This document shows positions 1-64,000 of a stretch of 64,000 nucleotides of DNA, piece by piece. Under the pieces are notes generated by a model. The model was not told the origin of the DNA. It did not search any database and saw only the letters and a program-made list of their open reading frames with translations. Numbering within the stretch: the stretch's first letter is position 1; the number at the start of each line of letters is the position of its first letter. The stretch lies in the NCBI RefSeq assembly GCF_000266945.1, contig NC_018025.1, positions 4,716,001 to 4,780,000 of the forward strand, written 5' to 3'. Position numbers and translations under genes: made by a program. The stretch is from Desulfomonile tiedjei DSM 6799 (lineage in GTDB: Bacteria; Desulfobacterota; Desulfomonilia; Desulfomonilales; Desulfomonilaceae).

Positions 1-29
1 CCACCTGAAAAAAGCCATTTGATCCCGAT

Positions 30-113
30 TTGCATTCAAAATCCCCCCTTCCCCCCTTTATAAAGGGGGGTTAGAGGGGATTTTTGTCTAACTTTGAAAA
101 CAAATTGGTATGA
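30..113. repeat. Palindromic repeat family C, copy 1
   Basis: About 84 bp. The centre is a C-run/G-run palindrome (CCCCCCTTTA then TAAAGGGGGG), and the ends are inverted copies of TTTGCATTCAAAA and TTTGAAAACAAATTG. A second copy is at 26309-26397 and a degenerate, interrupted one at 58390-58684. The architecture (short, imperfect terminal inverted repeats, self-complementary) is that of a miniature palindromic mobile element. It sits just downstream of the protease gene and could act as its terminator. Confidence 0.7.
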
Positions 114-114
114 C

Positions 115-1122
115 TCATTCCGCCTTCTCTCGATTGTACACCGCGAGAAAATCCTCATAGGTAATTGCAAAGCTAATCCCTTCAGCCTGGGATTTGTCTT
201 TTGTCCAGCTCACGATTCCTATGAGTGTGCCATCCTCGAGGTAGAGGCCTCCGCCGGAATTTCCCTGGTTAATCGGTGTCTGGGTCTGTATGATTTTGAG
301 CTGAATCGATCCCTTGGAAGACTCCCGTATGCCCGAGATTGCTCCTTCTGCATAACTCCAGCTCAATTCGTGCGGATTCCCGACGGTAAAGACTCTATCC
401 CCGATTTCGAAATCAGGTGTACTCTGGAGTTCCGGGAAGGGAATTCCGTGAGGATTCGGGCCGGTTGCAACCAGCGCGAGATCCAGACCTTCCGGCGCAG
501 TCCACCACACGTACCCTTTTTTGTTCGTGCCGTCGTGAAAGTAAATGGTAATAAATGCCCGCTGATCCAGCTTGGATGTTTGATCTCCGTTAAAAGCAGG
601 GTCTACCACGTGGCGATTCGTGAGAATCACGTATTCGCCTTCATTTTGCCCCAGAATAATACCTGAACCGGTAAGAGATTCATTGTGGAGAAATGCAGGC
701 CATCCTCTACGCTCCACAACGAAGAACACGTTCAATTCCATGGCCCTGCGAATACTTTCTGGAGCCCGTTCCAGGAAATTGGCCGATGGAAACGTGAACT
801 GCTCGACAGACTTGTAGGCAGTGTGAACCGACCTGGGGAAGGCAAATCCAAGAAGAAACACCCACAGCACCACGTCCGCCAATCCGATGGCCAATCCGGC
901 AATGGCTAGCTTTCGCCCATGCAAATATGGGTTGGCTGCAATCTGAGTAATGGCTATTCCCGCCAAAATCACTGCAATCACGCCCGTGATGAGCCCCATC
1001 AAAGGGATTCCGAGCAGCGCAAGAATCAAAGACCACAACGCGAACGGGTGCAGACGCGTGGCGAGGTTTCGCACGGAATCGGTACCCTTGCCGGGCAACG
1101 TTTCGGAGGTGTAATCGTCCAT
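115..1122 (-). CDS. Membrane-anchored trypsin-like serine protease with DUF4190-type N-terminus
   Basis: 335 residues. Residues 26-95 hold about three hydrophobic segments resembling the DUF4190 membrane domain, followed by a chymotrypsin-fold protease. The triad is visible: His171 in NRHVVD, Asp214 in GLDLALVA and Ser289 in NQGNSGGG, the usual context in HtrA/Deg-like proteases. No PDZ domain follows, since the protein ends about 45 residues after the serine. It probably cleaves or senses misfolded protein at the membrane surface. An AGGAG lies upstream of the ATG, but about 13 bases away. Family assignment is firm; substrate unknown. Confidence 0.85.
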   Translation of the reverse strand: MDDYTSETLPGKGTDSVRNLATRLHPFALWSLILALLGIPLMGLITGVIAVILAGIAITQIAANPYLHGRKLAIAGLAIGLADVVLWVFLLGFAFPRSVHTAYKSVEQFTFPSANFLERAPESIRRAMELNVFFVVERRGWPAFLHNESLTGSGIILGQNEGEYVILTNRHVVDPAFNGDQTSKLDQRAFITIYFHDGTNKKGYVWWTAPEGLDLALVATGPNPHGIPFPELQSTPDFEIGDRVFTVGNPHELSWSYAEGAISGIRESSKGSIQLKIIQTQTPINQGNSGGGLYLEDGTLIGIVSWTKDKSQAEGISFAITYEDFLAVYNREKAE

Positions 1123-1383
1123 CTATGGTATTTCAGCTCCTCTTGTGACTCACAATGTATCACAAGCAAGCTTTCTTTCCACTCTCGGAGAGATTTTTTT
1201 CTGAATTCTCATAATGCGCTTTCGTTGCCAGCCTAACTTCCCGATGGAGCGAGTCACCGCGTTCATCGATCGTATCCTGTCGCGCGGTGCAGTTTCTCCT
1301 TGCTTTTCCGGACAATTTCTGCTTTACAAGCCTCACGAGGAATTGATTTTTCAATTCAGCATATTACGTAAAGGAGTTAAGAT

Positions 1384-1566
1384 ATGACTTTAAAAGAGAT
1401 TCGAGACAAGGCCAGAATAGTCGGTGTCAAGAACTACACCCGCATCAGAAAAGAAAGCCTCATTCGAGTCATCCAGGAAATGGAGGGAAATTCTCCGTGC
1501 TTTAAAGGCATTAGCAACTGCGGAGAATTCGGTTGCCTCTGGAGAGACGAGTGCCAGGAGATCTGA
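1384..1566 (+). CDS. Small SAP/Rho-N-like protein
   Basis: 60 residues. The N-terminal ~35 residues (LKEIRDKARIVGVKNYTRIRKE) have the helix-turn-helix pattern of SAP or Rho N-terminal nucleic-acid-binding domains. The C-terminus carries four cysteines (PCFKGISNCGEFGCLWRDEC), a possible metal site. A good ribosome site (AAAGGAG, 7 bases before the ATG) supports this start. It stands alone. The function is not known; nucleic-acid binding is inferred from the pattern only. Confidence 0.7.
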   Translation: MTLKEIRDKARIVGVKNYTRIRKESLIRVIQEMEGNSPCFKGISNCGEFGCLWRDECQEI

Positions 1567-2165
1567 GAGACAAGATTCTCCAAACTGAAGAACTTACGAA
1601 GTCAGCTTGTACGCCAGTGCTTTTAGCCGGACAGAGAACTCATGCATCGGGGGCTTCGTTAGTAACACGACAGCCCATGACCGGCCAATCCCTCAGCGTC
1701 ATTTCAGCACGGGAGGGATGCGAGACTGCATTCAGGGGAAGCAATAAGAAAATGTTCAGGCCGTGAACGCTCGATGGCTCGTCCATTTTGCCATTGATGC
1801 TGCCGTCATTCTCTACAAGCGCCAAATCCGCCGCAAGCATTGCTGCCGGATCTGAAAGATTTCCCCATCCGTAGAATTTGGCCACTGATCGGGGCACCAG
1901 GTCAGTGGCATCCTTCTTTCGAAGTTTCTAATGGAATCCCACAGCGAAGCCCCAACATCCCGGATCGTATCCGCCTAATAGTCTTTCCTATCTCTTCGCA
2001 TTCTCGAACAGCCGCCAAATGCTTTCCTGAATTCGCCTGAACACAAGGCAGTGTTGTGGCTACCGGCGAAGAAAACGTGGTATGATCATCCTTCGGGTAA
2101 AAAAGTCCCATCGTTTTGATTAAACCCAGGGATCCCGGACAATCCCGGAATCCGGAAACGGAGCA
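1567..2165. other. Intergenic gap before panB
   Basis: About 600 bases without a convincing gene. Open frames on both strands (for example 1640-1897 on the minus strand) lack ribosome sites and recognisable motifs and may be decayed coding DNA. A TATGAT hexamer at 2081-2086 could be a -10 box for panB, but no matching -35 is placed correctly. Confidence 0.4.
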
Positions 2166-3011
2166 ATGATGGCAAAGATCACCATTCAGACGCTGAGAGA
2201 AAAAAAAGCGCGCAAGGAGCCTATGACATTCCTTACGGGATACGATTATCCTTTTGCTCTGTTGGAGCAGAAGGCCGGAATAGACGTGATTCTGGTTGGC
2301 GATTCCATTGGAATGGTGGTTTACGGGTACAATTCTACACTCCCCGTGACGATGGATTTGATGATGCCTCATGTAAAAGCGGTTCGACTGGGTGCACCTG
2401 ATGCGTACCTTGTAGGTGACATGCCGTACATGAGCTATCAGGTTTCAAAATCGGAGGCGATTCGCAATGCCGGAAGGTTCATGGCGGAAGGCGAGTGCGA
2501 TGCGGTGAAGCTCGAAGGCGGACGTGAAGTGGCTGAGACGATTCGAGCCATGGCTGACGCGACCATCCCGGTGATGGCACATATGGGGCTAACTCCGCAA
2601 TCCGTGGCACAGTTGGGAGGATACAAGGCTCAGGGTCGAGATCTGGCAACTGCCAAGAAGCTTATTGAAGATGCTGACATTCTTCAGGAAGCCGGAGCGT
2701 CCAGTCTCCTTCTTGAGGCAGTTCCTGCGGAAGTGGCAGCAATAATCACCCAGCGCTCTAGGGTGCCGGTATTCGGTATCGGCGCTGGACCCCATGTTGA
2801 CGGTCAGGTACTTGTAATCCATGACATGCTTGGCATGTTCGATCGGGGCACCGCAAAATTCGTGAAGAAATATAGACTTATCGGTCAGCAGATTCTCGAG
2901 GCTCTCGCAGAATTCAAAGAAGATGTCACAGCGAAACGATTTCCGGCAAAAGAGCACTGCTACCCCATGCCGGAAGACGTTGCAGCGGAATTGAAGAAAT
3001 TATACTCATAG
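2166..3011 (+). CDS. panB: 3-methyl-2-oxobutanoate hydroxymethyltransferase
   Basis: 281 residues, normal length. It transfers a hydroxymethyl group from methylene-tetrahydrofolate to 2-oxoisovalerate to make ketopantoate, the first committed step to pantothenate and CoA. Family signatures are present: VGDSIGMVVYG (Asp46/Ser47), VGDMPYMSY (Asp85, metal), KLEGG (Lys115/Glu117) and the catalytic Glu184 in LLLEAVP. Translation can start at either of two adjacent ATGs after CGGAG. panE follows 125 bases downstream, so two successive pantothenate enzymes lie together; panC and panD are not in the window. Confidence 0.96.
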   Translation: MMAKITIQTLREKKARKEPMTFLTGYDYPFALLEQKAGIDVILVGDSIGMVVYGYNSTLPVTMDLMMPHVKAVRLGAPDAYLVGDMPYMSYQVSKSEAIRNAGRFMAEGECDAVKLEGGREVAETIRAMADATIPVMAHMGLTPQSVAQLGGYKAQGRDLATAKKLIEDADILQEAGASSLLLEAVPAEVAAIITQRSRVPVFGIGAGPHVDGQVLVIHDMLGMFDRGTAKFVKKYRLIGQQILEALAEFKEDVTAKRFPAKEHCYPMPEDVAAELKKLYS

Positions 3012-3064
3012 CAGCAACGCCATTTGAGTAATAACCCCGTAGTTTCGCATGCAAACCGCATAAC

Positions 3065-3095
3065 CGGGAACCTTCTCGTGCAGAAAAGGTTCCCG
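3065..3095 (+). terminator. Hairpin between panB and panE
   Basis: A perfect 10-bp stem (CGGGAACCTT with AAGGTTCCCG) around an 11-base loop. No T-run follows, so it is not a canonical intrinsic terminator. It may attenuate read-through or stabilise the panB message. The stem resembles the third hairpin of the 250-bp element at 60131-60380. Confidence 0.45.
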
Positions 3096-3136
3096 AACTC
3101 TTGGCGGTTTAAGCGCAACAAGGAAACGAAAGGCTC

Positions 3137-4069
3137 GTGATGCGGATAGCGATAATAGGAGCAGGCGCATTGGGATCTGTGCTCGGCGGACTGCTCATTG
3201 AGGCAGGTCTGGATACGGTTCTCATCGAGCGAAACAAGGACGAGGTAAATCTCGTCTCGAATAACGGTTACCGCCTAGATGGCGTATCCGGAGACAGAAC
3301 CATCCACCCCAGAATTGTGGCTGATGCATCGGATACCGACGGCGCAGATCTTGTCATGGTGGTGGTGAAATCATACGACACGAGCGCCGCTATCGGAGCA
3401 GTGCGAGAAGCCCTTGCACCGGACGGTCTGGTGCTGACGCTTCAAAACGGTATCGGTAATTTTGAGACTCTGAACGCTGCTTTTCCGGGACGAGTCCTCC
3501 TCGGTACGACCACCATAGGAGCAATGGCCGTTGAACCCGGCCATTTTAAGCATACCGGTTTCGGACAAACGCACCTGGGTGAGGCGGACGGCAAAATCCT
3601 GGAACGCACCCGTGCAGTTGCCGAAGCCCTGGAAAAAATGAAGGCCGGTCCGGTTCATCTCGTGGATAATGCCATGGGGTGCGTATGGTCCAAACTGATT
3701 ATCAACGCGGCGATAAATGCGCCTGCAACGCTGCTGCGGCTGCGGAACGGCGATCTTCCCTCAAATGAACACGGCAAGCGGCTTATTCACGAAATAGTGG
3801 AAGAATGCCTCCGCATTGTGAATGCAAAGGGTATCAAACTGATTTTTGACGATCCGGAAGAGCGCGTAATAGCAGTGTGTGAAGGAACCGCGGGAAATCT
3901 CAATTCCATGTTTCAGGACGTTCTGGCAGGCAGAAGAACCGAAATCGATTTCATCAACAATGCCCTCGCAGAAGAAGCCGAGACCCTTGGAATTTCGGCT
4001 CCCGTCAATAAAACACTTGCTCTGCTCATAAAATCGCTGGAAGCCACAAGGGATAAAAGGGTGGGATAG
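3137..4069 (+). CDS. panE: 2-dehydropantoate 2-reductase
   Basis: 310 residues. It reduces ketopantoate to pantoate with NADPH, the step after PanB. The Rossmann loop GAGALGSVLGG is at residues 8-18, the proposed catalytic lysine is in CVWSKLIINAAINA (Lys186) and the conserved glutamate is in RRTEIDFINN (about 269). The start is GTG at 3137 or the ATG immediately after it. GTG-ATG in tandem leaves the exact start undecided by one residue. Confidence 0.95.
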   Translation: MMRIAIIGAGALGSVLGGLLIEAGLDTVLIERNKDEVNLVSNNGYRLDGVSGDRTIHPRIVADASDTDGADLVMVVVKSYDTSAAIGAVREALAPDGLVLTLQNGIGNFETLNAAFPGRVLLGTTTIGAMAVEPGHFKHTGFGQTHLGEADGKILERTRAVAEALEKMKAGPVHLVDNAMGCVWSKLIINAAINAPATLLRLRNGDLPSNEHGKRLIHEIVEECLRIVNAKGIKLIFDDPEERVIAVCEGTAGNLNSMFQDVLAGRRTEIDFINNALAEEAETLGISAPVNKTLALLIKSLEATRDKRVG

Positions 4070-4090
4070 ACACGTATGAATAGTGGTCTT

Positions 4091-4210
4091 GGCATTGGGG
4101 GCAGAGCCACGGTAGGGGTCCAGCGAACACGCGGGATGCCTGCCCATCCGGAATGACCGGCACGGAGGCCGGTCACTACCGGGCACCCACAAGGGATGCC
4201 CCTACCGGGT
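4091..4210 (-). repeat. REP-like repeat family B, copy 1
   Basis: About 110 bp containing GACCGGCACGGAGGCCGGTC and outer arms GGTAGGGG and CCCCTACC, so the whole unit can fold on itself. A copy in the opposite orientation is at 55668-55777. It lies between the convergent panE and the secreted-protein gene. Confidence 0.7.
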
Positions 4211-4226
4211 TTACTTCTTTGGGGCA

Positions 4227-5180
4227 CTAGAAAAAAGAGCTGATAAAGGCAAAAGGCATACCGATGATTTCCGCTGCAGCGGAGATCAGATCCGAGCCCG
4301 CGGACTCTTCTTCAGGATAAGGGAGCGCATTGGCAGGTGCAGCCGCAGGCGCCAGTTTAATGGTCACACCGTCTCTCACGAATCGATCGGAGCCGGGCGG
4401 CACCGGGACTCTCCTGGGATCTGAAGTCATGAATGCAGGAGAAGGCGAATTCGGTTCTCGGTACTGCCGGTATGCTACCTGAGAATTGGGAACCGGGCAT
4501 TCCGAGACATTGCACATACGACCGGCAGGTGCCGATGCGACCGGACGCTGAACATGCGATCCTGCCGCCACGTGCCAGGGATTCTGGATAGAAGCAGGCT
4601 TCACTTTTTGAATCGGCTTATTCTGCGCGGTGTACTGCGGGGCACGGTCCGGGTTGATCTTTCGGACCTGTGCGGCTGCTTTCTTCTCGGGTTTCTTCTC
4701 CGTTACGGCTGCTTTTTCCGCTGGTTTCTTCTCTATAACTTTCGTAGTGGACTCGGCTTTTTCCTCTGTTTTCGGGGGAGGAGGCGAGAGCACCAGGTCT
4801 TTCTCAAGATCTGCTTCAAGATCGTTGATCTCTTCACGTGTCTGGGCTGTTGCACCAAACGTGTCCTCGCTCTTGGGAGCAGTCTGCGGAGGAGGAGCCA
4901 TTCCTCTGGAGCGCTCTTTGTACGCTATTGCAGGTTTGGCTTTCACACCCTCTTTTCCCGATACAGGTTCGGGAAGAAGACTGTCGGACTCCAATTCCGT
5001 GTCGGATACCGTCCGGATGTTAGACTTGAACTCGGCTTTCACAACGGTTCCGGGAGCTGCATAAAGCGGAGTCGGTGGCCGGACAACGCCTGCGTCGGCC
5101 AACAACTCAAAATTCCCGGCGCAAACCCACGAGGCCGTCAATAAAAGGATGGCCGTCGCAATCGAGCAAATTCTTCCCAT
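4227..5180 (-). CDS. Secreted low-complexity K/E/P-rich protein
   Basis: About 317 residues from the ATG at 5180, chosen because GGAGA precedes it and a signal peptide (MGRICSIATAILLLTASWVCAG) begins there; the frame is open further upstream to 5309 without support. After the signal the protein is rich in Lys, Glu, Pro and Ala with repeats such as KKPAEKAA and EKKPEKKAA around residues 140-175, typical of an extended periplasmic spacer. The last ~100 residues are less biased, and the very end (IGMPFAFISSFF) is hydrophobic. No domain recognised; periplasmic or envelope location inferred. Confidence 0.65.
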   Translation of the reverse strand: MGRICSIATAILLLTASWVCAGNFELLADAGVVRPPTPLYAAPGTVVKAEFKSNIRTVSDTELESDSLLPEPVSGKEGVKAKPAIAYKERSRGMAPPPQTAPKSEDTFGATAQTREEINDLEADLEKDLVLSPPPPKTEEKAESTTKVIEKKPAEKAAVTEKKPEKKAAAQVRKINPDRAPQYTAQNKPIQKVKPASIQNPWHVAAGSHVQRPVASAPAGRMCNVSECPVPNSQVAYRQYREPNSPSPAFMTSDPRRVPVPPGSDRFVRDGVTIKLAPAAAPANALPYPEEESAGSDLISAAAEIIGMPFAFISSFF

Positions 5181-5437
5181 TCTTGTATCTCCTTTCGAAA
5201 CTGTTCCCCTGGGAGAGGAGCAACCTTGATCTCTGGGATTCTGACGGGTGGGTGTCATAATTCCCTCCTTCCCGTTAACTGAAGGGGGCAATAGCACTAC
5301 TGTTCGCAATTGTCAACAAGAAATCAGAATGTTATCGTGATTTCTTAAAGTATAAGATGAATAAATGCTCGCGATGCGCTTATCATACGCCGCATCTGGC
5401 CCCAAAAAAACGCGATGTGAAGACGGGAAACATATTA

Positions 5438-5615
5438 TCGGAATTGCCAAACTAATGTCCGATTGAGGACAGGGGTACCAGTAGGTGCCGTGCCTCCGTG
5501 CCGGCACTCTTCAATATGATCAATGATATCGCTAAAATGGACCGGCAGGGACGCCGGTCCCTACCAATATCCTGTAATTCCACACGCCGGATAAACAACG
5601 AAATTTTCGGCTCTG
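5438..5615 (+). repeat. MITE-like repeat family A, copy 1
   Basis: Contains the two family-A hairpins, one built on GTGCCGTGCCTCCGTGCCGG and one on GACCGGCagggacGCCGGTC, joined by a conserved AT-rich linker (TTCAATATGATCAATGATAT). The left end carries ATTGCCAAA. The right end is degenerate. It occupies most of the gap 5181-5791 and explains the 96-codon open frame there. Other copies: 21855, 26088, 34576, 42445, 52737. Confidence 0.75.
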
Positions 5616-5791
5616 ACTACATAGAGCTGAGGGCTAACAGGGAAAGGTTTTCTACGGCACTGTTACGGAACGTATCATTGACCGGAACCCGGCTCTTTGA
5701 GGAAGAAGGGTTCCGGCCAATGTCAAAAGTGCCGGTTGGATTCAAAAAAGACGCGCTATGTTACGAGATCACGGGCAATTACTTCTGATTT

Positions 5792-6397
5792 TTAGGAAGA
5801 GAAGAACTGACGTGGCCCGCCTACATTTGTGAACGCGGAGTTAAAATTTCTGTACAACGCGTGATAATTCTCGATCCTGTGCCATTTTTTGAGAAAACCT
5901 TCAGGCAAATCGTCGCGTTCCTCGACGGAATTCCACTTACCGGGCACGGGAAACGCATAGTACGGCAAGTTTTTGGGAATGCCTCTGACAAAGATCACCT
6001 GAGGAACGACCCATTCACGCAATGCCATGTAAACTCTATGCATTCCGTCATTCACGATGAGATGAACCGATCCGTCGCGTTCGATGGATTCTTCCACCAC
6101 TGGAGGAAGCAGATCCACGGGTTCCGGAGAGCCGTCAATCAGGAGCCGCACGAATCCGTTTAGTTTGAAAATGTCTATTCCGTGCTCTTCCAGTGCCCAC
6201 TTCAATTCCCGCACCTTTTTGAGCTCTCCGCGCAGGATGTAATTCTGAGGCGGTGAGAGTTGTTCCACCGCGATGGTCTCCAGAGAAATGAAAGCTTTTT
6301 CATAAATCTTAACCTCGGGAGCTTTGAGCATCGTGACCTGTCGCAGTCGCTCCACCAGGTCTGCAGCCGAGAATTTTTCCACACCCAGAATTTTCAT
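5792..6397 (-). CDS. ParB/sulfiredoxin-fold protein of unknown function
   Basis: 201 residues from the ATG at 6397, which has AGAGG 5 bases upstream (a GTG two codons earlier is also open). The middle holds a ParB-like pattern: LPPVVEES...DGSVHLIVNDGMHRVYMAL (about residues 97-130), where DGMHR matches the GxxR/H nucleotide-binding box of ParB N-terminal domains. No HTH follows, so it is not a partition protein. It lies 78 bases downstream of the dCMP deaminase gene on the same strand, suggesting a link to nucleotide metabolism. The actual reaction is unknown. Confidence 0.7.
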   Translation of the reverse strand: MKILGVEKFSAADLVERLRQVTMLKAPEVKIYEKAFISLETIAVEQLSPPQNYILRGELKKVRELKWALEEHGIDIFKLNGFVRLLIDGSPEPVDLLPPVVEESIERDGSVHLIVNDGMHRVYMALREWVVPQVIFVRGIPKNLPYYAFPVPGKWNSVEERDDLPEGFLKKWHRIENYHALYRNFNSAFTNVGGPRQFFSS

Positions 6398-6475
6398 ACA
6401 CACCTCTTCTTGGGAGTTTTCATTTTAATCAAGGTAGGGCAGGGAGATTACATGAATTCCGTTCCCGTTGAAAAA

Positions 6476-7105
6476 TCATCCTTGAGCCTTGCCTTCCGGC
6501 TCGAGCATGCGAATCAGTTCTTCCACATTCATGTCGGAGGAATCATCGGGAGATGTCGCGACCATTCTCCGGGCGGAAGTCTTTGTCCCGGAGAGCACGT
6601 TAATGACCATATCCAGGGCTTCGCGACCGACTTCGATTTTCTGGAACGTATGGATGCCTTCGTGGTTTTGCATGATGCTCCGCCAGTACATATCGAAATC
6701 TTTATTCTTGGAGTCGTAATACTCTTCGAAGTAAATATCCTTGATGCCCGCCTGAATAAGCTGTTTGAAGCACCAGTTGCACGGTTCCAGCGTGCAGTAG
6801 AGACTCGAGCCGTCCAGCGGAATGCCGAACCGTGCAGCCTGATCGATCGCGTTTACTTCCGCATGGCTCGATATGCAATAATTGTATTTGTCTGCATCGT
6901 GGGCTCCGATTGCGCGGCGTAAACAAAAATCAGGCCCCTTGTCCGTGCAATGAGGTGCGCCGTGAACTGCGCCATTGTATCCGGTCGCCAGAATACGGTT
7001 GTTGCGGACAATGATTGCTCCGATTTTGCGAGAATTGCATGTGGACCGGACGCTCACAAGTTTTGCGAGCATCATGAAGTATTCTTGCCATGACGGTCTA
7101 TTCAT
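6476..7105 (-). CDS. Deoxycytidylate (dCMP) deaminase family protein
   Basis: 209 residues. The zinc-dependent cytidine/deoxycytidylate deaminase signature is complete: HAE at 81-83 (SHAEVNAI) and PCxxC at 108-112 (TLEPCNWC). It would convert dCMP to dUMP, feeding thymidylate synthesis. The gene starts 9 bases after the patatin-like gene with AAGGA before the ATG, so the two are cotranscribed. About 55 residues follow the core domain, longer than usual ~150-residue dCMP deaminases; the tail is acidic and unrecognised. Confidence 0.88.
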   Translation of the reverse strand: MNRPSWQEYFMMLAKLVSVRSTCNSRKIGAIIVRNNRILATGYNGAVHGAPHCTDKGPDFCLRRAIGAHDADKYNYCISSHAEVNAIDQAARFGIPLDGSSLYCTLEPCNWCFKQLIQAGIKDIYFEEYYDSKNKDFDMYWRSIMQNHEGIHTFQKIEVGREALDMVINVLSGTKTSARRMVATSPDDSSDMNVEELIRMLEPEGKAQG

Positions 7106-7114
7106 ATTCTATCC

Positions 7115-8182
7115 TTATAGAGGCCGAACGAGGTGGCGAATGTTACCGGACGTTACCGCTTCACCGAATTCCTGCCCGAGTATTTCGCTCAATTCCGACA
7201 CTTTGTCCCAGCGCCTGATTCTCTCCTTGGGATCGTTCACAAATATGCGGAAATCCTCACGGTCCGGTAATCGGCCATCGGGAAGCCGCTTGAGAAAATC
7301 CGGACCGGGAAAAACCTGCAGGACCCGATCGAGAATTCCGGATTGCGGCACGCGCCAGGTGAGCAATTTGTCGAACCATCCGGGCACTATCCGTTCCTGG
7401 TAGTGAAAGAACAGCGTTATCGAGCCGTCACGGGGACAATAATCCTGATTGAGCTGATAATCCGTGATGCCTCCATCACGGTAAATTCCCGGAGGTGCAC
7501 CCGCGATGTCGGTAACTCCTTTTACTATATACGGGAGCGATCCGGTGGCAAGCGCGGCTTTCCGGACATTTTCTTCATTCATCCGAATCGCCCGGCCTTT
7601 GAATGCGTGCACGAAATCCGGGAGTTCCGGACCCGACACAAAGACAACGCGCTCAAAAAACAAGCGCATATTTTTCGGTGTAAAAGCATTCGCGAGCGCT
7701 GCAACAAGAATTGCGCCGCCCTGCAGTCTCTTGTTTTCCGATGCGGTCAATCCCAGTGCTCGTACGGCATGGACCGCAAGATCATAATGGGGATGATTGA
7801 GAATGTGGTCAACATTGTCATCGGAAAGGAAGGACTCAACGTTCCGGGCGAGGGCCTCGGAAACTGTAACCGGTGTGTCTTCCGCAGTAAAAATATTGCG
7901 GGAGTAAGCGATCCTCAGATTCTCGTAAGCAAGCAGTGGGTCTTTGCAGGCCATGGCCAGACATCTCCATGCCCCTGCGGACGACCCGGCCAGGAGCACC
8001 CGACCGTTTCCATGGCACAGAAAATCGGTCTTCATGAGCATTGTATCGAACCCGACCGATACAAACCATTTCGGTCCCCCCGCCGGGCCGGTGAAGACGC
8101 TGATCAGTCTGGAATCCAGCCCCTCATCCCTCAGTCGGGTCAGAATTTCCGAACCGGCTTTGAATTCGATGTACTTTTTCAT
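7115..8182 (-). CDS. Patatin-like phospholipase
   Basis: 355 residues from the ATG at 8182; the frame is open to 8395 but the extra 71 residues resemble nothing and overlap the divergent gene. The Ser-Asp dyad of patatins is visible: glycine-rich oxyanion loop TGPAGGPKW (31-39), nucleophile GSSAG (Ser68) and DGG (Asp236). It probably hydrolyses membrane lipids or acyl esters in the cytoplasm or at the membrane. No signal peptide. First gene of a leftward operon with the dCMP deaminase. Confidence 0.82.
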   Translation of the reverse strand: MKKYIEFKAGSEILTRLRDEGLDSRLISVFTGPAGGPKWFVSVGFDTMLMKTDFLCHGNGRVLLAGSSAGAWRCLAMACKDPLLAYENLRIAYSRNIFTAEDTPVTVSEALARNVESFLSDDNVDHILNHPHYDLAVHAVRALGLTASENKRLQGGAILVAALANAFTPKNMRLFFERVVFVSGPELPDFVHAFKGRAIRMNEENVRKAALATGSLPYIVKGVTDIAGAPPGIYRDGGITDYQLNQDYCPRDGSITLFFHYQERIVPGWFDKLLTWRVPQSGILDRVLQVFPGPDFLKRLPDGRLPDREDFRIFVNDPKERIRRWDKVSELSEILGQEFGEAVTSGNIRHLVRPL

Positions 8183-8307
8183 AGCTGTCAACAATACAGT
8201 ACCCTTCCAGGCGAGTTCAATAATCCGGAGTTGCTTTTTCTCGTTTGATTTTTCACCTGTATCGGGTAAATATTTGTGCATCTCGAGTTGAAAGAAAAGA
8301 GTCGCAC

Positions 8308-8700
8308 GTGGTGGACAAACCTGACAAGCCGCTGATCCCGAGCAGGGTTCTCCTTCTGGGTGAGCAATCCATACCCCAGGAATTGTTGGACACACTGGAG
8401 GATGCGCACCTGCAAATATTCATGCGAGAGCCGGATCCTGCGTTATGGCCTCGGGAAATGGAGGCGCTTGTACAATATATTGCGCCCAGAGATCGAATCG
8501 CTTTTGATTTATCGAAAATCATGCCTTTACACGACTCGACAATAGTAAAGCCTCTGCAGAATTGGGCTCAATCGGTGTTGAACGATCTCTCGGAACGCAA
8601 TGCCTCGCATACTGACCATTCTGAGTCCGTATTGGAGGAAATGCTGAAGTATTTGGAAGGCGTGCTCGTGCAAGGTCTCAATCGTTCAAGGAAAATCTAG
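8308..8700 (+). CDS. Hypothetical acidic protein
   Basis: About 130 residues from GTG at 8308; the frame is also open back to 8245, and no clear ribosome site decides. Predicted soluble and helical, acidic, with no cysteines, signal or membrane segment. It is divergent from the patatin-like gene and stands alone. Not recognised; reading-frame length is the main support. Confidence 0.45.
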   Translation: MVDKPDKPLIPSRVLLLGEQSIPQELLDTLEDAHLQIFMREPDPALWPREMEALVQYIAPRDRIAFDLSKIMPLHDSTIVKPLQNWAQSVLNDLSERNASHTDHSESVLEEMLKYLEGVLVQGLNRSRKI

Positions 8701-9307
8701 ATAAGCGCAGCGATCTTCTTTTTTGGACTGAGCTAACGCAAATTGTTAGACCTTTTTATGAATTTGGCATATAAATGAATCGGTATAGATGAGCTCAATG
8801 CTACTTCTTATTAACTATCGCGATCGCCGGTGACAAACGAACGGAGAGTCGGTCGACTTCTGACACGAGCGGAGTAGTGTCTTTGCAATTGCAGACGGGG
8901 ACTAATGGGCTTTCAGGAATAACCGGAGGCTCCCCCGGGTTGGTTTTTATTCTTGACAAGTTATAGGAATTTCATCACTATAGAAGCCTTTTCAAGGGTT
9001 GCATTTGTGCCGTACAGACGGGTAACCTCAAACCAAAAACGTAAGGAACACAGCGGCTTAATGATAAGCGGGATCCTTTCGAGGAAACATGCGGAGGAAC
9101 CGCGTCGTGGGGTGGTGCTGCTGCCTGAAATAGTTGTTAGGTGCCGTAAACAACCCCGAAAAAACACGCGTTCATACCGGAAGCGGACGCATGTTGCTGG
9201 TTTGGTTTATTTGTCGTAGCCGCAAGCCCTTCCAGGCTCACGCGGCTAGTGTCTCTCGAAGAAATAGATGAAGTCAGTAGGACTTTAGGGAAAGGAGAAG
9301 AAAACAC
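8701..9307 (+). promoter_or_regulatory. Upstream region of sat
   Basis: A 607-base gap before a highly expressed metabolic gene. It holds TTGACA (8953-8958) with TATAGA at 8979, but the 20-base spacing is poor for sigma-70. A leader hairpin has outer arms TAGCCGC (9217-9223) and GCGGCTA (9242-9248) with an inner AGCC/GGCT pairing, about 60 bases before the sat start. No open frame in it is convincing. A long 5' leader is inferred. Confidence 0.4.
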
Positions 9308-10561
9308 ATGGCCGAAATAGGACACGGTGGAAAAGAAATCGTCGAGCGGATTATGGAGCCTAAAGAGGCTGCAAGCAAGATCCAGGGTCTTGCTCAAATT
9401 CCCATCCGTAGCCAGCTCGCCAATGAGGTCATCGGAATTACTTACGGTTTTTTTAGCCCCCTGGAAGGTTTCATGGGCAAAGCCGATGTGGACAGCGTAG
9501 TTAAGAACATGCGACTGGCCAACGGTGCAGTATGGAGCATTCCGATTCTGTTCGACCTGAGTGCCGAAGAAGTCGAGAAATATGGTGTGGCAGCAGGGAA
9601 ATCAGTGCTCCTGACCTTCGGCGGCAATCCGATGGCGATTTTCGAAGTCGAAGAAGTGTTCGATTACGACAAGAAAGCAATGTGCCAGAGTGTTTACGGA
9701 ACTGACGAAGCAAAACACCCTGGTTGCGCACGTACATATGAGTACAAGGACAAGTTTGTCGGCGGCAAGCTGACTCTGGTGAACAGACCGAAAATTAATG
9801 CGCCCTATGATCCTTATTTCATTCCGCCTCTGGAAATGCGGAAGAGATTCAAGGAAAAAGGCTGGGAAAGAGTTGTCGCCCACCAAACCAGAAACGTGCC
9901 CCACACCGGCCATGAATGGCTCATGAAAGGCGCATGGTTCCAGGCCTATGCTGAACTTCCCATCGAAAAGCCTCTCGTAGGCGTGCTTGTCAATGCCATT
10001 ATCGGTGCCAAGCGAAAAGGCGACTATATTGACGAAGCAATTATTCTCACCCAGGACGAGCTGAGGAAGTCAGGTTATTTTGGTGACCACAACCATCTGA
10101 CCTCTCTCACCTTCTGGGATATGCGCTATGCAGGCCCCAAGGAAGCCATTTTCCATGCGGCACTCAGGACCAACCTGGGCCTGAGCCACCATATGTACGG
10201 CAGGGATCATGCCGGCGTTGGTACCTACTACGGCGCTTACGATGCTCACCACCTGCTCGCAACCGTTCAAAAAGAACTGAGCATCGTTCCGGTCTATTCT
10301 ATGAACTGGCTGTATTGCCCTCATTGCGGTGAAATTACCTCTGAGGGGCTTTGTGACCACAAGAAAGAATGGCAGAAGTTCAGTGGAACGGTTATCCGCA
10401 GCATCGTGCAGGATGGCGTGAAGCCTCCCCGCCTGATTTTCCGCCCCGAAGTCTTCGATCTGGTCATGGAATGCGCCGACAAGTACGGTTTTGGGTCACC
10501 TTTCGTAACTGACGAATATCTCGAGAAGAGAATTCCTGTTTTTGAGATCCCGCCTATGTAA
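9308..10561 (+). CDS. sat: Sulfate adenylyltransferase (ATP sulfurylase)
   Basis: 417 residues. It activates sulfate with ATP to adenylyl sulfate, the first step of dissimilatory sulfate reduction in the cytoplasm. Hallmarks: HQTRNVPHTGHEWL with the QTRN and HTGH nucleotide-binding motifs at 193-202, and GRDHAGVG near 298-305. A CPHC..C.H cluster at 337-351 would bind zinc, as in other dissimilatory and archaeal-type enzymes. No APS kinase domain is attached. The start has AGGAG 9 bases upstream. A small gene follows after 12 bases; apr and qmo genes are not in the window. Confidence 0.96.
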   Translation: MAEIGHGGKEIVERIMEPKEAASKIQGLAQIPIRSQLANEVIGITYGFFSPLEGFMGKADVDSVVKNMRLANGAVWSIPILFDLSAEEVEKYGVAAGKSVLLTFGGNPMAIFEVEEVFDYDKKAMCQSVYGTDEAKHPGCARTYEYKDKFVGGKLTLVNRPKINAPYDPYFIPPLEMRKRFKEKGWERVVAHQTRNVPHTGHEWLMKGAWFQAYAELPIEKPLVGVLVNAIIGAKRKGDYIDEAIILTQDELRKSGYFGDHNHLTSLTFWDMRYAGPKEAIFHAALRTNLGLSHHMYGRDHAGVGTYYGAYDAHHLLATVQKELSIVPVYSMNWLYCPHCGEITSEGLCDHKKEWQKFSGTVIRSIVQDGVKPPRLIFRPEVFDLVMECADKYGFGSPFVTDEYLEKRIPVFEIPPM

Positions 10562-10573
10562 GGAGGTAATATC

Positions 10574-10873
10574 ATGGCAGAAGAAAAATATCCGATCAAT
10601 ATTTGGATTAATGAAGATCGCTACTCAAAATTGCAGAAAGCCGGACTTGCGGATATGTGCGAGGAAATGCTGGCCGGCCTCAAAGTTCTGCGCGTATACG
10701 CAAACGACACTGAAAAGGACAAGATCCTGAAAGTGTTTCCGACTGCTAAGTTTGATAGCGCAACCACCAAGAGCATCGAGTTGCTGCCCAAAGATGTGAA
10801 AGATAAAATTTTCGACAAGATCGTTGAAAAAGAGTCGGTCAACATCATGGGTGATTTCTTGGCTGCGTATTAA
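10574..10873 (+). CDS. Small conserved-looking protein cotranscribed with sat
   Basis: 99 residues, with a near-perfect ribosome site (AAGGAGGT) overlapping the end of sat, so it should be made in large amounts. The sequence is charged, mixed alpha/beta, without cysteines or membrane segments, and ends in GDFLAAY. It is the last gene before a strong terminator, so it forms a two-gene unit with ATP sulfurylase. I do not recognise the family. A role as accessory or regulator of sulfate activation is only inferred from position. Confidence 0.8.
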
Positions 10874-10893
10874 TTTCCACCTTCGTGAAACCG

Positions 10894-10924
10894 AAAAAGA
10901 GGGCTTCAGAGCCCTCTTTTTTTT
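10894..10924 (+). terminator. Intrinsic terminator after the sat operon
   Basis: Perfect 8-bp stem AGAGGGCT/AGCCCTCT with a 4-base loop (TCAG), followed by eight T residues. It is 20 bases after the stop codon and closes the sat transcription unit before rpsO. Confidence 0.92.
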
Positions 10925-11052
10925 GCATACTGAGTCCGTACCGGACAAAAGTAACAAATACGCTTCACATAGCTTTACATCGAAAACGCCGTGTGATAGT
11001 AATAACAGATTATGCAGAAGATATCTCAGTGCCCTTCAGGAGGAAGAGGAGA

Positions 11053-11322
11053 GTGGCATTTCTCACTGAAACAAAGAAAAATATCATAGAAAAACATCGG
11101 CTCCATGAGAGCGATACGGGTTCTCCGGAAGTTCAGATAGCCCTGCTGAGTGAGAGAATCAGTTACCTCACGGAACATTTTAAGATTCACAAGAAAGATT
11201 TTCACTCCCGCAGAGGCCTTCTGAAATTGGTGGGACAGCGGCGGCGGCTTTTGGATTACTTGAAAGCCAAAAGCGTCGATCGTTATAAGACCATAATCGG
11301 CGAACTCGGGATCAGAAAATAA
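11053..11322 (+). CDS. rpsO: 30S ribosomal protein S15
   Basis: 89 residues from GTG at 11053, preceded by a purine-rich AGGAGGAAGAGGAGA. The frame is open further upstream, but only this start gives the family length of 88-89 residues and the typical N-terminus [36 protein letters not shown] and the [25 protein letters not shown] block are diagnostic. It binds 16S rRNA in the platform of the small subunit. Followed by pnp, the standard rpsO-pnp order, where in other bacteria the two are co-regulated by RNA processing. Confidence 0.97.
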
Positions 11323-11399
11323 CGCTCATGTGGGTCGGTTGAAACCCTGTAAGCAGGCGTTGTTTACAAAGATATAGTAAATCAAGGATCGTCAATAAT

Positions 11400-13487
11400 A
11401 TGGTCTATAGGACAAGCTGTAACGTATCAGGAAAAGAAATTGTTTTCGAAACCGGGCGTCTCGCCAAGCAATCCTCCGGTGCAGTTCTTGCCAGCACGGG
11501 GGAGACTATGGTGCTGGTTACTGCGGTCGCAGAAAAAAAAGGCCGTGAAGGAATCGATTTTTTTCCCCTCACTGTGGATTACCTGGAAATGACCTATGCC
11601 GCGGGTAAGATCCCCGGAGGCTATTTCAAACGGGAAGGCCGCCCTACCGAGAAGGAAATCCTCACTGCAAGATTCATCGATCGCCCCATTCGCCCTCTTT
11701 TCCCCAAAGGATTCACCGCGGAAACGCAGATTATTGCCACCGTGCTCTCGTCGGACGGAGAGAACGATCCGGATATGCTGGGCATTAACGGAGCTTCGGC
11801 AGCTCTGCATCTCTCCGACATCCCCTTTGCCGGACCCATCGGTGCAGTTCGCGTCGGACGGGTTGAAGGCAATGTCATAATCAACCCTACCAGCCTGGAA
11901 GACTCCTATTCGGATCTCAGTCTTATCGTGGTGGGATCTCGTCTGGGAATCGTGATGGTCGAAGGCGGGTCCGACAAATTGCCTGAAGAGGTGATCCTCG
12001 AGGCTATTTTTAAAGCTTACGATGAAATCCTCAAGATCGTCGAAGCCCAGGAGAAGCTCAGGGAGCTCGCCGGTAAGCCGAAACGTGAAATCGTTGCCCC
12101 TACGGAAGACAGTGAGCTGATTGAGAAAATAATCGCCACCTGGGGAGAGAGGATCGGTCAGGCTGTTACCATACGCGAGAAACTACCGAGACGCGATGCT
12201 CTCAATCAAATTTATGATGAAATCCTGTCATCCGTAGAAGATGCCGAGCACAGACGTCTGGAGATTCTCGGGTACCTGGAGAAGCTTGAAGGCAGGTACA
12301 TACGTAACCTGATTATCGAGAAAGGCGTCCGCGTAGACGGTCGAGGCTTCAAAGAGATTCGTCCCATCACAACTGAGGTGGGAACGCTTCCCCGAACTCA
12401 CGGAAGTGCTTTGTTCACCAGAGGTGAGACTCAGGCTTTGGTCATCGTGACTCTGGGTACTTCTTCGGACGAGCAGAAAGTGGAAGCTCTTGAAGGAGCA
12501 AGTTACAAGTCTTTCATGCTTCATTATAAATTCCCGCCCTTTAGCGTGGGGGAAGTGAAGTTTCTCAGGGGGCCGTCTCGCAGAGAAGTCGGCCATGGAG
12601 CGCTTGCGGATCGCGCAATTCAGTACCTGCTGCCGAACGACGAAGATTTTCCCTATACAATCAGGGTCGTATCCGAGATTCTCGAATCCAACGGATCCAG
12701 TTCCATGGCGACGGTATGCGGTGCCTCCCTGTCGCTTATGGACGCGGGAGTTCCTCTCCTGGAACCTGTGGCAGGCATAGCCATGGGACTTCTTCAGGAG
12801 AACGACCGAATCATCATCCTCTCTGATATCATCGGTGATGAAGACCATCACGGGGATATGGATTTCAAGGTGGCAGGGACAACGACAGGCGTAACTGCCC
12901 TCCAGATGGATATCAAGATTCAAGGGATTACCCGTGAAATCTTGACCGAGGCTCTGTACCAGGCCAAAGAAGGTAGACTGCATATTTTAGGCGAAATGGC
13001 CAAGACGCTCGATAAACCAAGAGCCGAGATATCCAGACATGCTCCGAGAATTTTCATCATGTTCGTTAATCCGGATAAGATTCGGGATATTATCGGACCT
13101 GGTGGAAAGATCATCCGGGCAATTCAGGAAGAGACCGGAACCAAGATAGAAGTGGACGATACCGGAAAAGTGGTGATTGCCTCGGCAGATTCCGATGGCG
13201 CTCTTCAGGCGAAACTCGCCATACAGAAAATTACCCAGGAAGCGGAAATGGGGAAAATCTATATGGGGACGGTCCGGAAAGTCACCGACTTCGGAGCATT
13301 CGTCGAGATTTTTCCCGGAACGGACGGTCTGGTGCACATTTCCCAATTGGCTCCGGAACGTGTGCGTAAAGTGACAGACGTCGTCAAAGAAGGGGACTCT
13401 TTCCCGGTAAAAGTAATAGGAATCGATCCAAACGGAAAAATTAAACTCTCAAGAAAAGACGCCATCGGCGAAACTCCCGATTTTTAG
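11400..13487 (+). CDS. pnp: Polynucleotide phosphorylase
   Basis: 695 residues, standard length. A 3'-to-5' phosphorolytic exoribonuclease of the RNA degradosome. Domain order: RNase PH domain 1 (about 10-215), helical linker, RNase PH domain 2 with [16 protein letters not shown] active-site residues (about 480-495), KH domain ([17 protein letters not shown], about 553-612) and S1 domain ([19 protein letters not shown], about 620-688). The 77-base gap after rpsO has no obvious terminator. The Shine-Dalgarno (AAGGA) is rather distant from the ATG. Confidence 0.97.
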
Positions 13488-13508
13488 GGGCAGGATATAA
13501 CCTCTCAG

Positions 13509-14789
13509 TTGAAATCCAAACACAACGAATTCGCATATAAAAAGACAACTCTGGATAACGGTGTCCGTGTCATCACGGAGACCGTTCCGTACGTTCAGTC
13601 AGTGTCCATGGGGATCTGGGTTCATTCGGGTTCTCGCTTTGAGTATCCCGAAGTGAACGGCATTTGTCATTTCATAGAGCACATGCTCTTTAAAGGAACC
13701 CAGAGACGCACAGCTTTTACCATTGCAAAGGAAATCGATTCCGTGGGGGGCGTGCTCAATGCTTTCACCAGTAAAGAGATGACGTCGTTCTACTGTCGCG
13801 TGCTCAACGAAAATACCGAACTATCTGTCGACCTACTCAGCGATATATTTCTGAATGCTTCATTTCCTGCCGATGAAATCGAGCGCGAAAAACACGTGGT
13901 CTGTCAGGAGATTCATCAACTGGAAGACAGCCCTGAGGACCTGGTCCACGAGATTCTCGGCATACGATTCTGGAGAGACGATCCTATCGGACAACCTATT
14001 CTTGGGACTGTACCGAACGTCATGCGATTGGATCGAGATACCCTGGTAGGATTCAAGAACGCGTATTACACCCCCGACGAAACACTCGTATGTGCCGCAG
14101 GAGATCTGGAACATGAATGCTTTGTCGAGCTGGTAAATTCCCATTTGCAGCAATTTGCACCGCTGAAGACGGCTGTATCGAAAACAGAGGCAAAGATCGA
14201 CGCGTCTGCCTATGTGGAGGAACGCGATTTAGAGCAAGTGCACGTATGCGTGGCGATGAAGGCTCCCAGTGCTGTCGATAAGCGTCGACATGCAGGATAC
14301 ATCCTGAATACCATTCTCGGCGGAAGCATGAGTTCAAGGCTTTTCCAGGAAGTGAGGGAAAAACGCGGATTGGCCTATTCCGTGTATTCTTTCCTCTCTG
14401 CTTTTTCGGATACGGGGATTTTCGGAATTTACGCGGGCTGCGATCCGGACGATCTGGAAGAGCTTCTCAACGTCATGGGAAAGGAAACCTTGGATTTATG
14501 TCGGAATTTGACGGAAGACGAAGTCGCCACAGCTAAGAGTCAGATCAAAGGTAACCTCATATTGGCTATGGAGTCTACTGATTCCAGGATGAACAGGCTG
14601 GCCAAGAGCGAGTATCATTTTGGCAGGCATGTTCCGGTCGACGAGATTATCGAGAATCTACAGGATGTGTCCTTCGCTGAACTGCAGGATACGGCTGAAT
14701 GGATGATTGAAGACTGCCGTTTTACACTTGTTGCTCTCGGACCGGTTGATAAGAATGCTGACTTGTTCGGATATTTCACCGCAAAATAA
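13509..14789 (+). CDS. M16-family zinc peptidase (processing-peptidase-like)
   Basis: 426 residues, starting at TTG, 21 bases after pnp. The inverted zinc motif HFIEH is at 54-58 and the third ligand is in the downstream EIEREKHVVCQEIHQLEDSP stretch (about 120-140). C-terminal region GGSMSSRLFQEVREKRGLAYSVYSF is the M16 homologous half. Members of this group follow pnp in many bacteria; the physiological substrate is unsettled. No signal peptide, so cytoplasmic. Confidence 0.92.
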   Translation: MKSKHNEFAYKKTTLDNGVRVITETVPYVQSVSMGIWVHSGSRFEYPEVNGICHFIEHMLFKGTQRRTAFTIAKEIDSVGGVLNAFTSKEMTSFYCRVLNENTELSVDLLSDIFLNASFPADEIEREKHVVCQEIHQLEDSPEDLVHEILGIRFWRDDPIGQPILGTVPNVMRLDRDTLVGFKNAYYTPDETLVCAAGDLEHECFVELVNSHLQQFAPLKTAVSKTEAKIDASAYVEERDLEQVHVCVAMKAPSAVDKRRHAGYILNTILGGSMSSRLFQEVREKRGLAYSVYSFLSAFSDTGIFGIYAGCDPDDLEELLNVMGKETLDLCRNLTEDEVATAKSQIKGNLILAMESTDSRMNRLAKSEYHFGRHVPVDEIIENLQDVSFAELQDTAEWMIEDCRFTLVALGPVDKNADLFGYFTAK

Positions 14790-14903
14790 CCCCGCTGTTC
14801 ACAATTTTCGTATTTGTAGCAAGTGACATAATTAAAGAAGCTGAATCCCCTCGCTCCTCCGTGCATCTAATGAACAACATGATGTGAACGAGAGGAGAAG
14901 GAC

Positions 14904-15170
14904 ATGGATTACAATCTCCTGTTGATTGTGAGTATCCTCATTCTTGGCATTGGCGGTTTCACTTTTCTAGCTCTCACCATACTTGCAAACTGGAGGATGA
15001 AGTCGCGTGATACTGCGGAATCCGATGCTCGTTATAGTAGACTGAGTCGGGATTTCGAGAATTGTTATGAAAACTGCATGCGTGAGGAGAAATGGGACCG
15101 GGACAAAGAAGAGGAATGCGATTCGCGATGCAGGTTGCGTTTGGCAGGATCGTATTCTCTCCCTGATTGA
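14904..15170 (+). CDS. Small single-pass membrane protein with twin CX3C motif
   Basis: 88 residues with GAGGAGAAGG before the ATG. Residues 5-30 form one hydrophobic segment, followed by a charged soluble tail. The tail contains Cys54, Cys58, Cys72 and Cys76 arranged as CX3C-X13-CX3C in a helical, charged context. This spacing recalls the disulfide-bonded helical hairpins of mitochondrial small Tim proteins, or could bind a metal. Topology would decide between the two. I do not recognise the family. Stands alone after the M16 peptidase. Confidence 0.75.
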   Translation: MDYNLLLIVSILILGIGGFTFLALTILANWRMKSRDTAESDARYSRLSRDFENCYENCMREEKWDRDKEEECDSRCRLRLAGSYSLPD

Positions 15171-15806
15171 TGTGCAGCACAGTGAGAGATTGAGAAACTT
15201 CATATGGACTATTTTTGAGCCGGCGGAGAGTTCATTTCTGCGGGCCTTTATATTGTTTTAGCCGAACCTTAATGTGGCTGGGTCTAATCAGCCCCCAACC
15301 TTGGCTGATTTGAGTCTTTTTTGCCCAGAACACCAGAAGAAGCCATTCTCTGGCTACAACATTCCTCCGAGAAATCAGATGAGAAATAGACGAGAGAATT
15401 GTGGCATTTTTCTTGCTCTTTTTCTTGAAGTCAAATTGAACATTCCATGTTAGGAAGTACTACCATAAGAATATTCCTTTGGAAGAAGAAATCACTAATT
15501 CCAAAGCGAGAGCGTGTGGCGTAGTCTCATACATTTTTTGGTGCATCTTTTATTTCCATTATGAGAAGCTGTTGGTTTTTGTATGTGGCGCGATTCTGTC
15601 TGAATCACTGAAGAAATGGTTTGTCATTTTATCATTTCTCTGTATTGAAGACGGCGTTTGTTTTTTTGCAGCAAAACCATTAGCGGGTTGCCCATGAAAA
15701 TTGTACCGTGATTTACTTTAACAGTTTCAGCCAATTGTTTGTTCGCGTTATGGCATTCTTGTACAGTTTTTTTTTGACCCAAAATGGAATCCAGGATGGT
15801 CAACAA
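15171..15806. other. AT-rich intergenic gap
   Basis: About 640 bases of lower GC than the surroundings, rich in T-runs. Short open frames on both strands (15479-15697 plus, 15624-15854 minus) show no motif or ribosome site. The composition shift together with the adjacent insertion sequence suggests acquired or decayed DNA. Confidence 0.4.
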
Positions 15807-16061
15807 ATGAAACGCAAGACTTGCATCGCATTTATTGCTTTTTACTGGAATCAACTAAATCGCCGGATCTCACAAAGTTTTCGTAAGAACAATCAAACTA
15901 AACCTAACACTTGGTTGTCTTTCCGGCTTGCTTCATCTTTATTCCTATTGTTCTTGGGTGTCAGTTTCATCATTCCTGCACTTGTCATAGGTCAGTGCTC
16001 ATGTATCCGCCGCATTGTCTGTGGCCAGGATGTGAATACTACCAGACTCTGGAACATGTAC
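15807..16061 (+). pseudogene. 5' part of a secreted jelly-roll protein gene split by IS copy 1
   Basis: About 85 codons from an ATG preceded by AGGATGG. A hydrophobic segment (LASSLFLLFLGVSFIIPALVIG) follows a basic N-terminus, then a Cys-containing stretch (QCSCIRRIVCGQDV). The frame runs into the insertion sequence and stops at its terminal CTA TAG. If the element and one GTAC are removed, the frame continues exactly into 17545-18093 (…RLWNMY joined to CDEAYQ…), giving about 267 codons. This continuity argues that both parts were one gene. Confidence 0.6.
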
Positions 16062-17540
16062 CTATAGTTTCGCCCTTTTTGTATTCTGGACGGTTAGATG
16101 GTGAGATAATCCTTGAAAAAATAAGGCGTTCCGCACATACCCGGTTTTGTGAAAGATTCTGGGAAGGAGGAACGCCAGTTGAAGAGATCTATACCAGATC
16201 CGTTCGGGATTGACGAGATTCATTTCAGAGCGTGTTTCAGCGCACCGAGTTTCCGTATCTTCGTTGCGCTGGTGGTCGGTTGGGTGCTCACTATGGGCAA
16301 GCACACTATCAGCCAGGTGATTCTGACCATGAGACTCCATGAATCCAAGCACTTCGCCAGCATCTACCGATTCCTCGGCAAGGGACGATGGGAGACTGAC
16401 TTTGTCTCCTATTTCGTCTTCAGAATGTTGGTAGAAACGCTGATTGCAGAAGGGATCGAGATCCTTGTGGTGATTGACGACACCTTGAACAAGCACACTG
16501 GCAAGAAGATCTGTGGCGCGGGCTGGCAGCATGATGGTTCACTCCCAAAGCATACTAAGCAAAAGGGGTATGGAGTGTGCTTTGTCATCATAGGACTGGC
16601 GATTCGCCTTCCCGGCATCAGCGATCGCATGTTTTGTCTGCCATACGCTGCCCGCCTTTGGTGGCCGCCAAAGGCCAAGTTTAATCCCAAGAGCCTGCCC
16701 TACAAGACAAAACCCGAACTTGGATTGGATCTTATAAATCTGACTCATTCATGGCTCCAAGAGGGAGAAAGACTGAGAATTGTGTTCGACCTGGGATACT
16801 GCTGCGATACCATCCTCAAAGCACGACCCAAGAATGTGCACATTACAGGGAGGCTGAGAAAGGATGCAGCTTTGTTCGCTGTGCTGGAACCTGCTCCATT
16901 TACAGTGATGGGCAGACCTCGCAAGAGAGGCGCTCGACTGCCCTCCCTGGAAACGATGTTCCAGGACCCCAATCTGGGGTGGAATGAGATTAGGGTCTTC
17001 TGCTATGGAAAACAAACTAAGCTCCTGATACATCAGTTCACGGCGCTATGGTATCATAGCGCAGGGCAACAGCCTCTTTCGATCGTGTTGTGCCATGACC
17101 CGGCCGGCCACCATGCCAATATGGTGTTTTTCGATACGGACCCTCAGGCTGCACCACAGCAGATTATCGAGCGCTACGCTGCACGCTTTAGCATTGAGAT
17201 GACCAATCGAGAGACCAAGAACCTCCTGGGTGCGGCTGAACCTCAGTGTCGGAAAGAGACCTCGGTAACCCGTGCCCCTATGTTTGCTTACTGGGCCTAC
17301 TGCTTTGTAGTGCTTTGGTTCGTTGGGCAATTCGTCACTGCAAAGAACCTCGTTGCCGACCCGGCTCCCTGGTACTGCCGGAAAAAGTCGTTCACCTTTT
17401 CAGACATGCTGGCAGCAGCTCGAAGGAGTCATTTCTCGCTGAGAATTTATTCGAAAGCCAGCCGAATCAATAAGTTCGAAAAACTCAACGGCCCGCGCTC
17501 CACGCGCGGACTCGACCATGCAAGAATCGCGAAACTATAG
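16062..17540 (+). mobile_element. Insertion sequence, copy 1 (DDE family, 1479 bp)
   Basis: Bounded by perfect 12-bp terminal inverted repeats CTATAGTTTCGC and GCGAAACTATAG. Flanked on both sides by GTAC, a probable 4-bp target duplication, and the reading frame of the interrupted gene agrees with this. A second copy at 19135-20619 is the same along nearly all its length. One transposase gene fills the element. The 4-bp duplication and the DDE-type transposase recall the IS701/IS4 supergroup; exact family not certain. Confidence 0.92.
16179..17540 (+). CDS. DDE transposase (IS4/IS701-like)
   Basis: 453 residues from TTG at 16179, which has AAGGAGG 8 bases upstream; a GTG at 16149 is possible but lacks a ribosome site. 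Catalytic candidates: Asp in VVIDDTLNKHTGKK (about 100), Asp in RIVFDLGYCCD (about 240) and Glu in MTNRETKNLLG (about 360). This is the arrangement of RNase H-fold transposases with an inserted beta domain. The stop codon TAG is the last three bases of the element's inverted repeat. Intact here, broken in copy 2, so this copy would be the source of transposase. Confidence 0.88.
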   Translation: MKRSIPDPFGIDEIHFRACFSAPSFRIFVALVVGWVLTMGKHTISQVILTMRLHESKHFASIYRFLGKGRWETDFVSYFVFRMLVETLIAEGIEILVVIDDTLNKHTGKKICGAGWQHDGSLPKHTKQKGYGVCFVIIGLAIRLPGISDRMFCLPYAARLWWPPKAKFNPKSLPYKTKPELGLDLINLTHSWLQEGERLRIVFDLGYCCDTILKARPKNVHITGRLRKDAALFAVLEPAPFTVMGRPRKRGARLPSLETMFQDPNLGWNEIRVFCYGKQTKLLIHQFTALWYHSAGQQPLSIVLCHDPAGHHANMVFFDTDPQAAPQQIIERYAARFSIEMTNRETKNLLGAAEPQCRKETSVTRAPMFAYWAYCFVVLWFVGQFVTAKNLVADPAPWYCRKKSFTFSDMLAAARRSHFSLRIYSKASRINKFEKLNGPRSTRGLDHARIAKL

Positions 17541-17544
17541 GTAC

Positions 17545-18093
17545 TGTGATGAAGCTTATCAGGCTGCGTCTGCGCAAGAAATCAATCCCAAGCAGACCGG
17601 CTGCCGTTTTGAAGTGACTTGCCGGCCGAGTGTAGGGGCAAATTTGCTCAAAAACTCCGATTTTACAAAGGGTGCAGACGAATGGGTGCTGTCATCGAAT
17701 GATTATTTTGTTTCGGGCCCGTCTGGTAGCCGGTCGGTACTGCATCTTACAAAGAACGGGAATCTATCTCAGATTGTGGACCTGTCGAACAAATTTCTGC
17801 CTGCCGGGACCGAGGTAACACTGCTCGTAGACCTCCGCAACCAGGTTAACCCCGAGGATCTGCATACTCTATGTATCTCGGAATTGGGAAGCGCCGATTC
17901 GAAGGACTTCAATTTGCTGGCCGGTCGCGAATGCAGAACGGTCAAAACGACCTGTATCTGGGCCGCATTCAGCATTTCGTATAAGAAGAAGTTGAATCAG
18001 TCACTGCTTAAGGTAGAAGTATGTTGTGTATCCGAGTCATCCGGGCTGTGCGTGACCAATGTATCTCTCATAGTGGATAAAATTGAATCTTGA
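17545..18093 (+). pseudogene. 3' part of the split secreted protein gene (jelly-roll domain)
   Basis: 182 residues, open in frame with the 5' part at 15807-16061. From GANLLKNSDFTKGADEWVL to the end it looks like a carbohydrate-binding jelly-roll module (CBM4/9-type start, alternating beta strands, several Cys). An ATG inside the insertion sequence at 17518 is in frame, so a truncated product starting MQESRNYRYC is possible, without a signal peptide. Most likely non-functional. Confidence 0.55.
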
Positions 18094-18250
18094 TGCTGAT
18101 TCGCTTTTCTTCTCATAATCCGGGATGCTGGAGGTATCCTTCACTATCTTATGTGCATAACTGCGAAATGGTATCATACTCTCTCAATACTGGTATCGGA
18201 TTACTTTAAGACCTTAGAAACACTATAAACAAAAGGTGAGATTATTGTGG

Positions 18251-18274
18251 ATCGAGCCCCTGATGGGGCTCGGA
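18251..18274. terminator. Hairpin downstream of the HU operon
   Basis: Perfect 8-bp stem CGAGCCCC/GGGGCTCG with loop TGAT, extended by GATC/GATC. It is about 75 bases after the HU operon stop on the minus strand. The following T-run is weak in both directions, so efficiency is uncertain. Confidence 0.45.
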
Positions 18275-18349
18275 TCTTACAAGGTGTTTGAAGAAAGATG
18301 TTCTTGCAGGATGTTCTGGATATATTCCGGGTTGGATGTATGCAATTTG

Positions 18350-18631
18350 CTATTCTGCCTCGAAGATTTTCTCTCTAAGCTCTTTCCCTGCTTTGAAGAA
18401 AGGCAAACGTTTTCCATCCACTACGATTTTGTCCCCGGTTTTTGGATTCCTGCCGGTATATCCTTCATATTCTCGTACCTCGAAGGACCCGAATCCCCGA
18501 ATTTCGATTCGATCATGGTTTGACAACGCATTGAACATCGTGCCGAAAATCACTTCTACTATTTCTTCGGATTTTCGGAGGGGAATATTCAAGTCCTTGG
18601 CCAGGGCTGCACTGAGATCTGATTTGTTCAT
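18350..18631 (-). CDS. HU/IHF-family DNA-binding protein (second gene)
   Basis: 93 residues from ATG at 18631, with AAGAG upstream. It is a bacterial histone-like protein with the conserved core GFGSFEVREYEGYTGRNPKTGD, the beta-arm that intercalates into DNA. FFKAGKELREKI closes the domain. The spacing to the preceding HU gene is 15 bases, so they form one operon. Two different HU-family genes in a row suggest a heterodimer, by analogy with HupA/HupB or IHF. Confidence 0.93.
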   Translation of the reverse strand: MNKSDLSAALAKDLNIPLRKSEEIVEVIFGTMFNALSNHDRIEIRGFGSFEVREYEGYTGRNPKTGDKIVVDGKRLPFFKAGKELREKIFEAE

Positions 18632-18646
18632 GGTGTACACTCTTAA

Positions 18647-18928
18647 TTATTCGCCTTTGGCAGCTTCTCTTAAGGCCTTGGCCGCCGTAAAACCGGGAAC
18701 CTGAGTCGCGGGGATTTCCATTTTTTGACCGGTACGGGGATTGACACCGGTACGGGCTTTGCGCTGGGTGATTTTAAACGTGCCCAGGTCGGGGATGCGG
18801 ATTTGACCTTCAGAGCTTTTCAAGGCTTCATGTATCGATTGCACAATTGTTTTCAGAACCGAATCGGCGGCTTTTTGCGTGATACCGGCGTCCTTCGCCA
18901 TTCTTGCGACAAGATCAGTCTTAGTCAT
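18647..18928 (-). CDS. HU-family DNA-binding protein (first gene)
   Basis: 93 residues, with GGAGGA before the ATG. Canonical HU core LGTFKITQRKARTGVNPRTGQKMEIPA followed by PGFTAAKALREA. The Pro in the NPRTG turn is the DNA-intercalating residue. First gene of the HU operon, under the promoter at 18977-19005. It is only about 44% similar by eye to its partner, so not a recent duplicate. Confidence 0.95.
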   Translation of the reverse strand: MTKTDLVARMAKDAGITQKAADSVLKTIVQSIHEALKSSEGQIRIPDLGTFKITQRKARTGVNPRTGQKMEIPATQVPGFTAAKALREAAKGE

Positions 18929-18976
18929 GATTCCTCCGACAAATAAATAGTATTCAAATGACCATTGTAGCGCAAC

Positions 18977-19005
18977 ATCCTATCCGGAACGACCTTTGTT
19001 GTCAA
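18977..19005 (-). promoter_or_regulatory. Sigma-70 promoter of the HU operon
   Basis: On the minus strand TTGACA (19000-19005), a 17-base spacer and TAGGAT (18977-18982). The -35 is perfect and the spacing optimal. It points at the HU genes 50 bases downstream. Confidence 0.7.
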
Positions 19006-19097
19006 GGCTGCTTAATTCTTACCCCCAATGGATGTTTTATAAAAGGTAGTTGATACAATGACGTACTCAGATGGTTTTGAGCACTCCCGTAAGCCAA

Positions 19098-19134
19098 TCA
19101 ATTTACCAAGGTTTTTTGCGCATTTTGCTCCATG
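19098..19134 (-). pseudogene. Displaced 3' end of the ankyrin gene
   Basis: Removing IS copy 2 and one CTCCATG restores a frame that continues the ankyrin protein as …KLLMEQNAQKTLVN and stops at TGA (19098-19100). These 37 bases are therefore the original tail, now separated from its gene by the element. Confidence 0.75.
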
Positions 19135-20619
19135 CTATAGTTTCGCCCTTTTTGTATTCTGGACGGTTAGATGGTGAGATAATCCTTGAAAAAATAAGGC
19201 GTTCCGCACATACCCGGTTTTGTGAAAGATTCTGGGAAGGAGGAACGCCAGTTGAAGAGATCTATACCAGATCCGTTCGGGATTGACGAGATTCATTTCA
19301 GAGCGTGTTTCAGCGCACCGAGTTTCCGTATCTTCGTTGCGCTGGTGGTCGGTTGGGTGCTCACTATGGGCAAGCACACTATCAGCCAGGTGATTCTGAC
19401 CATGAGACTCCATGAATCCAAGCACTTCGCCAGCATCTACCGATTCCTCGGCAAGGGACGATGGGAGACTGACTTTGTCTCCTATTTCGTCTTCAGAATG
19501 TTGGTAGAAACGCTGATTGCAGAAGGGATCGAGATCCTTGTGGTGATTGACGACACCTTGAACAAGCACACTGGCAAGAAGATCTGTGGCGCGGGCTGGC
19601 AGCATGATGGTTCACTCCCAAAGCATACTAAGCAAAAGGGGTATGGAGTGTGCTTTGTCATCATAGGACTGGCGATTCGCCTTCCCGGCATCAGCGATCG
19701 CATGTTTTGTCTGCCATACGCTGCCCGCCTTTGGTGGCCGCCAAAGGCCAAGTTTAATCCCCAAGAGCCTGCCCTACAAGACAAAACCCGAACTTGGATT
19801 TGGATCTTATAAATCTGACTCATTCATGGCTCCAAGAGGGGAGAAAAGAATGAAAAATTGTGTTCGACCTGGGATACTGATGGGATACCATCCTCAAAGC
19901 ACGACCCAAAGAATGTGCACATTACAGGGAGGCTGAGAAAGGATGCAGCTTTGTTCGCTGTGCTGGAACCTGCTCCATTTACAGTGATGGGCAGACCTCG
20001 CAAGAGAGGCGCTCGACTGCCCTCCCTGGAAACGATGTTCCAGGACCCCAATCTGGGGTGGAATGAGATTAGGGTCTTCTGCTATGGAAAACAAACTAAG
20101 CTCCTGATACATCAGTTCACGGCGCTATGGTATCATAGCGCAGGGCAACAGCCTCTTTCGATCGTGTTGTGCCATGACCCGGCCGGCCACCATGCCAATA
20201 TGGTGTTTTTCGATACGGACCCTCAGGCTGCACCACAGCAGATTATCGAGCGCTACGCTGCACGCTTTAGCATTGAGATGACCAATCGAGAGACCAAGAA
20301 CCTCCTGGGTGCGGCTGAACCTCAGTGTCGGAAAGAGACCTCGGTAACCCGTGCCCCTATGTTTGCTTACTGGGCCTACTGCTTTGTAGTGCTTTGGTTC
20401 GTTGGGCAATTCGTCACTGCAAAGAACCTCGTTGCCGACCCGGCTCCCTGGTACTGCCGGAAAAAGTCGTTCACCTTTTCAGACATGCTGGCAGCAGCTC
20501 GAAGGAGTCATTTCTCGCTGAGAATTTATTCGAAAGCCAGCCGAATCAATAAGTTCGAAAAACTCAACGGCCCGCGCTCCACGCGCGGACTCGACCATGC
20601 AAGAATCGCGAAACTATAG
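19135..20619 (+). mobile_element. Insertion sequence, copy 2 (1485 bp)
   Basis: Same 12-bp inverted repeats as copy 1. Flanked by the 7-bp direct repeat CTCCATG (19128-19134 and 20620-20626). It is 6 bp longer than copy 1, all from small insertions between about 19760 and 19915. It is inserted in the last codons of the ankyrin gene. Confidence 0.92.
19252..20619 (+). pseudogene. Frameshifted transposase of IS copy 2
   Basis: Matches the intact transposase except in a ~155-base stretch where one-base gains in homopolymers (CCC to CCCC, TT to TTT, GGG to GGGG, AAA to AAAA) and a few substitutions break the frame near 19760. The reading frame resumes around 19914. Either a genuine inactive copy or an unresolved sequencing error in a repeat. 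Confidence 0.8.
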
Positions 20620-21675
20620 CTCCATGAGCAGTTTCACAATCTCCTGTTTGCCGGCCCTGGAGGCAACGAGAAGAGCGGAATATCCCAAAGAATTCACTGC
20701 CCTGCAATCAACCCCTTTATTTATCAACAGCTTCACTATATGAGTCTGGCCGAAAGCGCATGCACCCAGGAGTGCCGTGTAACCGTCCTGAGTTTCAGTC
20801 GCCGGCATTGCCCCGTGAGAAAGCAGAATTTCTACAAGTTCGGAGTGGCCCTTGATGCACGCCAACATGAGAGGAGTGCGACCCTTTTTATCTTGTGCAT
20901 TCGGGTCGGCTCCGGATGAAAGCAGCAATTCTGCAATTTTCGGAAATCCGTGGCAGCAGGAAACAATGAGAGGCGTGCGCTGATTCTTGTCCGGAGCGTC
21001 TGCTGTGGCACCGTTTGACAGCAAGCATTCCGCAACTTCAATATGATTTTCACGGACTGCCACCATAAGAGGAGTGCGCCCCCATTTATCGCGCGAGTCA
21101 ATTTTGGTCTCTCTCACAAGAAGATGGACCATATCCGTGTGGGCTTCAAAGACCGCCCAATGCAATGCTGTCCAGCCGTTCTTGTCCGAAATCCGGGGAT
21201 CTGCGCCAGCATCAAGGAGAAGCTGTGCAAATTCTCCGTAGCCCTCGAGTGCGCAGAATATTAGTGCCGTGCGTCCGAATTGATCTAGATCGTCTGGCTG
21301 GGCACCATGATTGACCAATATGCGCCCTACTCCAACGTGTCCCGCCCGTGCCGCTTCCATGAGAGGCGTCTTACCCACATGATCCGGTTCGTGTATATCC
21401 GCGCCTCGGGCGAGGAGCAGTTCTACGGCTCCGTTGTGGCCGCGAAAAGCTGCCTGCATCAATGCGGTTCGCCCCTGCCTGTCCGTCAAATCGATTCCGG
21501 CACCATATTCGAGAAGGAGAGAAATCACCTCCGTTTGTCCACTGAAAGATGCAACTGTCAGTGGTGTGACCCCGAATACGTCGTCTATCTCATTCACGTC
21601 CATGCCATGAGTCAACAAAAGTCGGATTGTTTCACAGTCGCCGTTCTGAGCGGCTTTCATCAATGCGTAATCCAT
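20614..21675 (-). CDS. Ankyrin-repeat protein, C-terminus altered by IS copy 2
   Basis: 353 residues made of about ten 33-residue ankyrin repeats (pattern GRTPLMxAxxxGHxxxVxxLLxxGA) from residue 1 to the end, with no signal peptide or other domain. It would be a cytoplasmic protein-protein interaction scaffold; partner unknown. The last codons (GAG CTA TAG) come partly from the insertion sequence, which replaced the nine original C-terminal residues QNAQKTLVN with a single Leu. The repeats themselves are intact, so the protein may still work. Confidence 0.9.
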   Translation of the reverse strand: MDYALMKAAQNGDCETIRLLLTHGMDVNEIDDVFGVTPLTVASFSGQTEVISLLLEYGAGIDLTDRQGRTALMQAAFRGHNGAVELLLARGADIHEPDHVGKTPLMEAARAGHVGVGRILVNHGAQPDDLDQFGRTALIFCALEGYGEFAQLLLDAGADPRISDKNGWTALHWAVFEAHTDMVHLLVRETKIDSRDKWGRTPLMVAVRENHIEVAECLLSNGATADAPDKNQRTPLIVSCCHGFPKIAELLLSSGADPNAQDKKGRTPLMLACIKGHSELVEILLSHGAMPATETQDGYTALLGACAFGQTHIVKLLINKGVDCRAVNSLGYSALLVASRAGKQEIVKLLMEL

Positions 21676-22220
21676 GGTACGCCCTAACCGGAACTAGTCG
21701 CCGAATCTTGTTCTCAGCAGATACAATTGTAACCGTTTTATTTCGTGAAGGAAAGAGATGCTGTGTCTTGACTTGCCGATTCGAGTCTTGCACCGCAGAA
21801 AAACCGGTCCAACCGAGGACCGGAATGCTCGAGGTGAGTTCGGGGAATTTCTCTAAACTGATTACCAAAAATTCTGATGGTTATCTCATGCTCTAACTCA
21901 AAATATCAGTGGGGACCGGCGTCCCTGTCGGCCCATTCTATTGATATCATTTATTATATTGAAGATATGCCGGCACGGAGGCCAGCCCCCACCAATACTC
22001 TTATCCTCAGTCGGACATTAATTTTGGCAATTATTCTAAAAGGCAGAAATGTACTCCGTCTTTGGCGAGGTTCCCCGATTTTCGAAATGATGTGAATGAG
22101 ATTCCGATTATACGATTTTGTATTCAAGATGCTAATGCACTGACCTGACTGCGCAGGTCAGTGCTGTCGCCCCAAATGAGACCTATCTCGATCGCAAGTC
22201 CGTATTACTATGAAGACGGT
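21676..22220. other. Gap with repeat A copy 2
   Basis: 545 bases between the ankyrin gene (upstream side) and the 3' end of the BKACE gene. The middle is repeat family A. The rest shows no motif or convincing frame. Confidence 0.5.
21855..22038 (-). repeat. MITE-like repeat family A, copy 2
   Basis: Both family hairpins and the linker are present in inverse order to copy 1. Ends: ATTACCAAAAATTCTGA on the left and ATTTTGGCAATTATTCTA on the right, which are inverted relative to each other. Confidence 0.75.
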
Positions 22221-23147
22221 TCAGAAATTGACCTTCTCTTTGCCTTTCAAGTGAAGGATTTCTCTGGCCTCATTGGGAGTTGCTATATCACGGTTCAGCA
22301 TATCGGCCAGTTTAGCGATTTTTTCCACTAATTCAGCGTTGCTCTTAGCCAATACGTTGCGCTTCAAGAAAATATTGTCCTCGAGACCGACCCTCACGTG
22401 ACCTCCCATCAATATGGCCATGGTGGACAGGTTAATCTCTGCAGCTCCTACGCCGATTACGGACCACGTAAAGTTCTTCTTTCCGAAAAGTACCTCAGCT
22501 TTGGTGGTAAGAAATGTCAAGTCTTCAGGCGTGCCTCTGATTGCCCCAAGTACTCCCATAACAAACTGAAGGTGCAGAGGCGGAGACATCAATCCCTCGC
22601 TGACAAGATGATCCAGGTTATAGAGGTGGCCGACGTCATAGATTTCCAGTTCGGCTTTTGTGTCATTCTCTCGGGTGACTTTGGCCAGGTACTCAAAATC
22701 CTTGAAAGTGTTCTTGAATATGAAATCCTTGCTCATTTCGAGATACTGCTGTTCCCAGGGATACTTGAACTCTTTTATGTGTTTTGCAGAAGTATGCAGA
22801 GCAAAATTGATGGAGCCCATATTGAACGAGCACATCTCCGGCTTAAACAGGGGAATTGTCGCGGCTCTTTGTTCTACCGTCATGAGGACCGAACCGCCGG
22901 TCGTAATACAGATTACGGCATCACAATTGTGCTTTATTCTCGTGATTATTTCGCGAAAATGCTCCGGATCGGCAGACGGAAAACCGTCTTCGGGCCTTCT
23001 TGCATGAATATGGACGATTGAAGCTCCCGCCTGAGAAGCCTCAATTGCTGAATCGGCAATTTGCCTTGGGGTTAAAGGGAGGTAAGGCGATAGTGATGGA
23101 ATGGTAGCTGCACCTGTTATCGCCGCGGTGATGATTAACTTCTGCAT
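22221..23147 (-). CDS. BKACE-family beta-keto acid cleavage enzyme (DUF849)
   Basis: 308 residues, start supported by AAAGGAG. TIM-barrel family typified by 3-keto-5-aminohexanoate cleavage enzyme, which condenses a beta-keto acid with acetyl-CoA to give acetoacetate and a new acyl-CoA. Seen: N-terminal KLIITAAITGAATIPSLSPYLP, zinc ligands in VHIHARRP (His46, His48), CSFNMGSINFA, and GGHVRVGLEDN near 260. The side-chain specificity cannot be read directly. Last gene of the leftward catabolic cluster, 59 bases after the MBL-fold gene. Confidence 0.92.
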   Translation of the reverse strand: MQKLIITAAITGAATIPSLSPYLPLTPRQIADSAIEASQAGASIVHIHARRPEDGFPSADPEHFREIITRIKHNCDAVICITTGGSVLMTVEQRAATIPLFKPEMCSFNMGSINFALHTSAKHIKEFKYPWEQQYLEMSKDFIFKNTFKDFEYLAKVTRENDTKAELEIYDVGHLYNLDHLVSEGLMSPPLHLQFVMGVLGAIRGTPEDLTFLTTKAEVLFGKKNFTWSVIGVGAAEINLSTMAILMGGHVRVGLEDNIFLKRNVLAKSNAELVEKIAKLADMLNRDIATPNEAREILHLKGKEKVNF

Positions 23148-23206
23148 GAGATGCTCCTTTCGGCAGGCCGAACTTAGAAGTCCGAGAGGACCCCGATGGC
23201 GGTTTG

Positions 23207-24019
23207 TTAACCAAACTTTTTCGTCACAATTGACGGTTCATGGCCGGGGATCAGAAATTTCGTATCCCGCAAGAAGGATTTAATGCGATATATCGATTTG
23301 AACCATGCATAATGATCGTACACGAGGCTCGAAGCCACAGCCGGTCCCCAATGCCTCGGAGCCGGGGTAATGGGCAGCGGCCGACCGTCCATGAGAATCA
23401 TCTCGGTCATCTCGGGAAACGCTATGGGTAAGACGTGAATAGTGTCTCCCGCCAGGATATAATCGCCGTCCAGCGTGGTAACGATGAGGCATTGGCTTCC
23501 CGCTGTATGCCCAGGAGTGAGAATCAAACGCAGACCCGGCATGAAATCGAGATCGCCAACGAGCTTCATACATTTCAGGCTCTCCAGCACGGGAATGAGG
23601 CTCTGATCGAAATCACCCCGGATACGCATGGAGGGGAGCGGATCCAGCAATTCTTTCCACTCGGCCTCCTGAAACACGTGAATCGCGTCCGGGAAAAGAT
23701 CGCAGTTTCCGGCATGGTCATTGTGGAGGTGACTGTAAATAACGTATTGAATGTCTTTTGGAGACAAACCGATCCCGCCCAGGGAATCGATCACCCATTG
23801 TCCGCCACCTTCCGCCGGACTCCCGGCCCATGCCCTGCCGTTCACGATGTACTTTGAATTGATACCTGTATCTAGAAGCACATTGCAGGAACCGTCTGTA
23901 AGGTGAAAACCGAGATACGGCACAACCAGCGGCAAACCTGCATCCAGGCCAACGGTGAGCTGGTCTTTTTTTACCTCGATGGTTCCGAAAACCAGCGGTC
24001 GAATAACCCAGGTGGACAC
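23207..24019 (-). CDS. MBL-fold hydrolase, lactonase-like
   Basis: 270 residues from GTG with AAGGAG 6 bases upstream. The metallo-beta-lactamase motif HLHNDHAG is at 97-104, followed by PGHTAGSQ and GDTIH, and GHEP near the C-terminus, the pattern of the AHL-lactonase (AiiA/AttM) branch. It would open a lactone or hydrolyse a thioester or ester. In this cluster a catabolic role is more likely than quorum quenching, because BKACE and an importer are linked. Confidence 0.85.
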   Translation of the reverse strand: MSTWVIRPLVFGTIEVKKDQLTVGLDAGLPLVVPYLGFHLTDGSCNVLLDTGINSKYIVNGRAWAGSPAEGGGQWVIDSLGGIGLSPKDIQYVIYSHLHNDHAGNCDLFPDAIHVFQEAEWKELLDPLPSMRIRGDFDQSLIPVLESLKCMKLVGDLDFMPGLRLILTPGHTAGSQCLIVTTLDGDYILAGDTIHVLPIAFPEMTEMILMDGRPLPITPAPRHWGPAVASSLVYDHYAWFKSIYRIKSFLRDTKFLIPGHEPSIVTKKFG

Positions 24020-24131
24020 TTCATTCTCCTTTTCAGGGTCGGTATTTCTTTCAGAGATTTTCTACTTGACGGTCAATTGAACAATGTTCTTCAGTATTCC
24101 AAATATTCTTTCATGACCGATTCAGCTCAAT

Positions 24132-25130
24132 TCAAGGAGCAGAGCCGGGTTGAGCAACATCTTCCGAGGTTTCTTCGGGAAGTGTTTTCCGAGGTTTGAA
24201 AAATTCGATAATGCCGTTCGGCATAAATACAATAACGACAATAAATAGACAGCCGTAGATAATTCGTGCAAATTCGGCTTTTACAAATGTGGAAAGCCCT
24301 TCATTTATGAATGTCAGCGCTGTTGCTCCTACCAGTGGCCCCAGCCACGATGTACCACCGCCGAACAATGCCATGAGAACGATGAGAATAGATATATTTA
24401 CGTCAAATACAATATCCGGATGAATGTAGGTCAAATAGTAAGCAAAAATTCCACCTGCAACTCCCGGAAAAAAGGCGGAGACAGCGAAAGCCTGAATTTT
24501 AAGACGCGGAGCGTTTACCGCCATAGTCTGAGCCACATCTTCGTCTTCCTTGATCGCTCTCAAACCTGCACCGAATTTGGACGACGCAATCCTCATGCTC
24601 GCAAGCAGCGTGATGACCGTCAAACCGAGCATTAACTCAAACAGAATCGCCCGGCTCACATGAATAGGCAGTTCCATAGATTTGATCCACAGGCCGTCGG
24701 CTCCCCCCAAAAATGAGAAATTCTTGACGGCCAAATGGACGACAAAGGCGAAACAAAGCGTGATAACCGCAAAATACGGCCCCCGCAGTGCCAAACAGGG
24801 ATAACCTATGATGACAGCTATCAGGGCAGCGATTGCCCCTGAAGGAATTGTGCCGAGCACTGTGCCGATGGGAGAAAGATTCAGGAGATTCGCCATCATC
24901 ACGGTTGCATACGCACCAATCCCGAAGAAGGCCACATGGCCGAATGAAAGGTAGCCGGCGTAACCGCCGATGATATTCCATGATGTTGCCAGAACGATGT
25001 ACATGAAGACGGTAAATAAGAAGGAGACAAAATAAACGGGCGGCCCGAGCCATGGGAAAAGAGCCAGGCAGAACAGAACGAAAACTGCTGCAAATACCCA
25101 ATATCGTTTACTGGGAGAATTGTCCGGCAC
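24132..25130 (-). CDS. livM: Branched-chain-type ABC transporter permease (LivM)
   Basis: 332 residues, about ten membrane segments. The LivM signature region YAGYLSFGHVAFFGIGAYATVMM is at residues 54-76, and the cytoplasmic EAA-like loop GAGLRAIKEDEDVAQTMAVN is at about 187-205. Starts at GTG 3 bases after the LivH stop, with GAGGTG inside the end of livH, so the two permeases are translationally coupled. The C-terminal tail is short and charged. Confidence 0.93.
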   Translation of the reverse strand: MPDNSPSKRYWVFAAVFVLFCLALFPWLGPPVYFVSFLFTVFMYIVLATSWNIIGGYAGYLSFGHVAFFGIGAYATVMMANLLNLSPIGTVLGTIPSGAIAALIAVIIGYPCLALRGPYFAVITLCFAFVVHLAVKNFSFLGGADGLWIKSMELPIHVSRAILFELMLGLTVITLLASMRIASSKFGAGLRAIKEDEDVAQTMAVNAPRLKIQAFAVSAFFPGVAGGIFAYYLTYIHPDIVFDVNISILIVLMALFGGGTSWLGPLVGATALTFINEGLSTFVKAEFARIIYGCLFIVVIVFMPNGIIEFFKPRKTLPEETSEDVAQPGSAP

Positions 25131-25133
25131 TGT

Positions 25134-26009
25134 TCACACCTCACTCGTGAAAAGACCCTGCGGCCTCAATACGAGCACTATCATCAAAAGACCGAATGTA
25201 AGGATGTTCACCCATTGATATGGAAGAAACGCCAGGGAAAGTCCTGTGATTATTCCGATCAACAGCCCTGCGGCCGCCGTGCCAAGCACGTTTCCTACTC
25301 CCCCGACGATTACCACGAGAAAAAGGTGCACAAGCCACAGGTTGTGTGCATGGGGCTCAAAGGAATACAGGAATGCCATGGCAACTCCGCCGGCACCGGC
25401 AGATGCAACGGCAAGTCCGAATGTGATCGTGCTGATCCAATTGAGATTGACTCCGCACAGTTGCGCAGCTTCCGACTGCTGCCACGCGGCTCGAACCGCT
25501 TTGCCGGTATAGGTTTTCTTCAAGAAGAAATGAATCGACAAAACGCCGGCCATGGCCATCAAGAATCCTGCCACCCTGGGATACTGAAAATAGAACGGGC
25601 CAACTACGAGGACCTTACTCGTGTACCACGTAGTAAGGAGTCGCGGGTCCGGTCCCCAGATCACGAGCATCAGATTTTCCAGGATAATTGCCATGCCAAA
25701 AGTGAGTATCATAGAAGACACGATGACTTCCTTGGCCCTGGTGATCGGGTTTATCAGGATCCGATAAAGGAATGCAGCAGCGAAAAAGAGAAAAGGAGTC
25801 GTGAATACGAGAGATACAATAGGATCGATTCTCCACGTATTGAGCAGCGTGTACGCAATGAAAGCAGCTATGAGCCCGAACGCTGCATGCGCTATATTGA
25901 TGACCTTCATCACTCCCCAGGTGAGAGAAAACCCCACCCCAAGGAGAGCATATACTGCTCCCATCATGATCCCACTGAGAAGAGATTGCAGCACCAGTAC
26001 AGTTTTCAT
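25134..26009 (-). CDS. livH: Branched-chain-type ABC transporter permease (LivH)
   Basis: 291 residues, about eight membrane segments, beginning QSLLSGIMMGAVYALLGVGFSLTWGVMKVINIAHAAF, the classical LivH start. The loop GKAVRAAWQQSEAAQLCGVN is the ATPase-contact helix. It pairs with LivM. The ribosome site is weak. It is separated from livK by 434 bases filled with repeats, which may uncouple its expression from the upstream genes. Confidence 0.93.
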   Translation of the reverse strand: MKTVLVLQSLLSGIMMGAVYALLGVGFSLTWGVMKVINIAHAAFGLIAAFIAYTLLNTWRIDPIVSLVFTTPFLFFAAAFLYRILINPITRAKEVIVSSMILTFGMAIILENLMLVIWGPDPRLLTTWYTSKVLVVGPFYFQYPRVAGFLMAMAGVLSIHFFLKKTYTGKAVRAAWQQSEAAQLCGVNLNWISTITFGLAVASAGAGGVAMAFLYSFEPHAHNLWLVHLFLVVIVGGVGNVLGTAAAGLLIGIITGLSLAFLPYQWVNILTFGLLMIVLVLRPQGLFTSEV

Positions 26010-26087
26010 TGCGATCCGAAATCTTCTGTGGCCGTTTGCGTTTAATAGCGAGTGTTATAAACAGTGTCCAATTGCGAAAAGCACTTC

Positions 26088-26185
26088 TCGGCAATTGGTA
26101 GGTGCCGTGCCTCCGTGCCGGCACATTTTTCAAATACCCAAATCAACCGGTTCGGGCCGACTGGGACGTCGACCCCTACCGTCCA
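26088..26185 (+). repeat. MITE-like repeat family A, copy 3 (degenerate)
   Basis: Retains GCAATTGGTAGGTGCCGTGC with the first hairpin and a diverged second hairpin (TCGGGCCGACTGGGACGTCGACC). The right end is lost. Confidence 0.6.
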
Positions 26186-26308
26186 TTGAAAGCACGATGT
26201 GTTCAAGAGGTCCGAAATTATGTCATCTGCTATTCCGGCGATGCGAGTTCTTCGGGCTCAGGTTTCAGCATTTCTCGTATTCGGATGCTCCGGAACAGCC
26301 TGACACTA

Positions 26309-26397
26309 ATTTGCATTCAAAATCCCCCATTCCCCCCTTTAATAAAGGGGGGTTAGAGGGGATTTTCTTCCCACTTTGAAAGCAAATTGATATGATG
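26309..26397. repeat. Palindromic repeat family C, copy 2
   Basis: About 89 bp with ends AATTTGCATTCAAA and TTTGAAAGCAAATT, inverted repeats with one mismatch, around a CCCCCC/GGGGGG palindrome. It lies between livK and livH together with repeat A copy 3, making up the 434-base gap 26010-26443. Confidence 0.75.
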
Positions 26398-26443
26398 TGC
26401 CTGCAATCACTCAAATATCAGACTTCCCGGAGTGTTCCCATCC

Positions 26444-27637
26444 TTAGTTCCAGGGCGGTTTGGGATATACAGGAGCTTTCGTTCTGAACTTCTCAGGCCA
26501 GATTAACTCGACCTGTCCATCGATAATCTGAGTGCAGAAGTTGATCGGCTGGGGCAACCCCTTTTCATCAAAGGTCATGGGGCCGCAGATCGTCTTTACT
26601 TCGTTTGCTCGCAACCAATCTCGGATTTTCGTCTGATCCAGGCTCTTCGCTCCCTCGACGGCCTGTCCCAGAGTCTGCATCCAGGCATATCCGAATCCGA
26701 AGTACTCGGGATATCCATCGAGTTTGAATTTTTCCTTCACGTACGCATTCAACTTGTCGTTACCCGGATAGCTGAGCTTGTTGTGCAACGAAGTGCCCGA
26801 AAAGACATAGTACCCGTCTTTTCCCAACTCTTTCAGCCATGCGGGAACAATGGAGCCTATGCCTTGAACGATTGCTTTCGGATTATAGTCCAGTGCCTTG
26901 GCCGCACGAATCATCATGACCCCGTCGGAAAACAGTCCGTTTGCAAAGAAAATGTCGCAGTTCATCTGTTTGGCTTTGAAAATCATTGGAGTCGCGTCCG
27001 GCAGAGGCAAATCGTACCTTTCGTCGATGGCTATCTCGATATTCAGTTTCTTGGTCCAACGGTTAATGGAGTCCATGAGAGATCCCCCTATGGGATTGTT
27101 CATGGTGTAAACCGCGGCTTTTTTCGGTCTCTTATCCGGTGGCACGGTCTCGAGCCATTGAAAGAAGCCCTCATACCACCATTCACCCATGAGCGGAGGA
27201 GCGCCGAAAGAAAACTTGTAGCCCTGTTCGAAGCTTTTCATGTGACCGCCCATGGACACGTACACGTACTGGTGCTTTTCAGCTACCGGCATAACTGCGC
27301 GAGCAGCGGTGCCGGGGTATCCACCGAAGAGCAGGTCCACTTTGTCGACAGTGATCGCCTTTTCTGCAAAGGTAACTGCTTTCTGAGCATTCGATTCATC
27401 GTCGTAAATCTTGAATTCCACAGGCCGACCCAAAAGCCCGCCTTTTGCATTTGTCTCGTCTGCCCAAAATTTCATGCCGCGTTCGATCCAGACTCCAGTT
27501 TCGGCAGCTTGTCCCGTAAGCGGGAGCGATCCTCCGATCACGATCGGTTTCTCGGCTGCAAAAACGAAGCACGGTAGCGCAACCAGGCATGCGACCAATG
27601 TCCATAGAGAATAGATTCTCGAGAGGTTCAATGTCAT
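26444..27637 (-). CDS. Branched-chain-type ABC substrate-binding protein (LivK)
   Basis: 397 residues. Signal peptide of about 27 residues (ending FVFAAEKP), then the type I periplasmic binding fold with PIVIGGSLPLTGQAAETGVW and GGLLGRPVEFKIYDDESN. Members of this family bind amino acids, amides, aromatic acids or urea. No cue fixes the ligand; the neighbouring hydrolases and BKACE suggest a carboxylate rather than leucine. Confidence 0.92.
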   Translation of the reverse strand: MTLNLSRIYSLWTLVACLVALPCFVFAAEKPIVIGGSLPLTGQAAETGVWIERGMKFWADETNAKGGLLGRPVEFKIYDDESNAQKAVTFAEKAITVDKVDLLFGGYPGTAARAVMPVAEKHQYVYVSMGGHMKSFEQGYKFSFGAPPLMGEWWYEGFFQWLETVPPDKRPKKAAVYTMNNPIGGSLMDSINRWTKKLNIEIAIDERYDLPLPDATPMIFKAKQMNCDIFFANGLFSDGVMMIRAAKALDYNPKAIVQGIGSIVPAWLKELGKDGYYVFSGTSLHNKLSYPGNDKLNAYVKEKFKLDGYPEYFGFGYAWMQTLGQAVEGAKSLDQTKIRDWLRANEVKTICGPMTFDEKGLPQPINFCTQIIDGQVELIWPEKFRTKAPVYPKPPWN

Positions 27638-27683
27638 TTGAAAACAGTCCTCCTTTCGGTGGGTTGATTCAACTGAAATCGTC

Positions 27684-28388
27684 CTAGATCCCCAGATATG
27701 ACGACTTTACTCTTGGATCTTCCACAAGCGCAGCAGCAGGGCCCGCCAGGGTGATTTTGCCGCTTTCCAACAGATATGCGTATTTCGAGATGGACAGTGT
27801 ATACAGCACTTCCTGAGACACCAGCAGGACCGTCAGACCGTCCCTGTTCAAGTCCGAGACGATACGAAATATTTCCGAAGCGACTATCGGAGCCAGCCCC
27901 AGAGAGGGCTCGTCCAGCATGAGCAAACGAGGACAACTCATGAGGCTGCGGCCCAATGCAAGCATCTGCTGTTCGCCTCCGGACAGCAAGCCTGAAGCCT
28001 GATTCCTACGTTCCGCAAGACGAGGAAAAAGATCGAAAACTCTACGGATGGTCTGTACGGATTTCGCTCTGGCCTCAGGAAGATACGCTCCCATTTCGAG
28101 ATTCTCCTGGACCGTCATTTTGGGAAACAGTTTGCGACCCTCGGGAACCTGCACGATTCCAAGACGGCAAATGGCATCGGGCATGAGATTGGTGATGTCG
28201 CGCCCTTCCCAGGTTATGGTTCCGCTGCTACGAGGAACAAGTCCGGAAACTGCATTCAAGAGCGTCGTTTTCCCTGAACCGTTGGAGCCGATAAGTGCTG
28301 TGAGATCACTCTTTTCCACCTTCAGCGATACGCCTCTCAAAGCTCTCAAGTGCTGGTAGTTGACTTCGAGAGCGTTAATTCCCAGCAT
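27684..28388 (-). CDS. livF: Branched-chain-type ABC transporter ATPase (LivF)
   Basis: 234 residues. Walker A GSNGSGKTT (34-42), signature LSGGEQQMLALGR, Walker B LLMLDEPSLGLAP. The Gln in the signature is typical of LivF. Its start overlaps the end of livG by 14 bases, so they are coupled. Couples ATP hydrolysis to substrate import with LivG. Confidence 0.94.
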   Translation of the reverse strand: MLGINALEVNYQHLRALRGVSLKVEKSDLTALIGSNGSGKTTLLNAVSGLVPRSSGTITWEGRDITNLMPDAICRLGIVQVPEGRKLFPKMTVQENLEMGAYLPEARAKSVQTIRRVFDLFPRLAERRNQASGLLSGGEQQMLALGRSLMSCPRLLMLDEPSLGLAPIVASEIFRIVSDLNRDGLTVLLVSQEVLYTLSISKYAYLLESGKITLAGPAAALVEDPRVKSSYLGI

Positions 28389-29106
28389 AATCGGCTCCCA
28401 GGTAAGCTCGGATCACCTCCGGATGGTTCGCCACTTCCTCCGGTTTCCCGTCGGCAATCTTTACCCCGTGATGAAGCGCCATTATGCGCGAACAGGATTC
28501 CATGATGGCCTTCATCACATGTTCGATCATGAAAATCGTGACCCTGTATTCATCCCTGATCCGGAAAGTCAGTTCGATTGCCCCCAGAATTTCCTTACGA
28601 TTCAGGCCTGCAAAGACTTCGTCCAGGAGTATGATTTCTGGTCTGGAGCCAAGTGCCCGTGCCACCTCGAGCCGTTTTCTGTCCTCCAGGACCAACTGTC
28701 CCGGAAGGCTGTAAGCTTTTGCTGCCAACCCCGTAAATCGGAGAATTTCGTACGCTTTATCTTTGGCTTCCGTGGACTCGGAAATTCCCATGCGGCCGTA
28801 GAGCACCGCAATAGCAACATTCTCTACGAGAGTGAGATCCATGAGCGGCCGGACGATCTGAAAAGTCCGCCCTATCCCCATGGCTGCGATGCGGTGAGGT
28901 GGTTTCCCGCTGATACGCTCACCCAGGAGACTCACCTCACCTCCATCAGGTTTGTAGAAACCGGAAATCACATTGAAGAGAGTAGTCTTGCCTGACCCGT
29001 TAGGTCCAATAAGGCCGACAATTTCTCCCCTGTTCACCTCGAAATCAACGTCGGAGAGAGCGACAAGTCCGCCAAACCTTTTGGTTATCCCTGATCCTTT
29101 AAGCAT
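28375..29106 (-). CDS. livG: Branched-chain-type ABC transporter ATPase (LivG)
   Basis: About 243 residues from ATG at 29106; the frame is open to 29169 but family proteins begin at …ITKRFGGLVALSDV. Walker A GPNGSGKTT, then the LivG-specific long insertion with RTFQIVRPL. The signature position reads LVLEDRKRLEVARALG, where LSGG-like residues are replaced by LVLED. Walker B IILLDEVFAGLN. The unusual signature motif is worth checking but the protein is otherwise complete. Confidence 0.92.
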   Translation of the reverse strand: MLKGSGITKRFGGLVALSDVDFEVNRGEIVGLIGPNGSGKTTLFNVISGFYKPDGGEVSLLGERISGKPPHRIAAMGIGRTFQIVRPLMDLTLVENVAIAVLYGRMGISESTEAKDKAYEILRFTGLAAKAYSLPGQLVLEDRKRLEVARALGSRPEIILLDEVFAGLNRKEILGAIELTFRIRDEYRVTIFMIEHVMKAIMESCSRIMALHHGVKIADGKPEEVANHPEVIRAYLGADYAGN

Positions 29107-29214
29107 GGAACAGCCTTTCGCCGCGGCGGACAAAAATGTCCCGTTGCGCACGGGACTGTGTGCTCCCACCGATCACAGTGTGTGACTCGAAGCATTGAAT
29201 TGAGAAAAAGACTT

Positions 29215-30000
29215 TCAGTCCTCTTCTACTATGGCAACCGGCCGCACCCAGCCTGCGCTGGCACCCTTGATCTTCACAGGGAAACAGCACACAGTAAAGC
29301 CGTGTGACCTGCCGATTGCCGAGAGGTTGGCCATCTTTTCCATATGGCAGTAGCCGATTTCTATACCTGCAAAATGCGCTTCCCAAATTACTTTGGGATC
29401 GCCGGTCTCCTGAAAATCTTTCGCGAGGAATGGCAGGGGTCGGTCCCAACTCCAAGCGTCGATACCGACAACTCGGATCCCCTTTTCCGTCAGAAAGAGA
29501 GTGCTTTCTCTGTCCATACCCGGCCCTTTTACCAGGTATTCCGGAGTTCCCCACGCTGAATCCGCTCCTGTCTGAATCAGCACAATATCCAACGGCTTGA
29601 GCTCATATCCGATTTCATCAAGCGATTTCTCCACGTCAGCCGCGGTAATACGATCTCCGTCGGATTTGTGCCGAAAATCCAGAACAACACCATCGGCAAA
29701 ACACCATTCCAGAGGAATTTCATCTACGCACAGAGCCTTTTTGCCTCCGTCCATAGTAGGGTGATAATGGTACGGCGCATCCAAATGTGTACCACTGTGT
29801 GTGGTAAGCGTAAGGAACTCTACCGCCCAGCCGAGCCCCCCGGGTAACTGATCCGTCGTTACACCGGGGAAAAACATCTTCATCTGCTCGGCCCCGCCTG
29901 CATGGTCCAAGTAATCGATTTTCGGGATCATCATAGGCGGGTCGCTCGGAAGTCCTGCTTCTATAGCAATACTCAGATCGACCAAGCGCTTGCGACCCAT
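29215..30000 (-). CDS. Cyclase-family metal-dependent hydrolase
   Basis: 261 residues. Belongs to the kynurenine-formamidase/cyclase family: the metal motif HSGTHLDAPYHYH is at 68-80, with LSIAIEAGLPSDPP at the N-terminus and a late AWSWDRPL. These enzymes hydrolyse amides, cyclic imides or esters. It starts 5 bases after the TetR gene and is cotranscribed with it, making it the first dedicated enzyme of the cluster. Kynurenine as substrate is not implied. Confidence 0.88.
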   Translation of the reverse strand: MGRKRLVDLSIAIEAGLPSDPPMMIPKIDYLDHAGGAEQMKMFFPGVTTDQLPGGLGWAVEFLTLTTHSGTHLDAPYHYHPTMDGGKKALCVDEIPLEWCFADGVVLDFRHKSDGDRITAADVEKSLDEIGYELKPLDIVLIQTGADSAWGTPEYLVKGPGMDRESTLFLTEKGIRVVGIDAWSWDRPLPFLAKDFQETGDPKVIWEAHFAGIEIGYCHMEKMANLSAIGRSHGFTVCCFPVKIKGASAGWVRPVAIVEED

Positions 30001-30005
30001 AGTTG

Positions 30006-30734
30006 TTACCTGCCTACTTTAACAAGCTTCGGTTTCTTCAATGGTTCGGAAATAGTCTTTCTTACAAGTTTCTTCCTGGCTACCGGAATAGGTTTCTCCT
30101 CTTCCTTCTCTTGCGCTTCCGCGCGTATTCCTTCCAGGAAGATTTTTGCGCAATCGTGACTAAGTTCCTCTACGGTCACGAACTCCATCTGCTTCATTAC
30201 ATTTTTGTAAATCGCGAGATTGGATATCATGGCTTGATAGCAGAAGATTACCGTTCTGGGATCGAGATCCTTGAAGGCGCCCTCTGTAATGCGCTGGCCT
30301 ACATATTCCGACAAGCGACTGATCATGAGGGTGTCTTTTTTGTGGAAATGAACTCTATGGAACCGGTCTTCCTTCAGCCGTGCATACATGAGTATCTTAA
30401 AGATCTCTCGATCTTCTCTGTTTACCGTGTGTCCCAGAATGTGACGGGCAAACGCCTCGAAAACTGCAAAATCGTCCTTACGCTGGATCGGTTCTGCAAG
30501 ATCTTTGTCCATGGGGTGGCCTTTATAGGCCGCCTCGGCTATGGTTTCGTAAATGTTCTGTTTTGACCCGAATAGCTGAATTATTCTCGGCCTGCTGACT
30601 CCCACTTTCTCTGCTATATCGTCGAGGGTGGCTTCCGCATATCCCTTTTTGGCAAAGAGTGTGCGTGCAGCCGAGAGAATCTGCGCCTTCCGGTCATCAG
30701 AAGACAGCTTCTGTTGCATTTTTGGTTTTTTCAT
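30006..30734 (-). CDS. TetR-family transcriptional regulator
   Basis: 242 residues. N-terminal HTH (RKAQILSAARTLFAKKGYAEATLDDIAEKVGVSRPRIIQLFGSK compressed pattern, about 15-60), then an all-helical ligand domain. Unusual lysine/proline-rich tail after residue 205 (KEEEKPIP…KKPKLVKVGR). First gene of the leftward cluster. Two palindromes lie just upstream of its promoter, so autoregulation in response to the imported compound or its CoA ester is likely. Confidence 0.9.
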   Translation of the reverse strand: MKKPKMQQKLSSDDRKAQILSAARTLFAKKGYAEATLDDIAEKVGVSRPRIIQLFGSKQNIYETIAEAAYKGHPMDKDLAEPIQRKDDFAVFEAFARHILGHTVNREDREIFKILMYARLKEDRFHRVHFHKKDTLMISRLSEYVGQRITEGAFKDLDPRTVIFCYQAMISNLAIYKNVMKQMEFVTVEELSHDCAKIFLEGIRAEAQEKEEEKPIPVARKKLVRKTISEPLKKPKLVKVGR

Positions 30735-30837
30735 GATGTGAATCCGAATTTACACCCGCCAGGTGGCCAATACATCCCCCTTTGCGGGAGAATAAAATAT
30801 ATAGAGCGACTGCTGGATATGAGATCGCTTTGTGACA

Positions 30838-30866
30838 TCTATAAATTACGTTATCTCGGTTGTCAA
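30838..30866 (-). promoter_or_regulatory. Sigma-70 promoter of the TetR/cyclase cluster
   Basis: Minus strand: TTGACA (30861-30866), exactly 17 bases, TATAGA (30838-30843). Five of six -10 positions fit. The start of transcription should lie near 30830, giving a leader of about 95 bases before tetR. Confidence 0.75.
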
Positions 30867-30875
30867 GCTTTTTGT

Positions 30876-30918
30876 CTTACTGACGGGTAAGTCATCCGTT
30901 TTCTTACTCTAATAAGAA
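30876..30918. promoter_or_regulatory. Two palindromes, candidate TetR operator
   Basis: CTTAC-6-GTAAG (30876-30891) and TTCTTA-6-TAAGAA (30901-30918). Both share the core CTTACT and a 6-base spacer and are 25 bases apart, on the upstream side of the -35 box. TetR dimers bind such symmetrical sites. Position upstream of -35 could mean regulation of a rightward transcript too. Confidence 0.5.
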
Positions 30919-31079
30919 CTCCGACCACGTTTCCCCCTCTCGTATGTACGCTAAATAAGGCTGATTATGAGCCACGATTATCCGTGCGCACTCAACTCTT
31001 GTGTCGCAACTTGTTACGAAATATGCAGCGTCAGTAAGCATATAATCGCCATCCACCCGTTTTTCTCCGCGCCCGACGA

Positions 31080-31107
31080 TTGACTATTTTACTGTTCGTG
31101 ATATGTG
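31080..31107 (+). promoter_or_regulatory. Candidate promoter of ileS-lspA
   Basis: TTGACT (31080-31085), 16 bases, TATGTG (31102-31107). Moderate match, about 95 bases before the ileS start. Confidence 0.4.
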
Positions 31108-31135
31108 TAATGGTTTGTTGAACTGCATGTCAGTA

Positions 31136-31157
31136 CGGCCGAATCGGCCGGATTTTT
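31136..31157 (+). terminator. Terminator-like hairpin in the ileS leader
   Basis: CGGCCG-AAT-CGGCCG, a 6-bp GC stem followed by GATTTTT, located 47 bases before the ileS start and downstream of the candidate promoter. It could work as an attenuator. No T-box or leader-peptide features were seen. Confidence 0.45.
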
Positions 31158-31203
31158 ACTCAGGAAGGACGGCGACCGGATTCGTCACCGTCGGAGGCGT
31201 CCA

Positions 31204-33999
31204 ATGGATTACAAAAACACCTTGAATCTGCCCCAAACAGCCTTCCCTATGAAAGCAAACCTGCCCAAGCGAGAGCCGGATCTTCTCAAGAAATGGGAAG
31301 AAGAAGAGATCTATTCGAAAATACTTGAAACAAGCAAGGGCAGGAAAAAATACATTTTGCACGACGGCCCCCCGTATGCCAACGGCCATATTCACCTGGG
31401 AACCGCGCTGAACAAAATTTTGAAAGATATGATCGTCAAATCCAGATTTATGGCGGGGTTTGACTCCGACTATGTTCCGGGCTGGGACTGTCATGGCTTA
31501 CCCATCGAGCATCAAGTGGATAAGGAACTCGGCGCAGAAAAGGCCAAGATGAATTATGTCGAGATTCGCCGCCGCTGCAGAGGTTATGCTGAAAAATTCA
31601 TCGATATTCAGCGGGAGGAATTCAAACGACTCGGCGTATTCGGCGAATGGCAGGACCCGTATCTGACGATGAAATACAAGTATCAGGCTACCATCGTCCG
31701 GGAACTGGGTAAATTCTTCGCAAATGGGTCAGTCTATCGCGGTAAGAAACCGGTGTACTGGTGTGCTTCGTGTGTTACTGCGCTTGCGGAAGCTGAAGTG
31801 GAATATATGGACGATTCAAGCCCGTCCATTTACGTGCGATTCGCTGCAATCGACGATTTCTCCCAAAGAATACCCGAAGTCAAGGACAAGAAAGTCTTCG
31901 TGGTAATCTGGACCACGACTCCATGGACCATTCCTGCGAATCTGGCAATAGCAGTGCACCCGGATGAATCGTATGCAGCCGTCCAAGTAGGTGAGGAAGT
32001 TTACATTCTCGCTGAAAGACTTGTCCCGATAAATATGGATGCTTTCGGCATATCCGATTATCGGATTATTGCACGGTTTCAAGGCAAGATCCTGGAAGGG
32101 CTCAAAGCGCGGCATCCTCTGTACGACCGCGAATCGCAACTCATCCTCGCGCCTTTTGTAACACTCGACGCGGGCACCGGTTGCGTTCATGTGGCTCCCG
32201 GCCATGGGCAAGAGGACTATGAAGTGGGCCGCAAGTACGGCATTGAAGTGTACGCGCCTGTTGACGATCGAGGAATCTTCACCGATGATGTTGAGTTCTT
32301 TGCCGGAAAATTCGTTTTTGCCGCGAACAAGGATGTCATCGCCAAATTGAAAGAGGTTGGTGCACTCATGGCATCCGAAACCATGAGCCATAGCTATCCT
32401 CATTGTTGGCGATGCAAAAAACCCGTTATCTATCGGGCAACGTTCCAATGGTTCATCTCCATGGAGAACACCGGTCTCAGGAACAAAGCTCTGAAAGAGA
32501 TCGATACAGTCGGATGGATTCCCAAGTGGGGCCGCGACAGAATCTACGGTATGATTCAGCACAGACCGGACTGGTGCATTTCGCGTCAGCGAGCATGGGG
32601 AGTTCCGATCACCGCGCTCAGATGCGCGGATTGCGATGACATTGTAGCGCCCCCTGAATTGTTTGAAAAAGTTGCTCAATTGTTTGAAGAGCAAGGAGCT
32701 GACGTTTGGTTCGAGCGCGATGTCACGGATCTTGCGCCTCCGGGAACCACATGCCCGTCGTGCGGAAGCTCCTCACTGATCAAGGAAACCGACATCCTGG
32801 ATGTGTGGTTCGATTCCGGGGTTAGCTGGGCCGCTGTGTGCGAGCAACGTCCCAATCTGGATTATCCTGCACAGCTTTACCTGGAAGGGAGCGATCAGCA
32901 TCGAGGATGGTTCCACAGCGCATTGCTGACTTCCGTGGGTACGCGCGGAAGAGCGCCCTATGACGCGGTCCTTACACACGGATTCGTGGTTGACGGTCAG
33001 GGTAAGAAGATGTCCAAGTCACTCGGAAACGTAATCCAGCCCGGAGAAATCATTGACAAGTACGGTGCGGACATTTTGAGGCTTTGGGTCTCTGCAGAAG
33101 ATTACCGAGACGATATCAGGATTTCAAAAGAGATTCTTGAACGGCTTTCCGAAGCGTACCGGCGCATTCGGAATACCTGCAGGTTTCTCCTGGGAAATCT
33201 TGCCGATTTCGATCCACAGCAGCACATGATGCCGGTTGCAGACATGAAGCAACTTGACAGGTACGCTTTGCACCGACTCAATGCAGTGATCGCAAGGATT
33301 CGGAATGCGTATGAAAATTTCGAGTTTCATGTGGTATTTCACACGCTGTACAACTATTGCACGGTTGACCTGTCCTCCTTGTATTTGGATATTCTGAAGG
33401 ACCGCCTCTATGTGGAGAGAACCGACGGTACGCTTCGAAGATCTGCTCAAAGTGCACTGTACCGAATCCTGGATGCCCTTGTAAGGCTTATGGCGCCCAT
33501 CATTACGTTTACTGCCGAGGAAGTGTGGTCAGCCTTCAAAGGAGACCACGCGAGCAGCATCCATTTGACGGAATTTCCCGAGACGATTGGTGGAGTGGAT
33601 CTTACAGCGGAAGAGAAGAATCGCTGGGATGCGATGTTCTCACTGAGGCAGGATGTTGCAAAATCTCTCGAGGAGGCGAGAGCTTCCAAGATGATCGGAT
33701 CGTCACTGGAAGCGAAGGTCCTGATCGAGGTCCATCCTGCTCTGGTTACAGCGATCAGGGAAACGGAAGATCCGGCAGGATTCTTCATTGTCTCGCAGAT
33801 CGAGGTACGGGAAAACGGCTCAGATCCTGCGGAAGGCGAGGAGATACCTGCCCCGAAAATCACCGTTACCCGGGCGGAAGGCGGAAAGTGCCCCCGATGC
33901 TGGACGTGGAACCCGGGAGTCGGCGCGGACGAGATATACACGGAAGTGTGTCCCCGATGTGCGGGAGTCCTCCGTGAGTCAGGCGTTTCGCCGGATTGA
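31204..33999 (+). CDS. ileS: Isoleucyl-tRNA synthetase
   Basis: 931 residues. Charges tRNA-Ile in the cytoplasm. HIGH motif as HIHLG (62-66) after [13 protein letters not shown] at about 602-606, and a C-terminal zinc site CPRCWTW…CPRC (near 898-923), typical of bacterial type-1 IleRS. GGAGG is 7 bases before the ATG. The stop overlaps the start of lspA, the common ileS-lspA arrangement. Confidence 0.97.
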
Positions 34000-34520
34000 G
34001 CTTACTTGAAAACATGAAGGTGTCCAACCGAAGAAATATTTCAATGGCATTTGGCATAGCTCTTCTCATCGTGGTTGCGGATCAGTTCACCAAATATCTT
34101 GTAACCGCTTGGATTCCTTTACATACTGTATCCGAAGTAATCCCGGGATTCGTGAACCTCGTGCATGTCAGGAATCCCGGGGCAGCATTCGGGATATTCT
34201 CCGACTCTCAGTCTATGCTGACGCGTTGGTTCTTCGTATGTATTTCCATTGCAGCCGTAATGATCATTGGATGGCTGATACTCACGGGTGAAGATACGGA
34301 TACATACTTGCTCGTGGGTTACGCGTTATTCGTTGGAGGCGCGCTGGGAAATCTTATCGATCGGATCAGATTCGGGGCAGTAGTAGATTTCTTGGAATTG
34401 TATGTAAATAGCTTTCACTGGCCCGCGTTCAATGTGGCCGATTCCGCATTGTGCGTGGGCACCGCGCTGTTCTTCATTCATGTGCTTACCGCGAAAAAAC
34501 GAAACGGAGCCGAAGCCTGA
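33996..34520 (+). CDS. lspA: Lipoprotein signal peptidase
   Basis: 174 residues from TTG overlapping the ileS stop; an ATG at 34014 is an alternative (168 residues, closer to family length). Aspartyl protease of the inner membrane that removes signal peptides from prolipoproteins. Four membrane segments. Motifs: [41 protein letters not shown] and [11 protein letters not shown] with the two catalytic Asp. Confidence 0.96.
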
Positions 34521-34575
34521 CGGTCCGCTGGAGAAAACACGGACATTCAGAGCTACGAACGCGAAATCACGACCA

Positions 34576-34760
34576 GAACAATTGCCAAGAGTTCTGACGT
34601 TTATTCCACGCTCCAATACAAGATATTAGTGGGGACCGGCGTCCCTGCCGGTCCATTCTGTCGATATCATTGGTCATATTGAAGATGTGCCGGCACGGAG
34701 GCTGGCACCCACCAATACTTCTACTCTCAATCGGACATTAATTTTGGTAATTGTTATAAA
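34576..34760 (-). repeat. MITE-like repeat family A, copy 4
   Basis: Full-length. Ends ACAATTGCCAAGAGTTCTGA and ATTTTGGTAATTGTTATAA are inverted relative to each other. Hairpins GACCGGCgtccctGCCGGTC and GTGCCGGCacggagGCTGGCAC are joined by the AT linker. It fills most of the 266-base space between lspA and the MBL-fold gene. Confidence 0.8.
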
Positions 34761-34786
34761 AACTTGCTCTGCTTTCTCTATTTCGT

Positions 34787-35524
34787 TCAGAAGTCTACCA
34801 CTTTGCCGTCATAGGCCATCTCATGGCTGATCGTAGAACCTCTTGCGAGCATGTCATTGTTCATATGTGTTAGAATCAGCCGCCTGGGATGTATCTCCGT
34901 GAGGTGTTTTTCCAGCGTGCTAAGATTCAGATGATACCTGATCGCCTTCTCATAGAAATAAGCCTCACAAACAAAAAGATCGGCTCCACGAGCTGCTTCC
35001 GCCAGCTCGTCGCACCAGTCTGCATCGCCGGAATACGTTAGAATGCGTCCCTCCGTCTCCACGCGAAGTGCGAAAGACAGCGACGCTGCAACGTGTTCGG
35101 TACTGACCACGTACGGAGTAACTGCCAAGTCGTTTACAACGGTCTGCACCCGAGGCTCCAATTCCAGAATTCGTATTTCGAATTTCTGCGGAATTTTGGA
35201 AGATCGGGGAAAGAACAGATCCATTGCTTGTGGCAACAGGCTGCGCAATCCCGGTGGTCCGGCGATCGTCAACGGAGTACTACGTTTCGAGAATTGTGCG
35301 TCGAGGATGAAATATGGCAGTCCTCCAAAGTGATCGACGTGATAATGCGTGATGAGGATTGTCTCAATGGAATCCGGCGAAACGCCGAATTGCTTCATGG
35401 CAATGAGGGACGATGCTCCGCAGTCCAGAAGAAATCGAGTGGTTGCGCTTTCCACCAGCATGCATGTGTTGAACCGCCCTCCACTTCCGAATGCGTCTCC
35501 GCTACCGAGAAATTGTAGCCGCAT
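34787..35524 (-). CDS. MBL-fold hydrolase, RNase Z/phosphodiesterase-like
   Basis: 245 residues. N-terminus MRLQFLGSGDAFGSGGRFNT and the motif HYHVDHFGG (60-68) place it with RNase Z-like and cyclic-nucleotide-phosphodiesterase-like MBL proteins; TYSGDADWCDEL supplies the bridging Asp and LTHM the late His. It lacks the long exosite arm of true tRNase Z, so phosphodiesterase activity on a small molecule is more likely. Confidence 0.85.
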   Translation of the reverse strand: MRLQFLGSGDAFGSGGRFNTCMLVESATTRFLLDCGASSLIAMKQFGVSPDSIETILITHYHVDHFGGLPYFILDAQFSKRSTPLTIAGPPGLRSLLPQAMDLFFPRSSKIPQKFEIRILELEPRVQTVVNDLAVTPYVVSTEHVAASLSFALRVETEGRILTYSGDADWCDELAEAARGADLFVCEAYFYEKAIRYHLNLSTLEKHLTEIHPRRLILTHMNNDMLARGSTISHEMAYDGKVVDF

Positions 35525-35704
35525 GGCTCAGTCTCCTTGTGCACCGCGTCGTGGAGCAAATGTTGGGGCCTTCCGGTAGAGAGGGTTCCGTATACGTTTC
35601 TCAGGGACACTTCGCGAAGATAGACCTGGAGGCAGACAAACAGCAAGAGAATTGTTGTCCGCTATTTTTCTGATCTCGCCTGCTTCGGGTACGATTCCGC
35701 CGAC

Positions 35705-36589
35705 CTATTTCGAGAATAATCCGCAGCCCCATTCGGATCGGATGATCTCTTGTTCGAGTCTGATATCGCCATGAGCCAGTATGTTTTTTACTTGATCCCA
35801 CTGGTCCAGAGGAACGCCGGAGACGATCAAGTATCGTCGAAACAGGCTCGCGAGCAGATCCTTGTTGGCCATGAGCGTCATGGGATCGAGATTGGCCGTT
35901 ACGATATCTGCAGACTCCCGGGTTTCCCGAAGTGACGCGCACGCCAATTTTACCGAATCTCCGACATTATTCAGCTCAAGATTCTTGCGAGCGGATTCCA
36001 CAGCAACCGGATCGTTGTCTACAGCTCGAACATCGGATGCTCCCAGTTTCACGCCCGCAATGGCAAGAATTCCGGATCCGCATCCCATGTCCAGCATCGT
36101 GAAACTCTCATGGGTTTTCCTTAATTGAGTTACAGCTTCTTCGAGAAGTTCGAGACATCCCCGGGTTGTTTCGTGGGTCCCGGTTCCGAATGCCTCCGCT
36201 GGTTCAATGATTATCAGATGTCTCTCGGTGGAGTCGGGAACCAGCCAGGGCGGAGCTATCAACAACGTCTCTCCGATATTCATCAGTTGAAAATTGTCTT
36301 GCCAAAGAGTTGCCCAGTTCTCGTGCTCAATGATGGAGACTTCCAGCCGAGGTTCCGGAGCGCCCGGGAAAAGCTCGCGTAACGATACAACGTACCTGAG
36401 GAGATCCGCGTGGACGGCTTCCCAATTTTCGGTGGGAAAATATGCGGTTATCACTGCCTGTTCTTCCGAGGTATCTTCCAGCACAAGTCCTTCGGACCCG
36501 TGTTCGTGGCAGAAATTGGCGACTGCATCTGCCAGGTCACGAACCACAAAGATACGTGCATTCATCCATTTCAGATTGGCTGTATTCAT
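35705..36589 (-). CDS. prmA: Ribosomal protein L11 methyltransferase
   Basis: 294 residues. SAM-dependent methylation of L11 lysines and N-terminus. N-terminal substrate domain (1-85), then EPAEAFGTGTHETTRGCLELLE, SAM-binding LDMGCGSGILAIAGVKLGA and VTANLDP. Family members usually have NI(L/V)A at the last motif; here NLDP, so a related lysine methyltransferase cannot be excluded. Stands alone with its own ~220-base upstream space. Confidence 0.88.
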   Translation of the reverse strand: MNTANLKWMNARIFVVRDLADAVANFCHEHGSEGLVLEDTSEEQAVITAYFPTENWEAVHADLLRYVVSLRELFPGAPEPRLEVSIIEHENWATLWQDNFQLMNIGETLLIAPPWLVPDSTERHLIIIEPAEAFGTGTHETTRGCLELLEEAVTQLRKTHESFTMLDMGCGSGILAIAGVKLGASDVRAVDNDPVAVESARKNLELNNVGDSVKLACASLRETRESADIVTANLDPMTLMANKDLLASLFRRYLIVSGVPLDQWDQVKNILAHGDIRLEQEIIRSEWGCGLFSK

Positions 36590-36809
36590 CCGAATTATCC
36601 TGCGTATAAATCTTCAGAGGAATTATATACCAAGTGACGACAGGAGTACGGTCGAGGCCGTGTGCACGAGGAAAAAAGCGCGGCATGTGGGGATTAAAGA
36701 ATGCTACCGCATGGAGAGGAAGGGATGCGGGGAGACCTGCACTCCCCGCGACTTGCCTGCATGATCAAACACTACCTGAGACATAGCTACCCGGCACGGT
36801 GCCGGTTCT

Positions 36810-37157
36810 CTAATCGGTGGATTTCATACACTGTTTGGCTTCTTCTGAAGCTTGTCGGTAAAGCTCTCGAAATTTGTTCTCCAGTGCCCTATTTTCGTCG
36901 TATTGAGTGAAGAGTTGATCTATTGCGGCAATTGTGGCCTCATTCTTGGGCTGCCGCGCCATGGCTTCAATCTGCTGCATGAGCACTTTGGCGATACGAT
37001 TATGCTGCGTTGAACGAGCTTCATACGCACGCGCCTGATTCAAGAGCTCCTGGCATACGACGAGAAACTGCGTACGCTCTGTGCCGGCGTACCCATTTGA
37101 AGCGCATATTCCCAGAATCAAGAGAACGATGATTATTGAAGCTGCCCTGAGGTTCAT
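36810..37157 (-). CDS. Small exported helical protein
   Basis: About 115 residues from ATG at 37157, with GAGAGGG upstream; the frame is open 12 codons further but that part precedes the signal peptide. Signal peptide residues 1-24 (…ICASNGYAG), then a mostly helical, Gln/Ala/Glu-rich chain with two cysteines (VVCQELL and AKQCMKS) near its ends, able to bridge. Periplasmic. No family recognised. Confidence 0.7.
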   Translation of the reverse strand: MNLRAASIIIVLLILGICASNGYAGTERTQFLVVCQELLNQARAYEARSTQHNRIAKVLMQQIEAMARQPKNEATIAAIDQLFTQYDENRALENKFRELYRQASEEAKQCMKSTD

Positions 37158-37714
37158 CTGTGACCCTCTCGATTTTTCTTGCCCATATAGCACATTAAGA
37201 TATTTTTTAAAATATTTTTTTAGTATTTATGGATAACCATCAATTATTTTTAGCTTAAGCATCAAGGTGAGTCAAAAAAACGCGCGCCGCTTGCGCATTG
37301 CTCACAGGCTGATTTTATGCAACAATCATAACTGTCTCTTTATAATGGCGAAAAATGTGCATATGAAATTCCCGCGGTGCCGTGGTTTCCGACGCACTAA
37401 ACGGATATTGAAGACACGCTTGGTCCTGCCCTGTCCTCTCTGGACCCAAAGCCCTTCTGCTCCAAGTTCATGAGCTCAAGAGAAGGGACCTTTGATAAGG
37501 CTTTGCGGCTGTTCTCATTCGCCTTATATTGGACCGCGAATTTTCCGTGACATGCTTTGTACCAATGGGCTATCAAAGAGGTCACAATGCTGAAGCCGGC
37601 TCCGGTGGGTCTCCGAAGCGAAGTCAGGCTGTGCCGTCCGTAGCGGAGGAAATGTCATAAGCATAATCCGCCAGGATCCGAAGAATCGACAAAAGGCCAT
37701 TGAGGAGGAAACTC
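37158..37714. other. Gap upstream of mtnA
   Basis: 557 bases. The left 100 bases are very AT-rich (promoter-like for the exported protein, no clean hexamers). A frame at 37267-37473 is Arg/Lys/Cys-rich and unconvincing. GC-rich segments at 37590-37680 could fold but match no riboswitch I know. Confidence 0.4.
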
Positions 37715-38761
37715 GTGGAAGATCCCTTCAGAACCATTGAATGGAAGGGCGATCATATCAGGCTTTTGGATCAGACGTTGCTCCCTTCAAGGGAGGAATA
37801 CATCGCCATACGAACTGTCGACGAAATGTGCGACGCCATTTACCGCTTGGCTGTCAGGGGAGCTCCAGCTATCGGTGTGGCTGCCTGCATGGGTGTCGCA
37901 CTCGGGATGTTGACTGCACCTGAAGATAATCGCGAGGAATTCGACACGCGTTTCAAAGCCATTTGTGCTCAAATCAGCGCGACTAGACCGACCGCAGTGA
38001 ATCTCTTCTGGGCAGTCGAGCGGATGGAAAAGCTGTTTCAGGCTGCATCCGGGATGGCTCCGGCGCAAATCAAGGAACTCCTGGTGGCGGAAGCAATCGC
38101 AGCAGAGCGGGAAGACCGGACCATTTGTGAGAATATCGGTCTTATGGGTCGAGACCTCATCGATGATGGCGACACCATACTCACACACTGCAATGCAGGG
38201 GGGTTGGCTACGGCAGGATATGGGACCGCTTTGGGGGTCATTCGTGCCGCTTTTGAACAGGGCAAGAAAATAAAGGTATTTTCGGACGAAACCAGGCCCT
38301 TGAACCAGGGCTCCAGGATTACGTGCTGGGAGCTGCAGAAGCTTGCCATTCCCGTAACGCTCATCACGGATAGCACGGCTGGATCGCTGATGCAGAGAGG
38401 CCTTATTCAGAAGGTAATTGTCGGAGCGGACCGGATTGCATTCAACGGTGACGCAGCGAACAAAATCGGTACTTATTCCGTGGCGGTTCTTGCTCACTAT
38501 CACAAGATCCCTTTTTATGTGGCCGCTCCTCTTTCCACAATAGACAAGAAGATCGATTCGGGAACCCAAATTCGTATTGAAGAGAGAGACCCGTGCGAGG
38601 TCACTCACATCGGTGGAATCTGTGTAGCCCCGTCAGATGTACGAGCGCTCAATTACGCGTTCGACGTGACTCCTCACGAGCTCATAGCAGGAATAATCAC
38701 GGAATGCGGGGTGGCCCGAGATCCGTTTGTCAAAGATTTTGAGAGTTTCTTCTCTCGATAA
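37715..38761 (+). CDS. mtnA: S-methyl-5-thioribose-1-phosphate isomerase
   Basis: 348 residues from GTG at 37715 with GAGGAGG 7 bases upstream; a TTG at 37700 lies inside that ribosome site. Methionine salvage: isomerises MTR-1-P to the ribulose form. Motifs RGAPAIGVAAC, HCNAGGLATAGYGTALGV (catalytic Cys), DETRPLNQGSRLT-like DETRPLNQGSRIT and GADRIAFNGDAANKIGTY (catalytic Asp). No other mtn genes here. Followed 18 bases later by pncB. Confidence 0.96.
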   Translation: MEDPFRTIEWKGDHIRLLDQTLLPSREEYIAIRTVDEMCDAIYRLAVRGAPAIGVAACMGVALGMLTAPEDNREEFDTRFKAICAQISATRPTAVNLFWAVERMEKLFQAASGMAPAQIKELLVAEAIAAEREDRTICENIGLMGRDLIDDGDTILTHCNAGGLATAGYGTALGVIRAAFEQGKKIKVFSDETRPLNQGSRITCWELQKLAIPVTLITDSTAGSLMQRGLIQKVIVGADRIAFNGDAANKIGTYSVAVLAHYHKIPFYVAAPLSTIDKKIDSGTQIRIEERDPCEVTHIGGICVAPSDVRALNYAFDVTPHELIAGIITECGVARDPFVKDFESFFSR

Positions 38762-38779
38762 AGGCGATGGAGCAAATCG

Positions 38780-40345
38780 ATGAAGCTGGTATTTCGAGAT
38801 CCGGTTTCCGGCCGATTACTGGACAACATAGAAATTGTTGAAGCAGATACCGGAAAGAAAATGGGCAGGTTGGACGCCGCTCATGCGATAGAGGCTCAGC
38901 GAAGCAAGAACTACACTATGGACACGGATTTGTACGAACTCACCATGGCTGCCGGATACAAAGTCATGAAAAGGTCAAATCAGCGTGCCTGCTTCGATCT
39001 GTATTATCGGCAAAACCCCGATGATGGCGCTTTCTGCATTTTTGCCGGTCTTGAGAGCGTCATTCGTTACATCAACAATCTCGCTTTTTATCCTGATGAT
39101 ATCGAATATTTGAGATCGCTCGGGTTATTTCCGGACGAGGCGCTGGAGTACTTGTCCAACGGTCTGCAATTCACGGGCGATGTCTGGGCAGTTCCCGAAG
39201 GATCCGTGGTGTTCCCGAACGAGCCACTGATAAGAGTCGTAGCGCCCATAGCTGAAGCACAGGTGTTGGAGACCACGTTGCTTGCTCTTGTGGGCCATCA
39301 GACGCTCATTGCCACCAAAGCGGCCAGGCTCTGCATAGCAAGTCGCGGAGCCCCCGTGGTTGATTTCGGGACACGCAGGGCTCACGGTGTTCATGCCGCA
39401 TTATATGGCGCAAGGGCGGCGTACATAGGTGGGGTGGTAGGCACCTCGAATGTGAAAGCGGGTAAAATGTTCGGGATTCCCGTGAGGGGAACTCATGCCC
39501 ATAGCTGGGTAGAGAGTTTCGATACGGAAATAGAAGCTTTCGAGGCTTTCGCCAAGGTGTTTCCGGACAATAGTGTGCTGCTGGTCGATACGTACGACAC
39601 GCTTCAAGGAATCGCAAATGCCATAGAAGTAGCAGAGCGCATGCGATCTGAAGGCCGTGAGCTCAAAGCAATTCGAATCGACAGCGGCGATCTCGCATAC
39701 TATTCCAAAGAAGCGCGCGGTATGCTGGACCAGGCCGGATTCCAGGGTGTACAAATACTTGCCAGCGGGGATCTGGATGAATGGCTCATAGAAAGCCTGA
39801 GAGATCAAGGTGCGCGTGTGGATGTCTGGTGCGTGGGAACACGGCTTATAACCTCGTACCATACGCCTGCCCTGGGGGTTGTGTACAAGCTCATGGCCGC
39901 AGATTCGGCCGGCGGACCGATGCAGCCGAAAATAAAGATCTCTCAGAATCCGAGGAAGGTCACGAATCCCGGATTGAAGAAAATTATCCGTTTCTACAAC
40001 GGGAACGATCGGATGATTGGGGATTTGCTCACGTCGGATGACGAACCGATACCGAATGGCGAGTACGTACGGGCTCACCACCCCATGTACGATTATATGA
40101 AAAAAGTATACAAGCCGCCGTACAAGGCCCAGGAGTTGATGATCCCGGTTTTCAGAGAAGGAAAGCAGGTCTACGATCCGCCGAGTCTCGAAGAAATCCG
40201 GAAGCGTGCCGCAAAAGACATAGAGCGACTCGAGCCCGAGTACAAGAGATTTTCCAATCCCCACATTTATAAGGTCTCTCTGTCCGATTCGATCTATCGC
40301 ATGAAGAAGGAGTTGCTCAACTATTATCAGGAGACGTTGCAATAG
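38780..40345 (+). CDS. pncB: Nicotinate phosphoribosyltransferase
   Basis: 521 residues. Salvages nicotinate into NAD synthesis. Core signatures: DLYELTMAAGY, DFGTRRAHG (His), GTHAHSWV and IRIDSGDLAYYSKEAR. The domain normally starts near TDLYELTMA; here about 45 extra N-terminal residues (MKLVFRDPVSGRLLDNIEIV…) precede it, also with a plausible ribosome site (GGAGC) and no better internal start. Likely cotranscribed with mtnA; both act on ribose-phosphate metabolites. Confidence 0.95.
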   Translation: MKLVFRDPVSGRLLDNIEIVEADTGKKMGRLDAAHAIEAQRSKNYTMDTDLYELTMAAGYKVMKRSNQRACFDLYYRQNPDDGAFCIFAGLESVIRYINNLAFYPDDIEYLRSLGLFPDEALEYLSNGLQFTGDVWAVPEGSVVFPNEPLIRVVAPIAEAQVLETTLLALVGHQTLIATKAARLCIASRGAPVVDFGTRRAHGVHAALYGARAAYIGGVVGTSNVKAGKMFGIPVRGTHAHSWVESFDTEIEAFEAFAKVFPDNSVLLVDTYDTLQGIANAIEVAERMRSEGRELKAIRIDSGDLAYYSKEARGMLDQAGFQGVQILASGDLDEWLIESLRDQGARVDVWCVGTRLITSYHTPALGVVYKLMAADSAGGPMQPKIKISQNPRKVTNPGLKKIIRFYNGNDRMIGDLLTSDDEPIPNGEYVRAHHPMYDYMKKVYKPPYKAQELMIPVFREGKQVYDPPSLEEIRKRAAKDIERLEPEYKRFSNPHIYKVSLSDSIYRMKKELLNYYQETLQ

Positions 40346-40428
40346 TGAGGTCGTTCAGCATATATATGTAAAGTTTTTATGTATTTTCTTAGGGTGCGGA
40401 GGGATCAGATAGATACTGGAGCTGATGA

Positions 40429-42435
40429 ATGGCAGATAAGGAGAAGGAAGGCCCTTCCTTTGAATTCGAAGAGACAGATTTTGACTTATTGAAAGCGGAC
40501 GGCGATCTGGCCGAGACGATCGACGTGGGAGCCTTGTTCACGTCGGAATTTACCGAGACCGGGAGCTTTGACGTCAGTATGTACGATCAAACCGGTCTAG
40601 GTAAGTTACTGAATGGCTTACCGATTCCTGCGATGATGATCTCGAGATCCGGCACCGTGGTTTTTGCCAATGCATCCTGTGAGAAGATTGCTTCCGATAA
40701 CGGAATATCCCCGGGACTTCATTTTCAGAATCTGTTCACTCGTCAAGACCAGGCGGAGAGAGCACAGGAGCTTTTCAAGCGAGTTATTTCTCAGGGAAAA
40801 CCGCAAGTCGGAGAAGTGCTATTCGGAAAGGACCGGCGCAAAGTAGTGGGCAGGCTGCATCTCCGCTCAGTCAGAGCATGGGATGAACACCTGATTCTTG
40901 CAGTAGTAGAGGATCTCACTGCTGAGAAGAAAAAGATTATCATTGCGCGCAAACATCAGGAACTATCCCGGCAGACGCGAGAGGAGCTTGAGAATAGGGT
41001 CCAGGACCGAACTGCCGAGCTGATCAAGGCGAACAAGAAGCTTCAGTACGAAATTGCATATCGTAAACGAGCGGAAGTGCTTTTGCGCAAGAGCGAAAGC
41101 AAATTTCGGGCAATGTTCGAGACTGCTCCGGTTGCGATCATGGAAATCGAGATCAGTGCTCTGAAAGCAGCGATACAGACGCTTCGCAAAACAGGCATGG
41201 ATGATTTTTCCGCTCATCTCGAGGATAATTCGGAATTTCTGGTGGAAGCGTGGGACCTTGTGCAAATGGTGGATGTCAACGATGCCGCCGTAAAGCTGTA
41301 TCGTGCTTCCGGAAAATCGGAGCTTCTTAAAACTCCGAGCATCTTTGCCCCCGAAGCTATTGATTTGTTCAGGGAAATCGTCTTGGCAATCGCCGATGAA
41401 ACCCCTGTGGTGGAAATAGAGACAATCACCAGAACCTGCGATCGAAAATTGTTGAACGTCCTGGTCAGGGCTGCTTTGCCTGTTTCTTCTTCTCCGACAA
41501 AACGAGCCATCATCACCATAATGGATATCACCCAGTTGAAGCAGGCCCAGGAAGCTCTCGCGATGATCAAGAGAGAATGGGAACGTACATTCGATGCAGT
41601 CCCGGACCTCTTGGCAATCATGGACATGAAGCATCGGATTATTCGGGTGAACAAAGCAATGGCCCTTCGAGTGGGGAAAAGAGCCGAGGAAATAGTGGGG
41701 CAACACTGTTTCGAACTCTTCCACCAGACCCGAATCCCCTTGCAGAATTGTCCCCACAAAAAGCTCATTACCGATGGCAAACAACATGTCGCCGAAATAG
41801 TGGATGATTATCTTGGCGGCACATTCATGGTTTCCGTCACTCCTTTGACGGATGATCTTGGAGACCTGATCGGATGCGTCCACGTTGCTCGCGATATAAC
41901 GGAACGCAAACGCCTCGAGGAAAAGCTCACCTTATTAGCTACCAGCGACCCGCTCACGGGATTATTGAACAGACGTCATTTCATGGAGTCTTTGGGTATG
42001 GCTTACCGCAACGCCAAGCGCTATGGACACCCACTGAGCGTCTGTTTGTGTGACCTGGATTATTTCAAGTTCATCAACGATACGTACGGTCACCAGGCCG
42101 GGGACAAAGTACTGGCGGTATTCGGAGAGATAATTCGGTACGAGCTGCGCAGTACCGATATTGCCGGCAGATATGGCGGTGATGAGTTCATCTTGGCCTT
42201 TCCTCATACCAATGCGACCGATGCCCGGGAGTGTCTTGAGCGTGTCCGTCTTCACCTTCAGCGCATTGTGTTCAAAGAGGACAACAGCAAGTTCCAGACG
42301 ACCTGTACGGCAGGTATAGCTGAACTGCATCATGAGCTGAATGCTGCTGAAAGCCTTGTACGAAGCGCCGATAAGGCGCTGTATGAGGGAAAAGCACAGG
42401 GCCGCAATCAGGTTGTAATATTGAAACGCACTTAG
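40429..42435 (+). CDS. PAS-domain diguanylate cyclase
   Basis: 668 residues, no membrane segment. Acidic N-terminus (1-55), PAS 1 (about 60-165), coiled coil (175-215), PAS 2 (225-370), PAS 3 (380-500), GGDEF domain (505-665) beginning LLATSDPLTGLLNRRHF. The active site reads GGDEF (about 583-587) and an RxxD product-inhibition site (RSTD) lies five residues before it, so an active, feedback-inhibited c-di-GMP synthase is predicted. Sensory ligand unknown. GGAG precedes the ATG. Stands alone. Confidence 0.94.
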   Translation: MADKEKEGPSFEFEETDFDLLKADGDLAETIDVGALFTSEFTETGSFDVSMYDQTGLGKLLNGLPIPAMMISRSGTVVFANASCEKIASDNGISPGLHFQNLFTRQDQAERAQELFKRVISQGKPQVGEVLFGKDRRKVVGRLHLRSVRAWDEHLILAVVEDLTAEKKKIIIARKHQELSRQTREELENRVQDRTAELIKANKKLQYEIAYRKRAEVLLRKSESKFRAMFETAPVAIMEIEISALKAAIQTLRKTGMDDFSAHLEDNSEFLVEAWDLVQMVDVNDAAVKLYRASGKSELLKTPSIFAPEAIDLFREIVLAIADETPVVEIETITRTCDRKLLNVLVRAALPVSSSPTKRAIITIMDITQLKQAQEALAMIKREWERTFDAVPDLLAIMDMKHRIIRVNKAMALRVGKRAEEIVGQHCFELFHQTRIPLQNCPHKKLITDGKQHVAEIVDDYLGGTFMVSVTPLTDDLGDLIGCVHVARDITERKRLEEKLTLLATSDPLTGLLNRRHFMESLGMAYRNAKRYGHPLSVCLCDLDYFKFINDTYGHQAGDKVLAVFGEIIRYELRSTDIAGRYGGDEFILAFPHTNATDARECLERVRLHLQRIVFKEDNSKFQTTCTAGIAELHHELNAAESLVRSADKALYEGKAQGRNQVVILKRT

Positions 42436-42444
42436 AGCGATTGA

Positions 42445-42620
42445 GAAAAATTCTGACGTTTATCCAACGCTCTAATATAAGATATTAGTGGAGACCGGCG
42501 TCCCTGCCGGTCTATTCTATCGATATCATTGATCATATTAAATATGTGCCGGCACGGAGGCCGGCACCCACCCATAGTCCTATCCTCAATCGGACACTAG
42601 TTTTGGCAATTGCTATACCC
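42445..42620 (-). repeat. MITE-like repeat family A, copy 5
   Basis: Full-length copy between the convergent diguanylate cyclase and nitroreductase genes. Ends AGAGCGATTGAGAAAAATTC and TAGTTTTGGCAATTGCTATA, inverted relative to each other. Both hairpins are perfect (GACCGGCgtccctGCCGGTC and GTGCCGGCacggagGCCGGCAC). Confidence 0.8.
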
Positions 42621-42664
42621 GCCTTTTGGAAAGGGGGATTTGATTTGGAATTTTTGAAACTGGA

Positions 42665-43171
42665 TTACCATCGGTCAGGATGGACCTTTTCCGCATTGTA
42701 TCGGTTCGGCGGATGCTTCCTTTCGCCTGGCCAACCGAGCGATACCATGGATAATGGAACGATATGGTCCGGAATTCCCAGAAGACTCCTCGCGCCCTCA
42801 ATTCTTTCCGGCACGGGATAGATTCCTACCCAACAAGCCCCTAAACCCAGCGCATTCGCAGCAATCAGCATATTTTCCGTAGCCGCTGCACAGTCCAGGA
42901 CCCACCTGCCCTTCAGCGCTTCAGCTTCGGGATCTCCGCATACGAGAATAGCAGCAGTCGCAGATCTGAGCATGTGCGCGTGAGGATGAAACCTGGTAAA
43001 TCCTTCCAGCACTTCTTTGTCTCGTATGATTACAAAATGCCATGCCTCGCCTGCAGCCGTGGGGGCATTCATTGCGGCATGCAATAATTTGTCCAGGAGT
43101 TCGTCGGATACGGGTTCATCGGTGTATTTTCTGATACTGCGCCTTGTTAAAATAGCTTCCAGAGCATCCAT
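42665..43171 (-). CDS. Nitroreductase-family flavoprotein
   Basis: 168 residues from ATG at 43171 (GAGAGG directly before it; an ATG four codons earlier overlaps that site). FMN-binding pattern ILTRRSIRKYTDEPV at the N-terminus, NAPTAAGEAWHFVII, and LGLGACWVGIYP in the middle. Small NAD(P)H-dependent reductase; substrate unknown. The 3' end touches repeat A copy 5. Confidence 0.9.
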   Translation of the reverse strand: MDALEAILTRRSIRKYTDEPVSDELLDKLLHAAMNAPTAAGEAWHFVIIRDKEVLEGFTRFHPHAHMLRSATAAILVCGDPEAEALKGRWVLDCAAATENMLIAANALGLGACWVGIYPVPERIEGARSLLGIPDHIVPLSMVSLGWPGERKHPPNRYNAEKVHPDRW

Positions 43172-43296
43172 GCCTCTCTCCATCAGTGGCTCGGGTATTA
43201 GGACTTTGTCCCAGGGGGTCGATGTGCCGAGAAAATTTTACAAAATTCCGTTGGAAGGGACGAGACAAATGTCGGGGCCAAATCAACTTCGGAAAT

Positions 43297-43560
43297 CTAC
43301 TGGACCATAGCTGCGGAAGCTTGTCTTTTCCGACTTGACTCTCGTTCCGCGACACGAGCTTTTTTCTGCCATTCTTCGATCTGAGCATGTTGAATTTGAG
43401 CTTTGCGCATCAATTGCCTGTAACGCGCTTCCAGAGACGGATTTGAACTTCCGACTTGCTGATACATGTTCATGAAACGCGTATCGTACGCATTGCCTGC
43501 CGATATGGCGCCCATGAGTACAACCAAGCACGATACAGCGGCAACAATTATTCTTGTCAT
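43297..43560 (-). CDS. Small exported helical protein
   Basis: 87 residues. Signal peptide residues 1-24 (…GAISAGNAYD), then a charged, Gln/Arg/Lys-rich helix likely to form a coiled coil (ARYRQLMRKAQIQHAQIEEW). GGGGG precedes the ATG. Similar in plan, not obviously in sequence, to the exported protein at 36810. Function unknown. Confidence 0.65.
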   Translation of the reverse strand: MTRIIVAAVSCLVVLMGAISAGNAYDTRFMNMYQQVGSSNPSLEARYRQLMRKAQIQHAQIEEWQKKARVAERESSRKRQASAAMVQ

Positions 43561-44144
43561 GGCACATCCCCCTACCCCAACGAAACGTGTTTACCGAATT
43601 AGATAAATGTACTTCGAGAACGATTCGAAAAATTGTGAAGCAACATTCATTTGTCCTGGGGAAAAAAAAGGAGTGTCGAGTCCCGGAGAGGCGAACCAAC
43701 GATAGCCGCGAATGCAGACTATCCATTCAGTTGTCCGTGCGAAAAATCCCCCCTCCCCTCCATAGGTGCCAAAATAAGAGCATCCACTCTCAGCTTTCCT
43801 GGTGGGGGTCGGCGTCTCTGCCGACACATGTTGATGGAAAACGCTCGCGAACAGCCAGGAATCTACCATTCAGCAACTAGCTGTAACAATGAAGTCTCTA
43901 AGGATTCTCGTTGTTCACTCTCGAGCGGTTCTGGTGTCGACCTTTTCTGCTTACCCACATCCTGAACGATTAGGAAGCCTTGAGACAGTCTCCGAGATCT
44001 ACCCCTGCAGTCAACATGCTCAAGTGAGTGATCGTGTTAAAAAAACTTTTTCATTGACCGTCGAGCACCCCAACTGTACAAATCATGCTGAATCTTCAAC
44101 TCTCTCCCTGATCTCCACTATTTACTTCGGAAAGGAGGGTTCCC
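43561..44144. other. Gap with a single REP-like hairpin and a promoter
   Basis: 584 bases. GTCGGC-gtctct-GCCGAC at 43808-43825 is a lone REP-like hairpin with a loop close to that of family A. Open frames here lack support. The right part contains the promoter described separately. Confidence 0.45.
44054..44082 (+). promoter_or_regulatory. Candidate promoter of the exported hydratase gene
   Basis: TTGACC (44054-44059), 17-base spacer, TACAAA (44077-44082), 62 bases before the start codon. Confidence 0.45.
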
Positions 44145-44984
44145 ATGCGAAAGACTGGAATTCTTTCGGCTTGCGCAGTTGCGGTACTGGTTGTTCTCGT
44201 CTGTTTTTCCTGGGCCGGCGAGGAAGAGGTTATAAACTCCATTGTAGCCGCCAGGACCTCCACAAAAACGTTCCCCTTACCTTCCGCTCAAATTCCGGAC
44301 TTGGATCTCAATAAAGCCTATGCGCTGCAACGCACGCTAACGGAACGTCTGGTAAAGAGCGGTCACCGGATCGGCGGCTTTAAGGCCGGCTTGACTTCTG
44401 AAGCGGGCCAGAAAAGGTTCGGGGTGGATCGTCCTTTATTGGGACCGTTGTTCAAATCGGGAGAACTGGAGCCCGGAGTTTCCCTGGAACCGAAGGATTT
44501 CACGAGACTTTTCATCGAGGTGGAAATAGGGTACCTCCTGGGTGACAAGATAACCGAACCAGTTCAAGACGTGGAGACTCTGAAAAAGAAGATCAAGGAA
44601 GTGTTTCCTGCCGTAGAGCTTCCGGACCTCAGGTTCGATGATATGAAAAATCTCAAAGGCGCGGATATCGTCGTAGATGCAGTTTCTTCATCCAAATATA
44701 TCGTGGGAAGAAGAATGCCAGCCGATAAGGTGGATGTATCCGCAGTGTCGGTGATTCTGAAACTCGATGGTAACGAGATAAACAAGGGCCAGGCTTCCGA
44801 TGCTCTGGGAGACCAGTGGAAAGCGCTGCTCTGGCTGGTGAATAGCGCGGTAGAACAAGGCTGGACTCTCGAACCGGGCTATATTTTCATCACTGGAGCA
44901 TTGGGCAACATGCTTCCCGGCAAACCGGGTAAGTACGAAGCAGACTGGGGATCGTTAGGTAAAATCTCCTGGACCGTAAAATAA
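44145..44984 (+). CDS. Exported 2-keto-4-pentenoate hydratase-like protein
   Basis: 279 residues, AAGGAGG before the ATG. Residues 1-25 are a clear signal peptide (…LVVLVCFSWAGEEE). The rest matches the MhpD/2-oxopent-4-enoate hydratase branch of the FAA-hydrolase fold: HRIGGFKAGLTSEAGQKRFGVDRPLLGPLF, the metal-binding FIEVEIGYLLGD, and LEPGYIFITGAL near the end. Family members are normally cytoplasmic enzymes of aromatic meta-cleavage, so a periplasmic form is unusual. Single gene, no pathway neighbours. Confidence 0.87.
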   Translation: MRKTGILSACAVAVLVVLVCFSWAGEEEVINSIVAARTSTKTFPLPSAQIPDLDLNKAYALQRTLTERLVKSGHRIGGFKAGLTSEAGQKRFGVDRPLLGPLFKSGELEPGVSLEPKDFTRLFIEVEIGYLLGDKITEPVQDVETLKKKIKEVFPAVELPDLRFDDMKNLKGADIVVDAVSSSKYIVGRRMPADKVDVSAVSVILKLDGNEINKGQASDALGDQWKALLWLVNSAVEQGWTLEPGYIFITGALGNMLPGKPGKYEADWGSLGKISWTVK

Positions 44985-45132
44985 ATGAAAACAGCAAGAT
45001 TGCCTGGGCCGCACCAAAATGACATGGCGAATTCACCCGGGAGTGAGACGTAAATCGTCGAGGTGTGTCTAATAGGGTACGACTCATCTTATTCGTAAAA
45101 AGTTAAGAGTTTAATTTGAGGAGAGAGATGCT

Positions 45133-45279
45133 ATGAGGTTCTTGATAATTGGTATACTGTTGATTGCATTCTCGAATTTTTATCGTTCTGCTCCATCGAG
45201 GTGCTGTAGAATCGTAGATTCCAAGAATTCGTTTGCCCATCGAGTAGAAGCGTCTCAAACCGCTTCCACGAAGAAATAA
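45133..45279 (+). CDS. Possible 48-residue exported or membrane peptide
   Basis: ATG at 45133 preceded by GAGGAGAGAG. Encodes a hydrophobic N-terminus (MRFLIIGILLIAFSNFYRSA), a CC pair and a charged tail ending STKK. A strong hairpin (45284-45305) follows the stop by 4 bases, which supports a real transcription unit. Size and lack of homology knowledge keep confidence low. Confidence 0.4.
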   Translation: MRFLIIGILLIAFSNFYRSAPSRCCRIVDSKNSFAHRVEASQTASTKK

Positions 45280-45283
45280 CCTA

Positions 45284-45305
45284 CGCGGAGCATCGCAGCT
45301 CCGCG
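45284..45305. terminator. Bidirectional terminator-like hairpin
   Basis: CGCGGAGC-atcgca-GCTCCGCG, perfect 8-bp GC-rich stem between the small plus-strand frame and the end of the minus-strand UbiB-family gene. On the minus strand it is followed by a T-rich stretch. Confidence 0.55.
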
Positions 45306-45319
45306 GAACAATCCCGCTT

Positions 45320-46972
45320 TCATTTTTTTGAGGGTTTTTCGTCATAGAATAGAATGTCCAGCATCAGGGCAATTCCCCCACCTGCAGCAGCAAGAAAGAA
45401 CAGCATGGCAATACCCGGATACCCCAGAATCCTGAATTCCGTCTGTACATTGAACAGCATTGCTGCTCCAACAATGAGCGCTGCCAATATGAGTCCCAGA
45501 GTAATTCGGTTCGCGATTTTCTGAAGCCCATTCATGAGGTATTTCTCATCAATGGCATCGATCTTCATTTCAAGCTCGTTCTTGGCCAGTTTCTCCAGGC
45601 TGGTTCCGAGGACTGTGGGAAGGCGCGTGAAAAACTCTTTCATCTCCAGAATATTGCCGAATATGGTCGAAGGTGAGGCACTCTTGAGGATTTTGGAACG
45701 GATGATCCGTGCCAGGTTTGACCGGATAGATGTATTGGGGTCGAAGTTGGGGTCCAGAGTGCGGGCTACGATATCCAGATTCAGGAGGGTTTTCCCCAGA
45801 AGCGTTAACTCCGGAGGCAAACGGAGCCCCGAATCTCCAGAAAATCGAACAAATTCCATAATGGCTGTCCCGATATCCAAATGTTGCATGTTCAGATCGG
45901 TTATCATCACCGCAATATGATTTCTGAATCCGTCTTGATCGAATTTAGGCCTTCTTTCCCCTATCTTTATTGCGAGCGCGGCAACGTCCTCATGGCGCCC
46001 CTCACCTATGGCTCTGATGAGGTGCAACAATCGGTCCTGTAATTCCGGAGATATTTGTCCTACCATGCCAACGTCCAGCAATGCTATGCGATGGTCATTC
46101 GTAAGAAACAGGTTGCCTGGATGAGGATCTGCATGGAAGAAACCGTCTACAATGATCTGGCTGAGGTAGGCACGGAATAATTCCTCAGCCAGAGCGGTTC
46201 CGTCTATTTCTGTCCTGGCAAGGGGAGTCAGTTCGGTAATTTTCCTGCCCGAAATGTACTCCATGGTAAGCATGCGAGAACTGGAATATTCGTCTATCGG
46301 CAACGGCACCACAACGAGACTGAATCCCGCGAGGTTGCCTGCCAGGAGTTTCATATTGCGAGCTTCCTGTCGATAATCGAGTTCTCGCATCAGTGTCCTG
46401 CGGAATTCTTCCACCATCTTGTGGAATTCAAAGCGCTCGCTGAGAGGTGTTCTGTCCAGGAACTCAGCGATTTGCATGAGTATTTCCAGGTCTTCTACAA
46501 TTTGGGCGCGAATTCCCGGTCTTTGGACTTTGACGGCAACCGTGCGTCCGTCTTTCAGACAGGCTTTGTGGACCTGCCCCAGCGATGCCGCGGCAATTGG
46601 TGTTTTATCGAAATGGTCGAAAGCAAGTGGTATGCGGATACCCAATTCCGATGCAACGATTGCATCGACCTGATCGTAGGGAAACGGCTCTATTTTGTCT
46701 TGAAGCCGTGCCAGAGCCCGAATATATTCCACCGGGAGAATATCTGCACGAGTGGAGAGGATCTGACCGAGTTTGATGAATGTAGGCCCCATCCGCTCAA
46801 GATCGCTCGCCAGTTCCTCGGCTCTGGGAACTACCTCGGTAATAGCTGTCTCATGCCTGAGAGCCTCCTCCAAACCGGCGCTCTTCACCAGGTCCGATCT
46901 CCCGTATTTTATGAACAGCAAAATAATATCTTTGTAGCGTCTCAGATGTAATGGTGTAAGCCGAATGTCCAC
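45320..46972 (-). CDS. UbiB/ABC1/AarF-family atypical kinase
   Basis: 550 residues from GTG. Contains the family-specific KxGQ motif (FIKLGQ, 65-70), Ala-rich nucleotide loop [18 protein letters not shown] (Lys), [13 protein letters not shown] (catalytic Asp/Asn) and LLDVGM. Two C-terminal hydrophobic segments (about 490-540) anchor it in the membrane. The family supports biosynthesis of quinones or other isoprenoid lipids. In a sulfate reducer menaquinone would be the relevant quinone. Stands alone. Confidence 0.93.
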
Positions 46973-47456
46973 ACATGACCTCGCGTTTCATCAAGCGGTT
47001 TGCGCGTTTGTCGTCGAGTACCACACCGAACAATCGTAGCGTTATGTATTCACTCTTCTGACATCTCCAGAGACGAAAAGTTGAAGATCTGTTCACGGAT
47101 TGTGTCGACCATCTCCGGCATCCCAGGTTGATAGTTGAGTAAGATGTTCAAAACCGCACGAGTTCGGTGAAAGCGGCCCAATTTGGGATCAATGTTGGCG
47201 GCGGCCCGAAAAAACGCTGACTTTCGCTCCAGTTCACGTTAACATAAGAAAGGCTTCCGCTAATGAGAACTCAATCATACATTACGGAATTCTTCCATTT
47301 ACGTCGACATGGCGTCAACACCTGTTGTCTGGAACCGCACTCATGACGTATGCAACAGTAATCGAATTCGGCTCGAACACGACAAAAGATCCGCTTTTCC
47401 GCTTTTCCGAACGACCAGATATCTCGCTCGTACATTCATGCGGCAGATGTCACCCG
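46973..47456. other. Gap before the binding-protein/cyclase operon
   Basis: 484 bases with no convincing gene. The frame of the next gene is open from 47325, but the first 44 codons precede the signal peptide and have no ribosome site. No clean promoter seen. Confidence 0.4.
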
Positions 47457-48434
47457 ATGAGTAAACAGGGTTTGCGCTTCGTTTTTTGCTTCATTGTATT
47501 TTTCTTGACAACGGTGACGAGCGAAGCAGGTCCTGACAACAAAATATCGTTCTTGCCTCAATGGCTGCCTCAGGCACAATTCGCCGGCTATATGGCGGCC
47601 CGGGATAAAGGCTTTTACCGGGAAAAAGGATTGGATGTGAGCATGATGCGGGGTGGGCCCGGTGAACCGCCTATGGACGCATTGAATGCAGGAAAAGCCG
47701 ACTTTTGCACCACCTGGTTATCTACGGCTATTCAGCGACGAGCAGCAGGAGACCCCATTGTTAACATCGGTCAAATTATCCAAAGATCCGCCCTCATGTT
47801 GATTTCGAAGAGAAGTGGAACCATCCAGGCGCCCATGGATTTTGAAGGCAAAAAAGTCGGCATTTGGGAAGGAGATTTTCGCATTCAACCTCTGGCATTT
47901 TTTCGCATGCACAAACTCAATGTCCATATCGTGCCGATGTACGGAACCATCAATTTGTTTTTCAAGAACGGCGTCGATGCCATAACCGGTATGTACTACA
48001 ATGAATATCACACGCTTATAAATAGCGGCATCGACCCGGACGAACTGAACGTGTTTGCATTCCGGGACAATTCCGCTCTCGATTTCCCCGAAGACGGCAT
48101 TTATTGCCTGGAGAAAACGTTTCAGGAAAACCCCGAAGTATGTGCTAAGTTCGTGGCAGCCAGCCTCAAGGGATGGCTCTATGCATTTCGGCATCCCGAT
48201 GAAGCACTCGATATCGTCATGAAGTACGCACAGGAGGCGAATACCGGGACGAACAGGGCCCACCAGAGATGGATGCTTCAGAGGATGAAAAATCTCATCA
48301 TGCCGGCAGGATATGAAAAACGTCTGGGTAAGTTGGCCCCTGACGATTACCTCCGGGTTGGAAACGTTTTGCAGGAACTGAGTTTTATCGGGACTATTCC
48401 CTCATATGACGAATTCTACCGAGGACAGAGATGA
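47457..48434 (+). CDS. NMT1/THI5-type periplasmic binding protein
   Basis: 325 residues from ATG at 47457. Signal peptide of about 25 residues (…VFFLTTVTSEAG), then the SsuA/THI5-like fold: LPQWLPQAQFAGYMAARDKGFYREKGLDV, GKADFCTTWLSTAIQRRAAG and DFEGKKVGIWEGDF. Relatives bind pyrimidine precursors, sulfonates or bicarbonate for ABC importers, but no permease or ATPase gene is nearby. Instead its stop overlaps the start of a sensor cyclase (ATGA), so it probably presents a ligand to that sensor. Confidence 0.9.
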   Translation: MSKQGLRFVFCFIVFFLTTVTSEAGPDNKISFLPQWLPQAQFAGYMAARDKGFYREKGLDVSMMRGGPGEPPMDALNAGKADFCTTWLSTAIQRRAAGDPIVNIGQIIQRSALMLISKRSGTIQAPMDFEGKKVGIWEGDFRIQPLAFFRMHKLNVHIVPMYGTINLFFKNGVDAITGMYYNEYHTLINSGIDPDELNVFAFRDNSALDFPEDGIYCLEKTFQENPEVCAKFVAASLKGWLYAFRHPDEALDIVMKYAQEANTGTNRAHQRWMLQRMKNLIMPAGYEKRLGKLAPDDYLRVGNVLQELSFIGTIPSYDEFYRGQR

Positions 48435-50581
48435 TACTGAGGGTGAGAAATAGCATCAGCCTCAAAATCTCGCTTCTGGTCATGGCCGGTACATCGATCG
48501 TTTTCGCTATGGTATTGGCTTATAGCTACAATTACTCGCGAAATCTCATACTTGTCGACGCAGAACGGAGCGCAAAGAATCTCACCCTTGCCGTAGTTCG
48601 ACGTATAGAACAGGAATTCAGAGCGGTTGAAAAAGGCCCGACCTATCTTGCGGGTTTTTTGGAATCCACATCCTGCGATCGGATTACGCTGGAAACCCTC
48701 CTCAAGAGAATCGTGGAAGACAGTCCTGAGATTTACGGTTCCGCGGTGGCATTCGAATCTCGCGCATTTGACCCGAAGATGCTGTATTACGCCCCGTATT
48801 GCTGCCGCGATCCAAACGGCTTGAAACTGATGGATTTGGCAGCGAGCGGATATGATTACCTTCGCCACGATTGGTACCATGTCCCGAAAGAATTGCGGAA
48901 GCCCGTCTGGAGTGAACCTTACTTTGATGAAGGTGGAGCCGATGTGCTCATGGCAACTTACTCCCATCCTTTGTTCGATCGATTACCGTCGGGATCCCAT
49001 GAACGAATAAAGGGTGTAATAACCGCCGATGTTTCCCTTGAGTGGCTTACGGATCTCATAGCATCGATAAATGTGGCAAGGTCGGGATATTGCTTGCTCA
49101 TTTCCGGAACCGGCAGATTCGTCTCCCATCCTAATCAAGAATTCATCATGAACGAATCTATCTTCAGTATCGCAGAGGAAAGGAACAGCCCTTTACTCCG
49201 CTTCATAGGACAGGCGATGATGCGGTCCGAATCCGGATTTGAGGACGCGAAGGACTGCCTCACCGGAAAAGATTGTTTTGTTGCCTATGCAAAAATCCCT
49301 GCAACAGGATGGTCTCTTGGTGCGGTTTTTCCTCGAGACGAACTCTTTGCGGACTTGTCGGCACTCCATCAGAAAATCTTGATTCTTTCAGTTATCGGAA
49401 TAACTCTCCTCATGATCGTGAGTCTCTTTGTGGGCCAGTCGATTGCCAAGCCCCTGCGGACCATGGCGCAGGCCACGGAGAAGGTTGCAGCGGGCAATCT
49501 GGATATAGACCTCTCTAACATCCGGAGGACTGATGAAGTCGGAAAACTCGCAGAGGGTTTTACAAGAATGACCCACGGCCTCAAAGAACGTGACTTCATA
49601 CGAGACACCTTCGGGCGATATCTGACAAAAGAAGTGGCCACGCGACTGCTTGAATCCAAAGACGGTCTGAGACTCGGAGGTGAAGAACGGGAAATATCCA
49701 TATTGATGTCGGATTTGCGCGGTTTTACTGCCTTGACTGCCCATATGCCTCCCGAGCAGGTAATTTCTTTTCTGAACAGATATCTCGGCAGAATGGTCGA
49801 AATATTAATGGATTATCGCGGAATTATCGATGAAATCATGGGGGACGGCATTTTGGCCTTTTTCGGTGCCCCGGAACCGCTGGACGATCATCCTGCCAGA
49901 GCGGTTGCATGCGCCTTGAAGATGCAATCAGCCATGGAGGAAATCAGCAGACAGAATGAAGCCGAAGGGCTTCCGCACCTGGAAATGGGGGCTGCTGTAA
50001 ACACCGGAAGAGTCGTAGTGGGCAATATCGGCTCAGAAAAACGAACAAAGTACGGGGCTGTAGGATCGGAGGTCAATTTCACGGGCCGTGTCGAGTCGTT
50101 CACGGTCGGAGGTCAAGTCCTTATCAGCAGCTCCACATATGATAAGTTGGCAGACATATTGGAAATTGGAGAAATTATCCCTGTTCGCATGAAAGGCATT
50201 GCAGAGCAGGTAGAACTCTATGACGTGAAAGGGATTCGCGGCGGATACAATGTTCAGTTGCCTAAAAGGGAAGAAACGCTTATCCCTCTCCTGAATCCGC
50301 TCCGAACAAAGATTTACCCGATCCTCGGGAAGACCGTATCGAAAGCGATTATTATGGCCGATGTAACCAAAGTCTCAAGCACGTCGGCAATAATTGTGCC
50401 TGAGCAGCCCATTGCTCAATGGGACAATCTTAAACTGGAACTCATGGAAGGCAGTTCCCAGTTGCCGGAAGAAATCTACGCCAAAGCTGTATCAGTTACG
50501 GGAAACGAAGTTCTGATTCGATTTACTTCAGTTTCTGCCGAAGCGTACAAAGTTTTTCGCCGAGTTGCCACCCCTGAATAA
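48431..50581 (+). CDS. dCache-HAMP class III adenylate/guanylate cyclase
   Basis: 716 residues. Membrane segment 12-32, periplasmic double-Cache domain (about 35-305; HDWYHVPKELRKPVWSEPYFDEG is the ligand-site pattern), membrane segment 308-330, HAMP (330-385), class III cyclase (about 415-590) with metal Asp in ISILMSDLRGFT and MGDGILAFFGAP, and transition-state region GRVVVGNIGSEKRTKYGAVG. The last ~110 residues form a beta-rich PilZ-like domain without the usual RxxxR motif. Makes cAMP or cGMP; the specificity residue does not settle which. Overlaps the binding-protein gene by 4 bases. Confidence 0.92.
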   Translation: MILRVRNSISLKISLLVMAGTSIVFAMVLAYSYNYSRNLILVDAERSAKNLTLAVVRRIEQEFRAVEKGPTYLAGFLESTSCDRITLETLLKRIVEDSPEIYGSAVAFESRAFDPKMLYYAPYCCRDPNGLKLMDLAASGYDYLRHDWYHVPKELRKPVWSEPYFDEGGADVLMATYSHPLFDRLPSGSHERIKGVITADVSLEWLTDLIASINVARSGYCLLISGTGRFVSHPNQEFIMNESIFSIAEERNSPLLRFIGQAMMRSESGFEDAKDCLTGKDCFVAYAKIPATGWSLGAVFPRDELFADLSALHQKILILSVIGITLLMIVSLFVGQSIAKPLRTMAQATEKVAAGNLDIDLSNIRRTDEVGKLAEGFTRMTHGLKERDFIRDTFGRYLTKEVATRLLESKDGLRLGGEEREISILMSDLRGFTALTAHMPPEQVISFLNRYLGRMVEILMDYRGIIDEIMGDGILAFFGAPEPLDDHPARAVACALKMQSAMEEISRQNEAEGLPHLEMGAAVNTGRVVVGNIGSEKRTKYGAVGSEVNFTGRVESFTVGGQVLISSSTYDKLADILEIGEIIPVRMKGIAEQVELYDVKGIRGGYNVQLPKREETLIPLLNPLRTKIYPILGKTVSKAIIMADVTKVSSTSAIIVPEQPIAQWDNLKLELMEGSSQLPEEIYAKAVSVTGNEVLIRFTSVSAEAYKVFRRVATPE

Positions 50582-51018
50582 TTCAAAGCTTATCGGAACA
50601 TTCATATCCATCGGAAATAAATCGAACAGTGCTCTTGAATGCGACACATCCTCTGAAGCCATTCGCCACATAAATTGAACGATTCTTCGAGTATTTGGAG
50701 ATAGTCTCCAGACGAATACAGGGCTTTTAGCGTTCTCATGGCAAAATTTCACCCATTCTGTTTCAATTTGCATGATCTTGGGGGTCTTTTCTACCCCTCG
50801 TGAATATCTAAAACACTCGGATGCGTATTCCCATTACCGTTTTGCTGATTTAATTGTCTAACATTGTTCAGCATTAAAAAGGCCATCACTGGGAACGAGG
50901 TTTTACAAGCTTTGGCACAGGCATTGCTACAATTTTGGTTATTCGGGACACTCCCGCAATTGAAGCGCGTCTCAATATACGGCGCCAAACAATACAGAAT
51001 TATTACCGGAGGATTGAA
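50582..51018. other. Gap after the cyclase
   Basis: 437 bases. A minus-strand frame at 50791-51075 and a longer form of the next gene (from 50935) are open but have no ribosome sites. Nothing else recognised. Confidence 0.4.
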
Positions 51019-51342
51019 GTGGCCGATCCGAGAAGAATTACGCGAGAAATGCTCCACAGGCCGATTGACGTTCACGTGAACGGAGTCTCCCTGAATTTAA
51101 AAAATGCCAAAGTGATTGCTGACGAGAAAGCTTTAGAGTTCAGCTCGAATCCGATTCTGCTGGCCTGGTTTGAGAAAAAGACAGGTCGTCACTCTCCCAA
51201 TATCGTATACGGTGCACAAGAGAAACCGAGTTGGCTGGTGTATGCACAATTTCGAGGAGGCTCGATTTCCGTAAACATCAATAACGAGGAATACGTTTTT
51301 ATCTACAGATCGGGCGAGCATACTCCTTATCAGTTACCGTAG
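51019..51342 (+). CDS. Small hypothetical protein
   Basis: 107 residues from GTG at 51019, with GGAGG 6 bases upstream. N-terminal basic helix (ADPRRITREMLHRP), then alternating beta strands (DVHVNGVSLNLKNAKVIAD, KPSWLVYAQFRGGSISVNI, EEYVFIYRSGEH). A compact alpha/beta domain with no cysteines or signal. Not recognised. It precedes the glycan gene region but runs separately, 74 bases upstream of the GT4 gene. Confidence 0.65.
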   Translation: MADPRRITREMLHRPIDVHVNGVSLNLKNAKVIADEKALEFSSNPILLAWFEKKTGRHSPNIVYGAQEKPSWLVYAQFRGGSISVNINNEEYVFIYRSGEHTPYQLP

Positions 51343-51416
51343 AAAAGTTGTGTCTTCGGAGAAAAACCTTTATCGTGTTCCTTACTGAAAAATTCTTCTG
51401 AAGCCGAGCACGATTT

Positions 51417-52658
51417 TTGAAATTTCTTTTCACGTTGCACAACTTTTTTCCGGAGCCACTCTTCGGCAGCGAAACAGTGTGTGTCCGACAAATGCGGGAA
51501 TTATTGGCACGCGGGGACGAGGTAGGGCTATTTTGCGCGTCCAACAAAACGGTTAGTATCCAAAAGCTTACTGAAGAAGGACTTCAAGACCTGAAGATTT
51601 ACCGGGTTGGATTCGGACCGGCTCGTGCCCAGGTTCTTTTGTCCGTGTGGAAACCACACGTCGAAGCCGCATTTTCTCGGGTACTCGAAGAATTCAGACC
51701 GGACATCGTCATTTTTCATCATTTGGTCAGGCTTTCCATGGGATTGCCGGGACGAACCAGGAAGGCGGGAATTCCGTCAATCTACTATTTGCACGACTTT
51801 TATCCCGTGTGTCCTTCGTATTCCCTGTTGAATCATGAAAACGATTTGTGTTCCGGAGGGTCTCCAATTGACTGCGGTAGATGTCTTTTCTCAAGCAGAT
51901 TCCCGACGCTGCCCGGTTTTGTACACGGAATCGCTCCATTCCTCGCTGTTCCGCTCCTGATTCCTCGAAGGTTCTTATCAGAACATCTATTGCAGGATGT
52001 GGATCTTTTCGTTTCTCCTTCGGCATTCCTGCGGGACAAGCTAAAGGAACTCGGTTTCAACATGGAACGATGCCGGTTGATCCCCTATCCTGCGGGCAGT
52101 CGTCCGATCGAACAGGAGCAACCGAAGAGCACAGAAGGACTCACGCTCGGATACCTGGGAAAAATTTCTCCCAAGAAAGGTGTATCGATCCTCGTCCGGG
52201 CTTTTGAGCAGCTTGATTCAGTGAGGCTCATCATCCGTGGTTTCTCCGATGACAGCGAGATAAGAAGATTCCGGCAGGAAAATCCTCGCTCCAATGCAAT
52301 CCTCGAAAAGTTCTGCTCTGACAGAAGTGAATTCTTCCGGAAAATCGATGTTCTGATAGTACCGTCAGTATGGTACGAAAATCAGCCCAATGTCATCATC
52401 GAAGCTTTTATTCACAAAGTGCCGGTAATATGCAGTGATCTCGGTGGAATGGCTGAAATGGTGAGGGACGGGGCATGGGGAATTGTCTTTCGTCCGGGCG
52501 ACGCACGCGATCTTGCAGAAAAGGTCAGAACTCTCAATGAAAACCCGTCCGAAGTCTCGCGCATGAAAGCAGCGATTCCTGACTGGCCGACGATAGACGA
52601 ACATGTAAATACACTTCTGGAAGCTGCAAACCTGCTCGTTCAGGCAAGCAAGAAATAA
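51417..52658 (+). CDS. GT4-family glycosyltransferase
   Basis: 413 residues from TTG. GT-B fold: N-terminal acceptor half beginning MKFLFTLHNFFPEPLFGSETVCVRQM, C-terminal donor half with LGYLGKISPKKGVSILVRAFEQL and the donor-site motif NVIIEAFIHKVPVICSDLGGMAEMV (EX7E-like). Contains several Cys around 130-150 (CPSYSLLNHENDLCSGGSPIDCGRC), a pattern seen in some GT4 enzymes. Probably assembles a cell-surface polysaccharide. Ribosome site weak. Confidence 0.9.
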   Translation: MKFLFTLHNFFPEPLFGSETVCVRQMRELLARGDEVGLFCASNKTVSIQKLTEEGLQDLKIYRVGFGPARAQVLLSVWKPHVEAAFSRVLEEFRPDIVIFHHLVRLSMGLPGRTRKAGIPSIYYLHDFYPVCPSYSLLNHENDLCSGGSPIDCGRCLFSSRFPTLPGFVHGIAPFLAVPLLIPRRFLSEHLLQDVDLFVSPSAFLRDKLKELGFNMERCRLIPYPAGSRPIEQEQPKSTEGLTLGYLGKISPKKGVSILVRAFEQLDSVRLIIRGFSDDSEIRRFRQENPRSNAILEKFCSDRSEFFRKIDVLIVPSVWYENQPNVIIEAFIHKVPVICSDLGGMAEMVRDGAWGIVFRPGDARDLAEKVRTLNENPSEVSRMKAAIPDWPTIDEHVNTLLEAANLLVQASKK

Positions 52659-53197
52659 CGGCGATTTTTTTCTTGCCGGTTTGGGCGGTCATTGTTTACT
52701 CGGATGTCCCGCAAAAATCATCTTCTCAAAACTATAGTGCAGTTGCCAAAATTAGTGACCGATTGAAGATGAGGAATATTGGTGGGTGCCGTGCCTCCGT
52801 GCCGGCACATCTTCAATATGATCAATGATATCGATAGAATGGACCGGCAGGGACGCCGGTCTCCACTCGTGCCTTGTATTAGAGCATGGGATAAACGTCA
52901 GGACCTTTGGCAATCGCTATAAGACGGGACGGGCGGATGGGCACAGTATGAGAAGGATTGAGCGAGAACGCGCGCCTGTACTTCATGCAGCGAGCTTGTG
53001 TTCGTGCTGTCCCACGTGCTAGGATAGCCTGACACGGAGTGGGGGATGATGGCATTCGAAGCTCTTTTGAGGATGCTATATCAGGATTACCTGCGGATTT
53101 TTGTTGCGTACGGTTCCACTCTCATCCATCTCTAATCTAATGCGTCTAGATGATTAGTCGCGAAAAAAGAAATCACCGATAATCTTGGTTAAGGGCT
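52659..53197. other. Gap with repeat A copy 6
   Basis: 539 bases. The middle is repeat family A. The 270 bases to the right show no motif or gene; possible upstream region of the GT2 gene. Confidence 0.45.
52737..52925 (+). repeat. MITE-like repeat family A, copy 6 (best ends)
   Basis: About 189 bp. Left end TATAGTGCAGTTGCCAAA and right end TTTGGCAATCGCTATAA are inverted repeats with few mismatches. Inside: first hairpin with loop CCTCCG, linker CAATATGATCAATGATATCG, second hairpin GACCGGCagggacGCCGGTC. This copy defines the family. Confidence 0.85.
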
Positions 53198-54124
53198 ATG
53201 GATCTCACCAGTACTCACGTTGCCTGTGTCATCGTCACATATAATAGACTCGGATTACTGAAAAACACCGTCGCTGCTGTTACCGCTCAGACAAGAAAGC
53301 CTGAAACCATTGTCATTGTGGACAATTGCAGCACTGACGGCACCCGCGACTGGTTGCAGCACCTTGCCTCCGGGCGATCCGATATCATGCCCGTCTTTCT
53401 GGACACGAATATCGGAGGTGCTGGAGGATTTCATCACGGCATCAAGCGAGCGTACGAAACCGGTGCGGACTGGATCTGGACCATGGACGACGACGTGTTT
53501 CCTCAGGACGATGCGTTGGAGCAGCTCCTGGAACCAGCCATCCGCATCGCAAACCATGATATGGGTCGAATAGGTTTCCTTGCATCCCAGGTCAACTGGC
53601 GTGATGGTTGCCGTCACGTAATGAATACCCCTCACCCGAGCGCCGACTGGTGGTACGGACATCCGGAATGTCCCGGCTGCATTCGTCTCTGGAATGCTTC
53701 ATTCGTCTCCATACTCATAAGTAGAATTGCGGTCGAGCGGGTCGGTTATCCTGTGAAGGAGTTCTTCATCTGGTTTGACGATGTGGAATACACCCGAAGG
53801 ATATATGGAGCGGGACTAACGTCTTACTACATAGAATCCAGCAAAGTGGAGCACGTTACTCCCGCAAACCAGGGAGTGGAATACAAGCACATTGTGCAAA
53901 AAGATCTCTGGAAATGGAAATATGGAGTGCGAAATCATGTGGCGCTGTCCAGGGCGGAGGGTGGTAAATTGAGAGCCTTGGCCACTATTGGAAACATTGT
54001 GCGGCTCATGTGGGCCCATGATGTTCCCTTACGGCTGCAGATTCCGCTCTTTTGGGCAGGCATAAACGGATTCTTTTTTAACTACCGAAAATGCATAACG
54101 TATCCCGTAACAGAAATCCCATGA
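53198..54124 (+). CDS. GT2 glycosyltransferase, GlfT/rhamnosyltransferase-like
   Basis: 308 residues. GT-A fold: ACVIVTYNR, VDNCSTDGT, GGAGGFHHGIKRA, DxD motif WTMDDDVFP and the acidic FFIWFDDVEYTRR that supplies the catalytic base in GlfT-type galactofuranosyltransferases. Starts at ATG without a strong ribosome site. A UDP-galactopyranose mutase gene follows after 70 bases, so UDP-galactofuranose is the likely donor. Confidence 0.9.
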   Translation: MDLTSTHVACVIVTYNRLGLLKNTVAAVTAQTRKPETIVIVDNCSTDGTRDWLQHLASGRSDIMPVFLDTNIGGAGGFHHGIKRAYETGADWIWTMDDDVFPQDDALEQLLEPAIRIANHDMGRIGFLASQVNWRDGCRHVMNTPHPSADWWYGHPECPGCIRLWNASFVSILISRIAVERVGYPVKEFFIWFDDVEYTRRIYGAGLTSYYIESSKVEHVTPANQGVEYKHIVQKDLWKWKYGVRNHVALSRAEGGKLRALATIGNIVRLMWAHDVPLRLQIPLFWAGINGFFFNYRKCITYPVTEIP

Positions 54125-54194
54125 GCGGTTCTGATGTTGACGACTTTCAGGTTCTTTCGAGACCTGTAACATCCGCTGGAAATGGAACAGGCGA

Positions 54195-55568
54195 ATGCTG
54201 CTGATAATCGGAGGAGGGCCGTGCGGCTTAGGCGCTGCGTGGAGACTGCAGGAATTAGAAATATCCGACTGGCTACTTTTCGAAAAAGAGGATTACTGGG
54301 GAGGGCTTTCCGCGTCCTTTGTCGATTCCGAAGGCTATGTTTGGGATGTGGGCGGCCATGTTCTCTTCAGCCATTATGAGTACTTCGACCGCGTTTTGGA
54401 TACGGTGATTCCCGCAGAAACCGGTTGGGTTCATCACGAACGCGAATCCTGGATTCGGATTGCAGATCGATGGGTTCCCTACCCGTTCCAGATGAATATT
54501 CATCATCTGGACGAAGCCGATTTTCTCAAATGCGTCAACGGCATTATAGAGGTGCTGAAATCCGGGAACAATTCCAGCCCTCGCAATTTTTCCGAATGGA
54601 TAATCGCTACTTTTGGCGAAGGCCTCGCAGAAATCTTCTTGCGCCCCTATAACTGGAAAGTATGGGGTTTTCCGCTTGATACCATGTCCTGGAAATGGGT
54701 CGGCGAGCGAGTGGCACCGGTAAATCTGTCCCGGATAATCGAAAATTACGTGTATAAACGGGACGATGTTGCGTGGGGACCGAACAATAAATTTCGCTTT
54801 CCTTTGCACGGTGGCACGGGTGCAATCTGGAGATCGGTTGCAGCCTCGTTGCCGTCCGACAAGCTTGGTCTTTCCCGGGAGCTGATTCGCATCGATCTTG
54901 ACAGGCGAAAAGCTTTCTTCAAATCAGGTTCGGTCATCGACTATGACACTATGATAACGTCCATTGGATTGCCGCAGTTATGCAGGATTGCAGGGATAGA
55001 ATCAAAATTCCCCCGAGTTCGGGATTTAGGGGTTTCGTCTACTCATCTTGTGGGATTGGGAGTTGATGGTACCCCGCCGGAGCACCTCGGGAAAAAATGT
55101 TGGATGTATTTTCCGGAAGAAAACAGCCCCTTTTACAGAGTGACGCATTTCAGCCACTATTCGCACAATAATGTTCCAGACATTCGCAAGACATGGTCCC
55201 TGATGGCTGAAGTAAGTGAGACGAAACACAAAGCTGTCGAAAAGAATAGAGTGGTTGACCGGGTGATTCAGGGCGCGCTCCGGACAGGGCTCATCAATAG
55301 CACCTCCAGCATTAGACACGTGTATTATTCGCGACATGCCGACACGTACCCCATACCGACAGTCCATCGTGATGAAATAACTGCACCTGTCCTTGAATTT
55401 TTGGCGGATCATGGTGTATTCAGCAGAGGAAGAATGGGCGCGTGGAAGTACGAAGTGGGAAACATGGATCATAGTTTCATGCAAGGTAAAGAATGTGTCG
55501 ATCACATACTTTCGGGCTCTCAAGAACAAACTTTGCATTATCCGCACGTTGTCAACAAACTGAAATAG
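54195..55568 (+). CDS. glf: UDP-galactopyranose mutase, eukaryotic type
   Basis: 457 residues. FAD enzyme converting UDP-galactopyranose to UDP-galactofuranose. FAD loop GGGPCGLGAA (6-15), WDVGGHVLFSHYEYFD, RWVPYPFQMNI, FLRPYNWKVWGFP (Arg150), GERVAPVNL, FRFPLHGGTGAIW, SPFYRVTHFSHYS (Arg315) and GAWKYEVGNMDHSFM. From memory these blocks line up with the fungal (Aspergillus) enzyme along the whole chain, including both active-site arginines, far better than with Escherichia coli Glf. Typical bacterial Glf is shorter, about 370-390 residues. Confidence 0.88.
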   Translation: MLLIIGGGPCGLGAAWRLQELEISDWLLFEKEDYWGGLSASFVDSEGYVWDVGGHVLFSHYEYFDRVLDTVIPAETGWVHHERESWIRIADRWVPYPFQMNIHHLDEADFLKCVNGIIEVLKSGNNSSPRNFSEWIIATFGEGLAEIFLRPYNWKVWGFPLDTMSWKWVGERVAPVNLSRIIENYVYKRDDVAWGPNNKFRFPLHGGTGAIWRSVAASLPSDKLGLSRELIRIDLDRRKAFFKSGSVIDYDTMITSIGLPQLCRIAGIESKFPRVRDLGVSSTHLVGLGVDGTPPEHLGKKCWMYFPEENSPFYRVTHFSHYSHNNVPDIRKTWSLMAEVSETKHKAVEKNRVVDRVIQGALRTGLINSTSSIRHVYYSRHADTYPIPTVHRDEITAPVLEFLADHGVFSRGRMGAWKYEVGNMDHSFMQGKECVDHILSGSQEQTLHYPHVVNKLK

Positions 55569-55667
55569 TTCTCAACGCGAATGGATCATGTCCTTAATTC
55601 AACTGAGAGTCAGTCAAGATTTCCGGCAAAGGCCGTTCCTGGCCCAGCGGGTGAAGGCCAATGCGAA

Positions 55668-55777
55668 CCGGGTAGGGGCATCCCTTGTGGGTGCCCGGTA
55701 GTGACCGGCCTCAGTGCCGGCCATTCCAGATGGGCAGGCACGAGACCTGCCCCTACGATGGCTGAACCCGCAATGCC
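55668..55777 (+). repeat. REP-like repeat family B, copy 2
   Basis: About 110 bp with GGTAGGGGCATCCCTTGTGG at one end, GACCGGCctcagtGCCGGCC in the middle and CCTGCCCCTAC at the other. Inverse orientation to copy 1 at 4091. Confidence 0.7.
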
Positions 55778-55840
55778 ATCAAATCGGAACTGAACTAACG
55801 ACATAATCCAAAAGCGAATATCCGAATCGAAAGGCGAAGC

Positions 55841-57310
55841 ATGAGTTCCGGTTTCAAGAAAGCTCTCAAACCTCTGGCAATGAGTGTGCCGTACCTTGGC
55901 AAAGTCATCTCTCAACGTGATCGCTATCTAACTGAAAGAGATGCAGCTTTCGCACATATCGAATCCCTTGACACGGAAAAACAATCGTTGATCCACAGGA
56001 ACTCGGAACTCATTCAGGAATGTGAGAGCCTCATCGGAATTCGAGATAATTTGATCCTCGCAAGAGACAATTTACAGCAGACACTGGCGTCTGTTCGAGA
56101 GCCTCTCGATGCTCAAATAAAGCAACTGAATTTGGAGAAGTACATTCTGACGCAGGCGCTCGTTCCCCATAGGCCCTGGTTGGCGTTGGATGTTAACATT
56201 CATGAGACTTATTCTATTCCTTCTCTCATGTCACCCGAAGAGTCTCTCTATCTCCACTGGATCGCTCGGGAATACTACGAAGGAGTAGGTGAAATTTTTG
56301 ATGGAGGCCCATTGCTCGGAGAATCTACGTGTGCACTTTCTTCAGGCCTGGCACTGAATTCAAGAGTTGGGAACAAGCACAAGCGTATACATTCCTATGA
56401 TTTGTTCATGTATGCCGAGTATTACATGGCTCCTCTCTTTACCGGTACCGGCCTCCAGGATGGGGAGAGTTTTCTTCCTCTATTCCTGAAGAACACCATG
56501 CAGTTTAAAGATTATATCGATTTTCATGCAGGCGATATCTTGACTATGGACTGGACCGGTGAGCCGCTGGAGATCGCGTTCATCGATCTCGCCAAGAGCA
56601 GGGAAATCAACGACCACCTGGTTAAACAGCTTTTCGGAGTTCTCATTCCGGGAAGATCCATTGTCGCACAGCAGGATTATTTCCATTTCTACTGCTACTG
56701 GATTCATCTCACCATGGAATACCTGAAAGATTACTTCAGCATCATAGAGTCACCGTATGGAGGAACCCTTTGCTTTCTCCTGAAGCATAAGATTCCCGAT
56801 GAACTGCTGGAGCTGCCTGCCTCGGAAGTTTACGAGAAAGGCCGGTCGCTACGTCTCATAGATGACTGCATCGCACGTTTCCGGGGATTGCAGAAACTCA
56901 AAGTGACAACAGCGAAAATTCGTCTCCTTGCAGCCCTGAACGAAATGGAACAAGCGGCGGCGGTTGCCCGAGAAGTCAGAAACTCTCCGGAATGGATCGA
57001 ATCCGGCGATATGTATTGTGACATTCTCATGGATATGAGCGAGGCGCAGAATTTTATACCCAGGACTATTCTGTTTCCCGGTGTTACCGACGGTACCAAA
57101 TTACGTGGTATAAGCCGTCGATACAATATCTTTGGCCTGGATGAGGAGTTCTTCGCGGTTCCTGCAAGCACCGAAAAATTCGATGTACACGATGCCGCGG
57201 ATCGAAACCGTGAAGAAGTGGTCAAGGCCCGAAATTTCCATGAATTACATAATCTGATCGGCGAAAATATTATGCCGACACCACCGGAAGAATACACGGA
57301 ATCTAATTAG
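55841..57310 (+). CDS. Coiled-coil protein with methyltransferase-like domain
   Basis: 489 residues. Residues 25-105 are a heptad-rich coiled coil. Residues 110-310 look like a Rossmann methyltransferase of the TylF/Methyltransf_24 kind: EIFDGGPLLGESTCALSSGL matches the DGG.xG.ST loop and LEIAFIDLAKS the second acidic strand. A helical region (315-400) and a C-terminal part (400-489) are unrecognised. Next to glycan genes, so a sugar or glycan methyltransferase is plausible. Start has GGCGAAGC upstream. Confidence 0.72.
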   Translation: MSSGFKKALKPLAMSVPYLGKVISQRDRYLTERDAAFAHIESLDTEKQSLIHRNSELIQECESLIGIRDNLILARDNLQQTLASVREPLDAQIKQLNLEKYILTQALVPHRPWLALDVNIHETYSIPSLMSPEESLYLHWIAREYYEGVGEIFDGGPLLGESTCALSSGLALNSRVGNKHKRIHSYDLFMYAEYYMAPLFTGTGLQDGESFLPLFLKNTMQFKDYIDFHAGDILTMDWTGEPLEIAFIDLAKSREINDHLVKQLFGVLIPGRSIVAQQDYFHFYCYWIHLTMEYLKDYFSIIESPYGGTLCFLLKHKIPDELLELPASEVYEKGRSLRLIDDCIARFRGLQKLKVTTAKIRLLAALNEMEQAAAVAREVRNSPEWIESGDMYCDILMDMSEAQNFIPRTILFPGVTDGTKLRGISRRYNIFGLDEEFFAVPASTEKFDVHDAADRNREEVVKARNFHELHNLIGENIMPTPPEEYTESN

Positions 57311-57629
57311 TTACCAATAAAGAATGCGAGAGAACGTTTTTTGATCTAGATAGTCCATTGGTGCTAACTTTGCGGTAATTCATTGTCCCGTAGGGACTAA
57401 AGAAAATAACCCGGTAATTCAGACGCTGTCTCAAAAGTCAAAATTGATGCCTGATCGTATCACGATTTTATCATCATCTGCCCGGCCTGATCGTAGGGGC
57501 GGGCCTAGTGTCCGCCCAAAATAAGGGCAGGCACTAGGCCTGCCCCTACAAAGATGGCGGATCGTGGCATGATGTCCTGTCCACTCATGAATTTTGAGAC
57601 GTTTCTTCATTGCCGGTAGGTGGATTCAC
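57311..57629. other. Gap with repeats before bioD
   Basis: 319 bases. Holds repeat D copy 1 (57361-57421) and a B-like palindrome at 57493-57551 (GTAGGGGCGGGCCTAGTG and CACTAGGCCTGCCCCTAC, 18 bases with one mismatch). Confidence 0.6.
57361..57421 (+). repeat. Direct repeat family D, copy 1
   Basis: 61 bp; shares GACTAAAGAAAATAACCCGG with 58450-58510 (one or two differences in this part, about 85% overall). The two copies flank bioD in the same orientation. Confidence 0.7.
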
Positions 57630-58349
57630 ATGCGACCTTTTAAAGGATTGTTTGTTACCGGAACAGATACCGGTGTAGGCAAGACAGTCATCAGCACGAT
57701 CCTGGTGAGACTCGCGAGACGCAGAGGCGTGAACGCCGTCGGCATTAAGCCCGTTGAAACCGGATGCAATTGGCGAGATGGTGTTTTACATCCCGAGGAT
57801 GGCGCATTGTTGACCGCTGCATCCGACAATGAGATTTCGCTGGACGACGTTACTCCGTTCAGGTTTTCTTTGCCTGCATCTCCTGCACGAGCCGCTGCAA
57901 TGGAAGGGCGAAAACTGATGCTGTCGGACATTGTGGGGCATATTTCAGCGATTGCGGAATCATCGGAATTGGTAATCGTAGAGGGTGCCGGCGGTCTGAT
58001 GGTTCCGATTCAGGAAAATCTCATGATGATCGACCTGATTGAGCGTCTTGGATTTCCTGTGATCCTGGTCGCCCGTATGCGGATCGGTACGATTAACCAT
58101 ACGCTCTTGAGCGTGTCCGCTCTTGAAGCGAGATCGCTCGGTATAGCGGGCATTGTGCTGTCGTGCTCGTCCAGGGAATTCGGTCCGGAAGAAGAACACA
58201 CTGCAGGAGACATTGCACGGCTGGTGAAACACATACCCGTGGCGGTCACCCCTTTCTTGGATGAAAATGATCTGGCAAATCCGGATTCCGTTACAGATGT
58301 CATTCAGTCGTCATGGCCCGAGGAGTTTCTTTCCCGACTGCTTGGCTGA
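57630..58349 (+). CDS. bioD: Dethiobiotin synthetase
   Basis: 239 residues from ATG at 57630 (the open frame starts 12 codons earlier without support). ATP-dependent ring closure of diaminopelargonate in biotin synthesis. P-loop GTDTGVGKT (residues 10-18), KPVETGC and EGAGGLMVP. No other bio genes adjacent; the gene is alone between repeats. Confidence 0.95.
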   Translation: MRPFKGLFVTGTDTGVGKTVISTILVRLARRRGVNAVGIKPVETGCNWRDGVLHPEDGALLTAASDNEISLDDVTPFRFSLPASPARAAAMEGRKLMLSDIVGHISAIAESSELVIVEGAGGLMVPIQENLMMIDLIERLGFPVILVARMRIGTINHTLLSVSALEARSLGIAGIVLSCSSREFGPEEEHTAGDIARLVKHIPVAVTPFLDENDLANPDSVTDVIQSSWPEEFLSRLLG

Positions 58350-58714
58350 CTCATTCCTCGCGATACTGTAATATTGCTGGAGAGACTAACAACAATTTGC
58401 TTTTAAAGTTAAACGAGAATCCCTCTAACCCCGGGGAACGGAGGGATAGGCGCTAACTTTTCTGTAATTCTTTGTCCGCAGGAACTAAAGAAAATAGCCC
58501 GGTAATTCATTGCCGGGATTTTGTGTATCAGCCGTCCCTCCGGGACTCCAAAATCATTAGGTTTTTTCCTTATCCGGCGATGAATCGTCGGCCTATTGTC
58601 AGTTGTTCCTCCGGAACAAACGACCAAAGATGCCATAAGTTGGCCCTATGGGGGAATGGAAGGATTTTGAGTGCAAATTGATATAAGTCCTATTCTTCGC
58701 TTCTCCTCAGCTCT
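58350..58714. other. Gap with nested repeats after bioD
   Basis: 365 bases. Two halves of a family-C element (AACAATTTGCTTTTAAAG at 58390 and GGATTTTGAGTGCAAATTG at 58667-58685) surround repeat D copy 2 and further short palindromes with TCCGGGA/TCCGGAA-type arms. No gene. Confidence 0.55.
58450..58510 (+). repeat. Direct repeat family D, copy 2
   Basis: 61 bp matching 57361-57421. Lies inside the interrupted family-C element. Confidence 0.7.
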
Positions 58715-60040
58715 TTAAGGATAAATGCCCCTGATGACAATTGCATCGGCAACGCGCTGAATCGCGAGTATCTGGGCAGCTTCCCTTGTCGATACCCCAT
58801 ACGATTCGGCACACTCCATTACGCTCTGGAATGCTTTAAGCATGAGTGTGGTCAACTTGCGGTTGATCTCCTCAACGGGCCAGAAGAATGATTGCAGGTC
58901 CTGGACCCATTCCAAATAGCTGACGGTGACTCCGCCGGCATTGCACAGTACATCGGGGATGATGAAAGCTCCGTTTGCATTCAACACTTCATCCGCCTCC
59001 GGAGTAGTAGGACCGTTAGCTCCTTCTGCAATGATTCTTGCCTTGACTTTGTTCACGTTGCGCGCAGTAATCTGGTTTTCTGTTGCCGCTGCCACGAGCA
59101 CGTCGCAATCCAACGTAAGCAGCTCCTCATTGCTGATGAAATCGCCCTCAGGAAAACCGGTAAGTCCTTTGGATTCGTCGTAGTACTTGATGAGATGCGA
59201 TGGACTCAGGCCGGATCTGTTGATGACTCCTCCCTTGGAACTCGAAGCCGCAATTACCTTCATGCCCATGTCATGAACGAGCTTTGTGGCAATTGACCCT
59301 ACATTCCCGAAGCCCTGGACAGCTACGGTTATAGACCCCGGATTCAAATTCTTGAGTTTGAGGCTTTCAAGGATCGTGACGGCAACGCCGCGTCCGGTTG
59401 CCTCGGTGCGCCCCAGAGAGCCCCCTATTTCCACAGGTTTTCCGGTGACAACTGCAGGCACTGAAAAACCCCGATGCATAGAGTAGGTGTCCATGATCCA
59501 GGCCATAACCTGAGGACTGGTGCCCATATCCGGAGCAGGGATGTCGCTTTCAGGTCCCATGAGAATGCTGATTTCCGTCGCATACCTTCGAGTCAGCCGC
59601 TCAAGTTCCCGAGAGGAAAGTGATTTGGGATCGACTACGACTCCCCCTTTTGCCCCACCGTAAGGCAGGTTCATGAGAGCGCATTTCCAGGTCATCCACA
59701 TGGCAAGCGCTCGAACCTCATCCAGCGTCACGTCGGCAGAGTAGCGTATGCCGCCTTTGGTAGGGCCTTTTGCAATCGAGTGATGCACGCGGTAACCGCG
59801 GAAAATCTTGATATCACGATTATCCATTTCCACCGGAAAAGAGACGGACAGCTCGCGTTTGGGAAAACGCATGGCTTCGATGACTCCCTGTTTGAGGTTC
59901 AAATGCGCTACTGCTTTGTCGAATTGAACGAGCGCATTTGCGTACAGGTTGTCTCCATTGGGTTGACGATTCGTCAAGTAGCCGGATATGGAAAAAGGAG
60001 CGTGTTTGCCGCTCTCAGCAGGCTTTTCAGGCGAATTCAT
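58715..60040 (-). CDS. gdhA: Glu/Leu/Phe/Val dehydrogenase (probable glutamate dehydrogenase)
   Basis: 441 residues. Core features of hexameric glutamate dehydrogenase: HHSIAKGPTKGGIRYSADV, MNLPYGGAKGGVVVDP (catalytic Lys), PAPDMGTSPQVMAWIMDTY, Rossmann loop AVQGFGNVGS and NAGGVTVSYLEWVQ. Oxidatively deaminates glutamate or assimilates ammonia. About 30 residues precede the usual start. It could also be a related leucine-type enzyme; the length and motifs favour glutamate. Confidence 0.92.
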   Translation of the reverse strand: MNSPEKPAESGKHAPFSISGYLTNRQPNGDNLYANALVQFDKAVAHLNLKQGVIEAMRFPKRELSVSFPVEMDNRDIKIFRGYRVHHSIAKGPTKGGIRYSADVTLDEVRALAMWMTWKCALMNLPYGGAKGGVVVDPKSLSSRELERLTRRYATEISILMGPESDIPAPDMGTSPQVMAWIMDTYSMHRGFSVPAVVTGKPVEIGGSLGRTEATGRGVAVTILESLKLKNLNPGSITVAVQGFGNVGSIATKLVHDMGMKVIAASSSKGGVINRSGLSPSHLIKYYDESKGLTGFPEGDFISNEELLTLDCDVLVAAATENQITARNVNKVKARIIAEGANGPTTPEADEVLNANGAFIIPDVLCNAGGVTVSYLEWVQDLQSFFWPVEEINRKLTTLMLKAFQSVMECAESYGVSTREAAQILAIQRVADAIVIRGIYP

Positions 60041-60130
60041 TTCAGTTACTCCCGCACACTATATGCAACTAGATCAGACAGTATAGAACGGAATTTAGCC
60101 CAAGAGAATCAGAAAAAACCACCGTCACTC

Positions 60131-60380
60131 ATCGTGGGATCTTCTTATACAATGTGCAATCAAAGAAGTAAGACCGGGGAAACCCTTCTTGTAAGAAGTG
60201 TTTCCCCGAGCCCCTTCCTAAGAACTTCTAGCATTTACTTAACCTATCGTTTTTCCAAGGGAAAAACGATAGGTTAAGCCAGTGTTAAAAGTTTTTGGAG
60301 GGGTTTGGGGAACCTTTTTACAAAAAGGTTCCCCAATATTACCGCTTTGAAAGCACTTCGGTATAAGAAGATCCCACGAT
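60131..60380. mobile_element. 250-bp MITE-like element with three nested hairpins
   Basis: Bounded by perfect 20-bp inverted repeats: ATCGTGGGATCTTCTTATAC (60131-60150) and its complement (60361-60380). Inside are three hairpins: 60176-60207 (GGGGAAAC/GTTTCCCC plus CTTCTT/AAGAAG), 60238-60278 (perfect 19-bp stem beginning CTTAACCTATCG, 3-base loop) and 60305-60336 (15-bp stem around GGGGAACCTTTTT). No coding capacity. It ends one base after the hypE stop and lies upstream of gdhA, so it may terminate or process the hyp transcript. Confidence 0.8.
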
Positions 60381-60381
60381 T

Positions 60382-61401
60382 TCAGCAGATGCGGGGGAGC
60401 AGTTCGCCTGAGGGTTCGGCCATGATTCTGGAACCGCCGATTCGGGTGATCATGACCACTTTCGACGGGTTTGTTGTGGTGATTTCACCGATTACTGCCG
60501 CATCTCTCGCCAGGGGAGAATCTCCCAGGAGTTCCAGAGCCTTAGAGCCAAGACCTTTTCCCACAACGGCAACGATTTTTCCTTCGTTGGCAGCCTGAAA
60601 CGGGTCGATTCCCAGTATTTCCGCTGCAGCAGCAACGGATTCGTCCACAGGTATAGCGGTTTCAGTCACTCGCACGCCTTTGCCCGTTGACGCGGCTATT
60701 TCGTTCAGGGTTGCCGCAATTCCTCCCCGGGTGGGATCGCGAAGAAACTTGAGTCCGTCACCAAGCTCGAGAAGACGCTCGGCAAGGGGCCATATGGAAG
60801 CAGAGTCGGATTTCAAGTCAAAATCGAAGGAGAATTCTGCGCGGCTGAGCATAACTGCCATGCCGTGATTTCCCACCGGACCGCTCACGATGATCTCATC
60901 ACCTTCGACAATACAGGATGGGGAAAGTCGAATATCGGTTTCCAACTTTCCGATTCCTGAGGTATTGATGAAGATGCCGTCAGCACTGCCTTTCGGAACA
61001 ACCTTCGTATCACCGGTAACTATTTGGACACCTGCATCGTCTGCGGCAGCAGCTATTGAGGTGACAATCGAGTCAAGCTGCTCCAGAGGAAATCCTTCTT
61101 CCAGGATAAGGCCAAGCGACAGGAACAATGGCCGCGCCCCGGAGCATGCGAGATCGTTGCAGGTTCCGTGAACGGAGAGGGAACCGATATTGCCTCCGGG
61201 GAAAAAGAGCGGGGAAACCACGAAGGAATCGGTAGTGTACGCAATGCTACTGCCAAGCCCGTTGAGAACGACTGAATCCGGCAACGGTCCGAGTGCGCCT
61301 CGGTCCAATCTCGGCAGTATCACATCGCGAATGAGCCGACCCGTCATTTTTCCTCCCCCGCCATGGCCGAGGAGAACTCTTCCGTTGCTCTTTTTTGGCA
61401 T
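60382..61401 (-). CDS. hypE: Hydrogenase maturation protein HypE
   Basis: 339 residues from ATG at 61401, 2 bases after the hypD stop (the frame is open to 61554 inside hypD). Dehydrates the thiocarboxamide on its own C-terminal cysteine to the cyanide ligand of [NiFe] hydrogenase. N-terminal LLGHGGGGKMTGRLI and the invariant C-terminal PRIC (ends LLPRIC) are both present, so it should be active. Confidence 0.97.
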   Translation of the reverse strand: MPKKSNGRVLLGHGGGGKMTGRLIRDVILPRLDRGALGPLPDSVVLNGLGSSIAYTTDSFVVSPLFFPGGNIGSLSVHGTCNDLACSGARPLFLSLGLILEEGFPLEQLDSIVTSIAAAADDAGVQIVTGDTKVVPKGSADGIFINTSGIGKLETDIRLSPSCIVEGDEIIVSGPVGNHGMAVMLSRAEFSFDFDLKSDSASIWPLAERLLELGDGLKFLRDPTRGGIAATLNEIAASTGKGVRVTETAIPVDESVAAAAEILGIDPFQAANEGKIVAVVGKGLGSKALELLGDSPLARDAAVIGEITTTNPSKVVMITRIGGSRIMAEPSGELLPRIC

Positions 61402-61403
61402 GT

Positions 61404-62483
61404 TCAGACCGCTCCGTACTTGTAATACGCGGCGCATGTTCCTTCCGACGATACCATGCACGGTCCTACCGGCTCTTCCGGCGTGCATTCTTTGCCGAAC
61501 AATCCACATCGGTCGGGAGTTCTGGACCCGGTAAGGATTGCGGCACAGAGACACCGTGGATCATCTTTGCTTTCTGGCACTTCCACAGGAAATCGTGCAG
61601 CAGCGTCAAATCTGGCGTAAGACTCGCGGAAAGCGAGGCCGCTCCTCGGAATCATTCCCAGGCCACGCCACGATGCATCCGCAGGTTCGAACACTTCGTT
61701 CATAATCTGCCGAGCAACGGGATTACCGTGGTGGCGAACAACCCGCTGATAATCGTTCAATATTGCCGGGCTCTTCTCCAGCGTCATGCGAACAAGATCA
61801 CGGACCGCCAGGAGAATGTCCAAAGGCTCGAAGCCGGCGATTACTCCCGGCTTGCCGAAGTCTTCCGACAAATACCGGTAACAGTCCGATCCGATGATTG
61901 CGGACACGTGACCGGGAAGGAGAAAACCGTTCAGGTCTTGCTGTTCTGCAAGTATCTTGAGAGGCTGATGGATTGTCTTGAATGCCGGGAGCACAAAGAG
62001 GTTTTCAACACCTCTTGCCTGTGCTGCTTTGAGTGTTGCGGCAACCGTCGGAATAGTCGTCTCGAAGCCTACCCCCAGAAAAACGGCCGGTCTCGGCAAC
62101 TGCGACAATGCAACTTCGATAGAATCCAGAGGTGAATATATAACTCTAACGGAGCCGCCTTCGGAGCGCCACGAAGCGAGCGATCCGGTTGAACCGGGGA
62201 CTCGCACGAGATCGCCGAAAGTCACCACAGTTGCGTCGTATTTTTTAGCCAGAAGTATCGCGTGATCTATGAAGTGCTTCTCCGTGACGCACACCGGGCA
62301 ACCCGGCCCTGAAACCAGGCTGATGTTATCGGGAAAGAGACTCTTGAGGCCGGCGGCATGGATCGCCATGGTATGTGTACCGCATACTTCCATGAATCGC
62401 ATGCGTTTCGCGTATTTTCCTGCCAGGTTCTTGATCTCTCGAACAAGCGCCTGTGCTGCTTGTTGTTCCTGGTTCGGAATCAC
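61404..62483 (-). CDS. hypD: Hydrogenase maturation protein HypD
   Basis: 359 residues from GTG. Scaffold, with HypC, for assembling the Fe(CN)2CO unit. Motifs FMEVCGTHTMAIHAAG, SGPGCPVCVTE, GFETTIPTVA, LPGHVSAIIG and the C-terminal [4Fe-4S] cysteines (RCLCAAILTG, DRCGLFGKEC, GPCMVSSEGTCAAYY). Its start overlaps the hypC stop by 4 bases (GTGA). Confidence 0.97.
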   Translation of the reverse strand: MIPNQEQQAAQALVREIKNLAGKYAKRMRFMEVCGTHTMAIHAAGLKSLFPDNISLVSGPGCPVCVTEKHFIDHAILLAKKYDATVVTFGDLVRVPGSTGSLASWRSEGGSVRVIYSPLDSIEVALSQLPRPAVFLGVGFETTIPTVAATLKAAQARGVENLFVLPAFKTIHQPLKILAEQQDLNGFLLPGHVSAIIGSDCYRYLSEDFGKPGVIAGFEPLDILLAVRDLVRMTLEKSPAILNDYQRVVRHHGNPVARQIMNEVFEPADASWRGLGMIPRSGLAFRESYARFDAAARFPVEVPESKDDPRCLCAAILTGSRTPDRCGLFGKECTPEEPVGPCMVSSEGTCAAYYKYGAV

Positions 62484-62719
62484 GCATCCTCCATATTTGC
62501 AGTGGCAGCGGCCAGCTCTCGGAAAAGATCCAGGCGTATCGCCGCTTCCTGCTCGTCCAGCACTTCAATGCCGAAACCTGCATGTACGATCAAATAATCG
62601 CCAATTTGGGCGTGAGGAAGCATGGCAAGGCTCACGTCAATCTTCACGCCTCCGGAATCGACCTTGCCGATTCCTTCTCCGGTGAGTTCTACCAGTTTCA
62701 TGGGAACAGCCAAACACAT
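62480..62719 (-). CDS. hypC: Hydrogenase maturation chaperone HypC
   Basis: 79 residues with the invariant N-terminus MCLAVP (Cys2 binds the iron centre) and DYLIVHAGFGIEVLDEQEA. First gene in the window of the leftward hypCDE operon. hypA, hypB and hypF are not seen here, nor are the hydrogenase structural genes. Confidence 0.96.
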   Translation of the reverse strand: MCLAVPMKLVELTGEGIGKVDSGGVKIDVSLAMLPHAQIGDYLIVHAGFGIEVLDEQEAAIRLDLFRELAAATANMEDA

Positions 62720-62820
62720 CTTGTTACCTCAACGAGTATCCATTCAAAATGGTGTGATTGCCACAGTTATAGCATGCATAATCTCTGACCTTTTGAACAC
62801 CCTACCTTTTATGAGAAACG

Positions 62821-62838
62821 GTAGGGGCCGGCGTCCCT
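62821..62838 (+). repeat. Half REP hairpin at the IS110 left junction
   Basis: GTAGGGGCCGGCGTCCCT is the left arm and loop of the family-A type hairpin (GACCGGCgtccctGCCGGTC), but the right arm is missing and unrelated DNA follows. This is what an insertion into the hairpin loop would leave. Confidence 0.55.
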
Positions 62839-62938
62839 TGTATGTTTCTGTCCATGAAGTACTGAATCTCTGGAACCGGTACCGAGCTGAGGGGAGGGGC
62901 TGATACTGGATCAATGATACGAGGTACTTCAAAAAATA

Positions 62939-63140
62939 GGACTCTTGGTTGCCAAGATATAAGAGTCCTGATAGAGGGGGGATGCACGTCTGTCAGACTC
63001 TCTGCAGGAGTCGGGCAGAGGCACCGGTAGATCGTTCGTCCCTTGGTCCTCTGAGACTGCCCGGCAGCTGGATCACCGGAGGCCTTCGTGTAAAAAGCCC
63101 GAACAGTCGCCTGGACTCGTTGAGAAGTCCGTATCCACAA
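62939..63140 (+). ncRNA. Structured leader, candidate IS110 bridge RNA
   Basis: Successive stems: GGACTCTT/AAGAGTCC (62939-62968), GACTC/GAGTC (62996-63012), a larger stem CGGGCAG/CTGCCCG (63012-63018 with 63057-63063) enclosing CAGAGG/CCTCTG and a 26-base loop, and GGACT/AGTCC near the recombinase start. IS110-group elements encode a guide (bridge) RNA in this noncoding left end. The fold is by eye only. Confidence 0.45.
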
Positions 63141-63156
63141 GGGTGGGATGTTACAC

Positions 63157-64000
63157 ATGCATGAAGAAGTTTTTGTTGGCATAGATATCTCTAAAGATCA
63201 GTTGGATGCGCATGTGCTGCCAAAAGGCATGCACACCACCGTCAAGAATGACACTCAAGGCATCGACTCGCTGATTGAGATCCTCCACGCAGAGACCCCC
63301 ATGGTAATCGTGATGGAAGCCACCGGAGGCTACGAGATAACCGTTGCGGCCCAGTTAGGTCTCGCCGGCCTGCCGATCGCTGTCGTCAACCCTGGTCAGG
63401 TGCGGGACTTTGCTAAAGGCATCGGAAAACTCGCCAAGACAGACGCCATCGATGCTTATGTGCTGGCACGCTTTGCCCAAACGGTTAGGCCCATACCGAA
63501 GCCGCTGCCAACGGAGGACGAAAAGCAAATCAAGGAACTCGTAACACGTCGAAAGCAGCTTGTTGATTTGCGTGCATCAGAAAAGAATCGCCTCCATCGA
63601 GCCCGTTCCAATCGCGTGCAGCGCAGCATTCAAACGGTCATAGCAGCCCTAGATAAGGAAATCGAAGACATCGATAAAGATGTCGATGACCTTATCAGGA
63701 AATCGCCTCTGTGGCGTGAAACAGAGGAACTCCTCCGAACCTTCAAAGGCGTGGGCCCCATAACTGCCAGAGTGCTCATGGCAAAACTGCCCGAACTGGG
63801 ACATGTCAGCCGTCATGAAATCAGTCGCCTCGTCGGCCTGGCGCCTCTCAACAAAGACAGCGGAAAGAAGAAAGGCAAGCGCGAGATTTCGGGTGGACGG
63901 GCGGATGTACGCTCAACCCTGTATATGGCTGCAGTCGCGGCCATAACGTCCAATGTAGTCATCAAGCCTTTCTATCAACGCCTCATTGAGGCTGGAAAAC
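63157..64000 (+). CDS. IS110-family transposase/recombinase, 3' end outside window
   Basis: At least 281 residues, open to the window edge. Start ATG at 63157 (an in-frame ATG lies at 63148; GGTGGG precedes both). N-terminal RuvC-like DEDD domain: VGIDISKDQLDAH, VMEATGGYE, and GKLAKTDAIDAYVLA. C-terminal Tnp domain: TFKGVGPITARVLMAKLP, LVGLAPLNKDSGKKKGKREISGGRADVRSTLYMAA with the catalytic Ser region. Typical length is about 320-350 residues, so some 40-70 residues are missing. Confidence 0.92.
   Translation, partial: MHEEVFVGIDISKDQLDAHVLPKGMHTTVKNDTQGIDSLIEILHAETPMVIVMEATGGYEITVAAQLGLAGLPIAVVNPGQVRDFAKGIGKLAKTDAIDAYVLARFAQTVRPIPKPLPTEDEKQIKELVTRRKQLVDLRASEKNRLHRARSNRVQRSIQTVIAALDKEIEDIDKDVDDLIRKSPLWRETEELLRTFKGVGPITARVLMAKLPELGHVSRHEISRLVGLAPLNKDSGKKKGKREISGGRADVRSTLYMAAVAAITSNVVIKPFYQRLIEAGK

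Follow-up and report, generated by a model that had tools for sequence, protein, structure and literature searches.

The window analysed here is a 64,000-nucleotide stretch of the genome of Desulfomonile tiedjei DSM 6799 (contig NC_018025.1, positions 4,716,001 to 4,780,000). Between positions 22221 and 30734 it carries nine minus-strand open reading frames, whose Pfam names agree with the nine leftward genes described in the first-pass annotation of this DNA. In the order of transcription, these encode a TetR-family regulator (30006..30734; 242 aa; PF00440, TetR_N), a cyclase-family metal hydrolase (29215..30000; 261 aa; PF04199, 132.5 bits), a LivG-type ATPase (28375..29106; PF00005 and BCA_ABC_TP_C), a LivF-type ATPase (27684..28388; PF00005), a periplasmic binding protein (26444..27637; 397 aa; Peripla_BP_6, PF13458, 163.8 bits), a LivH-type permease (25134..26009; PF02653), a LivM-type permease (24132..25130; PF02653), a lactonase-like hydrolase of the metallo-beta-lactamase fold (MBL; 23207..24019; 270 aa; Lactamase_B, PF00753, 65.8 bits), and a beta-keto acid cleavage enzyme (BKACE; 22221..23147; 308 aa; PF05853, 358.8 bits). 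The TetR gene heads the operon, in keeping with the dedicated regulator that had been linked to the importer, hydrolase, and BKACE. Spacing on the strand is mostly tight, with gaps of 5, 108, -14, 46, 434, 3, 112, and 59 bp in the order of transcription, of which the 108-bp gap between the cyclase and LivG genes assumes the ATG at 29106 as the LivG start. This start is favoured over a GTG at 29169 because of the length of the protein in relatives, which is 243-252 aa at six of the seven family loci. The sole large gap, the 434 bp between the binding protein and LivH genes, contains a dispersed genomic repeat (26300..26400; core CCCCCTTTNNNAAAGGGGG), which is not thought to have any part in the function of the operon. 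An Rfam search of positions 21600-31300 returned nothing at the gathering threshold.

Upstream of the TetR gene, a promoter of the form TTGACA-N17-TATAGA can be read directly from the minus strand (30838..30866), with TTGACA at 30866-30861 and TATAGA at 30843-30838. The site described as a good promoter matches the consensus at 10 of 12 positions by eye, and its TTGACA is conserved in relatives. The promoter scanner did not list it, because its rule accepts only T at the last position of the second hexamer. In the region as a whole the scanner found six promoter-like sites, fewer than in shuffled sequence (mean 9.4). Ten base pairs before TTGACA lies an imperfect 18-bp palindrome, TGACTTACCCGTCAGTAA (30877..30894, minus strand), which occurs as a single exact copy in the whole genome and is found in all six TetR-bearing loci that were aligned. 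In five relatives the palindrome and TTGACA are both conserved ahead of the TetR gene, although in one of these (L104) the hexamer reads TTGACT, and the regulator itself is 64-73% identical in five relatives. The palindrome is proposed as a candidate TetR operator.

The binding protein, two permeases, and two ATPases make up a complete ABC importer of the LIV type, and the earlier claim of a full importer is borne out by the assignment of all five components in Pfam and NCBIfam. LivM shares 65-74% identity with its counterparts in family relatives, and at a threshold of E<=1e-60 the binding protein was detected in nine of the 18 family genomes. Against the branched-chain amino acid model NF011933 the binding protein scores 65.8 (cut-off 477), and LivF reaches 235.5 bits with the LivF model NF008626 (cut-off 441). 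The AlphaFold models of the binding protein and of the cyclase (mean pLDDT 36.6 and 47.2, respectively) were too poor for use.

All nine genes occur in identical order in one relative (L104), and variants or fragments cut by contig ends were found in L102, L103, L105/L113, L106, L108, L109/L110, and L111. Positions in relatives were taken from tblastn or genome searches, as the gene caller gave wrong-strand frames in some loci. Since the same set recurs in other genera of Desulfomonilaceae, it is not a chance assembly. The expectation that the nine genes form a co-conserved unit is thus upheld in relatives, but the unit is divisible. The MBL gene is absent from two of the seven family loci in which its place is readable (L103 and L106, the latter identical to L006) and had no match in any of the 40 loci opened across the phylum, while TetR is absent in the relatives L106, L109, L115, L117, L119, L125, and L126. 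One family genome (L106) has the importer and BKACE without an adjoining cyclase, and in L110 the MBL gene is not followed by a BKACE gene. At the level of the phylum, cyclase and BKACE genes are same-strand neighbours in nine of 66 cyclase-bearing genomes from five families, compared with an expected 0.14 (0.28 on either strand), and in five of the 40 opened loci they are accompanied by a complete LIV set, in three gene orders. In a BKACE tree, the cyclase-paired enzymes fall in several separate places, with six label changes forced by supported branches. The core is the pair of cyclase and BKACE with a swappable importer, whereas MBL and TetR come and go. No same-strand BKACE gene adjoins the cyclase gene in 31 of the 40 loci, and the cyclase therefore has other partners there or acts alone.

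The cyclase carries HSGTHLDAPYH from residue 68, which corresponds to the HxGTHxDxPxH metal motif of its family (residues 68-78), and the H, G, T, H, D, P, and H of this motif are invariant in 29 cyclase sequences (the window and 28 relatives). Scanning viral contigs with a cyclase pattern gave no match. Isatin hydrolase opens the ring of an indole-dione by breaking its amide C-N bond. It shares with the operon cyclase a common family, the metal-site motif, and hydrolytic ring opening (5NNB, 4J0N); the sequence similarity between the two is weak, with the profile of the 29 sequences matching isatin hydrolase A at an E-value of 1.5e-11. Because relatives of known function, namely isatin hydrolase and dihydrophloroglucinol cyclohydrolase (DPGC), act in this way, hydrolytic ring opening is supported, and the PF04199 protein is likely to be the ring-opening enzyme of the operon.

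The nearest characterised pathway is the anaerobic degradation of phloroglucinol in Clostridium scatologenes (PGR-DPGC-TfD-TAL), in which adjoining genes encode a cyclase-family C-C hydrolase that opens the ring and a BKACE-family lyase that splits the keto acid by means of acetyl-CoA (PMC10470551). The first-pass remark that no characterised pathway with this exact set was known had overlooked this pairing, which the operon reproduces, although the other two enzymes of that pathway are absent here. It is conceivable that the operon represents a form of the phloroglucinol pathway in which the cyclase is DPGC, BKACE is triacetate acetoacetate-lyase, and the reductase and dehydrogenase are encoded elsewhere. 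Sulfate reducers are stated to carry the phloroglucinol cluster (PMC10470551), the profile of this cyclase group matches that of the DPGC group strongly, and the genome has distant genes of the 3-hydroxyacyl-CoA-dehydrogenase type (best 36%). Nevertheless, genes for a reductase and a 3-hydroxy acid dehydrogenase are missing from the vicinity of the operon: neither a PGR-like nor a TfD-like gene was detected in positions 18001-36000 of the window (tblastn, 1e-8), and the two occurred together in none of the 70 loci opened around this cyclase or the cluster at the same threshold. By comparison, both SDR-type and dehydrogenase-type genes are present in five of six DPGC-like loci, the sixth, a 3.4-kb contig, having the SDR. 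Moreover, identity between the operon cyclase and five DPGC-like cyclases from Actinobacteria and Acidobacteria reaches just 27-32%, and the other two PF04199 proteins of the genome do not resemble the DPGC-like protein of L040 more closely (24% and 21%). Trp20 and Tyr22 of the C. scatologenes enzyme, whose WPY motif was matched by spacing only, correspond to Asp20 and Pro22 of the operon cyclase when read without gaps; a MAFFT alignment puts other residues at these places, which are still not Trp and Tyr. The importer also differs, being a LIV ABC system in the operon and a "major family transporter" in the paper (PMC10470551), and MBL is an addition. We reject membership in the phloroglucinol pathway on account of the diagnostic cyclase residues, the low identity, and the missing genes, and a version with dispersed redox genes appears quite improbable. 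Near the cyclase, in the 70 loci, an SDR-like gene was found alone in four (L123, L127, L147, and L153) and a dehydrogenase-like gene alone in one; at the four loci a redox step may occur.

The operon BKACE keeps His46, His48, and Glu256, presumably the Zn ligands, along with Tyr170, Arg252, and Asp257. Its PF05853 score, Zn site, and catalytic tyrosine, for which a role is described in PMC12871164, place it in the BKACE family. Its top NCBIfam score is for 3,5-dioxohexanoate:acetyl-CoA transferase (NF053538), which it narrowly misses (425.4, cut-off 430). In the lysine-fermentation enzyme (KCE), Glu14 binds the 5-amino group of the substrate (PMC10470551). This residue is Ala in the operon BKACE and Glu in L019 and L021, and the score against the lysine-fermentation equivalog NF052387 is 292 bits (cut-off 382), which together rule out a lysine-fermentation KCE, the assignment that would have overturned the first-pass proposal. 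The operon enzyme is of the same long type (about 310 aa) as BKACE15 of Paracoccus denitrificans (8RIP/9HNF; E 6.7e-81), for which activity on 3,5-dioxohexanoate is cited, and which accepts several keto acids and has a physiological role given as unknown in PMC11961710; the Paracoccus BKACE that adjoins a cyclase (L154) is another protein.

With regard to the MBL hydrolase, HxHxDH is present at residue 97 and the top models are the acyl-homoserine lactone (AHL) lactonases AiiA and AttM, at 75.3 and 69.6 bits. These features could point to degradation of a signal or quorum compound, with MBL acting as a lactonase, on acyl-homoserine lactones or otherwise, and BKACE removing the 3-oxo-acyl chain, but the scores are far under the cut-offs of 375 and 390, which rules out an AHL lactonase identity. 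In addition, relatives that keep the remaining genes lack MBL, and the nine genes include no acylase, making this explanation highly improbable. An equally faint prospect is a pathway of the deoxyribonate type, in which a lactonase, a dehydrogenase, and BKACE yield glyceryl-CoA and acetoacetate. In Pseudomonas simiae, BKACE, lactonase, and transporters are indeed linked in one putative operon with acetoacetate as a product (PMC6365646), yet that pathway requires a short-chain dehydrogenase, which is not found among the nine genes, and the word cyclase does not appear in the main text of that paper.

Taken together, we favour a TetR-controlled catabolic operon by which a small cyclic compound is imported and hydrolytically opened, and the product cleaved by BKACE, with a probability of about 0.6. 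The order of the steps, their chemistry and direction, and the binding of TetR are inferred. The LIV-type importer would take up a compound whose opening yields a beta-keto acid, possibly a 4-hydroxy-2-pyrone, a 1,3-dione, a beta-keto lactone, or another cyclic beta-dicarbonyl. The cyclase-family metal hydrolase would open the ring with water, assisted in Desulfomonilaceae by MBL, perhaps on a lactone form. BKACE would then convert the beta-keto acid and acetyl-CoA to an acyl-CoA and acetoacetate, both of which would be fed to acetyl-CoA. The linked and co-conserved gene set agrees with the earlier scheme of import, hydrolysis, and acetyl-CoA-dependent cleavage of a cyclic amide, imide, or lactone, but does not favour an amide or imide over a cyclic beta-dicarbonyl or lactone.

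An alternative is that importer and enzymes serve separate functions under one regulator, with the LIV system as an importer of an aromatic or amino acid and an internal metabolite as the substrate of cyclase and BKACE, for instance triacetate lactone or another damage product released by polyketide or fatty-acid synthesis. The pair occurs without a LIV set in four of the 40 phylum loci (L123, L124, L127, and L144), and the cyclase with LIV but without an adjoining BKACE in two (L115 and L119). On the other hand, cyclase and BKACE are also kept together on plasmids of the Alphaproteobacteria Paracoccus, Chelatococcus, Porphyrobacter, and Shinella, with TRAP, MFS, or TonB genes alongside, and across these lineages and the phylum the module recurs beside importers of three kinds (LIV, TRAP, and MFS) and, in a fourth case, TonB receptors. 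Such varied importers indicate an external substrate, and the separation of functions is rather unlikely.

For the favoured catabolic operon, our guess for the keto acid is 3,5-dioxohexanoate (triacetate) or a compound much like it, triacetate being the leading candidate intermediate. The acyl-CoA would in that case be acetoacetyl-CoA, and no beta-oxidation genes would be needed. A search of the whole genome for the SCOT-type CoA-transferase subunit TIGR02429 gave three matches, none over the cut-off. A more specific and unlikely version is a redox-free route, in which the cyclase hydrolyses triacetic acid lactone, or phloroglucinol directly, and BKACE forms acetoacetyl-CoA and acetoacetate, as a two-enzyme module with exchangeable importers that sulfate reducers would have in common with aerobic Alphaproteobacteria. 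We know of no gene for triacetic acid lactone hydrolysis (EC 3.1.1.38), and in literature searches on this compound no bacterial lactonase was named in the titles and abstract openings among the matches listed. Narrow open-access searches found no literature on this combination of genes or of their families, which does not establish that it is unpublished. If this route held, one ring would be converted to acetyl-CoA units without a reductase; with a pyrone or a phloroglucinol-type ring as substrate, anaerobes would have an added redox-free way to mineralise such compounds. Assignment of the substrate would also annotate many "cyclase family" proteins, as well as BKACEs now named after lysine fermentation in records.

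The genes that follow the pair on plasmids vary. In Chelatococcus, a gene of the SMP-30/gluconolactonase type lies after cyclase and BKACE, and in Shinella, once among the plasmid loci, the pair is followed by a 3-oxoacid CoA-transferase and a thiolase. A fumarylacetoacetate-hydrolase-type gene instead adjoins the cyclase gene, or lies a few genes off (L163), in 10 of the 18 plasmid loci that were opened, and this partner might reflect a different product.

Nine minus-strand genes occupy positions 22221-30734 and belong to the families named in the first-pass annotation: a TetR regulator, a PF04199 cyclase, the LivG and LivF ATPases, a binding protein, the LivH and LivM permeases, a metallo-beta-lactamase-fold (MBL) hydrolase, and a PF05853 beta-keto acid cleavage enzyme (BKACE). 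The host genome is 6.53 Mb in two contigs (window, G000:C1:4716001-4780000). Together they form a functional unit that is conserved, most strongly so for the cyclase and BKACE. A ring would be opened hydrolytically and the resulting keto acid cleaved in an acetyl-CoA-dependent step (probability roughly 0.6), with triacetate-type compounds as the leading guess for the substrate.

In the BKACE, the Zn-binding and catalytic positions are preserved, but Glu14, present in the lysine-fermentation enzyme, is missing. Its best NCBIfam model is NF053538 (3,5-dioxohexanoate), 4.6 bits under the cut-off, and 3,5-dioxohexanoate is cited among the substrates of crystallised BKACE15, an enzyme of the same type (PMC11961710). 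The cyclase profile matches isatin hydrolase (E 1.5e-11) and proteins like dihydrophloroglucinol cyclohydrolase (DPGC; hhalign probability 99.5), both of which are ring-opening hydrolases. A second BKACE of the genome (L002 1474-2400; G000:C1:6237702-6238595), 53% identical, lies beside what by eye is an FAD-dependent desaturase-like gene; no cyclase was seen in the 3.9-kb stretch around it, and it possibly belongs to another pathway.

In action, the operon resembles the second half of anaerobic phloroglucinol degradation, but it departs from that pathway in the features that mark its members. DPGC (PMC10470551) carries a Trp/Tyr pair, whereas the window cyclase has Asp20/Pro22 in an ungapped reading and is 27-32% identical to DPGC-like cyclases. 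Six actinobacterial and acidobacterial loci (L036, L040, L042, L043, L046, and L047) place a DPGC-like cyclase near a BKACE and are probably phloroglucinol pathways; the P-x-WPYF motif is found in the five aligned cyclases, L036 being outside the alignment. Using SDR-type and dehydrogenase-type proteins from such loci as queries, both partner genes were detected in five of the six, and the SDR gene only in L042. Neither was found in window positions 18001-36000. The two occurred together in none of 70 related loci, where single matches comprised four SDR-type (L123, L127, L147, and L153) and one dehydrogenase-type gene (L105).

Within Desulfomonilaceae, the binding protein (E<=1e-60) and the cyclase (E<=1e-30) each occur in 9 of 18 genomes, together in eight, and on the same contig in seven of these. 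All nine genes are present in unchanged order in G400 (L104), and eight in G395 (L103), where MBL is missing. G102 has eight genes up to a contig end and a BKACE opening another contig (L105, L113), while G406 (L111) retains a binding-protein fragment through BKACE, MBL included; the loci of G407 (L108) and G403 (L102) are truncated by contig ends. In G405 (L109, L110), the cyclase lacks a neighbouring TetR match, and the gene after MBL is of GDSL/AlgX type, BKACE being absent at that place. G402 has the importer and BKACE alone (L106, taken to be identical with L006), its cyclase being on another contig (L107). MBL is thus present in five of seven judgeable places (the window, L104, L105, L110, and L111) and absent from two (L103 and L106). 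Judged by its BKACE, a Desulfomonile MAG is the nearest relative with a name (75%).

Across the phylum, the cyclase was detected in 66 of 395 genomes (E<=1e-40) and an NF053538-like BKACE in 146 (E<=0.001; only six above cut-off). By coordinate comparison, at least nine of the 66 cyclase-bearing genomes carry both genes on the same strand and no more than 3 kb apart (G237, G329, G389, G036, G012, G050, G086, G144, and G182, representing five families, one of which contributes four genomes), compared with 0.14 genomes expected by chance (0.28 on either strand), with genomes treated as independent. The window's operon, whose cyclase and BKACE are 6 kb apart, was counted separately. Forty of the 66 cyclase loci were inspected for neighbours. 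Cyclase and BKACE accompany a complete LIV importer in five, in three gene orders (L114; L117; L125, L126, and L143), and occur without LIV genes in four (L123, L124, L127, and L144); the LIV importer joins the cyclase without BKACE in L115 and L119, and a distant BKACE is convergent with the adjoining cyclase in L145 and L146. L128 (G224:C43) is a different catabolic cluster around the same cyclase (68%), with LIV importer subunits, two CoA-transferase subunits, an HMGL-like gene, and a molybdopterin oxidoreductase. In the other 26, BKACE was not found, with lone ATPase matches at most. None of the 40 contained an MBL match, and a TetR match (1e-5) occurred in L114 only.

The pairing was also traced on a BKACE tree of 89 sequences (a match of sufficient length was obtained from 97 of 98 loci; nine duplicates were omitted and the window added). 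Twenty rows were labelled paired, 17 directly (adjacent or in the operon) and three as family members (L111 and L113 at contig ends, L106 with its cyclase elsewhere). The label requires six changes, all forced by supported branches, with a shuffled mean of 18.2, and rows labelled unpaired may conceal contig breaks. Alphaproteobacterial pairs, the f37 pair, L117, L165 (on a long branch), and the window's clade are separate, so the pairing arose, or survived while neighbours lost it, several times.

Cyclase relatives were found on 103 plasmid records, of which 18, all ranked in the upper half and with incomplete gene tables, were opened. BKACE lies near the cyclase in five: with MFS and TetR genes in Paracoccus denitrificans, with TRAP and then an SMP-30 lactonase-type gene in Chelatococcus, with TonB receptors in Porphyrobacter (chosen because BKACE coordinates had already shown adjacency), beside a dioxygenase and maleylacetate reductase in Agrobacterium (BKACE only 33% identical), and in Shinella as TRAP-cyclase-BKACE-CoA-transferase A/B-carboxymuconolactone decarboxylase-thiolase. 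A fumarylacetoacetate hydrolase (FAH)-type gene takes its place in ten, a few genes off in L163; one, annotated 2-keto-4-pentenoate hydratase, is counted here for its fold. Neither gene was found in the remaining three. A tree of 63 cyclases interleaves those paired with BKACE and those paired with FAH (at least three forced changes); the cyclase therefore often neighbours a C-C-bond-acting enzyme of either type. Three alphaproteobacterial clusters (L156, L161, and L163) share the cyclase, an FAH-type enzyme, and VOC-family and FAD oxidoreductase genes, with a Rieske protein gene also in L161 and L163, and apparently serve an aromatic compound.

The Shinella operon provides an acetoacetate sink, and no beta-oxidation genes are listed near its cyclase-BKACE pair, from which we infer that an already-central acyl-CoA product, e.g., acetoacetyl-CoA, is favoured. 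The genome that contains the window has no TIGR02429 CoA-transferase subunit scoring above cut-off, so acetoacetate would have to be activated there by other means.

Upstream of TetR, an 18-bp imperfect palindrome, TDACTWACNNGTYAGTHA, is common to the window and five relatives whose TetR proteins are 64-73% identical. It lies 7-10 bp before TTGACA in the six regions (TTGACT in L104). The promoter proposed earlier does read TTGACA-N17-TATAGA, and it is not among the sites returned by the promoter scanner's rule. The operon's own copy of the palindrome is the only exact one in the genome; one further site has one mismatch, and a backward-read control gave four matches, so matches other than the exact copy are not above chance. 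The palindrome is present in 12 of 176 loci, all copies of the same six regions; since the pattern was built from these, genomic uniqueness is the only independent evidence. Such an arrangement suggests a dedicated TetR regulator predicted to serve one operon.

At 434 bp, the gap separating the binding-protein gene from LivH is the widest in the operon, and it contains one copy of a dispersed repeat with a palindromic core; two other joints measure about 110 bp and the remaining spacing is tight. The repeat (about 100 bp, CCCCCTTTNNNAAAGGGGG palindrome) lies at 26300-26400 and 1-130, both copies sharing the flanks TTTGCATTCAAAATCC... and ...TTTGAAA(A/G)CAAATTG. Its core has 207 genomic matches at <=1 mismatch (control, 0), at times clustered with 40-70 bp between copies. 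A weaker copy of this core palindrome, at 42619-42637, has one mismatch and different flanks. Left of the operon, by eye, a plus-strand transposase-like gene (19222-20619) is apparently split across two frames, and a 353-aa protein with apparent ankyrin repeats (20614-21675) is encoded between it and BKACE.
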